A DNA stretch of 64,000 nt. It comes from Hygrocybe punicea (taxonomy: Eukaryota; Basidiomycota; Agaricomycetes; Agaricales; Hygrophoraceae). Both the position numbers and the translations under genes were made by a program. Location: positions 496,001 to 560,000 of the forward strand of contig OY744463.1 in assembly GCA_963556145.1 (NCBI GenBank), in the 5' to 3' direction. The notes beneath the pieces are model-generated. The model was not told where the DNA came from. It was given only the letters and a program-made list of their open reading frames with translations, and did no database searches. Shown piece after piece: positions 1 through 64,000 of the stretch; positions within the stretch are counted from its first letter, which is position 1, and every line of letters begins with the position of its first letter.

Positions 1-1123
1 GGAAGAACTGATCGAGCGTTTCCTCTGAATACCGTTAGGTGGAAGGTATGCCATCGGGGTTGCTGACGATGAATTGGTGGCGGCAGTCCTGCAGCAACAG
101 CGGCATTCACAAAAGGATGTGTCCGAGTCCTTGAAGGCCATGCAACCGGAGCCGATGGAGTATGAACAGCGTCGCCAGCAGTGGGGTTGTTTGCCGGCGG
201 TAGTCCTACGGCGACAGCTGCATTGAGATAAGGATATATCCTTGAAGGCCATGCCGAATAATGTGAAGCTTGGTTGTTGTCATAGTTATCGCGGCTCGCC
301 ATGAGATATGGATCCATTCTGGAAGACCATATACGATGAGATGAGGGATAATGATCATACTCCCAGCTTGCAGATGATGAATACTGAGAAAACACGTAAT
401 AATGAGCAGGGAGAGCAACCTTTACCGATTGTACTGCGCAGATGCACAAGCAGGTTGCAGTGGAGATATAAAGTGCACAGCAGGCGGCGATTGTAACATC
501 CTGCTCCAGGAAGTTAGAGTGGAAAGAGAATAACCTCAGATGAAAGCAACTTACGAAAACGTGCAGCTTTCGCCCAACTTTTAACCAGCTTCTAGGATGA
601 TTGGAGAGCCCTCTTCGCGGGTTTGATGGATTCTAGGTGTGGTTTATGTACAGTATCTCGGTAAAAGTGAGCAGGTACCAAGGTAGTAGGCGCTGGCGTA
701 CGAAAGCACCACCAGCCGTCTCCACAATGACGCTGTCCGTGGTGTTCGGAGCGCCCATTGGCTGTGAGAGTCAGGCTCGACGAAAGGAGTGCCTGAGTAC
801 AGACAGGAGAAGGACAGTTGGATTGCAATATTAATGCCACCGGCCAACTGGGGGGACGTTCAACTCATGAGGTTGGGGACAAACGGACCGATGCAGGACT
901 TGAACCCACAGCACAACAGTGACAATACAAACGACCAACGAGGCGCACATGGCTCTTACGCCGGTTATTGTGAAGAGTGGACATTGACTGGAGTCGAATC
1001 CTTGAAAGAAAGTGAGCCTGAGCGCCCTAAATCTAGGTTAAGGTTCAATGTTCAACGTTAGCTGCCGTGCCTTATTCCTGATTCCGAGTACACGTCGACT
1101 GTCATCACGTCCAAGCTGTAAAA
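1..1123. other. Upstream flank of left NLR gene; no gene called
   Basis: No confident gene lies here. The motif cttgaaggccatgc occurs at 130-143 and again at 241-254, so positions 1-300 contain a degenerate direct repeat with a period of about 110 bp. A plus-strand frame is open from about 52 to 226 and looks protein-like, but I recognise no family. From 391 the sequence is shared, inverted, with the right end of the window. About 200 bp near 485-695 has no counterpart in the right arm. The last few hundred bases should contain the promoter of the NLR gene starting at 1124. Confidence 0.5.
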
Positions 1124-4100
1124 ATGGATCGAATCTTCCGGGTTTTTCGAACAGGTGAAGCAGCGGCGTCCAACCCAACGTCAACGACATCTCATCCTGT
1201 TGGCTGTGAAACTCTCTTCGACGGTGTGGCACCCGTCGTCGCCGAGTGAGTTCTAATCCAATAGCCCATCAAGGCACCGAACGTGCTGATTTGCTGAGTC
1301 TAGCATCGTATTTGTGCACGGATTACGCGGCCATCGTCGGAAAACTTGGACAAAGGACGATGTATGTTGGCCCGAGGAGTTTCTGTCGAAGGAGGAGGCG
1401 TTATCTCACACCCGTGTCCTGACGTTTGGATACGACGCCAACGTTGTCCAACTTATGGGCCGCGCGTCTCTGAACACTCTGTTCGACCACTCCCTAAATC
1501 TGTTAAATGAACTATCGCGAGAAAGGAGGCAGGATGCTGTGAGTTTAGTGTTATCTTTAAGGAAATGATTCAAATTCTATTCATTTAGCGAGATCGCCCG
1601 CTCGTTTTTGTTGCACACTCTCTCGGTGGACTACTAGTTAAAGATGTATGTCATTAAACTCGTGTCGTTCCCGAATGATCGCCTAACACATGGCTGTGGC
1701 AGGCACTCGATTATTCGCACCAAGTTCGGGCTACCAAACCTCACCTCGGGCGCATCTTGCCGGCTACGCGAGGCGTAATTTTCCTCGGCACTCCTCACCG
1801 AGGGAGCGGAATGACTTCGCTAGCGAAGGTGGTGGCTTCTATTGCAAGGGTATCTTTGTACAATGCGAATGAGAATCTGATCCGAGACCTTGAGAGGGAC
1901 TCTCAAGTCCTCGACCGAGTCAGGGACAATTTCAGCCGCATTTTGGATAAGCGCATGTTTGCAGTCTGGTCTTTTGTAGAGGAGCTGGCTATGACAGGTG
2001 TAGGAAAGGTATTTATCTCACGTTCATGCAGACTTGGTATCTAATTTCGATTGATCAGGTTGTGTCTGGGGATTCCGCGATTATTGGTGATGCCCGTGAA
2101 AATCGCGAATCTATTTATGCTGACCACATTGGCATGGCGAAATTCTCAACCAGAGGGGATCCTGGGTACAAAATGGTTTTGCATGCGATAGAGATGTCGC
2201 TTGAAGAACTCCTCGAGGACGAGCGATGTTCGGCGAACCCAGGTACGCAGAAGTGTACATTATCCACGCCTCGCAAGGTTAATCATTCTCCGTTGTTGTG
2301 AACAGGTGATTCGGAAGCTCTTCCATACAAGGAGGTTTGACCTGCTCATCTAACTCTCTGACACAAATTCTCATCGATTATTTAGGTCATGACTCTTTAT
2401 GACATCCCTCCACTCCAAGTGCCTCACTTCGTGTCACGAAAAGCCTTGATTACTCGCCTCGACAAGTTGTTCAAACGATCCACTACCAATTCCTCCCGAT
2501 TGATTGTGGTATTGCTTGGTATGGGCGGGGCAGGAAAAAGTCAACTTGCGCTTGAATGTTGCAGGCGCATGAAAGACTCAGGACATTTTGAAGCAATATT
2601 CTGGCTTGATGCTTCTTCTCGGAATGCCCTATACGGTTCGATGGAGGTCATCGCCAAACGACTGCTACCGAAGCGAGTGCTGGATAACCGTCAAGCGGCT
2701 GTTACTTTAGTCAAGGAGATCCTCTCCGGCTGGAGCGACTCATGGTTGATGGTCTTTGATAACTTGGATGATCTTTCTGACTTACACGACATTGTGACAT
2801 TCTTTCCAGACAGCCGCTGTGGCTCCATTCTGATTACTAGCCGCCATGCTGGTTCCAAGGAACTCGGCCAGCCGATTGAACTTGATTACATGGAAGAGGA
2901 GGAGGGCCTCCAGCTTCTTGGCGTTTCGGAAACAGATACTGTGGACCTCGCTGCTGCAAGGCAGATTGTGACGAAATTGGGACATCTCTCATTGGCTATC
3001 GATCAGGCGCGAGCCTACATTTCGAGACGGAGACTCAGCCTAAAACAATTTGCGGATGAGTGGGAAGAACGAAAGCGGAGCATCATGCAGGATACACCAC
3101 ACATCTGGTATTATCGGCGTACACTCCCGGACACGGAGAATGAGATTTCTCTTAGTCTCTTGACTACCTGGGAAATGTCACTACCGTTGCTGAGTATGGG
3201 CGAAGGAGATACAACCAAGTTAACGGGTGTCTTATCACTTTTCGCGTTCTTCCACCCTGTTGGCATTGGCGAAAAGCTTTTCAGTAACCATGCTCATGTC
3301 ACAACGTCTCCGATGTCTATTTTCTATGACGATGGCCAGTGGAATCACTCGATATTCGAAAACGCCATCGTGCAGATGCAGGAGATGTCGCTGGTTCGAT
3401 TCTCGCGCCGCAATGATGAAATTGTCGTGTCGCTTCATTCAATGATGTCGGAGTGGCTTCGCATACGACTCGACAAAGATTCGCAATCCACATTTCTTGC
3501 CACTGCAATATCGCACTTAGAACATTACTTGGATTCTACACAGCATAATGAGCACACAACTCGTCAAGAGGCCTTATCGCATATGGATATCTTGTGCCGG
3601 GTTGAGGAATTCCGCACGAGTAACTCGTTTGCAGAAGCCTATTTTACATTTGGTATGTTCTATGCCGACTGTGAGCGTTATGAAGACGCCGAGCGAATGT
3701 GCAATCGGGCGCTGGCCGGGTTTGAGACGGCATTCGGACCGGATCACACTTCCACACTCAACACCGTCAACAGCCTCGGGTACCTGTACAGAGATCAAGG
3801 CCATCTCGAAGATGCGGAGAGAATGTACAACCGGGCGCTGGCTGGTTATGAGAAGACATTGGGACCGAATCACACTTCCACACTCGACACCGTCAACAAT
3901 ATCGGGATCCTGTACAGAGGTCAAGACCGTCTCGAAGATGCGGAACGCATGTACAACCGGGCGCTGGCTGGTTATGAGAAGGCATTGCGACCGAATCACA
4001 CTTCCACACTCAACACCGTCAACAACCTCGGGAACCTGTACATAGGTCAAGGCCGTCTCGAAGATGCGGAGCGAATGTACAACCGGGCGCTGGCCGGTTA

Positions 4101-5089
4101 TGAGGAAGCATTGGGACCCAATCACATTTCCACACTCGACACCGTCAACAACCTCGGGAACCTGTACGGAGATCAAGGCCGTCTCGAAGATGCGGAGGGG
4201 ATGTACAACCGAGCACTGGGTGGAAAGGAGAAGGCATTGGGACCGAATCACACTTCCACACTCGACACCGTCAACAATATCGGCATCCTGTACAGAGGTC
4301 ACGGCCGTCTCGAAGATGCGGAGCGAATGTACAACCGGGCGCTGGCTGGTTATGAGGAAGCATTGGGGCCGAATCACACTACCACACTGAACACTGTCAA
4401 CAACCTAGGGAACCTGTACAGAGATCAAGGTCGTCTCGAAGATGCAGAGCCCATGTACAACCGGGCGCTGGCCGGAAAGGAGAAGGCATTAGGACCCAAT
4501 CACACTTCCACGCTCAACACCGTCAACAACCTCGGGAACCTGTACGGAAATCAAGGCCGTCTCAAACATGCGGAGCGAATGTACAACCGGGCGCTGGCCG
4601 GAATGGAGAAGGCATTGGGACCGAATCACACTTCTACACTTCACATCGTCACCAACCTTGGGCGCCTGTACAAAACTCAAGGCCGTCTGGAAGATGCACA
4701 GACAATGTGCATCCGGGCGCTGGCCGGGTTTGAGAAGGCATTGGGACCGCATCACACTTCCACACTCGACACTGTCAACAACCTCGGGAACCTGTACAAA
4801 TATCAAGGCCGTCTCGAAGATGCGGAGAGAATGTACAATCGGGCTCTGGCCGGTTATGAGGAAGCATTGGGACCGAATCACACTTCCACGCTCGGCATCA
4901 TCAACAACCTCGGGATCCTGTACAGAGGTCAAGGCCGTCTCGAAGATGCACAGAGATTATACAACCAGGCTCGGGGCTTATGAGACCCATGGGTGACCTC
5001 GGGTTTCCTGCAATCAATTGAGGCCACGAGGCCACCTAGCAGCAGCAGCGGACATCCTGGCATCATTCTAGTTGAGATACGTTACCCAT
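391..5089 (+). repeat. Left arm of a large inverted duplication
   Basis: Bases 391 onward match the reverse complement of the last bases of the window (64000 downward). The match continues, with substitutions and one indel of about 200 bp, through the whole NLR gene to about 5089, where it corresponds to about 59464. The arm is therefore at least 4.6 kb, separated from its partner by about 54 kb. The partner arm runs off the window, so the outer boundary is not seen here. Confidence 0.9.
1124..4983 (+). CDS. NLR-type receptor: alpha/beta hydrolase, NB-ARC, TPR repeats (left copy)
   Basis: Seven exons fit: 1124-1245, 1304-1538, 1589-1645, 1703-2008, 2059-2242, 2306-2334 and 2386-4983. Introns are 50-63 nt with GT-AG ends, and the product is 1,176 aa. 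Residues ~40-300 are a serine-hydrolase-like domain: VHGLRGH near the oxyanion hole, nucleophile elbow AHSLGG with Ser130, GTPHRG, and a candidate catalytic His263 in ADHIGM. NB-ARC follows, with P-loop GMGGAGKS at 356-363, Walker B LMVFDNLDD at 432-440 and an ILITSRH sensor near 459-465. From ~734 to the end there are ten 42-residue TPR units and a partial eleventh. The GxPLA motif reads HLSLA, with Ser513 where the right copy has Pro. Fungal proteins of this design act in non-self recognition and regulated cell death; that role is inferred from the family. The ATG at 1124 is preferred over the one at 2389 because the upstream exons form a complete hydrolase and the right copy has ACG at the 2389 position. 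Confidence 0.9.
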
Positions 5090-5882
5090 ACGTAATGGGT
5101 GTACTGCAAGGCCATAGACTCAACGTAACCAGTCGAATCCCGAAATGACTTGAATATTCCGCAGCATTAGCCCGGCAAGTTTTATACAAAGGGCGAGTAT
5201 AAAGAGAAGAACTCGATTCGAGATGACAATGAAGACTGAGCCTCACCAGATCTCCCATAGTAAACAGATTCTCGAGAAATCGCAGAGTCTGTATGATTTC
5301 TTTTTTTTTTTGTAATAAAGAATTCTCTCGAAATTCAACCTTACTCACCATGCATAGGCAGGAGCTAGCAATAAAAGAGCGTATGGTGGATCACAGCTAT
5401 CCAGGTCCTAGTGTTCTTTCTTCTCTATGCACACCCTCTGACATCAGGAAAACATGGAGACACTGGGATTTCCAGACAGATCTTATCAACAGATAGCTGA
5501 CTGATATCATGTGATCTAGTGATCTATATAATTTAGAACTCTGATAACAATATTGTCACTATTCCTGTAGCTATCACATTGATATTCTAAGATCATGTCA
5601 TGTAATTCTGATGTCAAAGATGGTGAATTCTTGTCAGAGGTATTGTAAGACTGGAATCATTTTGTATGTGGTTATATATTAAAATCTATACATGGTCACA
5701 CTGTTAACATTTGGCATTGCATTGGCAACTATCTTTCTTGTAACTGGAGTCCAAGGGGGAACCAGCATTCAAAAAACTGAATGTGGGTCGGAAAATTTTG
5801 TTTCAACAATTTCAGGGACCCCCCCCCTCTTTCCTAATATGGGTATATTTAATTATGTAATATACAAAAAAGGCAATCCAAT
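4984..5882. other. Gene-poor region after left NLR gene
   Basis: The inverted-duplication homology continues to about 5089, then ends. The remainder is AT-rich, with a T-run near 5300-5311. The only open frames are short and show no recognisable motif. I see no gene. Confidence 0.6.
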
Positions 5883-6451
5883 CTACCGCCGACCCTTCTT
5901 GATGTTTGCATGCACCTCACACCGCCAGTTGTGAGGCACGAAGTCAAGGTTGAGACAATCCAAATGAAACTGTACCAAGACCCGATCAGTCTAAGCATAA
6001 ATGTAGCCAGAAATTACTTACCCATTGAGTCTCACAGCCTGGATAAGTGCAACTGGCAGCCTTGCTACCCTCAATCTCTGTCTGGCTCACTTTATTGCCA
6101 CACAAGCAGGCATATATGTCAGCTATATCCCGAGTGTTTTGTACTCGACCGATGTGGGTGGGTTCAGCGGCAACTGTAAACTCTGTGTGGTTTGTCCTGA
6201 CATCTTTTGGATCATCAGTGACCGGAGTGCTCAATGACACCATCAAGCCACTCACTTGGCAATGGGTCGGAATGGGTCGGAATGATGGCTTCAGGGAGCT
6301 CATCATCATCTGTTAACTCACTCCTAACTGATCTTTCCTCGGACCTGCGCAGTTCTATGCAAGCAGATTCTGTACTTATAGATGATTCATTTTGTTCAAT
6401 TTTACCATGATGAAAGTGTTGCAAGCCACTCAGGGGTCTATAGCGAGTCAA
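5883..6451 (-). pseudogene. Decayed gene with a C-terminal Cys/His zinc-finger-like domain
   Basis: Read on the minus strand, the stretch from about 6451 to 6215 is open and ends near an acidic EWLDGVIE segment. The frame then shifts near 6225-6235 and continues through EFTVAAEPTHIGRV and a cysteine motif (YACLCGNKV, then CTYPGCETQW). A 52-nt intron (5970-6021, gtaagt to acag) joins this to a last exon at 5883-5969 that begins FHLDCLNL and contains NWRCEVH. The Cys/His spacing resembles a PHD-like finger. It is reminiscent of a family repeated in Agaricomycete genomes, but that is recollection, not a search. The apparent single-base frameshift and lack of an identifiable 5' end argue for a pseudogene. 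Confidence 0.55.
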
Positions 6452-7116
6452 AAATTGCTATATAAGGCCATGTATTAAAGTACTCCTTTTTTTTATTTTG
6501 CTTGGCCCAACCACCCCCCCCCCCCCACCTCGGGTGTGGGGTTTGAATGCCGGTTCCCCCTTGCTGGAGTCTGTATAAATATGTACACATATGTTGGCAC
6601 TAAAATACAAAATCTTGTCCATGTCTCAATTTTTCATCCTTATACTTACATTAAGCATTCAGATTGGACAATAGGTGAGATAAGATAAAATTCCAAGACC
6701 TTAAGATAAGATCAGATAAATTTCAAGAAGATTTAAGATAAGACCATTATAAGATAAGCAAATGAGAAAGAGAATGGTTAAAAGGCAGAATTTTTTCCCC
6801 TCCTATTACTCATAACAGATATTCTAATGTCTTTGGTTACAAATGAATACCAGAATTAGTGGCAAGACATTGTTGGCAACTAATGCTACATTGACATCAA
6901 TATGCTTGATGTGATATATTTTCATCTAGGTAACCATAAATTATCTGTGTTGATCTTGCTGTTATCATAGTAATACTGGATGTTACATATGATGTCAGAT
7001 CAGGTATTCTCATTTTGTGTTCAATTTCCTGATGGAGTCAGTAAGTTTTTTTTTTGTCAAGTTGAGTGTTTCGCAAGTGTCACTCAATCTGTCAAAGCAC
7101 AGCTGCCATCCAGTTT
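6452..7116. other. AT-rich intergenic DNA with a C13 tract and GATAAG-rich block
   Basis: A run of 13 C bases lies at 6514-6526. Between about 6670 and 6760 the hexamer GATAAG or close variants recur many times, similar in style to the GATA cluster in the U3 of the Ty3 LTRs nearby. No coding signal is visible. Confidence 0.5.
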
Positions 7117-7400
7117 TCACCTCACTGATGGTAAAACAAATTGGTCACTTTCATTGTCTGGTGGTGGGTCTGAGATCTTATCCATGTCTACACCAAAAAT
7201 GGAGGAGAGTGCAGGCAAGGAGGGTAGAGACTCAGTCACTGTTGATTCCTCAAAGCCATTCTCCAATAATATGTCCAATATCTCACTCAGTGTAATGGCG
7301 AGGTCGGGGTGGCTGCGGAATAATAATCCTAACCTGGGGTGTGTCAGTGTAGAAGTGACTGGGAATAGTTCAGCAAGCTTCAGTGAGATGATAAGAAACT
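7117..7400 (-). pseudogene. Isolated 3' exon of an unrecognised repeated gene family
   Basis: The minus strand is open from about 7400 (after a plausible ctcttag splice acceptor) to a TGA at 7117, giving about 94 residues. A central block reads LSEILDILLENGFEES and the tail is rich in Pro, Asp and Ser. Nearly the same block, LSEILDVLVYNGFEES, is encoded on the plus strand near 59410-59464. A stretch similar in nucleotide sequence to its upstream part lies at about 35305-35370. No upstream exon is evident here, so this is probably a gene fragment. I do not recognise the family. Confidence 0.4.
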
Positions 7401-7668
7401 AAGAGTAAAGAGCTGCTGTAGAGACATCTATATCTCTGGGTATGTATTCACTCATTTTACTATATTCCCTATTTGTTCTATTATTTGTATGTAGTGGCTG
7501 TTGTAAATAGTCACAAACAAGAAGAGTTTTGGGTTTTCACCCCACTGACAATGGACTCGCTCATCGAATCCGCGCCTACCCAGGCCGTGTTCACCACACC
7601 ACCAAGTAAAACTACTGATAGCTAACAAGACCGGTCGAAGCTGACGAAGCCAACGATGTCGGGTACGG

Positions 7669-8046
7669 TGTCATGACCCCAAGTGTTTTTGGGTGTAATG
7701 TCATGGGTTTACCATCGGACCACAGACTTAGATATTTAAGTGCAACACTATGGATGCACACCTACACTCATTAGTACCCATTCTATGCCTTTCCACATTA
7801 CGCATGCTAGTGAACAGACACAAATAGCATATATGCTTACCTTTATATCATTTATTATGGCTTCACTAGTAATGCCCAGACCTAGCCATTTATGTATGGT
7901 GCACAGAGGCACATCCCCCACTCATTAGTATTTATTATATATTTCTCTGTATTGCGCGTGCAAGGAGACAAGCCCAACTAGCATTCTTACCTATATCAGC
8001 AGTAATGGATTGATTACAAATCTTGTTAAGCACGATTGTGTTGTCA
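7669..8046. repeat. 378-bp LTR-like unit with its own 4-bp duplication
   Basis: It starts TGTCATGACC, exactly like the 1,408-bp LTR that follows at 8071. It matches that LTR closely for about 357 bp with a few substitutions, then diverges and ends in TGTCA. The flanks are ACGG at 7665-7668 and ACGG at 8047-8050, the 4-bp target duplication length inferred for this family. It is therefore either a short solo LTR of a related family or an internally deleted LTR that moved as a unit. Confidence 0.65.
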
Positions 8047-8477
8047 ACGGCCGAAGCGATGTAGATGCGGTGTCATGACCCCAAGTGTTTTTGGGTGTAA
8101 TGTCATGGGTTTACCATCGGACCACGGACTTAGATATTTAAGTGCAACACTATGGATGCACACCTACACTCATTAGTACCCATTCTATGCCTTTCCACAT
8201 TACGCATGCTAGTGAACAGACACAAATAGCATATATGCTTACCTTTATATCATTTATTATGGCTTCACTAGTAATGCCCAGACCTAGCCGTTTATGTATG
8301 GTGCACAGAGGCACATCCCCCACTCATTAGTATTTATTATATATTTCTCTGTATTGCGCGTGCAAGGAGACAAGCCCAACTAGCATTGTTACCTATATTA
8401 GCAATAATGGATTGATTACAAATCTTGTTTACTTGTATTGATCAAAAGCGGCTCAGCTAGATAATGGGAAATGATTA

Positions 8478-8521
8478 GATAAGATGTGAACAAGAGGATG
8501 ATAAGATAATGATAAGATAGG
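8478..8521. promoter_or_regulatory. GATA-factor site cluster in LTR U3
   Basis: GATAAG occurs at 8478-8483, 8500-8505 and 8511-8516, with GATAAT at 8505 and GATAGG at 8516. WGATAR-type sites are the known targets of fungal GATA factors that control nitrogen and iron metabolism and light responses. Clustering about 200 bp upstream of the TATA box suggests promoter control of the element. That function is inferred. Confidence 0.45.
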
Positions 8522-8571
8522 ATGCATCAGAGAGTGATTGTGATATTCTGCTTACATAAAGACAATGGTCT

Positions 8572-8714
8572 ATTGTTCTGAGCAGTCTATTGTTCTAAAC
8601 AGTCCAAATGGAGATAGAGCCCATTGTTCACAGCCTCTTTGATGCCATCCATTGTTCTCATGACTCAGTCCTATTGTTCTCACTTTCCCATTGTTCTCAG
8701 TCCCCCATTGTTCT
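8572..8714. promoter_or_regulatory. Array of ATTGTTCT octamers just upstream of the LTR TATA box
   Basis: The octamer ATTGTTCT is present at 8572, 8589, 8651, 8673, 8690 and 8707, with a one-base variant (ATTGTTCA) at 8623. All are in the same orientation within 143 bp. The core ATTGTT (AACAAT on the other strand) is the classic HMG-box recognition core. Spacing of 16-34 bp and placement immediately 5' of the TATA box suggest activator sites. The same array is in every LTR copy that reaches this far. Confidence 0.5.
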
Positions 8715-8721
8715 CCAACAG

Positions 8722-8729
8722 TATAAATA
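8722..8729 (+). promoter_or_regulatory. TATA box of the LTR promoter
   Basis: TATAAATA lies directly after the octamer array and about 650 bp into the LTR, a normal U3 position. Equivalent boxes are at 33625-33632 and, inverted, in the LTRs of the third copy. Confidence 0.65.
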
Positions 8730-8974
8730 GGGCCCCCAAATTCCAGTAGTCAGTAGGATTTCCCCCCTCACCACTCAGTAGTCACTCTCAGTTGGGTTCA
8801 CACAGTGTGATCCCTCATTCTCTTAGTACTAGTAGTTACTCATTGTAGTAGCTAGTGCTTGCAATCCAGTCTAGTTCACTCTTATTCTATCATTCCCTGA
8901 GTTCCCCTTGTCATCAAGGAGAATTCACCCAGTTCACTCAGTTCAATCAATTCATTAGTCAGCATTAGTCAGCT

Positions 8975-9044
8975 AGATACATTTCTAAGGTTAAGGTTTC
9001 ATCCTAAATAGATACACTTCTAAGGTTAAGGTTTCATCCTAAAC
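8975..9044. repeat. Two 35-bp direct repeats in the transcribed part of the LTR
   Basis: Units 8975-9009 and 9010-9044 both read agataca/c followed by ttctaaggttaaggttt and catcctaaa. They differ at one internal base and at the last base. They lie downstream of the TATA box and so in the R/U5 part of the transcript. The role is unknown. Confidence 0.75.
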
Positions 9045-9482
9045 AAAAAACAGAGTATTCAAAAGGTATTAAAGATATCCCTGAACTAGTAGCCAATGTG
9101 CGTTTGAAGCTTCGGATTTAAGTCAGATATTATAATACCCAGAGATACTCTTGATTGAATAGGCCCTGTAGCCAAAACTGTCCATATTCAACTGGTGAAT
9201 ATTGTTATCAGTATTCATTAGTTCATATTTTTATATTCTAGTAGTGAATATTAGTATTTTCAGTACATCACACACCCAATTGCTATTCATACCTACTCAA
9301 AGTCTCAATTCTTAATTGAAGAGACCTCACTATTACATTCTATTGATTCATATAGTACATATACCCACAAACCCCTTCCTGATAGGTTATTTAGATATTA
9401 AAAACCCACGAACAACAAGAAGATACCTGAACAAAGTCAACTCCGGTAATTCTTGGTGAAACAAACATTCACATAACAAAAT

Positions 9483-9499
9483 TGGAGCCCACCGCGAGG
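9483..9499 (+). other. Primer binding site candidate
   Basis: TGGAGCCCACCGCGAGG begins five bases after the LTR end. Its TGG start pairs with the CCA tail of a tRNA, as in most LTR retrotransposons. I could not assign the tRNA species without a tRNA set from the organism. The same stretch sits at 48859-48875 (minus) in the third copy. Confidence 0.6.
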
Positions 9500-9545
9500 A
9501 TTTTAAATTTAAATAACCCAAGCATTTCTATACCTCTAATACACA

Positions 9546-12500
9546 ATGTCCACAAGCACCAGTGCTCGTACCCCAGACATGATGCCCCTACTAGGGCAGA
9601 AGTCTGCCCCAGCTAAATTCAAAGGAAGCTATGAAGAAGTCAAGAGATTCTTAAGGCATTACAATCAAATGTGCAAATCCTATGCTGTTTCTGATAAAGA
9701 GAAATGTGAAAGGATTGTAGATTACTGCTCCACCAAAGTAGTCAAGCTCATTGAAGCCCTGGAGAGTTACATATCCCAGGACTGGAATACTCTTGAGAAA
9801 GATATTACTCGCTACTTTGATGCTGCCCTAAAGGAAACAAGATACATTGTTAGAGATCTCATGACCCTTGCACGCATTTGGAAACTTAAGCAGATCAGAA
9901 CTCTCACCAAATGGAAGCAATATGAACGCAGGTTCATTACTATTGCAGGATGGTTAGAGAGCAAGAAGAAGATCTCTGCAGATGAAAAGGCTGCATACTT
10001 CTGGCATGGAATCAACAAGAACCTCAGACATATCATTGAGACACGTCTCAACACTGGATCAACACCTTTAGATGTCACATCTCCATTCCCTATGAAAGAT
10101 GTCATTAAGGTTGCAGAAACTCTATTTGAAAGGAATAGGTTTGACATGAATCTAGCAGATTCAGATTCAGATATACCAGGAAGACTAGACAACTCTGTTT
10201 CAGAAGACTCTGATACAGATGATTCATCAGAGTATGATACAGATAGTGACTATGAAGCCTGCATCAAGAGAAAGAAAGCTAGCAAGAAGAAGAAGGCATT
10301 CAAATCCAAGGCATATGATTCAGATGATGAACTATTTAAGAAGACAGTAAGGAAAGAAACTGAGAAGAAAGATAATGGCAGGAAGGGGATAGACAGGAAG
10401 TCTACCTCCACATCATCATCACACCAGAATGAAGTAGAGTCTTTAATCAAGCAAATGGGAAAGCTTTCTTTGGATGATATTAAGTATGGACTAGCATACT
10501 ATAGAGCCTTGAAGCTAGATCCAGACATTGCTCACTGTATTAGCCCACCTGAGTTGAAACAACCTCAGCAAAAGCAAGCACAGTCACAGCAAACACAAAG
10601 ACCTCCCTTCAAAATCTCAGCTGCCAATAGTGTTGGCCTTCCACCAAACCCTTCTACTAGTTCGTTTACCCCTACCAATTCGTTTACTCCTTCCAATGAA
10701 CAAAGAGGACCCATGACCTGCTATGGTTGTGGAGGACAAGGACATGGAATGCAAACATGTTTCCAAATAAATGAATTACTCAAGACAGGCAAGATAACCA
10801 AGGATGGTCTTGGAAGGATTGTTTATCCAGATGGCTCAATAATTCGCAGAAATATGGGTGAGACATTTGTACAAGCAATTGATAGACATGTAGCTGAAAA
10901 GGCCAGCAATGTCCAGTCACACTTCTATGTATTACAAGATCAATTCTCTGATTACTATCAATCTGATGCTGAAGAAGATTTTGAAGCATATACTATACCT
11001 ACAATCAAGGAAGAAGAAATACAAATCCTGCCTGCAGTCAGAGGACCACAGAAAATTGGTGCAGCAAGGAAGGAAGTATTAGATGGAGTATATCCTCCCA
11101 CAGGTATTAAGGCCAAAGGAAAAGAGAATATAAGGCCTAATACAGTACTGCCACCCATTCCTAAAGGCCCAGTCAAACCCGGCCCTCTTTCAGCACAGAA
11201 GCAAGCTCAAGCACATGTACCCGCACCATTACCTTTTGCTCTCAAGAAGACAAACCCATTCCATCCTACAGAAGATCTGCATACAAAACAACCTGTTCCA
11301 ATGGATATAAGAGCCCCAATACATATTCCTTCAGACACAGATTCAGATGTGGAGATGATAGATCCTTCTCCAACAAAGCCAGCCAAGACTCATATACAAG
11401 GACACAAGGCAAACATAGATAAGAACAAGATCATGGCTGAAAGACATAATGCCATAACTCGTCCAAAGCCCACTCCCAGACAATCTGAAATTTCAGTCAA
11501 TATTGGAGAAACTCAAGTTGTCAATCAAATCCTTGACACACCAGTTACCCTGCGCGTTCGTGAAGTATTAGCTTCTTCCAAGGAATTATCTGAGCAATTA
11601 ACAGACATGATCAAGAGAAAGAATGCAAAGGTATCTGCCATTGCAAGCTCATTCATAACCAAGGATCGTGGAGTGTTAATCAGGCTTCAGATGGAATGTG
11701 ATAGAAGACCTATTGAAGCCATCATTGACACTGGATCCCAGTTAAATGTGATTAGTAAAAAAGTCTGGAAAGAAATTATCCAAAGACCTATGGATGTAGG
11801 AAAAATTCTCACAATGAATGATGCTAATGGAGGCGAAGGAACATTAAAAGGATTGGTCTCAGAAGTTCCATTGACTTGTGGTGGTGTCCTTACCTATGCC
11901 AATCTTTACATAGGAGAGACAGTGCCATTTGATTTATTACTTGGAAGACCATGGCAAAGAGGCAACTATGTTTCTATTGATGAAAGAATAGATGGTACAT
12001 ATTTAGTATTCAAGAATCCTGAAGATTTGACAAACAGATTTGAACTAATGGTCACACCAAGCCATTCTCAAGTTAATCACATCAGAGGAGCTACTACTGC
12101 CCATGCCTCAACATCCTATTTATGCACTTTACCTATGGAACTTGAAGAAACCACTACAATTCCTTTAACTAAGTCTTATGAACAAAATAAGGCATTAGTC
12201 CGCTATAATCCGCAATTTCAAACTCCGCTTAAACCGAATTATTTTACCGAAATGATTACATGCTTACAGGATAAGTCTTATTTGGATAAGGATAAGTCTG
12301 AAGTAAAAGGAGATAAAAGTATCTCATGCTTCAATATCCCCAAAAATGCATATGATGGCTCGAAACTTTTTGCATTGTCCATAGCCCATTGTGATGACAT
12401 GAACAATGAAGAATCTGAATTTTCTAAAAGGAGAAAGATAAGAAATGGATTTTCACACCAGGGAAATTTAGATAGGAATTGCTATAAAAACTCTGAAGAA

Positions 12501-15500
12501 ATGGGAGAGACAGTAGCCATGTCTGCTGCACAAACCCCCCAGATCCCACCTTTTATGATCAATAACCACCCTCTTCCTCTCCCTGTAGAAGGGATCCACT
12601 CCAATGGTCATCCAGATGCTGGCCGACTTATCACTTCCTTTTTGGGAAATTCCCTTGATTACCAATCTCCCCATTTAAGTAAATTTTTGATTGCTGCCAC
12701 TGTAGGATATAGGCTTTCTCCGGGGATTGATTCCCTTGGTGTTCCTTTTGAGCACGGAATTTTATTAAATGCTTCTCTAGCTACAATAAATTCTCCAAGT
12801 GTCCCCCCCTCTTTAAGGATGGGACATTTAGTTTTTCAATTTTACCCATTTGCTAACCCTTCTACTGAGGAGAACTTTTCTCCTCCCCCTGTCCCTCCTC
12901 CTTACATAGAGGACTTTTATTCTTTCCCAGTGACCACTCGTGACCCTCGCACGCGCCCCGGCGACATTATTCCGCCCTTAGAACCGCCCCGTAACCCCAT
13001 TAACTTACCGGTCACGCGGATTCCCACGGTTGGCTCTTCTGTCCCCACTATCACGCTCACTGGCGAGGACGACCGCGAATCGTTGTTGACCAACGACGAG
13101 GCGCGCGGTTGGAGCCCAATCGAAGGCTGGGAATGGGACTACGAGGTGGGAAAGATCCCGCTTCATCTGTTCACTGACAAACGACTTCCACTACAGTACA
13201 CGGAGCGTGGCCGTAGACGCCCCTCCCTGACTACTACCATGCCTCCGGAAAATACTTCGACCCTCGCAGATGGTACCACGGACCTTTCCGCGACCACGGA
13301 CAGCAATTTCTTTCATTTCCGGGGATCCGAAGTCCACTCAACGGCCCCCACCAATGACATTCACCATTCCGCCCTCGACATCAGCCGCGACCTGTTCGAA
13401 CATACAGATCGTGACGGATACGAGGCAGGTGATGAAGGGGAAGTAGAATGGCCAGGTTGCACGGTGTGTACTAGGCACCCCGCTCACGAAAAATGCCCGG
13501 ATTTTACCTCACTCACGAAAAAGCCTTCTTTTGACGATTATACGGCCCCGGCGGCCACCGTTCAGCTCGCAATACGCACGGAACCCATGAACGGCCACAA
13601 CGCCATCCCTGATAGTGACCTCCTCGACGTTATTATCCCCACTTCTCCGCGCGCGCCGTTAGTTGCATCCCTCCTCGAATCCACTAACTATATACCGGCA
13701 AATCATGAACGTAGCGCCCCGGCGGCGCTCGTTTATGACCACGGACTCCCACCTGGTCTCAATATGCCGCTTGATGCCCATTTACGCGACACTTCGCCCG
13801 GTCTCATCAATCACTACCCCACTTCCGCGAAAACCCCTGAATTTGTTTTCCCTGCTGATGACGACTGGGACTGGCCCGTCGGCCAGGTCAGATATATCAA
13901 CCCCGTCGTGCTCGAACCGCCCCGCATGCTTTACAACCACGCAGAGGTAAATTACGCATTTCCACCCCCTCCTCATGCCGAATTGGGACGCGAGCCGATT
14001 TCCCGGCCCCCCAGCGATCCGGACCTCTTATCAGACGTCTCCAACCATGCCACCCCTGGTTCCGATGTAGGAAACATTTGGTTCCCTGCTACTTCTTATT
14101 TGCCTACTCCCCCTTTTACCCCCTTTAATAGTAGTGAAAATTTTGTACCTTTAGTCTCTAGCTCCCCTTCTATGTCTTTTGATGATCTATATGGTGATTT
14201 AGAATATTCTCCTAAGTCTCCTATCTTTGAGGAAATTTTGCCAGATTTAAATAATAATAGTGATAATTATTTATATTCTTCAAATAAATACATAGATATT
14301 AAAAATACTTCTATGTCTGTAGATTCTCAATCATCTTCTTCTGTTTATTCTGGGAGTGACTCTGAAAATAAGGCTGTCAAGATCCTAAGCCCCAAACCAG
14401 ATCCACTCACCATCATTATTCCTCATACCACTTCCATAAATTCATCTCTACCTCAGCCTTATCAGGAACCTGGATCTAGGACTAGACCTATCAGTGTGTC
14501 CTCTTCTGAGGACATTAATTCATCTTCTGATGAATCCATGGACACAGACTCAGATGAAGAATTAGAATGGTTCGCTTGGACTAGGTCTGATTCCCCAGAT
14601 TCAGAAGCAATAACAGAATTTAATTCAGACCTCAGTCAGGCCATTGAAGAAGCCCAGCAGCCGCTCGATTCCCCTCCAGGCTTGATATCGCTTTCGCCTA
14701 CACCACCCCCACTTGAAGATATACCTTTGTTACAATTGCCACCTGTCTCAGACAATACTTGGTCCTTGCCAGAGGGTGAGGAAATCAATACCCCCTCTGA
14801 TGAATATGCCAGACTTCCATTTGATCGTGCCAATGCCTTAAATGCAGGAGAACGCATTTCGCCCTTATTTCCCTCCAAGGATCCCAGATCCCCATTTAGT
14901 GTCAGATCAGGCCCATTATATCCAGAATCCAATCTACTCACTCAGCTTCGCATGGAAGCACCTCCTATTCGCCCTCAATCACCCATTCAAGTGTATTCCT
15001 TCACCATCTCCAATGCTGGCTCCTCTCATCAGGACTTAGCTGCTGCAAGAATCTTAACAGCTGAGCCAGACCACATGTCTACATTTGATGTTCACATCAG
15101 TTTCCTCAAAGCTATTAGAGGATCCTTGGTTGAAGGCATTCGCAGAATTGGATTCAAGCTAGCCACCCCTGACTGGAGGGCCCTCATCAATGAAAGGCCT
15201 TCAAATGACCCCGTCCGCTATTATTTCAACCACAAGTGTTTACTATTTCGGTTTCTGGAAGAAGGAGTTTCTGAAGGACTACCTGAACCTGCAACAGAGC
15301 ATTTTAGGCCCCTTCACTTCACAGAGTCAAACCCTCTCCTTGAAGAAGAAGAAATCACCTTCCTCAAAAATTCCTCTATCATCTTTCGCTCCAATCGCCG
15401 CATGTTACTCTCTGATGCTATCAATGCAGTCTTGGATATGCGCTTTCGCCGCCCTGAAGCAGTGGCAGATTTGCTTAAGGAAGGATATTTTGATCCTCCC

Positions 15501-15527
15501 AAATATCACAAGTCCACAATTACTTAG
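9546..15527 (+). CDS. Gag-protease polyprotein with long C-terminal extension, copy 1
   Basis: This uninterrupted 1,993-codon frame begins at the first ATG after the primer binding site. Residues ~20-210 are helical and retrotransposon-Gag-like. A Lys-rich stretch lies near 240-255, and a CCHC zinc knuckle at C392-x2-C395-x4-H400-x4-C405. An aspartic protease covers ~700-830, with catalytic D728 in DTGSQLN and a C-terminal FDLLLGRPW loop. Some 1,160 residues follow the protease, much longer than in typical Gag-PR proteins. They include a GC-rich, CpG-rich coding block (residues ~1129-1513) and an acidic Ser/Pro-rich region, then a helical tail. The protein should form the virus-like particle and process the polyproteins. 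Pol overlaps its end in another frame. The third copy encodes an identical protein. Confidence 0.92.
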   Translation: MSTSTSARTPDMMPLLGQKSAPAKFKGSYEEVKRFLRHYNQMCKSYAVSDKEKCERIVDYCSTKVVKLIEALESYISQDWNTLEKDITRYFDAALKETRYIVRDLMTLARIWKLKQIRTLTKWKQYERRFITIAGWLESKKKISADEKAAYFWHGINKNLRHIIETRLNTGSTPLDVTSPFPMKDVIKVAETLFERNRFDMNLADSDSDIPGRLDNSVSEDSDTDDSSEYDTDSDYEACIKRKKASKKKKAFKSKAYDSDDELFKKTVRKETEKKDNGRKGIDRKSTSTSSSHQNEVESLIKQMGKLSLDDIKYGLAYYRALKLDPDIAHCISPPELKQPQQKQAQSQQTQRPPFKISAANSVGLPPNPSTSSFTPTNSFTPSNEQRGPMTCYGCGGQGHGMQTCFQINELLKTGKITKDGLGRIVYPDGSIIRRNMGETFVQAIDRHVAEKASNVQSHFYVLQDQFSDYYQSDAEEDFEAYTIPTIKEEEIQILPAVRGPQKIGAARKEVLDGVYPPTGIKAKGKENIRPNTVLPPIPKGPVKPGPLSAQKQAQAHVPAPLPFALKKTNPFHPTEDLHTKQPVPMDIRAPIHIPSDTDSDVEMIDPSPTKPAKTHIQGHKANIDKNKIMAERHNAITRPKPTPRQSEISVNIGETQVVNQILDTPVTLRVREVLASSKELSEQLTDMIKRKNAKVSAIASSFITKDRGVLIRLQMECDRRPIEAIIDTGSQLNVISKKVWKEIIQRPMDVGKILTMNDANGGEGTLKGLVSEVPLTCGGVLTYANLYIGETVPFDLLLGRPWQRGNYVSIDERIDGTYLVFKNPEDLTNRFELMVTPSHSQVNHIRGATTAHASTSYLCTLPMELEETTTIPLTKSYEQNKALVRYNPQFQTPLKPNYFTEMITCLQDKSYLDKDKSEVKGDKSISCFNIPKNAYDGSKLFALSIAHCDDMNNEESEFSKRRKIRNGFSHQGNLDRNCYKNSEEMGETVAMSAAQTPQIPPFMINNHPLPLPVEGIHSNGHPDAGRLITSFLGNSLDYQSPHLSKFLIAATVGYRLSPGIDSLGVPFEHGILLNASLATINSPSVPPSLRMGHLVFQFYPFANPSTEENFSPPPVPPPYIEDFYSFPVTTRDPRTRPGDIIPPLEPPRNPINLPVTRIPTVGSSVPTITLTGEDDRESLLTNDEARGWSPIEGWEWDYEVGKIPLHLFTDKRLPLQYTERGRRRPSLTTTMPPENTSTLADGTTDLSATTDSNFFHFRGSEVHSTAPTNDIHHSALDISRDLFEHTDRDGYEAGDEGEVEWPGCTVCTRHPAHEKCPDFTSLTKKPSFDDYTAPAATVQLAIRTEPMNGHNAIPDSDLLDVIIPTSPRAPLVASLLESTNYIPANHERSAPAALVYDHGLPPGLNMPLDAHLRDTSPGLINHYPTSAKTPEFVFPADDDWDWPVGQVRYINPVVLEPPRMLYNHAEVNYAFPPPPHAELGREPISRPPSDPDLLSDVSNHATPGSDVGNIWFPATSYLPTPPFTPFNSSENFVPLVSSSPSMSFDDLYGDLEYSPKSPIFEEILPDLNNNSDNYLYSSNKYIDIKNTSMSVDSQSSSSVYSGSDSENKAVKILSPKPDPLTIIIPHTTSINSSLPQPYQEPGSRTRPISVSSSEDINSSSDESMDTDSDEELEWFAWTRSDSPDSEAITEFNSDLSQAIEEAQQPLDSPPGLISLSPTPPPLEDIPLLQLPPVSDNTWSLPEGEEINTPSDEYARLPFDRANALNAGERISPLFPSKDPRSPFSVRSGPLYPESNLLTQLRMEAPPIRPQSPIQVYSFTISNAGSSHQDLAAARILTAEPDHMSTFDVHISFLKAIRGSLVEGIRRIGFKLATPDWRALINERPSNDPVRYYFNHKCLLFRFLEEGVSEGLPEPATEHFRPLHFTESNPLLEEEEITFLKNSSIIFRSNRRMLLSDAINAVLDMRFRRPEAVADLLKEGYFDPPKYHKSTIT
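12930..14085 (+). other. GC-rich, CpG-rich coding island inside Gag-PR
   Basis: Within the same reading frame the codon style changes abruptly. Flanking retroelement codons are A/T-ending, while this ~1.15-kb block uses C/G-ending codons with many CpGs. It encodes residues ~1129-1513. Composition reverts to AT-rich at about 14085. The block contains a small Cys/His cluster (CTVCTRHPAHEKC). This looks like an acquired coding segment, possibly from a host gene, though I recognise no domain. It is also present at 24330-25485 and, inverted, at about 44273-45428. Confidence 0.6.
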
Positions 15528-18500
15528 TGATTTGTTTACTCTTGCAACAATATTTTTGCCCCTATGTCAAACCTCTCTTCTTTATATCTGTCTGTACTAC
15601 ATTTTATTACTTGATGTGATAGTGTACAAGTTTATATTTTCAAAAACTATTCAGGATTTGACATCCTTAGCCAGCCCTAGTATACCTGTGTACAAACAAA
15701 CTGAACTGACAAATATAACTTCTGTCAGACTGTATGAAGAGGACCCTCAAAATTCTAAGCATGAAGATAAGCCACTAGAACAATTCAGTGTATACTATGA
15801 GACTATTAAGGATAGCCAAGAAACAACTATGCCTATTTTAGTCTACCCAGAAGATGAAGACAATCAAGATTACAATCTTAATGAAGTACCAAATAAGCAA
15901 GAAAGTGCCTCAGAAGAAGCAGACTATTACTACATTATAGGAGAAGGAACCTTAATATGTGAAGAAGGAGACATTCTCATATTCCCTTGTGAAGAAACAG
16001 ATAGTCAAGGATATCCATTAACACTTACAGCTTACAAAAGAGTGGACAAGAAAATAAATCCTGTCCCTGGAACCTTTCCAGAAGATGCACGTGTTACAAG
16101 GAAATTTCCCTATGACCCTCTTTCCACATTACCACCACTTCCTATGATACTACCAGACTTCATACCTACAGAGAAGCTTACATCTGAACGTCTGAAGATA
16201 CTCAAGATAAACAATGATGGATTTCTTTGGCCAGAAGAAGAAAAATTATTTACTCACCTCTTGTCACTTAACCAAGATGCTATTGGCTTTGAAGATACTG
16301 AAAGAGGCACACTTAAGGAATCTTACTTTTCACCATACATCATCCCTACTGTCCCACATGTACCCTGGGCATTTCGAAATATTCCTATACCACCAGGACT
16401 TAGAGAAAAAGTCATGGATGTTTTGAAGAGAAAAATAGATGCTGGTGTATATGAACCAAGTCAATCCTCTTATAGGTCAAGATGGTTTTGTGTAAGCAAG
16501 AAGGATGGAAAACTTCGTATAGTCCATGATTTGCAACCTCTCAATGCAGTTACAATACGTGATGCAGGCCTTCCTCCAATACTAGATGAATTTGTAGAAC
16601 CTTTCGCTGGTCGCCAATGCTATACAGTCTTCGATTTACTATGGGGATTTGATGCTAGGAAAGTACATCCTACATCTCGTGACCTCACTGCATTCATGAC
16701 ACCACTGGGATTACTTCGTCTCACATCACTTCCCACTGGATTCACAAATTCACCTGCAGAATTCCAACGTTGTATGTGCTTCATCCTTCAAGATGAAATC
16801 CCTCATACTGCAAATAGCTTCATTGATGATTTACCTATAAAAGGACCTTCATCCATTTATCCTGATCAAGATGGAAGACCAGAAGTTTTACTAGAAAATC
16901 CAGGAATCAGAAGGTTTATTTGGGAGCACGCTCAAGATGTACATCGCATTATGCATCGCCTTGCTTGTGCAGGAATGACAATATCAGCTAAGAAGACACA
17001 ACTTTGCCGCTCAAGTGTCGTGATCGTAGGACAGAAATGCACTCCGGAAGGACGTTGTCCTGATGATAGTAGAGTACAAAAGGTTTTGGACTGGCCCCCA
17101 CTCAAGACTCCCAAGGATGTTAGAGGCTTCCTAGGTCTCTGTGGAACAGTTCGCATTTGGATAGAAAATTATTCTGCACTAGCCAAGCCACTAGCAGAGT
17201 TATTCCATAAAGGAGCAGAGTTTATATGGGATGAAAGAAGACAAGCAGCTTTCCAGGCATTGAAAGAAAAGGTTTCTTCAGCACCTGCACTCCGCTCTAT
17301 TGATTATACATCAGATAGACCCACATATTTATCAGTAGACAGTAGCCATATTGCTGCCGGTTTTATTTTATCACAAGAAGATGAAAATGGAAATCGTCGC
17401 CCTGCTAGATATGGTTCAATACCAATGAGTGAAAGAGAATCCAGATATTCACAGCCAAAACTGGAGTTATATGGACTATACCGCGCGTTACGCCACTGGA
17501 GACTGTATTTAATAGGAATAAAGAATTTACATATAGAGGTAGATGCCAAGTTTATAAAAGGCATGCTCAATGAACCGGATTTACAACCTAATGCAGCCAT
17601 AAACAGATGGATTCAAGGAATTTTATTATTTGACTTCAAACTTATTCATGTACCTGCAACCCAGTTTAGGGGACCAGATGCACTTTCTCGCAGAGAACTT
17701 GCAGATAATGAAGAAATTGAAAAGCATGATGATTCATGGCTAGATGATATTGCCTTGCTTGTTCATGTTCCTGATCCACATGAAATAAGAAAATTTAGCT
17801 TCACTGTCCCTACCAAATTGCCATACAAGGCCATCACACTCCCTTCAAATAATGAAATTAAATTACAACAGGACAAGATACTCATTCAAGTAAAACATTT
17901 TTTATCCACATTGGAAATGCCTTCAACAGATACCTTGCAGGCAAGAAGAAGATTTCTGAAGAAAACTGGACAATTTTATTTAAAAGATGATAAACTGTTT
18001 AGAAGAAATGGCCAGAAAATGCCTTCATTAGTGATTATGAATGCAAAGAAAAGAATCGCCATTCTCACTCAAGCTCATGAAAACTTAGGTCATAAAGGAG
18101 AACAAGCTGTGTTTGACTTAGTCAAACTTCGATTTTTTTGGCCTCATCTCAGAGCAGATGTCCATTACCACATTTCATCATGTCATCAGTGTCAAATTAG
18201 GAGCTTGAAGAAAATCGAAATTTCCCCTACAATTTCTACCCCTACAGCAATTTTTCAAAAGGTATACATTGATGTAATGTTTATGCCACCTTCAGGAGGC
18301 TACCATTTCATTGTAGCAGCACGTGATGATTTATCAGGAGCAACTGAAGTAAAAGCTCTAAGATCAAACAATTCACACAACTTAGCAAAATTCTTCTGGG
18401 AACAGATCTATTGTCGCTATGGTGCCATTGAACATGTAGTTACTGATAATGGAGGAGAAGTCAAAGGAGCATTTGAGTCTCTGCTTAGAAGACTAGGAAT

Positions 18501-19638
18501 TCCTCAGGTTCGCATATCACCCTACAATAAGCATGCAAATGGTGTAATAGAAAGAGGACATTTTACTCTACGTGAAGCCATAGTCAAGTCCTGTGAAAAA
18601 GATAAGACTGGAAAAATCAAGAATTGGCACAAGCACGTAGAGTTAGCATCATTTGCAGACCGAATTACAGTCAGCAGTGTTACTGGATACTCACCTTATT
18701 ATCTACTCCATGGCACTCATCCTATACTTCCCTTTGACCTAACAGAAGCCACATTTATGGTTGAAGGTTTTTGCTCAGGACTTTCTACATCAGATTTGTT
18801 AGCACTCCGCATACGTCAGCTTGGAAGACATCAAGAAGATATTGATAAAGCAGCAGCTGTGCTTAAACAGGCTCGCTTCATATCTAAATTGCAATTTGAT
18901 CAGAGATTTCATAGACGATTGCAAAAACGTGATTATCAGCCAGGAGAACTAGTTCTAGTATATAATAGTCGTTTGGAGATGACTATAGGAAAATTCAAGA
19001 CAGACCCTCGTTACCTTGGCCCATATGAAGTTGTCAGACAAACAAGAAGAGGAACTTATGTTTTAAAAGAATTAGATGGTGCTGTGCATGCTGAGCATTA
19101 TGCAGCATTTCGGATTTTACCATACATTTATCGAACTGACCCTATCCTTTATGAAATAGCAGACCAGGAAGATGAAGCTGCTGAAGTAGAGGATTGCTCA
19201 GTAAATCAGTTAATATCTCTTAAATCAGGAGACATCACAGATATTATTCTTGCCATCAAGCCAGAATTTGCTGCACACATTGCATCACGCACAAAGAATT
19301 TTGAATTTAGAAAATATCAAGTTCCAGCCACTGTCTGTCACATGTGGCTTTATGAAACAACGCCAATCAGTTCCATTACAGGTGTCATTACAGTTGGTTC
19401 AGTAAAAATACCAGGAGAAGTCAATGACCCCTCAGGTCTTGGCAATGATGACTTTGATGCAGGTTTAAAGTTGTCAAAATATGGTTATCCTATATATCAT
19501 CTTCATCAGTTACCAGTGCCACTATCTGCAGATTTACTCCAGAAAAGATACAATACCATTATTCCTCACCGCTATTGTATAGCCCCACACTCATTCATTC
19601 AAGAATTTCCTTTTTCTGCATTGATTCCGATATTCTAG
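15190..19638 (+). CDS. Pol: reverse transcriptase, RNase H, integrase and ASCH-like tail, copy 1
   Basis: The frame is open for 1,482 codons from the first in-frame ATG. It lies +1 relative to Gag-PR and overlaps it by 338 nt, so translation probably needs a frameshift or reinitiation and the true start is uncertain. RT spans ~390-600, with D482 in VFDLLWGF and the catalytic box FIDD at 544-547 in place of the usual YxDD. RNase H carries D717, E759 and D785. Integrase has an HHCC finger (H963, H968, C998, C1001) and DDE residues D1028, D1086 and E1121. A GPY motif is at 1277-1279. Residues ~1350-1470 then resemble an ASCH (PUA-like) domain: AIKPEFAAHI, FEFRKY, MWLYETTP, and later SKYGYPI. A very hydrophobic run at ~115-155 lies just after the Gag stop and may not be translated. 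Confidence 0.92.
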   Translation: MKGLQMTPSAIISTTSVYYFGFWKKEFLKDYLNLQQSILGPFTSQSQTLSLKKKKSPSSKIPLSSFAPIAACYSLMLSMQSWICAFAALKQWQICLRKDILILPNITSPQLLSDLFTLATIFLPLCQTSLLYICLYYILLLDVIVYKFIFSKTIQDLTSLASPSIPVYKQTELTNITSVRLYEEDPQNSKHEDKPLEQFSVYYETIKDSQETTMPILVYPEDEDNQDYNLNEVPNKQESASEEADYYYIIGEGTLICEEGDILIFPCEETDSQGYPLTLTAYKRVDKKINPVPGTFPEDARVTRKFPYDPLSTLPPLPMILPDFIPTEKLTSERLKILKINNDGFLWPEEEKLFTHLLSLNQDAIGFEDTERGTLKESYFSPYIIPTVPHVPWAFRNIPIPPGLREKVMDVLKRKIDAGVYEPSQSSYRSRWFCVSKKDGKLRIVHDLQPLNAVTIRDAGLPPILDEFVEPFAGRQCYTVFDLLWGFDARKVHPTSRDLTAFMTPLGLLRLTSLPTGFTNSPAEFQRCMCFILQDEIPHTANSFIDDLPIKGPSSIYPDQDGRPEVLLENPGIRRFIWEHAQDVHRIMHRLACAGMTISAKKTQLCRSSVVIVGQKCTPEGRCPDDSRVQKVLDWPPLKTPKDVRGFLGLCGTVRIWIENYSALAKPLAELFHKGAEFIWDERRQAAFQALKEKVSSAPALRSIDYTSDRPTYLSVDSSHIAAGFILSQEDENGNRRPARYGSIPMSERESRYSQPKLELYGLYRALRHWRLYLIGIKNLHIEVDAKFIKGMLNEPDLQPNAAINRWIQGILLFDFKLIHVPATQFRGPDALSRRELADNEEIEKHDDSWLDDIALLVHVPDPHEIRKFSFTVPTKLPYKAITLPSNNEIKLQQDKILIQVKHFLSTLEMPSTDTLQARRRFLKKTGQFYLKDDKLFRRNGQKMPSLVIMNAKKRIAILTQAHENLGHKGEQAVFDLVKLRFFWPHLRADVHYHISSCHQCQIRSLKKIEISPTISTPTAIFQKVYIDVMFMPPSGGYHFIVAARDDLSGATEVKALRSNNSHNLAKFFWEQIYCRYGAIEHVVTDNGGEVKGAFESLLRRLGIPQVRISPYNKHANGVIERGHFTLREAIVKSCEKDKTGKIKNWHKHVELASFADRITVSSVTGYSPYYLLHGTHPILPFDLTEATFMVEGFCSGLSTSDLLALRIRQLGRHQEDIDKAAAVLKQARFISKLQFDQRFHRRLQKRDYQPGELVLVYNSRLEMTIGKFKTDPRYLGPYEVVRQTRRGTYVLKELDGAVHAEHYAAFRILPYIYRTDPILYEIADQEDEAAEVEDCSVNQLISLKSGDITDIILAIKPEFAAHIASRTKNFEFRKYQVPATVCHMWLYETTPISSITGVITVGSVKIPGEVNDPSGLGNDDFDAGLKLSKYGYPIYHLHQLPVPLSADLLQKRYNTIIPHRYCIAPHSFIQEFPFSALIPIF

Positions 19639-20913
19639 CACCTTTGGTGACTGAATATTCAGTTATATCCAAGACCCCTATCCCTCATGTGATTTCCCGC
19701 TGCACACCCTCTTTTTCTATGCCCCATGCATTTTTATTGGCCGCTATTTTTACCTATGCACATGATTTCCCGTCACGCACCCTTTTTTTATGCTATCTAA
19801 ACTGATTGGATAAATTTTATTTGTTTTATGATTTGCTGGTCATTTTTAAGTCAGACATGCAAAGAAAATATATATAACGCTACAAAGTGATAATACAACC
19901 CCTCTCATCTAATAGTTGACGGACCCATTATATGAATACAATGATAATATATATAAAAGACATAACGAAACGTAACGAAACGAAACGAAACGAAACGAAA
20001 CGAAATGAAATGACAAGACATAATGAAATAGAAAATAGAATAAAAGGAAATACAACTGGTGTATGAATAGAAAGATAAAGAAATGGACGAACGACCGGTG
20101 ACCCTCCACTCCCAGTAGTCCAGCAACTGAGTCCCACCCGAAAAATATAGCGCTCGCCCCTAGTTGAAACGGAGTGATGCTCAACATCACCCCCGGCCCG
20201 TCCATCCTCCAGACGAATTCGTTGTCAAACGATTGCAGCAGATAGTAGTAAGGAACGGCTAGATTTAGACCGTCTTATCTACATGCCAATTATTCAGTAA
20301 TGGTGAAAATTGAATATAAATATAAGAAGTTACTTAGCGGTTTGGTTTTTCTTGAGTTTTTCTTGAAGGGAAGATGGAGTGACCATTCATAGCGTCGGAT
20401 AGATTTTTTTTACAATTTATTGCATAGTGGCATAGCAAGAAAAAGGAGTGGAGCACTACAGAACCATAGTGGCAGACTAGAGGAAAGAAAAAAACGGATC
20501 GTGCAAATGTACAGCTATGACCCTGGAAAACACGTGACCGGCACATGTTTTCTCATGTGACCTGAGTAAACGGTCTAGACCAAATAAGCATTGGTACTAT
20601 TGCAGATCTGTACCCGATACAGCTTCAAGACCCTGAAGAACCAAGGGAATGGTAAAATCCCGATTTGATCAATCATACAACCTTAAATCGAATTTGAAAT
20701 ACATCATCCCAATATAGCAAGGCCAGGGCTAGTTTAGTTCTGGACCCACAGGGACCTATTGTGACACAATGTCCCACATTAGTATTGCTTGACCCACCCC
20801 GGTTCCCCCACAAATATTTTCCCTTAACGTCTCCTGTTACATCAACTGCACCGCTATTCCGCTCAGCGCTTCAGCACTACCAGACGCCCATATACCGTAA
20901 TCCATATCATACT
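19639..20913. other. Non-coding internal region between pol and ORF3
   Basis: No sense-strand gene is visible. Positions 19965-20012 hold an ACGAA/CGAAA pentanucleotide microsatellite, which produces long but meaningless hydrophobic antisense frames. ATTGTGACACAAT at about 20758-20770 is a short perfect palindrome flanked by gggac and gtccc, just upstream of ORF3. This could be leader or promoter DNA for ORF3. The same region is in copies 2 and 3. Confidence 0.5.
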
Positions 20914-21486
20914 ATGACATCATACTCCAGTCCTTCACCTTCTCCATCTATGGATATTCCTCTACGCCGTCTCGATTTATCACGCTTATTCGATACTCCC
21001 ACCGAATACGATACGGACTTTTTTACCAAACCAACTAGTCCCGCTCAGACACCACCGCTACCCCCTTCGGAATCTGACGAATACATCGATTTCGAATCTG
21101 TGAACGTACGAGGTGTTGACTGTCCGCCGCCAGACGATTTCGACTTTTTCATGGATAGTCTTCCCAACTTTCCTATGCCACCCGCCACCGTCCCTTCGCA
21201 ATCTGTACCCTTAGACCCGGAGTTTAGAGAATGGCTCGAATCGCCTCCTTCATTTTCCACAAATCGTAACCACCCAACTTCCTCTCGCCGCAATCGTTTC
21301 GAACGCCCTGCAATTCCGGCATTACTTCCTAAGCCGCTACAAAAGAAGCGCACTCGCCCTAAGTACCACCTCAAGGCGCTACTAAATGCTACGAAGAAGA
21401 ATATGGATCGGTTAAAGGCAGAAGGAGTTGATGTACAAGATTGGGAGGAATTCTTTGGAAAGATGAAGAAGAAGTTAAAAGAATAG
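20914..21486 (+). CDS. Accessory ORF3 between pol and 3' LTR, copy 1
   Basis: The ATG at 20914 opens a 190-codon frame; the frame is open further upstream but without a better ATG. The protein starts Ser/Pro-rich and continues with acidic and aromatic stretches (DFDFFMDSL, EFREWLESPP). It ends in a strongly basic segment (KKRTRPKYH) and a Lys-rich tail (KMKKKLKE). No membrane segment is present, so an envelope-like role is unlikely despite the env-like position. Acidic-hydrophobic plus basic parts would suit a nuclear or nucleic-acid-binding protein, but that is speculation. It is identical in all three copies and complete, so it is likely to be real. I recognise no family. Confidence 0.65.
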   Translation: MTSYSSPSPSPSMDIPLRRLDLSRLFDTPTEYDTDFFTKPTSPAQTPPLPPSESDEYIDFESVNVRGVDCPPPDDFDFFMDSLPNFPMPPATVPSQSVPLDPEFREWLESPPSFSTNRNHPTSSRRNRFERPAIPALLPKPLQKKRTRPKYHLKALLNATKKNMDRLKAEGVDVQDWEEFFGKMKKKLKE

Positions 21487-21573
21487 TAATAATGTAAAAG
21501 CTTCTTCTCAGATTAAAAAGTTGTTTTCTTTTGGTTTCAACTGGGGACAGTTGATTTAATTGTGTTGTGCGGA

Positions 21574-22200
21574 TGTCATGACCCCAAGTGTTTTTGGGTG
21601 TAATGTCATGGGTTTACCATCGGACCACGGACTTAGATATTTAAGTGCAACACTATGGATGCACACCTACACTCATTAGTACCCATTCTATGCCTTTCCA
21701 CATTACGCATGCTAGTGAACAGACACAAATAGCATATATGCTTACCTTTATATCATTTATTATGGCTTCACTAGTAATGCCCAGACCTAGCCGTTTATGT
21801 ATGGTGCACAGAGGCACATCCCCCACTCATTAGTATTTATTATATATTTCTCTGTATTGCGCGTGCAAGGAGACAAGCCCAACTAGCATTGTTACCTATA
21901 TTAGCAATAATGGATTGATTACAAATCTTGTTTACTTGTATTGATCAAAAGCGGCTCAGCTAGATAATGGGAAATGATTAGATAAGATGTGAACAAGAGG
22001 ATGATAAGATAATGATAAGATAGGATGCATCAGAGAGTGATTGTGATATTCTGCTTACATAAAGACAATGGTCTATTGTTCTGAGCAGTCTATTGTTCTA
22101 AACAGTCCAAATGGAGATAGAGCCCATTGTTCACAGCCTCTTTGATGCCATCCATTGTTCTCATGACTCAGTCCTATTGTTCTCACTTTCCCATTGTTCT
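21574..22200 (+). repeat. Middle LTR shared by copies 1 and 2, truncated by gap
   Basis: It begins TGTCATGACC at 21574 and matches the first 627 bp of the 1,408-bp LTR. The assembly then breaks into Ns inside the ATTGTTCT array. Directly upstream the internal sequence ends gtgcgga with no classical polypurine tract; the nearest purine run, ggggacag, is at 21543-21550. Confidence 0.85.
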
Positions 22201-22300
22201 NNNNNNNNNNNNNNNNNNNNNNNNNNNNNNNNNNNNNNNNNNNNNNNNNNNNNNNNNNNNNNNNNNNNNNNNNNNNNNNNNNNNNNNNNNNNNNNNNNNN
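22201..22300. other. Assembly gap of 100 Ns
   Basis: These are 100 unspecified bases. The flanks correspond to copy-1 positions 8697 and 10900, so the real missing length in a shared-LTR tandem would be 2,202 bp. That would cover the rest of the LTR, the primer binding site and the first ~450 codons of the second Gag. Confidence 0.95.
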
Positions 22301-25300
22301 AGGCCAGCAATGTCCAGTCACACTTCTATGTATTACAAGATCAATTCTCTGATTACTATCAATCTGATGCTGAAGAAGATTTTGAAGCATATACTATACC
22401 TACAATCAAGGAAGAAGAAATACAAATCCTGCCTGCAGTCAGAGGACCACAGAAAATTGGTGCAGCAAGGAAGGAAGTATTAGATGGAGTATATCCTCCC
22501 ACAGGTATTAAGGCCAAAGGAAAAGAGAATATAAGGCCTAATACAGTACTGCCACCCATTCCTAAAGGCCCAGTCAAACCCGGCCCTCTTTCAGCACAGA
22601 AGCAAGCTCAAGCACATGTACCCGCACCATTACCTTTTGCTCTCAAGAAGACAAACCCATTCCATCCTACAGAAGATCTGCATACAAAACAACCTGTTCC
22701 AATGGATATAAGAGCCCCAATACATATTCCTTCAGACACAGATTCAGATGTGGAGATGATAGATCCTTCTCCAACAAAGCCAGCCAAGACTCATATACAA
22801 GGACACAAGGCAAACATAGATAAGAACAAGATCATGGCTGAAAGACATAATGCCATAACTCGTCCAAAGCCCACTCCCAGACAATCTGAAATTTCAGTCA
22901 ATATTGGAGAAACTCAAGTTGTCAATCAAATCCTTGACACACCAGTTACCCTGCGCGTTCGTGAAGTATTAGCTTCTTCCAAGGAATTATCTGAGCAATT
23001 AACAGACATGATCAAGAGAAAGAATGCAAAGGTATCTGCCATTGCAAGCTCATTCATAACCAAGGATCGTGAGTGTTAATCAGGCTTCAGATGGAATGTG
23101 ATAGAAGACCTATTGAAGCCATCATTGACACTGGATCCCAGTTAAATGTGATTAGTAAAAAAGTCTGGAAAGAAATTATCCAAAGACCTATGGATGTAGG
23201 AAAAATTCTCACAATGAATGATGCTAATGGAGGCGAAGGAACATTAAAAGGATTGGTCTCAGAAGTTCCATTGACTTGTGGTGGTGTCCTTACCTATGCC
23301 AATCTTTACATAGGAGAGACAGTGCCATTTGATTTATTACTTGGAAGACCATGGCAAAGAGGCAACTATGTTTCTATTGATGAAAGAATAGATGGTACAT
23401 ATTTAGTATTCAAGAATCCTGAAGATTTGACAAACAGATTTGAACTAATGGTCACACCAAGCCATTCTCAAGTTAATCACATCAGAGGAGCTACTACTGC
23501 CCATGCCTCAACATCCTATTTATGCACTTTACCTATGGAACTTGAAGAAACCACTACAATTCCTTTAACTAAGTCTTATGAACAAAATAAGGCATTAGTC
23601 CGCTATAATCCGCAATTTCAAACTCCGCTTAAACCGAATTATTTTACCGAAATGATTACATGCTTACAGGATAAGTCTTATTTGGATAAGGATAAGTCTG
23701 AAGTAAAAGGAGATAAAAGTATCTCATGCTTCAATATCCCCAAAAATGCATATGATGGCTCGAAACTTTTTGCATTGTCCATAGCCCATTGTGATGACAT
23801 GAACAATGAAGAATCTGAATTTTCTAAAAGGAGAAAGATAAGAAATGGATTTTCACACCAGGGAAATTTAGATAGGAATTGCTATAAAAACTCTGAAGAA
23901 ATGGGAGAGACAGTAGCCATGTCTGCTGCACAAACCCCCCAGATCCCACCTTTTATGATCAATAACCACCCTCTTCCTCTCCCTGTAGAAGGGATCCACT
24001 CCAATGGTCATCCAGATGCTGGCCGACTTATCACTTCCTTTTTGGGAAATTCCCTTGATTACCAATCTCCCCATTTAAGTAAATTTTTGATTGCTGCCAC
24101 TGTAGGATATAGGCTTTCTCCGGGGATTGATTCCCTTGGTGTTCCTTTTGAGCACGGAATTTTATTAAATGCTTCTCTAGCTACAATAAATTCTCCAAGT
24201 GTCCCCCCCTCTTTAAGGATGGGACATTTAGTTTTTCAATTTTACCCATTTGCTAACCCTTCTACTGAGGAGAACTTTTCTCCTCCCCCTGTCCCTCCTC
24301 CTTACATAGAGGACTTTTATTCTTTCCCAGTGACCACTCGTGACCCTCGCACGCGCCCCGGCGACATTATTCCGCCCTTAGAACCGCCCCGTAACCCCAT
24401 TAACTTACCGGTCACGCGGATTCCCACGGTTGGCTCTTCTGTCCCCACTATCACGCTCACTGGCGAGGACGACCGCGAATCGTTGTTGACCAACGACGAG
24501 GCGCGCGGTTGGAGCCCAATCGAAGGCTGGGAATGGGACTACGAGGTGGGAAAGATCCCGCTTCATCTGTTCACTGACAAACGACTTCCACTACAGTACA
24601 CGGAGCGTGGCCGTAGACGCCCCTCCCTGACTACTACCATGCCTCCGGAAAATACTTCGACCCTCGCAGATGGTACCACGGACCTTTCCGCGACCACGGA
24701 CAGCAATTTCTTTCATTTCCGGGGATCCGAAGTCCACTCAACGGCCCCCACCAATGACATTCACCATTCCGCCCTCGACATCAGCCGCGACCTGTTCGAA
24801 CATACAGATCGTGACGGATACGAGGCAGGTGATGAAGGGGAAGTAGAATGGCCAGGTTGCACGGTGTGTACTAGGCACCCCGCTCACGAAAAATGCCCGG
24901 ATTTTACCTCACTCACGAAAAAGCCTTCTTTTGACGATTATACGGCCCCGGCGGCCACCGTTCAGCTCGCAATACGCACGGAACCCATGAACGGCCACAA
25001 CGCCATCCCTGATAGTGACCTCCTCGACGTTATTATCCCCACTTCTCCGCGCGCGCCGTTAGTTGCATCCCTCCTCGAATCCACTAACTATATACCGGCA
25101 AATCATGAACGTAGCGCCCCGGCGGCGCTCGTTTATGACCACGGACTCCCACCTGGTCTCAATATGCCGCTTGATGCCCATTTACGCGACACTTCGCCCG
25201 GTCTCATCAATCACTACCCCACTTCCGCGAAAACCCCTGAATTTGTTTTCCCTGCTGATGACGACTGGGACTGGCCCGTCGGCCAGGTCAGATATATCAA

Positions 25301-26927
25301 CCCCGTCGTGCTCGAACCGCCCCGCATGCTTTACAACCACGCAGAGGTAAATTACGCATTTCCACCCCCTCCTCATGCCGAATTGGGACGCGAGCCGATT
25401 TCCCGGCCCCCCAGCGATCCGGACCTCTTATCAGACGTCTCCAACCATGCCACCCCTGGTTCCGATGTAGGAAACATTTGGTTCCCTGCTACTTCTTATT
25501 TGCCTACTCCCCCTTTTACCCCCTTTAATAGTAGTGAAAATTTTGTACCTTTAGTCTCTAGCTCCCCTTCTATGTCTTTTGATGATCTATATGGTGATTT
25601 AGAATATTCTCCTAAGTCTCCTATCTTTGAGGAAATTTTGCCAGATTTAAATAATAATAGTGATAATTATTTATATTCTTCAAATAAATACATAGATATT
25701 AAAAATACTTCTATGTCTGTAGATTCTCAATCATCTTCTTCTGTTTATTCTGGGAGTGACTCTGAAAATAAGGCTGTCAAGATCCTAAGCCCCAAACCAG
25801 ATCCACTCACCATCATTATTCCTCATACCACTTCCATAAATTCATCTCTACCTCAGCCTTATCAGGAACCTGGATCTAGGACTAGACCTATCAGTGTGTC
25901 CTCTTCTGAGGACATTAATTCATCTTCTGATGAATCCATGGACACAGACTCAGATGAAGAATTAGAATGGTTCGCTTGGACTAGGTCTGATTCCCCAGAT
26001 TCAGAAGCAATAACAGAATTTAATTCAGACCTCAGTCAGGCCATTGAAGAAGCCCAGCAGCCGCTCGATTCCCCTCCAGGCTTGATATCGCTTTCGCCTA
26101 CACCACCCCCACTTGAAGATATACCTTTGTTACAATTGCCACCTGTCTCAGACAATACTTGGTCCTTGCCAGAGGGTGAGGAAATCAATACCCCCTCTGA
26201 TGAATATGCCAGACTTCCATTTGATCGTGCCAATGCCTTAAATGCAGGAGAACGCATTTCGCCCTTATTTCCCTCCAAGGATCCCAGATCCCCATTTAGT
26301 GTCAGATCAGGCCCATTATATCCAGAATCCAATCTACTCACTCAGCTTCGCATGGAAGCACCTCCTATTCGCCCTCAATCACCCATTCAAGTGTATTCCT
26401 TCACCATCTCCAATGCTGGCTCCTCTCATCAGGACTTAGCTGCTGCAAGAATCTTAACAGCTGAGCCAGACCACATGTCTACATTTGATGTTCACATCAG
26501 TTTCCTCAAAGCTATTAGAGGATCCTTGGTTGAAGGCATTCGCAGAATTGGATTCAAGCTAGCCACCCCTGACTGGAGGGCCCTCATCAATGAAAGGCCT
26601 TCAAATGACCCCGTCCGCTATTATTTCAACCACAAGTGTTTACTATTTCGGTTTCTGGAAGAAGGAGTTTCTGAAGGACTACCTGAACCTGCAACAGAGC
26701 ATTTTAGGCCCCTTCACTTCACAGAGTCAAACCCTCTCCTTGAAGAAGAAGAAATCACCTTCCTCAAAAATTCCTCTATCATCTTTCGCTCCAATCGCCG
26801 CATGTTACTCTCTGATGCTATCAATGCAGTCTTGGATATGCGCTTTCGCCGCCCTGAAGCAGTGGCAGATTTGCTTAAGGAAGGATATTTTGATCCTCCC
26901 AAATATCACAAGTCCACAATTACTTAG
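22301..26927 (+). pseudogene. Gag-protease of copy 2, 5' end in gap, one frameshift
   Basis: The visible part corresponds to Gag-PR from about residue 452 onward. A single G is missing near 23070 (a cgtgag where copies 1 and 3 have cgtggag). The frame therefore ends at a stop at 23077-23079, just upstream of the protease active site. The protease and everything downstream stay open in the shifted frame from 23073 to 26927 and match copy 1. The lesion lies 770 bp from the assembly gap, so it may be a sequencing error rather than a real mutation. If real, copy 2 would depend on other copies for particle proteins. Confidence 0.8.
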
Positions 26928-29900
26928 TGATTTGTTTACTCTTGCAACAATATTTTTGCCCCTATGTCAAACCTCTCTTCTTTATATCTGTCTGTACTAC
27001 ATTTTATTACTTGATGTGATAGTGTACAAGTTTATATTTTCAAAAACTATTCAGGATTTGACATCCTTAGCCAGCCCTAGTATACCTGTGTACAAACAAA
27101 CTGAACTGACAAATATAACTTCTGTCAGACTGTATGAAGAGGACCCTCAAAATTCTAAGCATGAAGATAAGCCACTAGAACAATTCAGTGTATACTATGA
27201 GACTATTAAGGATAGCCAAGAAACAACTATGCCTATTTTAGTCTACCCAGAAGATGAAGACAATCAAGATTACAATCTTAATGAAGTACCAAATAAGCAA
27301 GAAAGTGCCTCAGAAGAAGCAGACTATTACTACATTATAGGAGAAGGAACCTTAATATGTGAAGAAGGAGACATTCTCATATTCCCTTGTGAAGAAACAG
27401 ATAGTCAAGGATATCCATTAACACTTACAGCTTACAAAAGAGTGGACAAGAAAATAAATCCTGTCCCTGGAACCTTTCCAGAAGATGCACGTGTTACAAG
27501 GAAATTTCCCTATGACCCTCTTTCCACATTACCACCACTTCCTATGATACTACCAGACTTCATACCTACAGAGAAGCTTACATCTGAACGTCTGAAGATA
27601 CTCAAGATAAACAATGATGGATTTCTTTGGCCAGAAGAAGAAAAATTATTTACTCACCTCTTGTCACTTAACCAAGATGCTATTGGCTTTGAAGATACTG
27701 AAAGAGGCACACTTAAGGAATCTTACTTTTCACCATACATCATCCCTACTGTCCCACATGTACCCTGGGCATTTCGAAATATTCCTATACCACCAGGACT
27801 TAGAGAAAAAGTCATGGATGTTTTGAAGAGAAAAATAGATGCTGGTGTATATGAACCAAGTCAATCCTCTTATAGGTCAAGATGGTTTTGTGTAAGCAAG
27901 AAGGATGGAAAACTTCGTATAGTCCATGATTTGCAACCTCTCAATGCAGTTACAATACGTGATGCAGGCCTTCCTCCAATACTAGATGAATTTGTAGAAC
28001 CTTTCGCTGGTCGCCAATGCTATACAGTCTTCGATTTACTATGGGGATTTGATGCTAGGAAAGTACATCCTACATCTCGTGACCTCACTGCATTCATGAC
28101 ACCACTGGGATTACTTCGTCTCACATCACTTCCCACTGGATTCACAAATTCACCTGCAGAATTCCAACGTTGTATGTGCTTCATCCTTCAAGATGAAATC
28201 CCTCATACTGCAAATAGCTTCATTGATGATTTACCTATAAAAGGACCTTCATCCATTTATCCTGATCAAGATGGAAGACCAGAAGTTTTACTAGAAAATC
28301 CAGGAATCAGAAGGTTTATTTGGGAGCACGCTCAAGATGTACATCGCATTATGCATCGCCTTGCTTGTGCAGGAATGACAATATCAGCTAAGAAGACACA
28401 ACTTTGCCGCTCAAGTGTCGTGATCGTAGGACAGAAATGCACTCCGGAAGGACGTTGTCCTGATGATAGTAGAGTACAAAAGGTTTTGGACTGGCCCCCA
28501 CTCAAGACTCCCAAGGATGTTAGAGGCTTCCTAGGTCTCTGTGGAACAGTTCGCATTTGGATAGAAAATTATTCTGCACTAGCCAAGCCACTAGCAGAGT
28601 TATTCCATAAAGGAGCAGAGTTTATATGGGATGAAAGAAGACAAGCAGCTTTCCAGGCATTGAAAGAAAAGGTTTCTTCAGCACCTGCACTCCGCTCTAT
28701 TGATTATACATCAGATAGACCCACATATTTATCAGTAGACAGTAGCCATATTGCTGCCGGTTTTATTTTATCACAAGAAGATGAAAATGGAAATCGTCGC
28801 CCTGCTAGATATGGTTCAATACCAATGAGTGAAAGAGAATCCAGATATTCACAGCCAAAACTGGAGTTATATGGACTATACCGCGCGTTACGCCACTGGA
28901 GACTGTATTTAATAGGAATAAAGAATTTACATATAGAGGTAGATGCCAAGTTTATAAAAGGCATGCTCAATGAACCGGATTTACAACCTAATGCAGCCAT
29001 AAACAGATGGATTCAAGGAATTTTATTATTTGACTTCAAACTTATTCATGTACCTGCAACCCAGTTTAGGGGACCAGATGCACTTTCTCGCAGAGAACTT
29101 GCAGATAATGAAGAAATTGAAAAGCATGATGATTCATGGCTAGATGATATTGCCTTGCTTGTTCATGTTCCTGATCCACATGAAATAAGAAAATTTAGCT
29201 TCACTGTCCCTACCAAATTGCCATACAAGGCCATCACACTCCCTTCAAATAATGAAATTAAATTACAACAGGACAAGATACTCATTCAAGTAAAACATTT
29301 TTTATCCACATTGGAAATGCCTTCAACAGATACCTTGCAGGCAAGAAGAAGATTTCTGAAGAAAACTGGACAATTTTATTTAAAAGATGATAAACTGTTT
29401 AGAAGAAATGGCCAGAAAATGCCTTCATTAGTGATTATGAATGCAAAGAAAAGAATCGCCATTCTCACTCAAGCTCATGAAAACTTAGGTCATAAAGGAG
29501 AACAAGCTGTGTTTGACTTAGTCAAACTTCGATTTTTTTGGCCTCATCTCAGAGCAGATGTCCATTACCACATTTCATCATGTCATCAGTGTCAAATTAG
29601 GAGCTTGAAGAAAATCGAAATTTCCCCTACAATTTCTACCCCTACAGCAATTTTTCAAAAGGTATACATTGATGTAATGTTTATGCCACCTTCAGGAGGC
29701 TACCATTTCATTGTAGCAGCACGTGATGATTTATCAGGAGCAACTGAAGTAAAAGCTCTAAGATCAAACAATTCACACAACTTAGCAAAATTCTTCTGGG
29801 AACAGATCTATTGTCGCTATGGTGCCATTGAACATGTAGTTACTGATAATGGAGGAGAAGTCAAAGGAGCATTTGAGTCTCTGCTTAGAAGACTAGGAAT

Positions 29901-31038
29901 TCCTCAGGTTCGCATATCACCCTACAATAAGCATGCAAATGGTGTAATAGAAAGAGGACATTTTACTCTACGTGAAGCCATAGTCAAGTCCTGTGAAAAA
30001 GATAAGACTGGAAAAATCAAGAATTGGCACAAGCACGTAGAGTTAGCATCATTTGCAGACCGAATTACAGTCAGCAGTGTTACTGGATACTCACCTTATT
30101 ATCTACTCCATGGCACTCATCCTATACTTCCCTTTGACCTAACAGAAGCCACATTTATGGTTGAAGGTTTTTGCTCAGGACTTTCTACATCAGATTTGTT
30201 AGCACTCCGCATACGTCAGCTTGGAAGACATCAAGAAGATATTGATAAAGCAGCAGCTGTGCTTAAACAGGCTCGCTTCATATCTAAATTGCAATTTGAT
30301 CAGAGATTTCATAGACGATTGCAAAAACGTGATTATCAGCCAGGAGAACTAGTTCTAGTATATAATAGTCGTTTGGAGATGACTATAGGAAAATTCAAGA
30401 CAGACCCTCGTTACCTTGGCCCATATGAAGTTGTCAGACAAACAAGAAGAGGAACTTATGTTTTAAAAGAATTAGATGGTGCTGTGCATGCTGAGCATTA
30501 TGCAGCATTTCGGATTTTACCATACATTTATCGAACTGACCCTATCCTTTATGAAATAGCAGACCAGGAAGATGAAGCTGCTGAAGTAGAGGATTGCTCA
30601 GTAAATCAGTTAATATCTCTTAAATCAGGAGACATCACAGATATTATTCTTGCCATCAAGCCAGAATTTGCTGCACACATTGCATCACGCACAAAGAATT
30701 TTGAATTTAGAAAATATCAAGTTCCAGCCACTGTCTGTCACATGTGGCTTTATGAAACAACGCCAATCAGTTCCATTACAGGTGTCATTACAGTTGGTTC
30801 AGTAAAAATACCAGGAGAAGTCAATGACCCCTCAGGTCTTGGCAATGATGACTTTGATGCAGGTTTAAAGTTGTCAAAATATGGTTATCCTATATATCAT
30901 CTTCATCAGTTACCAGTGCCACTATCTGCAGATTTACTCCAGAAAAGATACAATACCATTATTCCTCACCGCTATTGTATAGCCCCACACTCATTCATTC
31001 AAGAATTTCCTTTTTCTGCATTGATTCCGATATTCTAG
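26590..31038 (+). CDS. Pol polyprotein, copy 2
   Basis: The 1,482-codon frame encodes the same protein as the Pol at 15190-19638. It includes the FIDD reverse transcriptase box, RNase H, the HHCC and DDE integrase residues, the GPY motif and the ASCH-like tail. It overlaps the end of the copy-2 Gag-PR frame by 338 nt, as in copy 1. No disabling change is seen. Because the upstream Gag-PR frame is broken near 23070, expression by frameshifting from a full Gag-PR would fail if that break is real. Confidence 0.9.
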   Translation: MKGLQMTPSAIISTTSVYYFGFWKKEFLKDYLNLQQSILGPFTSQSQTLSLKKKKSPSSKIPLSSFAPIAACYSLMLSMQSWICAFAALKQWQICLRKDILILPNITSPQLLSDLFTLATIFLPLCQTSLLYICLYYILLLDVIVYKFIFSKTIQDLTSLASPSIPVYKQTELTNITSVRLYEEDPQNSKHEDKPLEQFSVYYETIKDSQETTMPILVYPEDEDNQDYNLNEVPNKQESASEEADYYYIIGEGTLICEEGDILIFPCEETDSQGYPLTLTAYKRVDKKINPVPGTFPEDARVTRKFPYDPLSTLPPLPMILPDFIPTEKLTSERLKILKINNDGFLWPEEEKLFTHLLSLNQDAIGFEDTERGTLKESYFSPYIIPTVPHVPWAFRNIPIPPGLREKVMDVLKRKIDAGVYEPSQSSYRSRWFCVSKKDGKLRIVHDLQPLNAVTIRDAGLPPILDEFVEPFAGRQCYTVFDLLWGFDARKVHPTSRDLTAFMTPLGLLRLTSLPTGFTNSPAEFQRCMCFILQDEIPHTANSFIDDLPIKGPSSIYPDQDGRPEVLLENPGIRRFIWEHAQDVHRIMHRLACAGMTISAKKTQLCRSSVVIVGQKCTPEGRCPDDSRVQKVLDWPPLKTPKDVRGFLGLCGTVRIWIENYSALAKPLAELFHKGAEFIWDERRQAAFQALKEKVSSAPALRSIDYTSDRPTYLSVDSSHIAAGFILSQEDENGNRRPARYGSIPMSERESRYSQPKLELYGLYRALRHWRLYLIGIKNLHIEVDAKFIKGMLNEPDLQPNAAINRWIQGILLFDFKLIHVPATQFRGPDALSRRELADNEEIEKHDDSWLDDIALLVHVPDPHEIRKFSFTVPTKLPYKAITLPSNNEIKLQQDKILIQVKHFLSTLEMPSTDTLQARRRFLKKTGQFYLKDDKLFRRNGQKMPSLVIMNAKKRIAILTQAHENLGHKGEQAVFDLVKLRFFWPHLRADVHYHISSCHQCQIRSLKKIEISPTISTPTAIFQKVYIDVMFMPPSGGYHFIVAARDDLSGATEVKALRSNNSHNLAKFFWEQIYCRYGAIEHVVTDNGGEVKGAFESLLRRLGIPQVRISPYNKHANGVIERGHFTLREAIVKSCEKDKTGKIKNWHKHVELASFADRITVSSVTGYSPYYLLHGTHPILPFDLTEATFMVEGFCSGLSTSDLLALRIRQLGRHQEDIDKAAAVLKQARFISKLQFDQRFHRRLQKRDYQPGELVLVYNSRLEMTIGKFKTDPRYLGPYEVVRQTRRGTYVLKELDGAVHAEHYAAFRILPYIYRTDPILYEIADQEDEAAEVEDCSVNQLISLKSGDITDIILAIKPEFAAHIASRTKNFEFRKYQVPATVCHMWLYETTPISSITGVITVGSVKIPGEVNDPSGLGNDDFDAGLKLSKYGYPIYHLHQLPVPLSADLLQKRYNTIIPHRYCIAPHSFIQEFPFSALIPIF

Positions 31039-32313
31039 CACCTTTGGTGACTGAATATTCAGTTATATCCAAGACCCCTATCCCTCATGTGATTTCCCGC
31101 TGCACACCCTCTTTTTCTATGCCCCATGCATTTTTATTGGCCGCTATTTTTACCTATGCACATGATTTCCCGTCACGCACCCTTTTTTTATGCTATCTAA
31201 ACTGATTGGATAAATTTTATTTGTTTTATGATTTGCTGGTCATTTTTAAGTCAGACATGCAAAGAAAATATATATAACGCTACAAAGTGATAATACAACC
31301 CCTCTCATCTAATAGTTGACGGACCCATTATATGAATACAATGATAATATATATAAAAGACATAACGAAACGTAACGAAACGAAACGAAACGAAACGAAA
31401 CGAAATGAAATGACAAGACATAATGAAATAGAAAATAGAATAAAAGGAAATACAACTGGTGTATGAATAGAAAGATAAAGAAATGGACGAACGACCGGTG
31501 ACCCTCCACTCCCAGTAGTCCAGCAACTGAGTCCCACCCGAAAAATATAGCGCTCGCCCCTAGTTGAAACGGAGTGATGCTCAACATCACCCCCGGCCCG
31601 TCCATCCTCCAGACGAATTCGTTGTCAAACGATTGCAGCAGATAGTAGTAAGGAACGGCTAGATTTAGACCGTCTTATCTACATGCCAATTATTCAGTAA
31701 TGGTGAAAATTGAATATAAATATAAGAAGTTACTTAGCGGTTTGGTTTTTCTTGAGTTTTTCTTGAAGGGAAGATGGAGTGACCATTCATAGCGTCGGAT
31801 AGATTTTTTTTACAATTTATTGCATAGTGGCATAGCAAGAAAAAGGAGTGGAGCACTACAGAACCATAGTGGCAGACTAGAGGAAAGAAAAAAACGGATC
31901 GTGCAAATGTACAGCTATGACCCTGGAAAACACGTGACCGGCACATGTTTTCTCATGTGACCTGAGTAAACGGTCTAGACCAAATAAGCATTGGTACTAT
32001 TGCAGATCTGTACCCGATACAGCTTCAAGACCCTGAAGAACCAAGGGAATGGTAAAATCCCGATTTGATCAATCATACAACCTTAAATCGAATTTGAAAT
32101 ACATCATCCCAATATAGCAAGGCCAGGGCTAGTTTAGTTCTGGACCCACAGGGACCTATTGTGACACAATGTCCCACATTAGTATTGCTTGACCCACCCC
32201 GGTTCCCCCACAAATATTTTCCCTTAACGTCTCCTGTTACATCAACTGCACCGCTATTCCGCTCAGCGCTTCAGCACTACCAGACGCCCATATACCGTAA
32301 TCCATATCATACT

Positions 32314-32886
32314 ATGACATCATACTCCAGTCCTTCACCTTCTCCATCTATGGATATTCCTCTACGCCGTCTCGATTTATCACGCTTATTCGATACTCCC
32401 ACCGAATACGATACGGACTTTTTTACCAAACCAACTAGTCCCGCTCAGACACCACCGCTACCCCCTTCGGAATCTGACGAATACATCGATTTCGAATCTG
32501 TGAACGTACGAGGTGTTGACTGTCCGCCGCCAGACGATTTCGACTTTTTCATGGATAGTCTTCCCAACTTTCCTATGCCACCCGCCACCGTCCCTTCGCA
32601 ATCTGTACCCTTAGACCCGGAGTTTAGAGAATGGCTCGAATCGCCTCCTTCATTTTCCACAAATCGTAACCACCCAACTTCCTCTCGCCGCAATCGTTTC
32701 GAACGCCCTGCAATTCCGGCATTACTTCCTAAGCCGCTACAAAAGAAGCGCACTCGCCCTAAGTACCACCTCAAGGCGCTACTAAATGCTACGAAGAAGA
32801 ATATGGATCGGTTAAAGGCAGAAGGAGTTGATGTACAAGATTGGGAGGAATTCTTTGGAAAGATGAAGAAGAAGTTAAAAGAATAG
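32314..32886 (+). CDS. Accessory ORF3, copy 2
   Basis: This is identical in protein sequence to the 190-aa ORF at 20914-21486: Ser/Pro-rich start, acidic-aromatic middle, basic Lys-rich end. It sits 88 bp before the 3' LTR. The function is unknown; persistence intact in each copy is the main support. Confidence 0.62.
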   Translation: MTSYSSPSPSPSMDIPLRRLDLSRLFDTPTEYDTDFFTKPTSPAQTPPLPPSESDEYIDFESVNVRGVDCPPPDDFDFFMDSLPNFPMPPATVPSQSVPLDPEFREWLESPPSFSTNRNHPTSSRRNRFERPAIPALLPKPLQKKRTRPKYHLKALLNATKKNMDRLKAEGVDVQDWEEFFGKMKKKLKE

Positions 32887-32973
32887 TAATAATGTAAAAG
32901 CTTCTTCTCAGATTAAAAAGTTGTTTTCTTTTGGTTTCAACTGGGGACAGTTGATTTAATTGTGTTGTGCGGA

Positions 32974-34381
32974 TGTCATGACCCCAAGTGTTTTTGGGTG
33001 TAATGTCATGGGTTTACCATCGGACCACGGACTTAGATATTTAAGTGCAACACTATGGATGCACACCTACACTCATTAGTACCCATTCTATGCCTTTCCA
33101 CATTACGCATGCTAGTGAACAGACACAAATAGCATATATGCTTACCTTTATATCATTTATTATGGCTTCACTAGTAATGCCCAGACCTAGCCGTTTATGT
33201 ATGGTGCACAGAGGCACATCCCCCACTCATTAGTATTTATTATATATTTCTCTGTATTGCGCGTGCAAGGAGACAAGCCCAACTAGCATTGTTACCTATA
33301 TTAGCAATAATGGATTGATTACAAATCTTGTTTACTTGTATTGATCAAAAGCGGCTCAGCTAGATAATGGGAAATGATTAGATAAGATGTGAACAAGAGG
33401 ATGATAAGATAATGATAAGATAGGATGCATCAGAGAGTGATTGTGATATTCTGCTTACATAAAGACAATGGTCTATTGTTCTGAGCAGTCTATTGTTCTA
33501 AACAGTCCAAATGGAGATAGAGCCCATTGTTCACAGCCTCTTTGATGCCATCCATTGTTCTCATGACTCAGTCCTATTGTTCTCACTTTCCCATTGTTCT
33601 CAGTCCCCCATTGTTCTCCAACAGTATAAATAGGGCCCCCAAATTCCAGTAGTCAGTAGGATTTCCCCCCTCACCACTCAGTAGTCACTCTCAGTTGGGT
33701 TCACACAGTGTGATCCCTCATTCTCTTAGTACTAGTAGTTACTCATTGTAGTAGCTAGTGCTTGCAATCCAGTCTAGTTCACTCTTATTCTATCATTCCC
33801 TGAGTTCCCCTTGTCATCAAGGAGAATTCACCCAGTTCACTCAGTTCAATCAATTCATTAGTCAGCATTAGTCAGCTAGATACATTTCTAAGGTTAAGGT
33901 TTCATCCTAAATAGATACACTTCTAAGGTTAAGGTTTCATCCTAAACAAAAAACAGAGTATTCAAAAGGTATTAAAGATATCCCTGAACTAGTAGCCAAT
34001 GTGCGTTTGAAGCTTCGGATTTAAGTCAGATATTATAATACCCAGAGATACTCTTGATTGAATAGGCCCTGTAGCCAAAACTGTCCATATTCAACTGGTG
34101 AATATTGTTATCAGTATTCATTAGTTCATATTTTTATATTCTAGTAGTGAATATTAGTATTTTCAGTACATCACACACCCAATTGCTATTCATACCTACT
34201 CAAAGTCTCAATTCTTAATTGAAGAGACCTCACTATTACATTCTATTGATTCATATAGTACATATACCCACAAACCCCTTCCTGATAGGTTATTTAGATA
34301 TTAAAAACCCACGAACAACAAGAAGATACCTGAACAAAGTCAACTCCGGTAATTCTTGGTGAAACAAACATTCACATAACA
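32974..34381 (+). repeat. 3' LTR of Ty3 copy 2
   Basis: This full 1,408-bp LTR has the octamer array at about 33475-33617 and TATAAATA at 33625-33632. It ends in ACA at 34381. The next four bases are CCGA, which do not match the GCGG left of copy 1 but are the reverse complement of the TCGG right of copy 3. Confidence 0.93.
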
Positions 34382-34500
34382 CCGACCGTAGGTCCAATTC
34401 CTTCAATAAGTTTCTATGCCAGATTAGCTGTTTCATGGCATGAGTAGCAGCGACATATTCCGCTGTAGAGGGTCGACGTCCCTCTGAGTCCGTATCATCG
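34382..34500 (-). pseudogene. Ty1/copia RNase H fragment, N-terminal side
   Basis: On the minus strand this stretch encodes STAEYVAATHAMKQLIW and continues to the element border. That matches the STEAEYxAxxxAxKExxW helix of copia RNase H. It stops abruptly at the Ty3 LTR at 34381. Its expected continuation, starting at the DNQAAIA motif, is on the plus strand from 50288 on the far side of the third Ty3 copy. Upstream of about 34500 no further copia reverse transcriptase is recognisable, so the element was already truncated or rearranged. Confidence 0.75.
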
Positions 34501-34565
34501 ATATATCACGAATCCGGACCAACCCGATGCCGCCATTCGACTTGCATTCGAACCCGACGCAACCC

Positions 34566-34588
34566 GACGTGACGTGACGTGACGTGAC
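34566..34588. repeat. GACGT/CGTGA pentanucleotide tandem repeat
   Basis: Four and a half copies of a GACGT-type unit are followed by GACCCGAC-type repeats. TGACGT is also the core of cAMP-response (bZIP) sites, but a simple-repeat origin is the more economical reading. Confidence 0.6.
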
Positions 34589-35376
34589 CCGACATGACCG
34601 ACATAACCCGACGTATGCCGCTTCGTCACAGCCGCTCTCAGACCAAATCCAGCAGCCTCAAACGCCTCGGAGTTCCAATTCCAGGAGATGGATCTCTTTG
34701 GACTCAATCCCCGACTTCGGATTTACCTTATTTATGCATCCCCTCGTCCTTTCGGAGATATGTAGGACTTTTCCAATCTTTTTCATGGATATTTGTTTTC
34801 CCCTCCACTTTCCTGTCTTCGTTGCTTTGCAACCCCCCTTTCCACTTCCCCATTCCAGTGTTTCTTTGTAGTTTCTATCGGCCGAAGTAGACATGTCCGA
34901 AAGTAGCTACACACTCATGTACTATAAAAACGGTCCCCGACGACCGTACAAAAAAACATACCATTAGTCCCCGTTTCCCTCATAGTCAGAATTGTTTTAA
35001 TCCCTTCAAATGCTCGTCCACGTAGTTCCTTAGCTTTTTATAGTTCACTTCGTCGACTTTATCATTGTTCCCGTATATTTGTTCATCGTTTCCGACCCGA
35101 CCTGACCTGACCCGCCGTACCCGACATCGTCGGCATCGTCGGGTTCATTCGTTTTCAGTCCGTTCACCATCGGGTTCATCGTTATTAGTCCGTTTTCACT
35201 CCGTTCATCGCTGGATTTGTCGTTACTAGTCGAGTTTATGCGGCGGCTTTACTTTTATTTCACTTTCACTTCACTTATTATCCCCGACACTGAATTATCC
35301 AGTCACTTCTACGCTGACACCCTCTGGTTAGGATCTTATTTTTATCAATATAGTTCCGAAGCCACCAAGAACCCGC

Positions 35377-36784
35377 TGTTATGTGAATGTTTGTTTCACC
35401 AAGAATTACCGGAGTTGACTTTGTTCAGGTATCTTCTTGTTGTTCGTGGGTTTTTAATATCTAAATAACCTATCAGGAAGGGGTTTGTGGGTATATGTAC
35501 TATATGAATCAATAGAATGTAATAGTGAGGTCTCTTCAATTAAGAATTGAGACTTTGAGTAGGTATGAATAGCAATTGGGTGTGTGATGTACTGAAAATA
35601 CTAATATTCACTACTAGAATATAAAAATATGAACTAATGAATACTGATAACAATATTCACCAGTTGAATATGGACAGTTTTGGCTACAGGGCCTATTCAA
35701 TCAAGAGTATCTCTGGGTATTATAATATCTGACTTAAATCCGAAGCTTCAAACGCACATTGGCTACTAGTTCAGGGATATCTTTAATACCTTTTGAATAC
35801 TCTGTTTTTTGTTTAGGATGAAACCTTAACCTTAGAAGTGTATCTATTTAGGATGAAACCTTAACCTTAGAAATGTATCTAGCTGACTAATGCTGACTAA
35901 TGAATTGATTGAACTGAGTGAACTGGGTGAATTCTCCTTGATGACAAGGGGAACTCAGGGAATGATAGAATAAGAGTGAACTAGACTGGATTGCAAGCAC
36001 TAGCTACTACAATGAGTAACTACTAGTACTAAGAGAATGAGGGATCACACTGTGTGAACCCAACTGAGAGTGACTACTGAGTGGTGAGGGGGGAAATCCT
36101 ACTGACTACTGGAATTTGGGGGCCCTATTTATACTGTTGGAGAACAATGGGGGACTGAGAACAATGGGAAAGTGAGAACAATAGGACTGAGTCATGAGAA
36201 CAATGGATGGCATCAAAGAGGCTGTGAACAATGGGCTCTATCTCCATTTGGACTGTTTAGAACAATAGACTGCTCAGAACAATAGACCATTGTCTTTATG
36301 TAAGCAGAATATCACAATCACTCTCTGATGCATCCTATCTTATCATTATCTTATCATCCTCTTGTTCACATCTTATCTAATCATTTCCCATTATCTAGCT
36401 GAGCCGCTTTTGATCAATACAAGTAAACAAGATTTGTAATCAATCCATTATTGCTAATATAGGTAACAATGCTAGTTGGGCTTGTCTCCTTGCACGCGCA
36501 ATACAGAGAAATATATAATAAATACTAATGAGTGGGGGATGTGCCTCTGTGCACCATACATAAACGGCTAGGTCTGGGCATTACTAGTGAAGCCATAATA
36601 AATGATATAAAGGTAAGCATATATGCTATTTGTGTCTGTTCACTAGCATGCGTAATGTGGAAAGGCATAGAATGGGTACTAATGAGTGTAGGTGTGCATC
36701 CATAGTGTTGCACTTAAATATCTAAGTCCGTGGTCCGATGGTAAACCCATGACATTACACCCAAAAACACTTGGGGTCATGACA
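35377..36784 (-). repeat. 3' LTR of Ty3 copy 3
   Basis: This 1,408-bp LTR in reverse orientation begins TGTCATG at 36784 and ends at 35377. As in the other copies, the internal sequence abutting it is gtgcgga rather than a polypurine tract. Confidence 0.93.
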
Positions 36785-36871
36785 TCCGCACAACACAATT
36801 AAATCAACTGTCCCCAGTTGAAACCAAAAGAAAACAACTTTTTAATCTGAGAAGAAGCTTTTACATTATTA

Positions 36872-37444
36872 CTATTCTTTTAACTTCTTCTTCATCTTTC
36901 CAAAGAATTCCTCCCAATCTTGTACATCAACTCCTTCTGCCTTTAACCGATCCATATTCTTCTTCGTAGCATTTAGTAGCGCCTTGAGGTGGTACTTAGG
37001 GCGAGTGCGCTTCTTTTGTAGCGGCTTAGGAAGTAATGCCGGAATTGCAGGGCGTTCGAAACGATTGCGGCGAGAGGAAGTTGGGTGGTTACGATTTGTG
37101 GAAAATGAAGGAGGCGATTCGAGCCATTCTCTAAACTCCGGGTCTAAGGGTACAGATTGCGAAGGGACGGTGGCGGGTGGCATAGGAAAGTTGGGAAGAC
37201 TATCCATGAAAAAGTCGAAATCGTCTGGCGGCGGACAGTCAACACCTCGTACGTTCACAGATTCGAAATCGATGTATTCGTCAGATTCCGAAGGGGGTAG
37301 CGGTGGTGTCTGAGCGGGACTAGTTGGTTTGGTAAAAAAGTCCGTATCGTATTCGGTGGGAGTATCGAATAAGCGTGATAAATCGAGACGGCGTAGAGGA
37401 ATATCCATAGATGGAGAAGGTGAAGGACTGGAGTATGATGTCAT
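36872..37444 (-). CDS. Accessory ORF3, copy 3
   Basis: This 190-codon frame gives the same protein as ORF3 of copies 1 and 2, lying between pol and the 3' LTR. Its ATG is at 37442-37444. It is Ser/Pro-rich, then acidic-aromatic, then basic. There are no membrane segments, cysteine motifs or recognised domain. Confidence 0.65.
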   Translation of the reverse strand: MTSYSSPSPSPSMDIPLRRLDLSRLFDTPTEYDTDFFTKPTSPAQTPPLPPSESDEYIDFESVNVRGVDCPPPDDFDFFMDSLPNFPMPPATVPSQSVPLDPEFREWLESPPSFSTNRNHPTSSRRNRFERPAIPALLPKPLQKKRTRPKYHLKALLNATKKNMDRLKAEGVDVQDWEEFFGKMKKKLKE

Positions 37445-38719
37445 AGTATGATATGGATTACGGTATATGGGCGTCTGGTAGTGCTGAAGCGCTGAGCGGA
37501 ATAGCGGTGCAGTTGATGTAACAGGAGACGTTAAGGGAAAATATTTGTGGGGGAACCGGGGTGGGTCAAGCAATACTAATGTGGGACATTGTGTCACAAT
37601 AGGTCCCTGTGGGTCCAGAACTAAACTAGCCCTGGCCTTGCTATATTGGGATGATGTATTTCAAATTCGATTTAAGGTTGTATGATTGATCAAATCGGGA
37701 TTTTACCATTCCCTTGGTTCTTCAGGGTCTTGAAGCTGTATCGGGTACAGATCTGCAATAGTACCAATGCTTATTTGGTCTAGACCGTTTACTCAGGTCA
37801 CATGAGAAAACATGTGCCGGTCACGTGTTTTCCAGGGTCATAGCTGTACATTTGCACGATCCGTTTTTTTCTTTCCTCTAGTCTGCCACTATGGTTCTGT
37901 AGTGCTCCACTCCTTTTTCTTGCTATGCCACTATGCAATAAATTGTAAAAAAAATCTATCCGACGCTATGAATGGTCACTCCATCTTCCCTTCAAGAAAA
38001 ACTCAAGAAAAACCAAACCGCTAAGTAACTTCTTATATTTATATTCAATTTTCACCATTACTGAATAATTGGCATGTAGATAAGACGGTCTAAATCTAGC
38101 CGTTCCTTACTACTATCTGCTGCAATCGTTTGACAACGAATTCGTCTGGAGGATGGACGGGCCGGGGGTGATGTTGAGCATCACTCCGTTTCAACTAGGG
38201 GCGAGCGCTATATTTTTCGGGTGGGACTCAGTTGCTGGACTACTGGGAGTGGAGGGTCACCGGTCGTTCGTCCATTTCTTTATCTTTCTATTCATACACC
38301 AGTTGTATTTCCTTTTATTCTATTTTCTATTTCATTATGTCTTGTCATTTCATTTCGTTTCGTTTCGTTTCGTTTCGTTTCGTTACGTTTCGTTATGTCT
38401 TTTATATATATTATCATTGTATTCATATAATGGGTCCGTCAACTATTAGATGAGAGGGGTTGTATTATCACTTTGTAGCGTTATATATATTTTCTTTGCA
38501 TGTCTGACTTAAAAATGACCAGCAAATCATAAAACAAATAAAATTTATCCAATCAGTTTAGATAGCATAAAAAAAGGGTGCGTGACGGGAAATCATGTGC
38601 ATAGGTAAAAATAGCGGCCAATAAAAATGCATGGGGCATAGAAAAAGAGGGTGTGCAGCGGGAAATCACATGAGGGATAGGGGTCTTGGATATAACTGAA
38701 TATTCAGTCACCAAAGGTG

Positions 38720-41700
38720 CTAGAATATCGGAATCAATGCAGAAAAAGGAAATTCTTGAATGAATGAGTGTGGGGCTATACAATAGCGGTGAGGAATAAT
38801 GGTATTGTATCTTTTCTGGAGTAAATCTGCAGATAGTGGCACTGGTAACTGATGAAGATGATATATAGGATAACCATATTTTGACAACTTTAAACCTGCA
38901 TCAAAGTCATCATTGCCAAGACCTGAGGGGTCATTGACTTCTCCTGGTATTTTTACTGAACCAACTGTAATGACACCTGTAATGGAACTGATTGGCGTTG
39001 TTTCATAAAGCCACATGTGACAGACAGTGGCTGGAACTTGATATTTTCTAAATTCAAAATTCTTTGTGCGTGATGCAATGTGTGCAGCAAATTCTGGCTT
39101 GATGGCAAGAATAATATCTGTGATGTCTCCTGATTTAAGAGATATTAACTGATTTACTGAGCAATCCTCTACTTCAGCAGCTTCATCTTCCTGGTCTGCT
39201 ATTTCATAAAGGATAGGGTCAGTTCGATAAATGTATGGTAAAATCCGAAATGCTGCATAATGCTCAGCATGCACAGCACCATCTAATTCTTTTAAAACAT
39301 AAGTTCCTCTTCTTGTTTGTCTGACAACTTCATATGGGCCAAGGTAACGAGGGTCTGTCTTGAATTTTCCTATAGTCATCTCCAAACGACTATTATATAC
39401 TAGAACTAGTTCTCCTGGCTGATAATCACGTTTTTGCAATCGTCTATGAAATCTCTGATCAAATTGCAATTTAGATATGAAGCGAGCCTGTTTAAGCACA
39501 GCTGCTGCTTTATCAATATCTTCTTGATGTCTTCCAAGCTGACGTATGCGGAGTGCTAACAAATCTGATGTAGAAAGTCCTGAGCAAAAACCTTCAACCA
39601 TAAATGTGGCTTCTGTTAGGTCAAAGGGAAGTATAGGATGAGTGCCATGGAGTAGATAATAAGGTGAGTATCCAGTAACACTGCTGACTGTAATTCGGTC
39701 TGCAAATGATGCTAACTCTACGTGCTTGTGCCAATTCTTGATTTTTCCAGTCTTATCTTTTTCACAGGACTTGACTATGGCTTCACGTAGAGTAAAATGT
39801 CCTCTTTCTATTACACCATTTGCATGCTTATTGTAGGGTGATATGCGAACCTGAGGAATTCCTAGTCTTCTAAGCAGAGACTCAAATGCTCCTTTGACTT
39901 CTCCTCCATTATCAGTAACTACATGTTCAATGGCACCATAGCGACAATAGATCTGTTCCCAGAAGAATTTTGCTAAGTTGTGTGAATTGTTTGATCTTAG
40001 AGCTTTTACTTCAGTTGCTCCTGATAAATCATCACGTGCTGCTACAATGAAATGGTAGCCTCCTGAAGGTGGCATAAACATTACATCAATGTATACCTTT
40101 TGAAAAATTGCTGTAGGGGTAGAAATTGTAGGGGAAATTTCGATTTTCTTCAAGCTCCTAATTTGACACTGATGACATGATGAAATGTGGTAATGGACAT
40201 CTGCTCTGAGATGAGGCCAAAAAAATCGAAGTTTGACTAAGTCAAACACAGCTTGTTCTCCTTTATGACCTAAGTTTTCATGAGCTTGAGTGAGAATGGC
40301 GATTCTTTTCTTTGCATTCATAATCACTAATGAAGGCATTTTCTGGCCATTTCTTCTAAACAGTTTATCATCTTTTAAATAAAATTGTCCAGTTTTCTTC
40401 AGAAATCTTCTTCTTGCCTGCAAGGTATCTGTTGAAGGCATTTCCAATGTGGATAAAAAATGTTTTACTTGAATGAGTATCTTGTCCTGTTGTAATTTAA
40501 TTTCATTATTTGAAGGGAGTGTGATGGCCTTGTATGGCAATTTGGTAGGGACAGTGAAGCTAAATTTTCTTATTTCATGTGGATCAGGAACATGAACAAG
40601 CAAGGCAATATCATCTAGCCATGAATCATCATGCTTTTCAATTTCTTCATTATCTGCAAGTTCTCTGCGAGAAAGTGCATCTGGTCCCCTAAACTGGGTT
40701 GCAGGTACATGAATAAGTTTGAAGTCAAATAATAAAATTCCTTGAATCCATCTGTTTATGGCTGCATTAGGTTGTAAATCCGGTTCATTGAGCATGCCTT
40801 TTATAAACTTGGCATCTACCTCTATATGTAAATTCTTTATTCCTATTAAATACAGTCTCCAGTGGCGTAACGCGCGGTATAGTCCATATAACTCCAGTTT
40901 TGGCTGTGAATATCTGGATTCTCTTTCACTCATTGGTATTGAACCATATCTAGCAGGGCGACGATTTCCATTTTCATCTTCTTGTGATAAAATAAAACCG
41001 GCAGCAATATGGCTACTGTCTACTGATAAATATGTGGGTCTATCTGATGTATAATCAATAGAGCGGAGTGCAGGTGCTGAAGAAACCTTTTCTTTCAATG
41101 CCTGGAAAGCTGCTTGTCTTCTTTCATCCCATATAAACTCTGCTCCTTTATGGAATAACTCTGCTAGTGGCTTGGCTAGTGCAGAATAATTTTCTATCCA
41201 AATGCGAACTGTTCCACAGAGACCTAGGAAGCCTCTAACATCCTTGGGAGTCTTGAGTGGGGGCCAGTCCAAAACCTTTTGTACTCTACTATCATCAGGA
41301 CAACGTCCTTCCGGAGTGCATTTCTGTCCTACGATCACGACACTTGAGCGGCAAAGTTGTGTCTTCTTAGCTGATATTGTCATTCCTGCACAAGCAAGGC
41401 GATGCATAATGCGATGTACATCTTGAGCGTGCTCCCAAATAAACCTTCTGATTCCTGGATTTTCTAGTAAAACTTCTGGTCTTCCATCTTGATCAGGATA
41501 AATGGATGAAGGTCCTTTTATAGGTAAATCATCAATGAAGCTATTTGCAGTATGAGGGATTTCATCTTGAAGGATGAAGCACATACAACGTTGGAATTCT
41601 GCAGGTGAATTTGTGAATCCAGTGGGAAGTGATGTGAGACGAAGTAATCCCAGTGGTGTCATGAATGCAGTGAGGTCACGAGATGTAGGATGTACTTTCC

Positions 41701-43168
41701 TAGCATCAAATCCCCATAGTAAATCGAAGACTGTATAGCATTGGCGACCAGCGAAAGGTTCTACAAATTCATCTAGTATTGGAGGAAGGCCTGCATCACG
41801 TATTGTAACTGCATTGAGAGGTTGCAAATCATGGACTATACGAAGTTTTCCATCCTTCTTGCTTACACAAAACCATCTTGACCTATAAGAGGATTGACTT
41901 GGTTCATATACACCAGCATCTATTTTTCTCTTCAAAACATCCATGACTTTTTCTCTAAGTCCTGGTGGTATAGGAATATTTCGAAATGCCCAGGGTACAT
42001 GTGGGACAGTAGGGATGATGTATGGTGAAAAGTAAGATTCCTTAAGTGTGCCTCTTTCAGTATCTTCAAAGCCAATAGCATCTTGGTTAAGTGACAAGAG
42101 GTGAGTAAATAATTTTTCTTCTTCTGGCCAAAGAAATCCATCATTGTTTATCTTGAGTATCTTCAGACGTTCAGATGTAAGCTTCTCTGTAGGTATGAAG
42201 TCTGGTAGTATCATAGGAAGTGGTGGTAATGTGGAAAGAGGGTCATAGGGAAATTTCCTTGTAACACGTGCATCTTCTGGAAAGGTTCCAGGGACAGGAT
42301 TTATTTTCTTGTCCACTCTTTTGTAAGCTGTAAGTGTTAATGGATATCCTTGACTATCTGTTTCTTCACAAGGGAATATGAGAATGTCTCCTTCTTCACA
42401 TATTAAGGTTCCTTCTCCTATAATGTAGTAATAGTCTGCTTCTTCTGAGGCACTTTCTTGCTTATTTGGTACTTCATTAAGATTGTAATCTTGATTGTCT
42501 TCATCTTCTGGGTAGACTAAAATAGGCATAGTTGTTTCTTGGCTATCCTTAATAGTCTCATAGTATACACTGAATTGTTCTAGTGGCTTATCTTCATGCT
42601 TAGAATTTTGAGGGTCCTCTTCATACAGTCTGACAGAAGTTATATTTGTCAGTTCAGTTTGTTTGTACACAGGTATACTAGGGCTGGCTAAGGATGTCAA
42701 ATCCTGAATAGTTTTTGAAAATATAAACTTGTACACTATCACATCAAGTAATAAAATGTAGTACAGACAGATATAAAGAAGAGAGGTTTGACATAGGGGC
42801 AAAAATATTGTTGCAAGAGTAAACAAATCACTAAGTAATTGTGGACTTGTGATATTTGGGAGGATCAAAATATCCTTCCTTAAGCAAATCTGCCACTGCT
42901 TCAGGGCGGCGAAAGCGCATATCCAAGACTGCATTGATAGCATCAGAGAGTAACATGCGGCGATTGGAGCGAAAGATGATAGAGGAATTTTTGAGGAAGG
43001 TGATTTCTTCTTCTTCAAGGAGAGGGTTTGACTCTGTGAAGTGAAGGGGCCTAAAATGCTCTGTTGCAGGTTCAGGTAGTCCTTCAGAAACTCCTTCTTC
43101 CAGAAACCGAAATAGTAAACACTTGTGGTTGAAATAATAGCGGACGGGGTCATTTGAAGGCCTTTCAT
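38720..43168 (-). CDS. Pol polyprotein, copy 3
   Basis: This 1,482-codon frame is identical in product to copy 1: RT with FIDD, RNase H, HHCC/DDE integrase, GPY motif and a C-terminal ASCH-like domain of about 120 residues. It overlaps Gag-PR (42831-48812) by 338 nt in a different frame, consistent with frameshift or reinitiation for Pol expression. All catalytic residues are present, so this copy is a candidate for an active element. Confidence 0.92.
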   Translation of the reverse strand: MKGLQMTPSAIISTTSVYYFGFWKKEFLKDYLNLQQSILGPFTSQSQTLSLKKKKSPSSKIPLSSFAPIAACYSLMLSMQSWICAFAALKQWQICLRKDILILPNITSPQLLSDLFTLATIFLPLCQTSLLYICLYYILLLDVIVYKFIFSKTIQDLTSLASPSIPVYKQTELTNITSVRLYEEDPQNSKHEDKPLEQFSVYYETIKDSQETTMPILVYPEDEDNQDYNLNEVPNKQESASEEADYYYIIGEGTLICEEGDILIFPCEETDSQGYPLTLTAYKRVDKKINPVPGTFPEDARVTRKFPYDPLSTLPPLPMILPDFIPTEKLTSERLKILKINNDGFLWPEEEKLFTHLLSLNQDAIGFEDTERGTLKESYFSPYIIPTVPHVPWAFRNIPIPPGLREKVMDVLKRKIDAGVYEPSQSSYRSRWFCVSKKDGKLRIVHDLQPLNAVTIRDAGLPPILDEFVEPFAGRQCYTVFDLLWGFDARKVHPTSRDLTAFMTPLGLLRLTSLPTGFTNSPAEFQRCMCFILQDEIPHTANSFIDDLPIKGPSSIYPDQDGRPEVLLENPGIRRFIWEHAQDVHRIMHRLACAGMTISAKKTQLCRSSVVIVGQKCTPEGRCPDDSRVQKVLDWPPLKTPKDVRGFLGLCGTVRIWIENYSALAKPLAELFHKGAEFIWDERRQAAFQALKEKVSSAPALRSIDYTSDRPTYLSVDSSHIAAGFILSQEDENGNRRPARYGSIPMSERESRYSQPKLELYGLYRALRHWRLYLIGIKNLHIEVDAKFIKGMLNEPDLQPNAAINRWIQGILLFDFKLIHVPATQFRGPDALSRRELADNEEIEKHDDSWLDDIALLVHVPDPHEIRKFSFTVPTKLPYKAITLPSNNEIKLQQDKILIQVKHFLSTLEMPSTDTLQARRRFLKKTGQFYLKDDKLFRRNGQKMPSLVIMNAKKRIAILTQAHENLGHKGEQAVFDLVKLRFFWPHLRADVHYHISSCHQCQIRSLKKIEISPTISTPTAIFQKVYIDVMFMPPSGGYHFIVAARDDLSGATEVKALRSNNSHNLAKFFWEQIYCRYGAIEHVVTDNGGEVKGAFESLLRRLGIPQVRISPYNKHANGVIERGHFTLREAIVKSCEKDKTGKIKNWHKHVELASFADRITVSSVTGYSPYYLLHGTHPILPFDLTEATFMVEGFCSGLSTSDLLALRIRQLGRHQEDIDKAAAVLKQARFISKLQFDQRFHRRLQKRDYQPGELVLVYNSRLEMTIGKFKTDPRYLGPYEVVRQTRRGTYVLKELDGAVHAEHYAAFRILPYIYRTDPILYEIADQEDEAAEVEDCSVNQLISLKSGDITDIILAIKPEFAAHIASRTKNFEFRKYQVPATVCHMWLYETTPISSITGVITVGSVKIPGEVNDPSGLGNDDFDAGLKLSKYGYPIYHLHQLPVPLSADLLQKRYNTIIPHRYCIAPHSFIQEFPFSALIPIF

Positions 43169-46100
43169 TGATGAGGGCCCTCCAGTCAGGGGTGGCTAGC
43201 TTGAATCCAATTCTGCGAATGCCTTCAACCAAGGATCCTCTAATAGCTTTGAGGAAACTGATGTGAACATCAAATGTAGACATGTGGTCTGGCTCAGCTG
43301 TTAAGATTCTTGCAGCAGCTAAGTCCTGATGAGAGGAGCCAGCATTGGAGATGGTGAAGGAATACACTTGAATGGGTGATTGAGGGCGAATAGGAGGTGC
43401 TTCCATGCGAAGCTGAGTGAGTAGATTGGATTCTGGATATAATGGGCCTGATCTGACACTAAATGGGGATCTGGGATCCTTGGAGGGAAATAAGGGCGAA
43501 ATGCGTTCTCCTGCATTTAAGGCATTGGCACGATCAAATGGAAGTCTGGCATATTCATCAGAGGGGGTATTGATTTCCTCACCCTCTGGCAAGGACCAAG
43601 TATTGTCTGAGACAGGTGGCAATTGTAACAAAGGTATATCTTCAAGTGGGGGTGGTGTAGGCGAAAGCGATATCAAGCCTGGAGGGGAATCGAGCGGCTG
43701 CTGGGCTTCTTCAATGGCCTGACTGAGGTCTGAATTAAATTCTGTTATTGCTTCTGAATCTGGGGAATCAGACCTAGTCCAAGCGAACCATTCTAATTCT
43801 TCATCTGAGTCTGTGTCCATGGATTCATCAGAAGATGAATTAATGTCCTCAGAAGAGGACACACTGATAGGTCTAGTCCTAGATCCAGGTTCCTGATAAG
43901 GCTGAGGTAGAGATGAATTTATGGAAGTGGTATGAGGAATAATGATGGTGAGTGGATCTGGTTTGGGGCTTAGGATCTTGACAGCCTTATTTTCAGAGTC
44001 ACTCCCAGAATAAACAGAAGAAGATGATTGAGAATCTACAGACATAGAAGTATTTTTAATATCTATGTATTTATTTGAAGAATATAAATAATTATCACTA
44101 TTATTATTTAAATCTGGCAAAATTTCCTCAAAGATAGGAGACTTAGGAGAATATTCTAAATCACCATATAGATCATCAAAAGACATAGAAGGGGAGCTAG
44201 AGACTAAAGGTACAAAATTTTCACTACTATTAAAGGGGGTAAAAGGGGGAGTAGGCAAATAAGAAGTAGCAGGGAACCAAATGTTTCCTACATCGGAACC
44301 AGGGGTGGCATGGTTGGAGACGTCTGATAAGAGGTCCGGATCGCTGGGGGGCCGGGAAATCGGCTCGCGTCCCAATTCGGCATGAGGAGGGGGTGGAAAT
44401 GCGTAATTTACCTCTGCGTGGTTGTAAAGCATGCGGGGCGGTTCGAGCACGACGGGGTTGATATATCTGACCTGGCCGACGGGCCAGTCCCAGTCGTCAT
44501 CAGCAGGGAAAACAAATTCAGGGGTTTTCGCGGAAGTGGGGTAGTGATTGATGAGACCGGGCGAAGTGTCGCGTAAATGGGCATCAAGCGGCATATTGAG
44601 ACCAGGTGGGAGTCCGTGGTCATAAACGAGCGCCGCCGGGGCGCTACGTTCATGATTTGCCGGTATATAGTTAGTGGATTCGAGGAGGGATGCAACTAAC
44701 GGCGCGCGCGGAGAAGTGGGGATAATAACGTCGAGGAGGTCACTATCAGGGATGGCGTTGTGGCCGTTCATGGGTTCCGTGCGTATTGCGAGCTGAACGG
44801 TGGCCGCCGGGGCCGTATAATCGTCAAAAGAAGGCTTTTTCGTGAGTGAGGTAAAATCCGGGCATTTTTCGTGAGCGGGGTGCCTAGTACACACCGTGCA
44901 ACCTGGCCATTCTACTTCCCCTTCATCACCTGCCTCGTATCCGTCACGATCTGTATGTTCGAACAGGTCGCGGCTGATGTCGAGGGCGGAATGGTGAATG
45001 TCATTGGTGGGGGCCGTTGAGTGGACTTCGGATCCCCGGAAATGAAAGAAATTGCTGTCCGTGGTCGCGGAAAGGTCCGTGGTACCATCTGCGAGGGTCG
45101 AAGTATTTTCCGGAGGCATGGTAGTAGTCAGGGAGGGGCGTCTACGGCCACGCTCCGTGTACTGTAGTGGAAGTCGTTTGTCAGTGAACAGATGAAGCGG
45201 GATCTTTCCCACCTCGTAGTCCCATTCCCAGCCTTCGATTGGGCTCCAACCGCGCGCCTCGTCGTTGGTCAACAACGATTCGCGGTCGTCCTCGCCAGTG
45301 AGCGTGATAGTGGGGACAGAAGAGCCAACCGTGGGAATCCGCGTGACCGGTAAGTTAATGGGGTTACGGGGCGGTTCTAAGGGCGGAATAATGTCGCCGG
45401 GGCGCGTGCGAGGGTCACGAGTGGTCACTGGGAAAGAATAAAAGTCCTCTATGTAAGGAGGAGGGACAGGGGGAGGAGAAAAGTTCTCCTCAGTAGAAGG
45501 GTTAGCAAATGGGTAAAATTGAAAAACTAAATGTCCCATCCTTAAAGAGGGGGGGACACTTGGAGAATTTATTGTAGCTAGAGAAGCATTTAATAAAATT
45601 CCGTGCTCAAAAGGAACACCAAGGGAATCAATCCCCGGAGAAAGCCTATATCCTACAGTGGCAGCAATCAAAAATTTACTTAAATGGGGAGATTGGTAAT
45701 CAAGGGAATTTCCCAAAAAGGAAGTGATAAGTCGGCCAGCATCTGGATGACCATTGGAGTGGATCCCTTCTACAGGGAGAGGAAGAGGGTGGTTATTGAT
45801 CATAAAAGGTGGGATCTGGGGGGTTTGTGCAGCAGACATGGCTACTGTCTCTCCCATTTCTTCAGAGTTTTTATAGCAATTCCTATCTAAATTTCCCTGG
45901 TGTGAAAATCCATTTCTTATCTTTCTCCTTTTAGAAAATTCAGATTCTTCATTGTTCATGTCATCACAATGGGCTATGGACAATGCAAAAAGTTTCGAGC
46001 CATCATATGCATTTTTGGGGATATTGAAGCATGAGATACTTTTATCTCCTTTTACTTCAGACTTATCCTTATCCAAATAAGACTTATCCTGTAAGCATGT

Positions 46101-48812
46101 AATCATTTCGGTAAAATAATTCGGTTTAAGCGGAGTTTGAAATTGCGGATTATAGCGGACTAATGCCTTATTTTGTTCATAAGACTTAGTTAAAGGAATT
46201 GTAGTGGTTTCTTCAAGTTCCATAGGTAAAGTGCATAAATAGGATGTTGAGGCATGGGCAGTAGTAGCTCCTCTGATGTGATTAACTTGAGAATGGCTTG
46301 GTGTGACCATTAGTTCAAATCTGTTTGTCAAATCTTCAGGATTCTTGAATACTAAATATGTACCATCTATTCTTTCATCAATAGAAACATAGTTGCCTCT
46401 TTGCCATGGTCTTCCAAGTAATAAATCAAATGGCACTGTCTCTCCTATGTAAAGATTGGCATAGGTAAGGACACCACCACAAGTCAATGGAACTTCTGAG
46501 ACCAATCCTTTTAATGTTCCTTCGCCTCCATTAGCATCATTCATTGTGAGAATTTTTCCTACATCCATAGGTCTTTGGATAATTTCTTTCCAGACTTTTT
46601 TACTAATCACATTTAACTGGGATCCAGTGTCAATGATGGCTTCAATAGGTCTTCTATCACATTCCATCTGAAGCCTGATTAACACTCCACGATCCTTGGT
46701 TATGAATGAGCTTGCAATGGCAGATACCTTTGCATTCTTTCTCTTGATCATGTCTGTTAATTGCTCAGATAATTCCTTGGAAGAAGCTAATACTTCACGA
46801 ACGCGCAGGGTAACTGGTGTGTCAAGGATTTGATTGACAACTTGAGTTTCTCCAATATTGACTGAAATTTCAGATTGTCTGGGAGTGGGCTTTGGACGAG
46901 TTATGGCATTATGTCTTTCAGCCATGATCTTGTTCTTATCTATGTTTGCCTTGTGTCCTTGTATATGAGTCTTGGCTGGCTTTGTTGGAGAAGGATCTAT
47001 CATCTCCACATCTGAATCTGTGTCTGAAGGAATATGTATTGGGGCTCTTATATCCATTGGAACAGGTTGTTTTGTATGCAGATCTTCTGTAGGATGGAAT
47101 GGGTTTGTCTTCTTGAGAGCAAAAGGTAATGGTGCGGGTACATGTGCTTGAGCTTGCTTCTGTGCTGAAAGAGGGCCGGGTTTGACTGGGCCTTTAGGAA
47201 TGGGTGGCAGTACTGTATTAGGCCTTATATTCTCTTTTCCTTTGGCCTTAATACCTGTGGGAGGATATACTCCATCTAATACTTCCTTCCTTGCTGCACC
47301 AATTTTCTGTGGTCCTCTGACTGCAGGCAGGATTTGTATTTCTTCTTCCTTGATTGTAGGTATAGTATATGCTTCAAAATCTTCTTCAGCATCAGATTGA
47401 TAGTAATCAGAGAATTGATCTTGTAATACATAGAAGTGTGACTGGACATTGCTGGCCTTTTCAGCTACATGTCTATCAATTGCTTGTACAAATGTCTCAC
47501 CCATATTTCTGCGAATTATTGAGCCATCTGGATAAACAATCCTTCCAAGACCATCCTTGGTTATCTTGCCTGTCTTGAGTAATTCATTTATTTGGAAACA
47601 TGTTTGCATTCCATGTCCTTGTCCTCCACAACCATAGCAGGTCATGGGTCCTCTTTGTTCATTGGAAGGAGTAAACGAATTGGTAGGGGTAAACGAACTA
47701 GTAGAAGGGTTTGGTGGAAGGCCAACACTATTGGCAGCTGAGATTTTGAAGGGAGGTCTTTGTGTTTGCTGTGACTGTGCTTGCTTTTGCTGAGGTTGTT
47801 TCAACTCAGGTGGGCTAATACAGTGAGCAATGTCTGGATCTAGCTTCAAGGCTCTATAGTATGCTAGTCCATACTTAATATCATCCAAAGAAAGCTTTCC
47901 CATTTGCTTGATTAAAGACTCTACTTCATTCTGGTGTGATGATGATGTGGAGGTAGACTTCCTGTCTATCCCCTTCCTGCCATTATCTTTCTTCTCAGTT
48001 TCTTTCCTTACTGTCTTCTTAAATAGTTCATCATCTGAATCATATGCCTTGGATTTGAATGCCTTCTTCTTCTTGCTAGCTTTCTTTCTCTTGATGCAGG
48101 CTTCATAGTCACTATCTGTATCATACTCTGATGAATCATCTGTATCAGAGTCTTCTGAAACAGAGTTGTCTAGTCTTCCTGGTATATCTGAATCTGAATC
48201 TGCTAGATTCATGTCAAACCTATTCCTTTCAAATAGAGTTTCTGCAACCTTAATGACATCTTTCATAGGGAATGGAGATGTGACATCTAAAGGTGTTGAT
48301 CCAGTGTTGAGACGTGTCTCAATGATATGTCTGAGGTTCTTGTTGATTCCATGCCAGAAGTATGCAGCCTTTTCATCTGCAGAGATCTTCTTCTTGCTCT
48401 CTAACCATCCTGCAATAGTAATGAACCTGCGTTCATATTGCTTCCATTTGGTGAGAGTTCTGATCTGCTTAAGTTTCCAAATGCGTGCAAGGGTCATGAG
48501 ATCTCTAACAATGTATCTTGTTTCCTTTAGGGCAGCATCAAAGTAGCGAGTAATATCTTTCTCAAGAGTATTCCAGTCCTGGGATATGTAACTCTCCAGG
48601 GCTTCAATGAGCTTGACTACTTTGGTGGAGCAGTAATCTACAATCCTTTCACATTTCTCTTTATCAGAAACAGCATAGGATTTGCACATTTGATTGTAAT
48701 GCCTTAAGAATCTCTTGACTTCTTCATAGCTTCCTTTGAATTTAGCTGGGGCAGACTTCTGCCCTAGTAGGGGCATCATGTCTGGGGTACGAGCACTGGT
48801 GCTTGTGGACAT
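42831..48812 (-). CDS. Gag-protease polyprotein, copy 3
   Basis: This intact 1,993-codon frame has the same product as copy 1: Gag-like N-terminus, CCHC knuckle, DTGS aspartic protease, and the GC-rich island (about 44273-45428 in these coordinates) followed by an acidic tail. The ATG at 48810-48812 lies about 50 bp downstream of the primer binding site. The G missing in copy 2 is present here. Confidence 0.92.
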   Translation of the reverse strand: MSTSTSARTPDMMPLLGQKSAPAKFKGSYEEVKRFLRHYNQMCKSYAVSDKEKCERIVDYCSTKVVKLIEALESYISQDWNTLEKDITRYFDAALKETRYIVRDLMTLARIWKLKQIRTLTKWKQYERRFITIAGWLESKKKISADEKAAYFWHGINKNLRHIIETRLNTGSTPLDVTSPFPMKDVIKVAETLFERNRFDMNLADSDSDIPGRLDNSVSEDSDTDDSSEYDTDSDYEACIKRKKASKKKKAFKSKAYDSDDELFKKTVRKETEKKDNGRKGIDRKSTSTSSSHQNEVESLIKQMGKLSLDDIKYGLAYYRALKLDPDIAHCISPPELKQPQQKQAQSQQTQRPPFKISAANSVGLPPNPSTSSFTPTNSFTPSNEQRGPMTCYGCGGQGHGMQTCFQINELLKTGKITKDGLGRIVYPDGSIIRRNMGETFVQAIDRHVAEKASNVQSHFYVLQDQFSDYYQSDAEEDFEAYTIPTIKEEEIQILPAVRGPQKIGAARKEVLDGVYPPTGIKAKGKENIRPNTVLPPIPKGPVKPGPLSAQKQAQAHVPAPLPFALKKTNPFHPTEDLHTKQPVPMDIRAPIHIPSDTDSDVEMIDPSPTKPAKTHIQGHKANIDKNKIMAERHNAITRPKPTPRQSEISVNIGETQVVNQILDTPVTLRVREVLASSKELSEQLTDMIKRKNAKVSAIASSFITKDRGVLIRLQMECDRRPIEAIIDTGSQLNVISKKVWKEIIQRPMDVGKILTMNDANGGEGTLKGLVSEVPLTCGGVLTYANLYIGETVPFDLLLGRPWQRGNYVSIDERIDGTYLVFKNPEDLTNRFELMVTPSHSQVNHIRGATTAHASTSYLCTLPMELEETTTIPLTKSYEQNKALVRYNPQFQTPLKPNYFTEMITCLQDKSYLDKDKSEVKGDKSISCFNIPKNAYDGSKLFALSIAHCDDMNNEESEFSKRRKIRNGFSHQGNLDRNCYKNSEEMGETVAMSAAQTPQIPPFMINNHPLPLPVEGIHSNGHPDAGRLITSFLGNSLDYQSPHLSKFLIAATVGYRLSPGIDSLGVPFEHGILLNASLATINSPSVPPSLRMGHLVFQFYPFANPSTEENFSPPPVPPPYIEDFYSFPVTTRDPRTRPGDIIPPLEPPRNPINLPVTRIPTVGSSVPTITLTGEDDRESLLTNDEARGWSPIEGWEWDYEVGKIPLHLFTDKRLPLQYTERGRRRPSLTTTMPPENTSTLADGTTDLSATTDSNFFHFRGSEVHSTAPTNDIHHSALDISRDLFEHTDRDGYEAGDEGEVEWPGCTVCTRHPAHEKCPDFTSLTKKPSFDDYTAPAATVQLAIRTEPMNGHNAIPDSDLLDVIIPTSPRAPLVASLLESTNYIPANHERSAPAALVYDHGLPPGLNMPLDAHLRDTSPGLINHYPTSAKTPEFVFPADDDWDWPVGQVRYINPVVLEPPRMLYNHAEVNYAFPPPPHAELGREPISRPPSDPDLLSDVSNHATPGSDVGNIWFPATSYLPTPPFTPFNSSENFVPLVSSSPSMSFDDLYGDLEYSPKSPIFEEILPDLNNNSDNYLYSSNKYIDIKNTSMSVDSQSSSSVYSGSDSENKAVKILSPKPDPLTIIIPHTTSINSSLPQPYQEPGSRTRPISVSSSEDINSSSDESMDTDSDEELEWFAWTRSDSPDSEAITEFNSDLSQAIEEAQQPLDSPPGLISLSPTPPPLEDIPLLQLPPVSDNTWSLPEGEEINTPSDEYARLPFDRANALNAGERISPLFPSKDPRSPFSVRSGPLYPESNLLTQLRMEAPPIRPQSPIQVYSFTISNAGSSHQDLAAARILTAEPDHMSTFDVHISFLKAIRGSLVEGIRRIGFKLATPDWRALINERPSNDPVRYYFNHKCLLFRFLEEGVSEGLPEPATEHFRPLHFTESNPLLEEEEITFLKNSSIIFRSNRRMLLSDAINAVLDMRFRRPEAVADLLKEGYFDPPKYHKSTIT

Positions 48813-48879
48813 TGTGTATTAGAGGTATAGAAATGCTTGGGTTATTTAAATTTAAAATCCTCGCGGTGGGCTCCAATTT

Positions 48880-50287
48880 TGTTATGTGAATGTTTGTTTC
48901 ACCAAGAATTACCGGAGTTGACTTTGTTCAGGTATCTTCTTGTTGTTCGTGGGTTTTTAATATCTAAATAACCTATCAGGAAGGGGTTTGTGGGTATATG
49001 TACTATATGAATCAATAGAATGTAATAGTGAGGTCTCTTCAATTAAGAATTGAGACTTTGAGTAGGTATGAATAGCAATTGGGTGTGTGATGTACTGAAA
49101 ATACTAATATTCACTACTAGAATATAAAAATATGAACTAATGAATACTGATAACAATATTCACCAGTTGAATATGGACAGTTTTGGCTACAGGGCCTATT
49201 CAATCAAGAGTATCTCTGGGTATTATAATATCTGACTTAAATCCGAAGCTTCAAACGCACATTGGCTACTAGTTCAGGGATATCTTTAATACCTTTTGAA
49301 TACTCTGTTTTTTGTTTAGGATGAAACCTTAACCTTAGAAGTGTATCTATTTAGGATGAAACCTTAACCTTAGAAATGTATCTAGCTGACTAATGCTGAC
49401 TAATGAATTGATTGAACTGAGTGAACTGGGTGAATTCTCCTTGATGACAAGGGGAACTCAGGGAATGATAGAATAAGAGTGAACTAGACTGGATTGCAAG
49501 CACTAGCTACTACAATGAGTAACTACTAGTACTAAGAGAATGAGGGATCACACTGTGTGAACCCAACTGAGAGTGACTACTGAGTGGTGAGGGGGGAAAT
49601 CCTACTGACTACTGGAATTTGGGGGCCCTATTTATACTGTTGGAGAACAATGGGGGACTGAGAACAATGGGAAAGTGAGAACAATAGGACTGAGTCATGA
49701 GAACAATGGATGGCATCAAAGAGGCTGTGAACAATGGGCTCTATCTCCATTTGGACTGTTTAGAACAATAGACTGCTCAGAACAATAGACCATTGTCTTT
49801 ATGTAAGCAGAATATCACAATCACTCTCTGATGCATCCTATCTTATCATTATCTTATCATCCTCTTGTTCACATCTTATCTAATCATTTCCCATTATCTA
49901 GCTGAGCCGCTTTTGATCAATACAAGTAAACAAGATTTGTAATCAATCCATTATTGCTAATATAGGTAACAATGCTAGTTGGGCTTGTCTCCTTGCACGC
50001 GCAATACAGAGAAATATATAATAAATACTAATGAGTGGGGGATGTGCCTCTGTGCACCATACATAAACGGCTAGGTCTGGGCATTACTAGTGAAGCCATA
50101 ATAAATGATATAAAGGTAAGCATATATGCTATTTGTGTCTGTTCACTAGCATGCGTAATGTGGAAAGGCATAGAATGGGTACTAATGAGTGTAGGTGTGC
50201 ATCCATAGTGTTGCACTTAAATATCTAAGTCCGTGGTCCGATGGTAAACCCATGACATTACACCCAAAAACACTTGGGGTCATGACA
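48880..50287 (-). repeat. 5' LTR of Ty3 copy 3
   Basis: This 1,408-bp LTR in reverse orientation is bounded on the right by TCGG (50288-50291). It contains the inverted octamer array, TATA box and 35-bp tandem repeat described for the first LTR. The primer-binding-site candidate follows at 48859-48875. Confidence 0.93.
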
Positions 50288-50626
50288 TCGGACGAAACAT
50301 TGATTTTACGATCCGATAATCAGGCCGCGATTGCTATATCGCACAACCTGGAATTCCATGCGCGGATGAAACACATAGATATTAATCTACACTTTCTATG
50401 AGATCACGTCGCATCTGGTATTCTCAAAGTCACGTATATTCCTTCTGAAGAAAATCTAGCAGACATATTTACAAAAGGGTAACCTCGCCCGCTTCACACA
50501 AAGTTCACAGCCGAATTTGGTCTATTGACCGGAGAGGAACAGGAAAGAGTGGAACACGTAACGGAATACATGGACGATGTTTACCACGACCCGGAACAAG
50601 TTGAAGAGTATTCGACCAAGGGGGAG
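50288..50626 (+). pseudogene. Ty1/copia RNase H fragment, C-terminal side, and pol tail
   Basis: The plus strand encodes LRSDNQAAIAISHN, EFHARMKHIDINLHF and YIPSEENLADIFTKG, the standard copia RNase H end. The frame starts at the Ty3 border. It is interrupted by TGA (50399-50401) and by TAA after ADIFTKG near 50480. Both are readable as single C-to-T changes from Arg and Gln codons common at those positions. A short acidic tail follows, then a polypurine tract aagggggag at about 50618-50626, directly before the copia LTR. This is an old, inactive element split by Ty3 copy 3. Confidence 0.85.
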
Positions 50627-50870
50627 TGTTGGGAATAGTGGCCGAATAGTCGCGGAAAGGATTAGTAATCTGTATCACGTGACCCCGGAACTCAAACACA
50701 CCTGTCCGATGAATAATGCTGAAGCACAGCATGTATTCTACTCACCACAGGAAACTTCTAGTAGATTTAGCTAGTAGTATAAAAACCCTCTCAGAGAGAG
50801 GCAAATATTAATTCATTCCACACAAAATTACTTAGTGATCAACAACCACTGCACTATATATTCCAATACA
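50627..50870 (+). repeat. 3' LTR of the Ty1/copia element
   Basis: It starts TGTTGGGAATA immediately after the polypurine tract, contains a TATA box (agtataaaaacc near 50776) and ends near ATTCCAATACA. The two ends are imperfect inverted repeats, giving a compact LTR of about 244 bp. The right end is inferred from this terminal match, as no 5' LTR is available in the window. Confidence 0.7.
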
Positions 50871-51593
50871 TTCCTCTGCCATTGCCTCATATTTTTGCTG
50901 CTGTGACTTCAGCATCTCATCAATGATGCCCTTCAGTAATTTGCTATATACTTGGTCTCACCTGGTCCTGCATTTGCTTCTTGCCTGATCTTGCTGTTTA
51001 TTTGTTCCTTCATCTCATGTGCCACCACATTTTGCAAGGTCCAATGTTTCAAGTATTTTCCTTGAGCGATTTTGGTATTGCTTGTTTTGTCATCCTTGTT
51101 CTTTTTGAGCTATGTATAGATTTTCTGAGGCATCAGATATGTTAGTACCTGGTGCAGCAGACTTGAATAGCTTGAATATTAGCTTGAATAAAAAATTCAT
51201 AGAGCTCACACCATTTAGACCTTTACTGTGCCATTGGAGCTTTATTTGCATATTCTGCACAGGATCAACTGAATCAGGAAATCTGTTACATAATCACAGG
51301 AGCATGGAAGTATACTCCATTCAAATGCTATGATTCTTTAAATGCTGTGGATAGTTTGTATGTAAATTTAATGGTAGTTCTATGATGTGGTGTCACTGGA
51401 ATATTGGTGGCCTGAGCAAGGTCAGCCACAGCTTGCTGCTTTGAGCCAGTTGGTCTTTCCAAAACAACAAAAAAAGTTGGATTGGACATGCTTTTCCAAA
51501 TACACTGTAAAGATTCTTCAAAAAACAAATTATAACTTGGGATCATTTCTTGCAAGTCTTGCACTTTTTCGCAGGCGTGATGATTGCTAAGCG
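50871..51593 (-). pseudogene. Degenerate coding-like stretch of unknown family
   Basis: On the minus strand several frames carry protein-like sequence in a consistent direction. These are a 78-codon open frame at 51564-51328 (with VADLAQATNIPVTPHH), a further open piece ending near 51080, and then YLKHWTLQNVVAHEMKEQ and IIDEMLKSQQQKYEAMAEE down to about 50870. At least two frame changes are needed to link them. I recognise no domain. The stretch ends at the copia LTR, so the copia element may have inserted into it. Confidence 0.3.
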
Positions 51594-54500
51594 CTAAGCT
51601 CCACCTTGTGCCAACACTCGTTTGACAGGTATCACCATTTTTTGTTCGACATCTCCTCGAAACCAGTTCACGTCAAGTTCCCGGTAGGCCTCCGTGAAAT
51701 TTCGTAGATGAAGACTTGCAAGTGGGTGCTTATCCGGTGGAGTGGTACCGAGGTACCACTCCGGGGGCTCACGCAGGACTCGAGGGAAAGGTCGACTGGA
51801 TAGGAAGGAAGGACTGACTACTACATCTGGAAGGCTACTGACTAGGTCAAACCGTGGGAACCTGGTCACGTGACTGACCAGGCACAACTACTACACCGGG
51901 TCATTCACATTCTTGTCCAGTTCCTCTGGCTTCTGGCTCTTCTTCGCCTTCTTCCGCTTTGAATCTTTGGGCTCTCTTTTCTGCTCTAAAGTTCGCTCCA
52001 GTCCAGCACCTCCCGGCCACGAAGCGAAGACACGTAGAACCGGGTAGTCGGCACCAGCCACTTTTATCGAATGTGGAATGTTCGAGAGAGAAGCCTTTGT
52101 CATTGAGAAAATATTCGCGCAATCATTACCGTCATCGGTTATGAATGGCGCTTCGGCAGCTGTTAGATGCTGGAACTAAAAACATCAGACAAATTTCATA
52201 TGATAGGAACACGTGGACCTTCTTGTCCTTGCTCTTCCAAAACCAAGATGGGGTAACGGTGCGCACTCCCTTGATAAGATTTTGTAACTCAACAGTCGCA
52301 TAGTTTTTACACTGAACTGCGACCAGAAGCAGGAGCCGAGATTCCACGGATCGGACGTAAAAGAGGACGTCTGGACCACACGACTCGGGGGGAAAGCAAA
52401 GGGCGAATTGACCCTTATTCGCAGTGATCCATTCTACAACATCCTCGCCGCTAAGTGCTAACAAACCAATGTTGGAAGAAGGACCGCTAGAGGGCGTGAC
52501 AACTGAAACAAGTGGATCTTTGGAATTTGCGTTAACCGCTGTTACAAGTTCGAAGTTTTCATGCTGCCAAGAAAGATCCGATGTTTTCCGTTGAGCGAAA
52601 TCGGATCGGAAAGTGAATACTGAATCAAGTTTCGGTACCTCCTCGAAGACCTTCCGTAAGTGGAAGGCGAGGTAAGTTTCGAAGCCCTTTCTGTGCGTGC
52701 AATGTTTCCCGATATCAAGACGCAGATGTTCAAAAAGTGAAAGTCCGGCTTGCTGGTTCACCCAATGCAACACCGCCAGAACCGCAATTGGCTCATCAAG
52801 CACTATGTCCTGAATCCCAGGTTTGCGCCGTGCAAACCCATACTGGATAAAGGTAGCTCTTTCCACAGAACTGAAACAATCCAGGGAATAACGTCCATGC
52901 AGGATTTGGTCGTAGATAACGTGAACAAGCGTTGAGGCCTGCGTTTTGCCTGTTAATAGTTGAGAAAGTTTGAAAAGTTTCATGGAGAGAAAGTGAATCC
53001 ACTCACTCATCTTTGCGAAGTTCAATGTTGCTACTTCCGATTGGATTACAAAAGCTGAAGGTAGGTGAGGTTCATGGCCCGCCCAGTCCTTTCCATCAGT
53101 GGGCCTAAAGTCCGTGAAGGCTTCCACATACTCATCAATGGTTCTGTGTGGGCAGCGATACCCACCCTGAAGTATCAGCGAGACCAGAGTCGCCGTGCTG
53201 CGATACCTGGAAAATAAGGTGGGGGGTGAGAACTAATCGTAAAGATGTTACGTGATGATGATGATTACCTTCCATGAAACCAGCCCCATGCGCGGATGAG
53301 AAAATCCTGCCAGCGTGGTTCAGTCCAATGTTCCGGCATATAACGTTTGATATATGCAGCCTGAGTGTCAGGATCCTCGAATGCACCGATATCGAATTTG
53401 AGGTCATAGTATTCTGGCTTCAGGGCAGACGACAACAAGTCGTCTCGAAGGGCTGCGAGGTCAATGCCCGTTCCCGAGAGTACAAGACGCATTTGGAAAG
53501 GCTCGAGCACCGAAGTATGAAAAAACCACCATGGTTGGAGCATTGACCGAGGGGTAATTCCGTCATCTGACATGAATTCTCCCCAACCAAGGGACGTAGT
53601 TATCTGCCCTTCATCAAGTACTTGGTAGATTGGAGGTGTTCATTCCATATTGGTGTCAGGATCCCAAACCTTTGGCAAAACAACTGCGAATTTATTGTAT
53701 TGTTGGGTTATTCGATCCTTCAGATCGTCGGTAGATGCGTGTCGCAGGAGTCCAGTGAGTTCTACGAAAATGTCGTGGGGGAAGAAAATCTGAGGTTGCA
53801 CTTGCAAAAGTACCCATAACCGACGGTGCTCCTTCTCTTGTAGACCACCTGGAATGTTTTGAGCCTCTCCAATAAGGAGATTTAGCAGTAAGAAACGCGC
53901 CAAGAGAAGCTGGGCAAAACGGTGGTCCGCTGCTTCGCGCATGTGCTGCATAGCAAACTGAACATCCCCACCAGTTTTCATCGCAAATTTGGCTCTTTTA
54001 TAATCGTGAGCTTGACCGAGCGAATGGATGGTCTTCCACAAGTCGGGTGACCCTGTATCAGTACTATCCGGTTTTGCAACGAAATAGAATCCCCACCACC
54101 GACACAAGCCTTCAAGGATCAGCCGAGTCTTGCCAGATCCGCTGGTATTGATGAGTACCCTAGAATCAAAAACGTTGTTGCGCAGTAACACAATGGAATG
54201 ACGAGCTACGCACGTGTGGGATTCAAACGAGAAGATGTCCAGAATACGAGCGGCAAGCTGTTGGTCTAACTCGTGCCTTTCCTCTCCCAGACCGTGAAGA
54301 AGCAAACTAGGCTTTCCGCCAATGGCAGGTATGCACAGGGCCGAGAAGTGCTTGGCGGACTCGTCGTCAGGAAGAAATTTAGGTTTCCATGTCGGAAGCA
54401 GGGACGCTACATGCCCTGCTTTGGCGACAAGCTCCCACATAGTAGGACGACATTTCTCAAGGAAACTGTTTATTGTGGATTCAAACTCTTCGTGAGGCTT

Positions 54501-55404
54501 GCTTGGAGTATGTTGGAAGGGCTCGCCGTCCCGCAAAGACTGAGGGGGAGTCTTTGGCGGCGTGGAATTATGAAAAGGTGCTGGTGCACGACAGAACGTT
54601 AGCGTGGTTAATTTGACATAGCACGGTGAGTAACATGTCTCCGAAACCAGGAAGAGGTACATACTTCGACGTTCCCGGCCATCATCGTCTGATGGTGAGC
54701 GGAACCGCTTTGAGCGAGCTGTACCGGAGCAGGACCAAGAATGAGGTTGGGTCAAACGGTGGCAATGCGGGGGGAGCCGTATTGGGTGGCGTGAGGGGAA
54801 GAAGAGAAGAGAAGGGATTGTTAACAATGTTCGGAGGTGTGAGATCCAACCTGAGCTCACCAGTAGCTGGAATCTTCACAATGATGTGGAGATCATTCCC
54901 AGGAGGTTGTTGTGGAAAAATATACAACATTTTGTTGGTAGGTTCATCCAGCTCAAGAGCAAAATTTGAGACCTCGCCTCGCGACCGAATGCGCTCAGTG
55001 AGAGTGCTTGAGGGTATGATAACGATAGGGACCTGGACCTGGTACGGGGAAAAGTAAGACGCAACCTCCGTACTGGAATTGACCGTCTAGGATGTACTCA
55101 CCTTCCAAAGTAGCAGATCTTTGGCATCAACGTTGCTCAGCACACTATGCTTGCGCTTCTCTTGAACAAGGTTCTTCAGGTCCAGTATGTCGCCGTTGAT
55201 AGGTGCCTTGACCCGAAACACGGCAAAATCGCCTTCAATGATACAGAGTAGTACACGGAACTCGTCGTCAGGCGATGTCGGGGCTTGCGGTCGGGGCGTA
55301 TTGTCCATCGAACTCAGGCTCAGACTTGTAGTTTGGGCTGGAACTACAGGAAAGACCTCGCGATTCTGAGACATATAAATCAGTGACACAATCGGTGACA
55401 TCAT
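51594..55404 (-). pseudogene. Crinkler-type (CR) effector-like gene: header, P-loop NTPase, nuclease-like domain; broken
   Basis: Exon-like blocks on minus: 55404-55102, 55038-54861, 54718-54665, 54580-54214, 54159-53269, 53206-52219 and 52175-51891. The first encodes a Crinkler-type ubiquitin-like header (VLLCIIEGD to LLLWK). Block 54159-53269 begins with a P-loop (NTSGSGKTR) and contains LCRWWGFYFVA, as in CR-family NTPases. Block 53206-52219 carries a restriction-endonuclease-like pattern (GPDVLFYV, then VAVQCKNY). An in-frame TGA at 53642-53640 interrupts the NTPase block. Two adjacent TAG codons follow near 51893-51888. Beyond them the same frame continues to 51594 through HPLASLHLRNFTEAY, which looks like the family's usual C-terminal end. 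Of several N-terminal ATGs, 55404 is the most upstream. CR proteins are known or suspected intercellular or intracellular effectors; this copy is probably non-functional. The last intron, 43 nt with a GTCC donor, is the least certain junction. Confidence 0.7.
51861..51882. repeat. 22-bp imperfect palindrome
   Basis: cctggtca and tgaccagg are perfect 8-bp inverted arms around cgtgac. It lies in the segment after the TAG TAG stops of the Crinkler-type pseudogene. It could be the remnant of a small insertion or a terminator hairpin. Confidence 0.4.
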
Positions 55405-55582
55405 TTCCGCCTAAATTTATTTAGGCCCCGCTCCGCCCAGATTCGCGCATGAGAATCGCACTGTTCGTCGTTTCGCCCGCCTAGCATGAAGGAACCAAAT
55501 AGGCATCTATTCCAAGCAACGAGCCCCACGGAGGCACGTGACAAACATAAACTTAGGACACGAAAACAAAGTCTTGTATATC

Positions 55583-57418
55583 ATGGTAACCTTCAAACCC
55601 TCCGTTCAAACCGATTTTGTCACTCAGTATTTTATTCGCTTTTCAGGTTGTCCTTACAGCTTCAATCTGTACCAAAGGCGGAAAAAGTTCAATCATAAAT
55701 TGTTGACCCCATTGCTGTGTGTAGCCGTAATTTCACGGCAATTTCATGACACGACACGACACGAACCAGAATCGAGCCCTTACTCGCTTCTTTCACCAAG
55801 CTAATCCCCCCCGACACCCAGCACACCTGCGTCGAGACCGCCGAAGTCCGATATGTGTACCAGCCGCTTGAAGACCTGTACATCCTACTCATCACCAACA
55901 AGGCCTCGAACATCCTTCAAGACATCGAGACCTTACACCTCTTCGCACGGGGTGCAAGAGCGCGAGTGAACGGGAAATCTTGAAAAACGCGTTTGAGTTG
56001 TTGGGCGCGTTCGATGAGGTGGTGGGCTTGGGATATAAGGAGACGGTGAATTTTATGCAAGTACGGAGCGTACTGGAAATGGAGAGTCACGAAGAAAAGA
56101 TTCAAGTCATTGCGAGGGTAGGTTGTCTACGTCCACCCCTCCACCTGTTCTTAACAACCATTTCAGAACAAAGAGGCTGAGGCAAAGGAGGATCTCAAAC
56201 GACGGGCTAAGCAGCTCGAAATGCAACGTCGAGAGCAGCAGAAACGCACCGCTACCGGCGGAGGCGGTGGATCCAGCTACCTGGGTGCAAGTATACATCA
56301 ATTCCCAGATTTGAAGCACCAGATATCAGTCTCGCACGCAGCATATCGTCTCCCGCAGTGCCCTCAGCGCGGCCACCAGCATTCAAGGGATCCGGTATGA
56401 AGCTAGGCAGCAAACGAACCAAGCAGGCGGAATTGTTAGACGCTCTAGGAGGAGAAGCCTTTGTGCCAGAGGAAATGGCATTGTTCGTCCCGCAGACACC
56501 CGTTGTCTCGGAACCCGTGGTGCGGACAGATACGAGGGGGAGCTTACCTGTCGTAGCGCTAGAAAGGTACAATTTTCCCTCGATGGTTCACTCAACTGTA
56601 TGGTGACATTCTCTCCAGCATACGTATTGTCATCAAAGAGCAGATTTCACTTTCTCGAATCTATGGAGCTCAAAGACGAAATGAATCTCCAAATCTCCGA
56701 CTCCGCACTAGCACGTGTGCGACTGTTATTGGCGCCAACCACGACTGATTTGGACACTGCACTCCAATTCCAACAGCGTCCCAACATAAATTCATCCCAG
56801 GTCAGGAAAGAGTCATAGCGTTGAAGGACCCATCTCGGGCCTTTCCTGTAGGCCAATCACTTGCAGTATTGAAATGGAGGTACGCTGGCGTGGATGAGAG
56901 ACCTATACCCTTGTCAGGTAATTCCTCCATAATGAAACAACGGCGACCGTAAACTAACACACGCACAGTCAGTTGCTGGCCGACACCATCTGATGACGGG
57001 ACATGTCTCGTGAACCTCGAGTACGAACTCGAGAACGAAAACCTTACACTTCACGATGTCGTCATCTCAGTTCCTCTTCCGTACGCTCTCTCTCGCACTT
57101 GACAATACTGATTCATCGATTTATCATCTCATCGACAGACCGGGCTCCTACCCCACTGTTTTCTCTCATACGGGCGACTGGTCTCTCAACCCTTCCTGCC
57201 ACTCCCTTGATTGGACTATCGCATTGATCACGCAATCTGAAAACTCGGGTTCAATGGAGTTTAGCGTCGGTGGGGACGACGCAGGCTCATTCTTCCCGGT
57301 GAAAGTTTCCTTCGTCGGGCAGGGCAGCATGGCTGGACTCCGTGTTGAATCTGCGAAAGAGATTGGGAGTGGCGAGGAGACGGTAATCCTGACGAGTGAT
57401 CAGTACCTGCTCATTTAA
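55583..57418 (+). pseudogene. RET2: Coatomer subunit delta (delta-COP), multiply frameshifted copy
   Basis: The start is a one-codon exon ATG at 55583-55585. A 61-nt intron follows, then VVLTASICTKGGK and, after another intron, the SRQF segment of the longin-like N-terminus. Later blocks are unmistakable: [58 protein letters not shown], a charged helix with KQLEMQRREQQ, AFKGSGMKLGSK, MNLQISDSALARVRLLL, the MHD-domain parts GQSLAVLKWRYAGVDE and LVNLEYELENENLTLHDVV, and FSVGGDDAGSFFPVKVSFVGQG at the end. Frame breaks occur at a third GACAC unit near 55748, after LHLF near 55943 (about 13 nt lost), near 56300, near 56655 and near 56785. Delta-COP is an essential COPI vesicle coat subunit, so an intact copy presumably exists elsewhere. 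Confidence 0.88.
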
Positions 57419-58202
57419 ACCTCCTCTCCTTCGATACCGGTCGGATAACTTGGTTCCCTTTGCTGCAATTTCATCACTCGTAATTATCAGAATCTTGGTG
57501 TATGTGAAATTCGTCTCCGTGGGCTTAATTATAATAATTGACTACGAAGCAATCTGGTAACATAATTATCACAGGCGAACAACGTAAAGAAAGCCCTAGC
57601 TAAGGCCACCTCAAATGATGGTATAGATCAGCAAAATCTCCGTACACAGAGAACAAGGTGCAGCACCTAAAAGAAATTAGCGTGACCGATAAGGATATCG
57701 ATGCCAGGGTTTGTCAATGTCATGCAAGAAATGACTTATCAATAAGGTCGAGTCTCGCTGAATTTTCCCCACACGTTGCTAGGCCACAGAGCTGTCTTGT
57801 AAAGAGGTGGCATCTAGAATAAAAATTCTTCGGTTATGGGATTTGTTGCGGAAATCGGCCACAGGATCAAAGTAGGCGCGTGCCAGAAACCATTGAGGAC
57901 GTACAAGATGATAACATACGGCGCGTGCCAGCGAGTGATGGAGAAGTGGGGGACAAGAAGTGTGGAATTCGGTCGTAGTATGGGCCAGAAAAGATGGTGT
58001 CGAGTGTTCCGTAATATTATGTTCCTAGGGCCGGGAAGTTGACTTGTGGCCAATGACGGTGAGGCGCGCAAGGCTTAATTCAACGGTTCGGAGGCTAAGG
58101 CAACGCTCATGTGTTCGCAAGACGGATGGCGGCAGTTGCACTTGAGGGTGACGGTTGTCGGACTCCAGAACAAGGGTGGCGGAACGCACGTGACTTAGGG
58201 TC
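57419..58202. other. Intergenic, no gene seen
   Basis: There is no frame with recognisable motifs. The segment gcgcgtgccag occurs twice (near 57878 and 57922). The last part should include the promoter of the BolA-like gene starting at 58203. Confidence 0.5.
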
Positions 58203-58629
58203 ATGCCGGTCAACGCGGTCAACGTCGAGGACATCGAGAACACCATCCGTAACGGAGTACCAGTCACCCATTTGGAAATCCAGGATCAATCAAATGGCTG
58301 TGGGGATAATTACGCGATCGTCCTCGTCAGCGAAGTGCCTTCCCTTCCGTGGTAGTTTTTAATTATATAACCTCAGGCTTTCGAGGGAAAGACAACCCTG
58401 GCGACTCGCTCGGTATTATCATCTACGTATCGGATTTATGGTCGTTTGCTGCTCATTTTTGCCCTGATTTACAGTGAACGAGTTGCTCAAGGCTGAGATC
58501 GCGGAGATGCATGCATTCTCTGAGGTAAACCCGGCTCTTGCCCTTCCACTTCAATCGAAACTGACCCTACAGCACCAGAGAACATTCACCCCAAAACAGT
58601 ACGGGGCTCTAACAGCAGGGAAGGCGTAG
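58203..58629 (+). pseudogene. BolA-like protein (BOL2/Fra2 type), one out-of-phase junction
   Basis: Four exon-like blocks are seen: 58203-58334, 58377-58412, 58475-58524 and 58573-58629, with GT-AG introns of 42-62 nt. They encode VTHLEIQDQSNGCGDNYAIV, AFEGKTTLA, NELLKAEIAEMHAFSE and FTPKQYGALTAGKA. These are the conserved parts of the small BolA/Fra2 proteins that bind monothiol glutaredoxins and handle iron-sulfur clusters. Cys in the NGCGD segment is the residue where Fra2-type proteins act in cluster binding. Between blocks 2 and 3 the expected ARHRLVNE segment is shortened and the phase is off by one, so as written the frame fails. Either the gene is decayed or the assembly lost a few bases. 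Confidence 0.8.
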
Positions 58630-58929
58630 ACCAAGTGTTCTTCAGTGTGATGATACTGCAGCCGCAAACCTTTCTCTCACTTCCAAGAAAGAATACTGGC
58701 TTCATCAAATTCAGTCTATCTATGCATGAACTACAAAGCCGGTCTTTGTAATGGTTTTTGTCGATTTCCTGATGTCTTGTGAAGGTCACGAATATATAGA
58801 AGTTTAGTAATTAGAACCGACATAAGACAGAAGAATATTAATATGACCGTTTAAGCGCTGGCAACACGAGAATCAATCCTAACCTTGGACCTAGATATAC
58901 AAAACCCCTGTAATACATCGATCAAAAAG
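58630..58929. other. Intergenic between BolA-like and YVH1 remnants
   Basis: This is 3' flanking sequence with no coding signal on either strand. Confidence 0.5.
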
Positions 58930-59200
58930 TCAATCTGCGACGAGTTCGGGGCAACAGAGTCGGATACTTGGCGGTGTAATCCATTCGTTGCAACCACAGC
59001 GAACCCTGGCCCAGTCATAGTTACTCAGCTTCGCGCAACACTTTTTGTTCGGGCACACAATCTTTCCAGCCAATCGGCCTTGCGCCAGAAATGGTTCCAT
59101 CCACCATCTGCGGTCGTGTGTTGAATGTTTCAAGAAAGAAAAAAGCAGGGAATTGTGCGCACTGGCTCCATAAAATATCCAGAACACTTTGGGTTAGCTA
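58930..59200 (-). pseudogene. YVH1: C-terminal remnant of a YVH1/DUSP12-type dual-specificity phosphatase
   Basis: On minus, an exon end near 59200-59163 encodes ANPKCSGYFMEP. A 55-nt intron (59162-59108, gtgcgc to cgcag) follows. The next exon, from 59107, encodes WWMEPFLAQGRLAGKIVCPN, then KKCCAKLSNYDWARV and CGCNEWITP. This is the zinc-binding C-terminus of YVH1, a phosphatase that helps mature the 60S ribosomal subunit. The catalytic phosphatase exons should lie upstream (59201 and higher) but that space is occupied by unrelated sequence and then the NLR arm. The intron junction is also out of phase by two bases. It is a truncated pseudogene. Confidence 0.75.
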
Positions 59201-59409
59201 GCATTGGCCGGTTAGATGGTTTACAAGGTATCTCTCCGATGGTCTAGGCGGAGTAAGCTTCACCCGAAGATGTGCCGCCAAGTTGGAAGGGCTCGCAGAT
59301 GCCGTCATGTGTTCGGGCTGGGCAGGATGCTCGGTTTCGTCTCATAATTGTCAAGGATTACGTGGGATGTCCAAGCGGGTTGACGTCCGCGGTACCGGCA
59401 GGTGGTGGG

Positions 59410-59464
59410 GAGGCTCTGAGTGAGATATTGGACGTATTGGTGTACAATGGCTTTGAGGAATCGT
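59410..59464 (+). pseudogene. Short fragment of the same unknown repeated exon as 7117-7400
   Basis: The plus strand encodes EALSEILDVLVYNGFEES, matching LSEILDILLENGFEES on the minus strand at 7117-7400. The similarity is confined to about 55 bp and abuts the inner border of the right inverted-repeat arm at about 59464. Confidence 0.4.
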
Positions 59465-59562
59465 GTGGGTAACCTATCTCAACTAGGACGATGCCAGGGT
59501 TTTTTCTGCTGCTGCCAGGTGGCCTCGATTGATTGCAGGAAACCCGAGGTTATTCATGCATA

Positions 59563-62500
59563 TCATGAACCCCGAGCCTGGTTGTTTAATTTCTGTGCAT
59601 CTTCGAGACGGCCTTGATCTCTGTACAGGTTCTCGAGGTTCTTGACAGTGCGAAATGTGGAAGTGTGATTGGATCCCAATGCCTTCTCATAACCGGTCAG
59701 TGCCCGGTTGTACATGGATTCCGCATCCTCGAGACGGCCTTGATCTCCGTACAGGATCCCGAGGTTGTGGACAGTGTTGAGTGTGGAAGTGTGATTCGGT
59801 CCCAATGCCTCCTCATAACCGGCCAGCGCCCGGTTGTACATGCGTTCCGCATCTTCGAGACGGCCTTGACCCATGTACAGGCTCCCGAGGTTGTTGACGG
59901 TGTCGAGTGTGGAAGTGTGATTCGGTCCCAATGCCGTCTCCCTTCCGGCCAGCGCCCGGTTATACATGCGTTCCGCATCTTCAAGACGGCCTTGACCTTT
60001 GTACAGGCTCCCGAGGTTGTGGACAGTGTTGAGTGTGGAAGTGTGATTCGGTCCCAAAGCCTTCTCATAACCGGCCAGCGCCCGGTTGTACATGCGTTCC
60101 GCATCTTCGAGACGGCCGAGATCTCTGTACAGGAGCCCGAGGTTGTTGACGGTGTCGAGTGTGGAAGTGTGATTCGGTCCCAATGCCTTCTCAAAACCGG
60201 CCAGCGCCCGGTTGCACATGCGTTCCGCATCTTCGAGACGGCCGAGATCTCTGTACAGGTTCCCGAGGTCGTTGACGCTGTCGAGTGTGGAAGTGTGATT
60301 CGGTCCCAATGCCTTCTCAAAACCGGCCAGCGCCCGGTTGTACATGCATTCCGCATCTGCGAGACGGCCTTGATCTCTGTACAGGAGCCCGAGGTTGTGG
60401 ACGGTGTCGAGTGTGTAAGTGTGATTCGGTCCCAATGCCTTCTCAAAACCGGCCAGCGCCCGGTTGCACATGCGTTCCGCATCTTCGAGACGGCCTTGAT
60501 CTCTGTACAGGTTCCCGAGGTCGTTGACGCTGTCGAGTGTGGAAGTGTGATTCGGTCCCAATGCCTTCTCATAACCGGCCAGTGCCCGGTCGTACATTCG
60601 CTCCGCATCTGCGAGACGGCCTTGATCTCTGTACAGGTTCCCGAGGTCGTTGACGCTGTCGAGTGTGGAAGTGTGATTCGGTCCCAATGCCTTCTCATAA
60701 CCGGCCAGCGCCTGGTTGTACATGCGTTCCGCATCTTCGAGACGGCCTTGATCTCCGTACAGGCTCCCGAGGTTATTGACAGTGTCGAGTATGAAAGTGT
60801 GATTCGGTCCCAATGCCTTCTCATAACCGGCTAGCGCCTGGTTGTACATTCGCTCTGCGTCTTCATAACGCCCACACTCGGCATAAAATATACCGAATGT
60901 AAAACAGGCTTCAGCAAAAGAGCTACTCATGCGGAATTCCTCAACCCGGCACAAGATATCCATATGCGATAGGGCCTCTTGACGAGTTGTGTGCTCATTA
61001 TGCTGTGTAGAACCCAAGTAAATGTTTAGATGCGATATTGCAGTGGCAAGAAATGTGGATTGCGAATCTTTGTCGAGTCGTATGCGAAGCCACTCCGACA
61101 CCATTGAATGAAGTGACACGACAATTTCATCATTGCGGCGCGAGAATCGAACCAGCGACATCTCCTGCATCTGCACGATGGCGTCTTCGAATATCGAGTG
61201 ATTCCAGTGGCCATCGTCGTAGAAAATAGACATAGGTGATGTTGTGACATGAGCGTGGTTACTGAAAAGCTTTTCGCCAATGCCGACAGGGTGGAAGAAC
61301 GCGAAAAGCGATAAAACATCCGTTAACTTGGTTGTATCTCCATCGCACAGACTAAGCAGCGGTAGTGACATTTCCCAGGTAGTCAAGAGACTAAGAGAAA
61401 TCTCATTCTCTGTGTCCGGGAGTGTACGGCGATAATACCAGATGTGTGGTGTATCCTGCATGATGCTTCGCTTTCGTTCTTCCCACTCATCCGCAAATTG
61501 TTTTAGGCTGAGTCTCCGTCTCGAAATGTAGGCTCGCGCCTGATCGATAGCCAATGGGAGATGTCCCAGTTTCGTCACAATCTGCCTTGCAGCAGCGAGG
61601 TCCACAGTATCTGTTTCCGAAACGCCAAGAAGCTGGAGGCCCTCCTCCTCTTCCATGTAATCAAGTTCAATCGGCTGGCCGAGTTCCTTGGAACCAGCAT
61701 GGCGACTAGTAATCAAAATAGAGCCACAGCGGCTGTCTGGAAAGAATTTCACAATGTCGTGTAGGTCAGAAAGCTCATCCAAGTTATCAAAGACCATCAG
61801 CCATGAGTCGCTCCAGCCCGAGATGATCTCCTTGACTAACGTAACAGCTGCTTGACGGTTGTCCAGCACTCGCTTCGGTACCAGTCGTTTGGCGATGACC
61901 TCCATCGAACCGTATAGGGCATTCCGAGAAGAAGCATCAAGCCAGAATATTGCTTTAAAGGTTCCTGAGTCTTTCATACGCCTGCAACATTCAAGCGCAA
62001 GTTGACTTTTTCCTGCGCCGCCCATTCCAAGCAATACCACAATCAATCGGGAGGAATTGGTAGTGGATCGTTTGAACAACTTGTCGAGGCGAGTAATCAA
62101 GGCTTTTCGTGACACGAAGTGAGGCACTTGGAGTGGAGGGATGTCATAAAGAGTCGTGACCTAAATAATCGATGAGAATTTGTGTCAGAGAGTTGGATGA
62201 GCCGGTCCAACCTCCTTGTACGGAAGCGCTTCCGAATCACCTGTTCACAACAACGGAGAATGATTAACCTTGTGAGGCGTGGATAATGTGCACTTCTCTG
62301 CGTACCTGGGTTCGCTGAAGATCCCTCGTCCTCGAGGGGCTCTTCAAGCGACATCTCTATAGCATGCAAAACCTTTTTGTACCCAGGATCCTCTCTGTTT
62401 GAGAATTTCGCCATTCCAATGTGGTCGGCATAAATAGACTCGCGATTTTCACGGGCATCACCAATAATCGCGGAATCCCCAGACACAACCTAATCAATCA

Positions 62501-63422
62501 AAATTAGATACCAAGCCGGCATGAACGATACATGTACCTTTCCTACACCCGTCATAGCCAGCTCCTCTACAAAAGACCAGACTGCAAACATGCGCTTATC
62601 CACAATGCGGCTGAAATTGTCCCTGATTCGGTCGAGGACTTGAGAATCCCTCTCAAGGTCTCGGATCAGATTCTCATTCGCATTGTACAAAGATACCCTT
62701 GCAATAGAAGCCACCACCTTCGCTAGCGAAGTCATTCCGCTCCCTCGGTGAGGAGTGCCGAGGAAAATTACGCCTCGCGTAGCCGGCAAGATGCGCCCGA
62801 GACGAGGTTTGGTAGCCCGAATTTGGTGCGAATGATCGAGTGCCTGCCACAGCAATCTGTTAGGTGATCATTCGGGAACGACACGAGTTTAATGACACAC
62901 ATCTTTAACTAGTAGTCCACCGAGAGAGTGTGCAACAAAAACTAGCGGGCGATCTCGCTAAATGAATAGAATTTGAATCATTTCCTTAAAGATAACACTA
63001 AACTCACAGCATCCTGCCTCCTTTCTCGCGATAGTTCATTTAACAGATTTAGGGAGTGGTCGAACAGAGTGTTCAGAGACGCGCGGCCCATAAGTTGGAC
63101 AACGTTGGCGTCGTATCCAAACGTCAGGACACGGGTGTGAGATAACGCCTCCTCCTTCGACAGAAACTCCTCGGGCCAACATACATCGTCCTTTGTCCAA
63201 GTTTTCCGACGATGGCCGCGTAATCCGTGCACAAATACGATGCTAGACTCAGCAAATCAGCACGTTCGGTGCCTTGATGGGCTATTGGATTAGAACTCAC
63301 TCGGCGACGATGGGTGCCACACCGTCGAAGAGAGTTTCACAGCCAACAGGATGAGATGTCGTTGACGTTGGGTTGGATGCCGCTGCTTCACCTGTTCGAA
63401 AAACCCTGAAGATTCGATCCAT
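59563..63422 (-). CDS. NLR-type receptor: alpha/beta hydrolase, NB-ARC, TPR repeats (right copy)
   Basis: Seven exons: 63422-63301, 63242-63008, 62957-62901, 62843-62538, 62489-62306, 62240-62212 and 62160-59563, again totalling 1,176 codons. The product has the same domains as the left copy: hydrolase with VHGLRGH, AHSLGG (Ser130), GTPHRG and His263; NB-ARC with GMGGAGKS at 356-363 and the canonical HLPLA (Pro513). Ten 42-residue TPR units follow, plus a partial eleventh. The first two domains differ from the left copy at only a few percent of residues. The TPR units differ more, and each unit resembles its neighbours within the gene. No lesion is seen, so this copy is probably functional. 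A role in non-self recognition or cell death is inferred from family precedent. Confidence 0.9.
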
Positions 63423-64000
63423 TTTTACAGCTTGGGGGTGGGAGGAGAGTGATGACAGACGTGTACTCGGAATCAGGAATAAGGCATGGCAACTAAGCGC
63501 TGTGAACGTTGAAAGTGTACGTTGAACCTTAACCTTGATTTAGGGCGCTACCCTGACCCTTCACTTTCTTTCAAGTTTCAAGGATCCGACTCTACGCTCA
63601 ATCGTTCAATAATGTCCACTCTTCCAAACCTATAACAATCACCGGCGTAAGAGCCATGTGCGCCTCGTTGGTGGTTTGTATTGTCACTGTTGTGCTGTGG
63701 GTTCAAGTCCTGCATCGGAGTCGGTCCGTTTGCCCCAACCTCATGAGTTGAACGTCCCCCCAGTTGGCCGGTGGCATTAATATTGCAATCCAACTGCCCT
63801 TCTCCTGTCTGTACTCAGGCACCCCTTTCGTCGAGCTTGACTCTCCCAGCAAATGGGCGCTCCGGGCACCGCGGGCAGACGGCCAATGTGGTGCTTTCGT
63901 ACGGCAGCTGCTGTGCACTTTATATCTCCACTGCAACCTGCTTATGCATTTGCGCAGTACAATCGGTAAGGGTTGTTCTCCCTGCTCATTATTACGTGTT
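63423..64000. other. Upstream region of right NLR gene
   Basis: Non-coding by inspection and homologous to 391-1123. Conservation between arms extends through this whole stretch, so the duplication included the NLR promoter. No clear TATA box stands out. Confidence 0.5.

Follow-up and report, generated by a model that had tools for sequence, protein, structure and literature searches.

Reversed orientation of a 995 bp spacer between two inverted Ty3-type retrotransposons in the assembled genome of Hygrocybe punicea

A 995 bp spacer (34382-35376) between two Ty3-type LTR retrotransposons of opposite orientation, here called R and R', is near certain to have been turned relative to its original order in the assembled genome of Hygrocybe punicea (92.2 Mb, 42 contigs). 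Analysis of the window, the whole stretch of 64,000 nucleotides (C3:496001-560000), showed that the left flank was originally followed by R, then by the spacer in reverse, and then by R' and the right flank. Judged from the assembled sequence, the flip would be due to an assembly error in which the orientation was set wrongly between the identical elements, and we give this cause a probability of about 0.78. The initial annotation had proposed the flip on the agreement of two tests, one using target site duplications (TSDs) and one using a copia junction. Both tests held and a third, new test using an LTR junction concurred. The copia and LTR junction tests are independent of the TSDs, and it is these two that decide the orientation.

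At the left of the locus a truncated older Ty3 LTR 5' piece (7669-8027, plus strand, 359 bp) was 98.6% identical to the Ty3 LTR of R. This older piece ended abruptly in copia-type sequence, and its right breakpoint was absent from 40 other places among the matches listed. Left flank A (8028-8070, plus strand) comprised copia-type sequence at 8028-8059, the outer end of an LTR of another family at 8060-8066 (the reverse complement of ATCTACA) and the TSD GCGG at 8067-8070. R followed on the plus strand (8071-22200), with an LTR at 8071-9478, an internal region and the 3' LTR up to its base 627, where a scaffold gap of 100 N (22201-22300) cut it off. The next contig started with Ty3 internal region and a 3' LTR at 32974-34381 (22301-34381, plus strand). 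The spacer consisted of an 82 nt copia-type piece on the minus strand (34382-34463, with CCGA at 34382-34385) and a plus-strand LTR of the other family (34464-35376, TGTAGA...TCTACA, starting with TGTAGAGGG), which carried CCGC at 35373-35376 and whose last 7 bases were absent here and found at the left flank. R', called copy 3 in the initial annotation, occupied 35377-50287 on the minus strand (14,911 bp, both LTRs), and the copia-type sequence continued in right flank B (50288-50868, plus strand), starting with TCGG at 50288-50291. Right flank B had 39 other genome places (best 40 of 326 candidates). R and R' were identical across 14,130 bp (8071-22200 against 36158-50287). Both LTR/spacer junctions fit either orientation, and because R and R' were identical wherever both were present, bar one indel, the switch point falls somewhere within the elements and not at either end of the spacer.

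Several other features were observed around this nest of elements. An inverted pair of NB-ARC/TPR genes (733-5092 and 59462-63878, 91% identical) flanked the whole nest and contained 126 bp (42 aa) repeats, the Pfam basis being the left gene at 733-5092. No Pfam family matched a 366 aa open frame on the minus strand at 52132-53232, for which the protein collection contained 95 relatives, and part of its DNA was about 91% similar to C36:1248638-1249517. A repeat of about 165 bp at 51735-51900 had many copies of 94-99% identity genome-wide and is possibly a short mobile element.

The internal region of R (15163-19635) matched the Pfam families RVT_1, RT_RNaseH_2, RT_RNaseH and Integrase_H2C2, an order and set of families that we take to mark Ty3 and not copia. 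The LTRs of R and R' were 1408 bp, near-identical and bounded by TG...CA, with the ends TGTCATGA...TCACATAACA. These domains of a reverse transcriptase, an RNase H and an integrase, the LTR ends and a TSD of constant length place R and R' among the Ty3-type LTR retrotransposons. A 262 aa open frame with no Pfam match lay between the Ty3 pol and the 3' LTR (20698-21486), with copies at 32098-32886 and 36872-37660. The assignment of the host of the Ty3 insertions as a copia-type element was borne out in one other copy, L042, in which RVT_2 (PF07727, E 5.6e-59), presumably a mark of copia, was detected at L042:18-1028, upstream of the piece matching the spacer. The L042 open frame holding the copia piece (1282-1848) had 0 matches to Pfam families or PDB sequences; we assume that the spacer copia piece is the RNase H region. 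The initial annotation had placed a copia RNase H half at 34382-34500. Its copia origin stood but its extent did not, as the piece covers 34382-34463 and the LTR begins at 34464.

To read the order of the host element, three query pieces were aligned separately to other copia places, namely 39 nt from the left flank and, each trimmed of its tetranucleotide, 78 nt from the spacer and 577 nt from the right flank, and junctions were counted in the 29 of 39 places that had loci, leaving the remaining 10 out of the count. The reverse-complemented spacer piece was followed by exactly 4 nt and then by the right-flank piece in 27/29 copies. In the same 27 copies the left-flank piece aligned, over its initial 29-31 nt, directly upstream of the spacer piece, the two pieces overlapping by a few bases that equal the older LTR's target site. 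At the other two loci (L059 and L062) the left-flank and spacer pieces scored no higher than shuffled pieces, a background taken from one locus (L040) with 20 shuffles per piece. The copia order in 27 of the 29 copies is the order expected after spacer reversal and not the assembled order. The spacer copia piece had been proposed to belong beside the right flank that starts at 50288, and these copies placed it there with a single 4 nt site between. An intact copia copy in the current order had been named as evidence that would speak against the flip; what the 27 copies showed was the reversed-spacer order instead.

The LTR of the other family gave the same answer. Seven of its 39 listed copies were inspected, the other 32 lying outside the count, and all seven continued beyond AACCCGC with ATCTACA, one base being changed in L007 (ATCTATA). 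Reverse-complemented, the left flank reads CCGC-ATCTACA. The continuation seen in 7/7 copies is therefore found at the left flank, and the right end of the spacer once adjoined it. This older LTR itself had a target site with one mismatch (GCGA/GCGG), and GCGG was present at that position in 15/19 copia copies among the matches listed.

The TSDs pointed in the same direction with less force. The four tetranucleotides were confirmed as the initial annotation gave them: in the assembled order GCGG, CCGA, CCGC and TCGG, neither Ty3 insertion has a matching pair, and reversal of 34382-35376 yields GCGG/GCGG and TCGG/TCGG. Full Ty3 LTR places numbered 40 among the best 40 of 311 candidates, and loci were available for 30, the other 10 being left out. 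Five of these 30 were the window's own, 20 formed ten pairs, one (L033) was completed separately, two (L024 and L030) were read on the 3' side only, and two (L029 and L036) are apparently solo LTRs, with sites CCGT/CCAT and CCGC/CCAC. Insertions with 5 bp or absent duplications had been suggested as a sign against the flip, and an exact 4 bp TSD was found in 10 of the 11 other elements of the family that were read at both ends. These ten lay on C41, C40, C36, C35 (three), C1 (two), C34 and C33, and all 10/10 had equal sites; the eleventh, on C39, had the unequal sites CCGC/CCGA. Target sites of the family were mostly NCGN (9/10 of those used for the chance estimate), suggesting that insertion prefers a central CG (L009-L038, L070). 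Given this preference, the chance of two TSD matches is about 0.009-0.018 and not 1 in 65,536, as estimated from ten TSDs that include the 5' site of the C39 element and exclude the element C35c. Because the family sites are mostly NCGN, the two matches are weak as a sole test, and the TSD argument alone is suggestive but not decisive.

The sequence left of the spacer had been described as a tandem. Comparison of 10900-22200 with 22301-33600 gave 0 mismatches and one 1 nt indel over 11,301 aligned bp, the indel being one G absent from the second contig near 23072, some 770 nt after its first base. The duplicated sequence is present as described, but the 100-N gap, which the initial annotation had missed, and the repeat across it make its reading as a biological tandem doubtful. 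The repeat on both sides of the gap has the form expected of a false duplication at a contig boundary. The gap together with the 11.3 kb repeat across it marks the apparent tandem as a point where two contigs, each ending within the element, were joined in scaffolding. Its second copy probably represents DNA already present in the first, an unmerged overlap of one element. Among the 40 full LTR places (best 40 of 311) there was no other three-LTR array at element spacing, and this absence among the listed places, with the gap, disfavours a real tandem. A true tandem of identical copies is possible, since other copies of the family are also mutually identical over the 2.9 kb compared. Homotype false duplications often occur at contig boundaries and are about as long as a read (PMC8081667). 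The vertebrate assemblies described there likewise have near-identical sequence flanking a gap at a contig boundary; an assembler bug caused one example there, whereas here the cause is likely to be the long inverted repeat, and the proof there came from coverage and k-mers, whereas here the duplication was read from the assembled sequence alone.

The gap and duplication would fit a simple sequence of events. Two recent insertions of one Ty3-type element, in opposite orientation and 995 bp apart, would have entered an old copia-type element that already bore the other-family LTR. With identity of about 14.9 kb, R and R' would collapse into one graph node whose inner side holds both spacer ends, forming a hairpin, and reads short of the whole element would back both spacer orientations equally. 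The assembler may then have walked from inside R through the spacer in the wrong orientation, on through R' and into the right flank, leaving the other contig to end inside R. The scaffolder would have joined the two contigs with 100 N and left the 11.3 kb overlap unmerged, producing the false tandem. By arithmetic, the whole element is spanned by 0 of the coverage for 15 kb reads and by 12-17% at 18 kb. Identity of R and R' was set aside as proof of read collapse, as C41a, C40a, C35b and C1a are equally identical over 2.9 kb.

The initial annotation had left the cause between inversion by recombination and assembly error, and of this pair the gap and the 11.3 kb duplication move weight to assembly error. 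A crossover between inverted R and R' in vivo, which would have turned the spacer and made both elements hybrids with swapped 3' flanks, predicts the observed sequence exactly, with the 3' target sites exchanged and the remainder intact, and there is a precedent in Saccharomyces, where inverted repeats of about 4 kb repeatedly flip a 24 kb region (PMC9731477). In that chromosome XIV flip/flop, too, the region that inverts is bounded by near-identical inverted repeats; it is real, old and recurrent with repeats formed by gene pairs, whereas here 995 bp lies between retrotransposons and inversion of the DNA is putative. However, such an inversion alone leaves both the scaffold gap and the 11.3 kb repeat across it unexplained, and a fixed inversion, if resolved by reads, ought to have assembled unbroken; we consider it quite unlikely. 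Mis-walking is favoured over a crossover because the gap and the unmerged overlap fall at the same place. Against assembly error, the second contig crosses all of R' into the right flank, so that spanning reads may exist. In addition, an inverted pair on C35, separated by about 35 kb and without differences in the 2.9 kb compared, had both TSDs equal as assembled, indicating that inverted pairs in this assembly are not flipped in general. The two LTRs of the C39 element (L014/L013, C39:4392484-4409386) were identical over 1,406 bp. Another 100-N gap (C39:4392507-4392606) is located about 0.4 kb from this element, which may represent a further misjoin, a hybrid or a site altered by mutation.

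Coexistence of both orientations in the sequenced culture or nuclei, with the mixture breaking the assembly, would account for the flip and the contig break together. Chloroplast genomes with 10-30 kb inverted repeats occur in two orientations (PMC7145664), and in them a single-copy region likewise sits between long inverted repeats and its orientation is readable only from molecules spanning the whole repeat, as it would be here; both forms were shown to coexist there, whereas here one form was assembled, the non-original one. Repeat length is by itself enough to break a contig, though, and no second right-flank allele was found among the matches listed: the 39 other places for 50288-51300 did not extend past query base 595 (best 40 scored), and 51000-53600 matched in full length only the window itself (best 40 scored). 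The yeast flip/flop region is also reported to be stable in orientation on laboratory timescales (PMC9731477), and we regard coexistence as very doubtful. It is hardly conceivable that the assembly shows the original order and that the agreement after flipping is a coincidence. The TSD matches alone would arise by chance at 0.9-1.8%, and the C39 element likewise has unequal sites, but coincidence is contradicted by 27/29 copia copies and 7/7 LTR copies. Chance was rejected as the source of the TSD matches: the NCGN preference weakens the TSDs as evidence, but the junction tests overrule coincidence.

Together these data show that the TSDs of recent LTR insertions and the junctions of the elements they interrupt can serve as a cheap, sequence-only check of orientation that needs no reads. 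In this genome, raw reads should be checked before the tandem copy or the order around C3:504-546 kb is taken as biology. A literature search found no paper on inversion between inverted fungal Ty3 retrotransposons with target site duplication. It is unlikely that the spacer is truly flipped, perhaps with both orientations in the culture, and that the freshly inserted, identical inverted 14.9 kb elements act as a recombination switch. If it were so, new insertions could make a locus prone to inversion, a hotspot arising in a very small number of generations.
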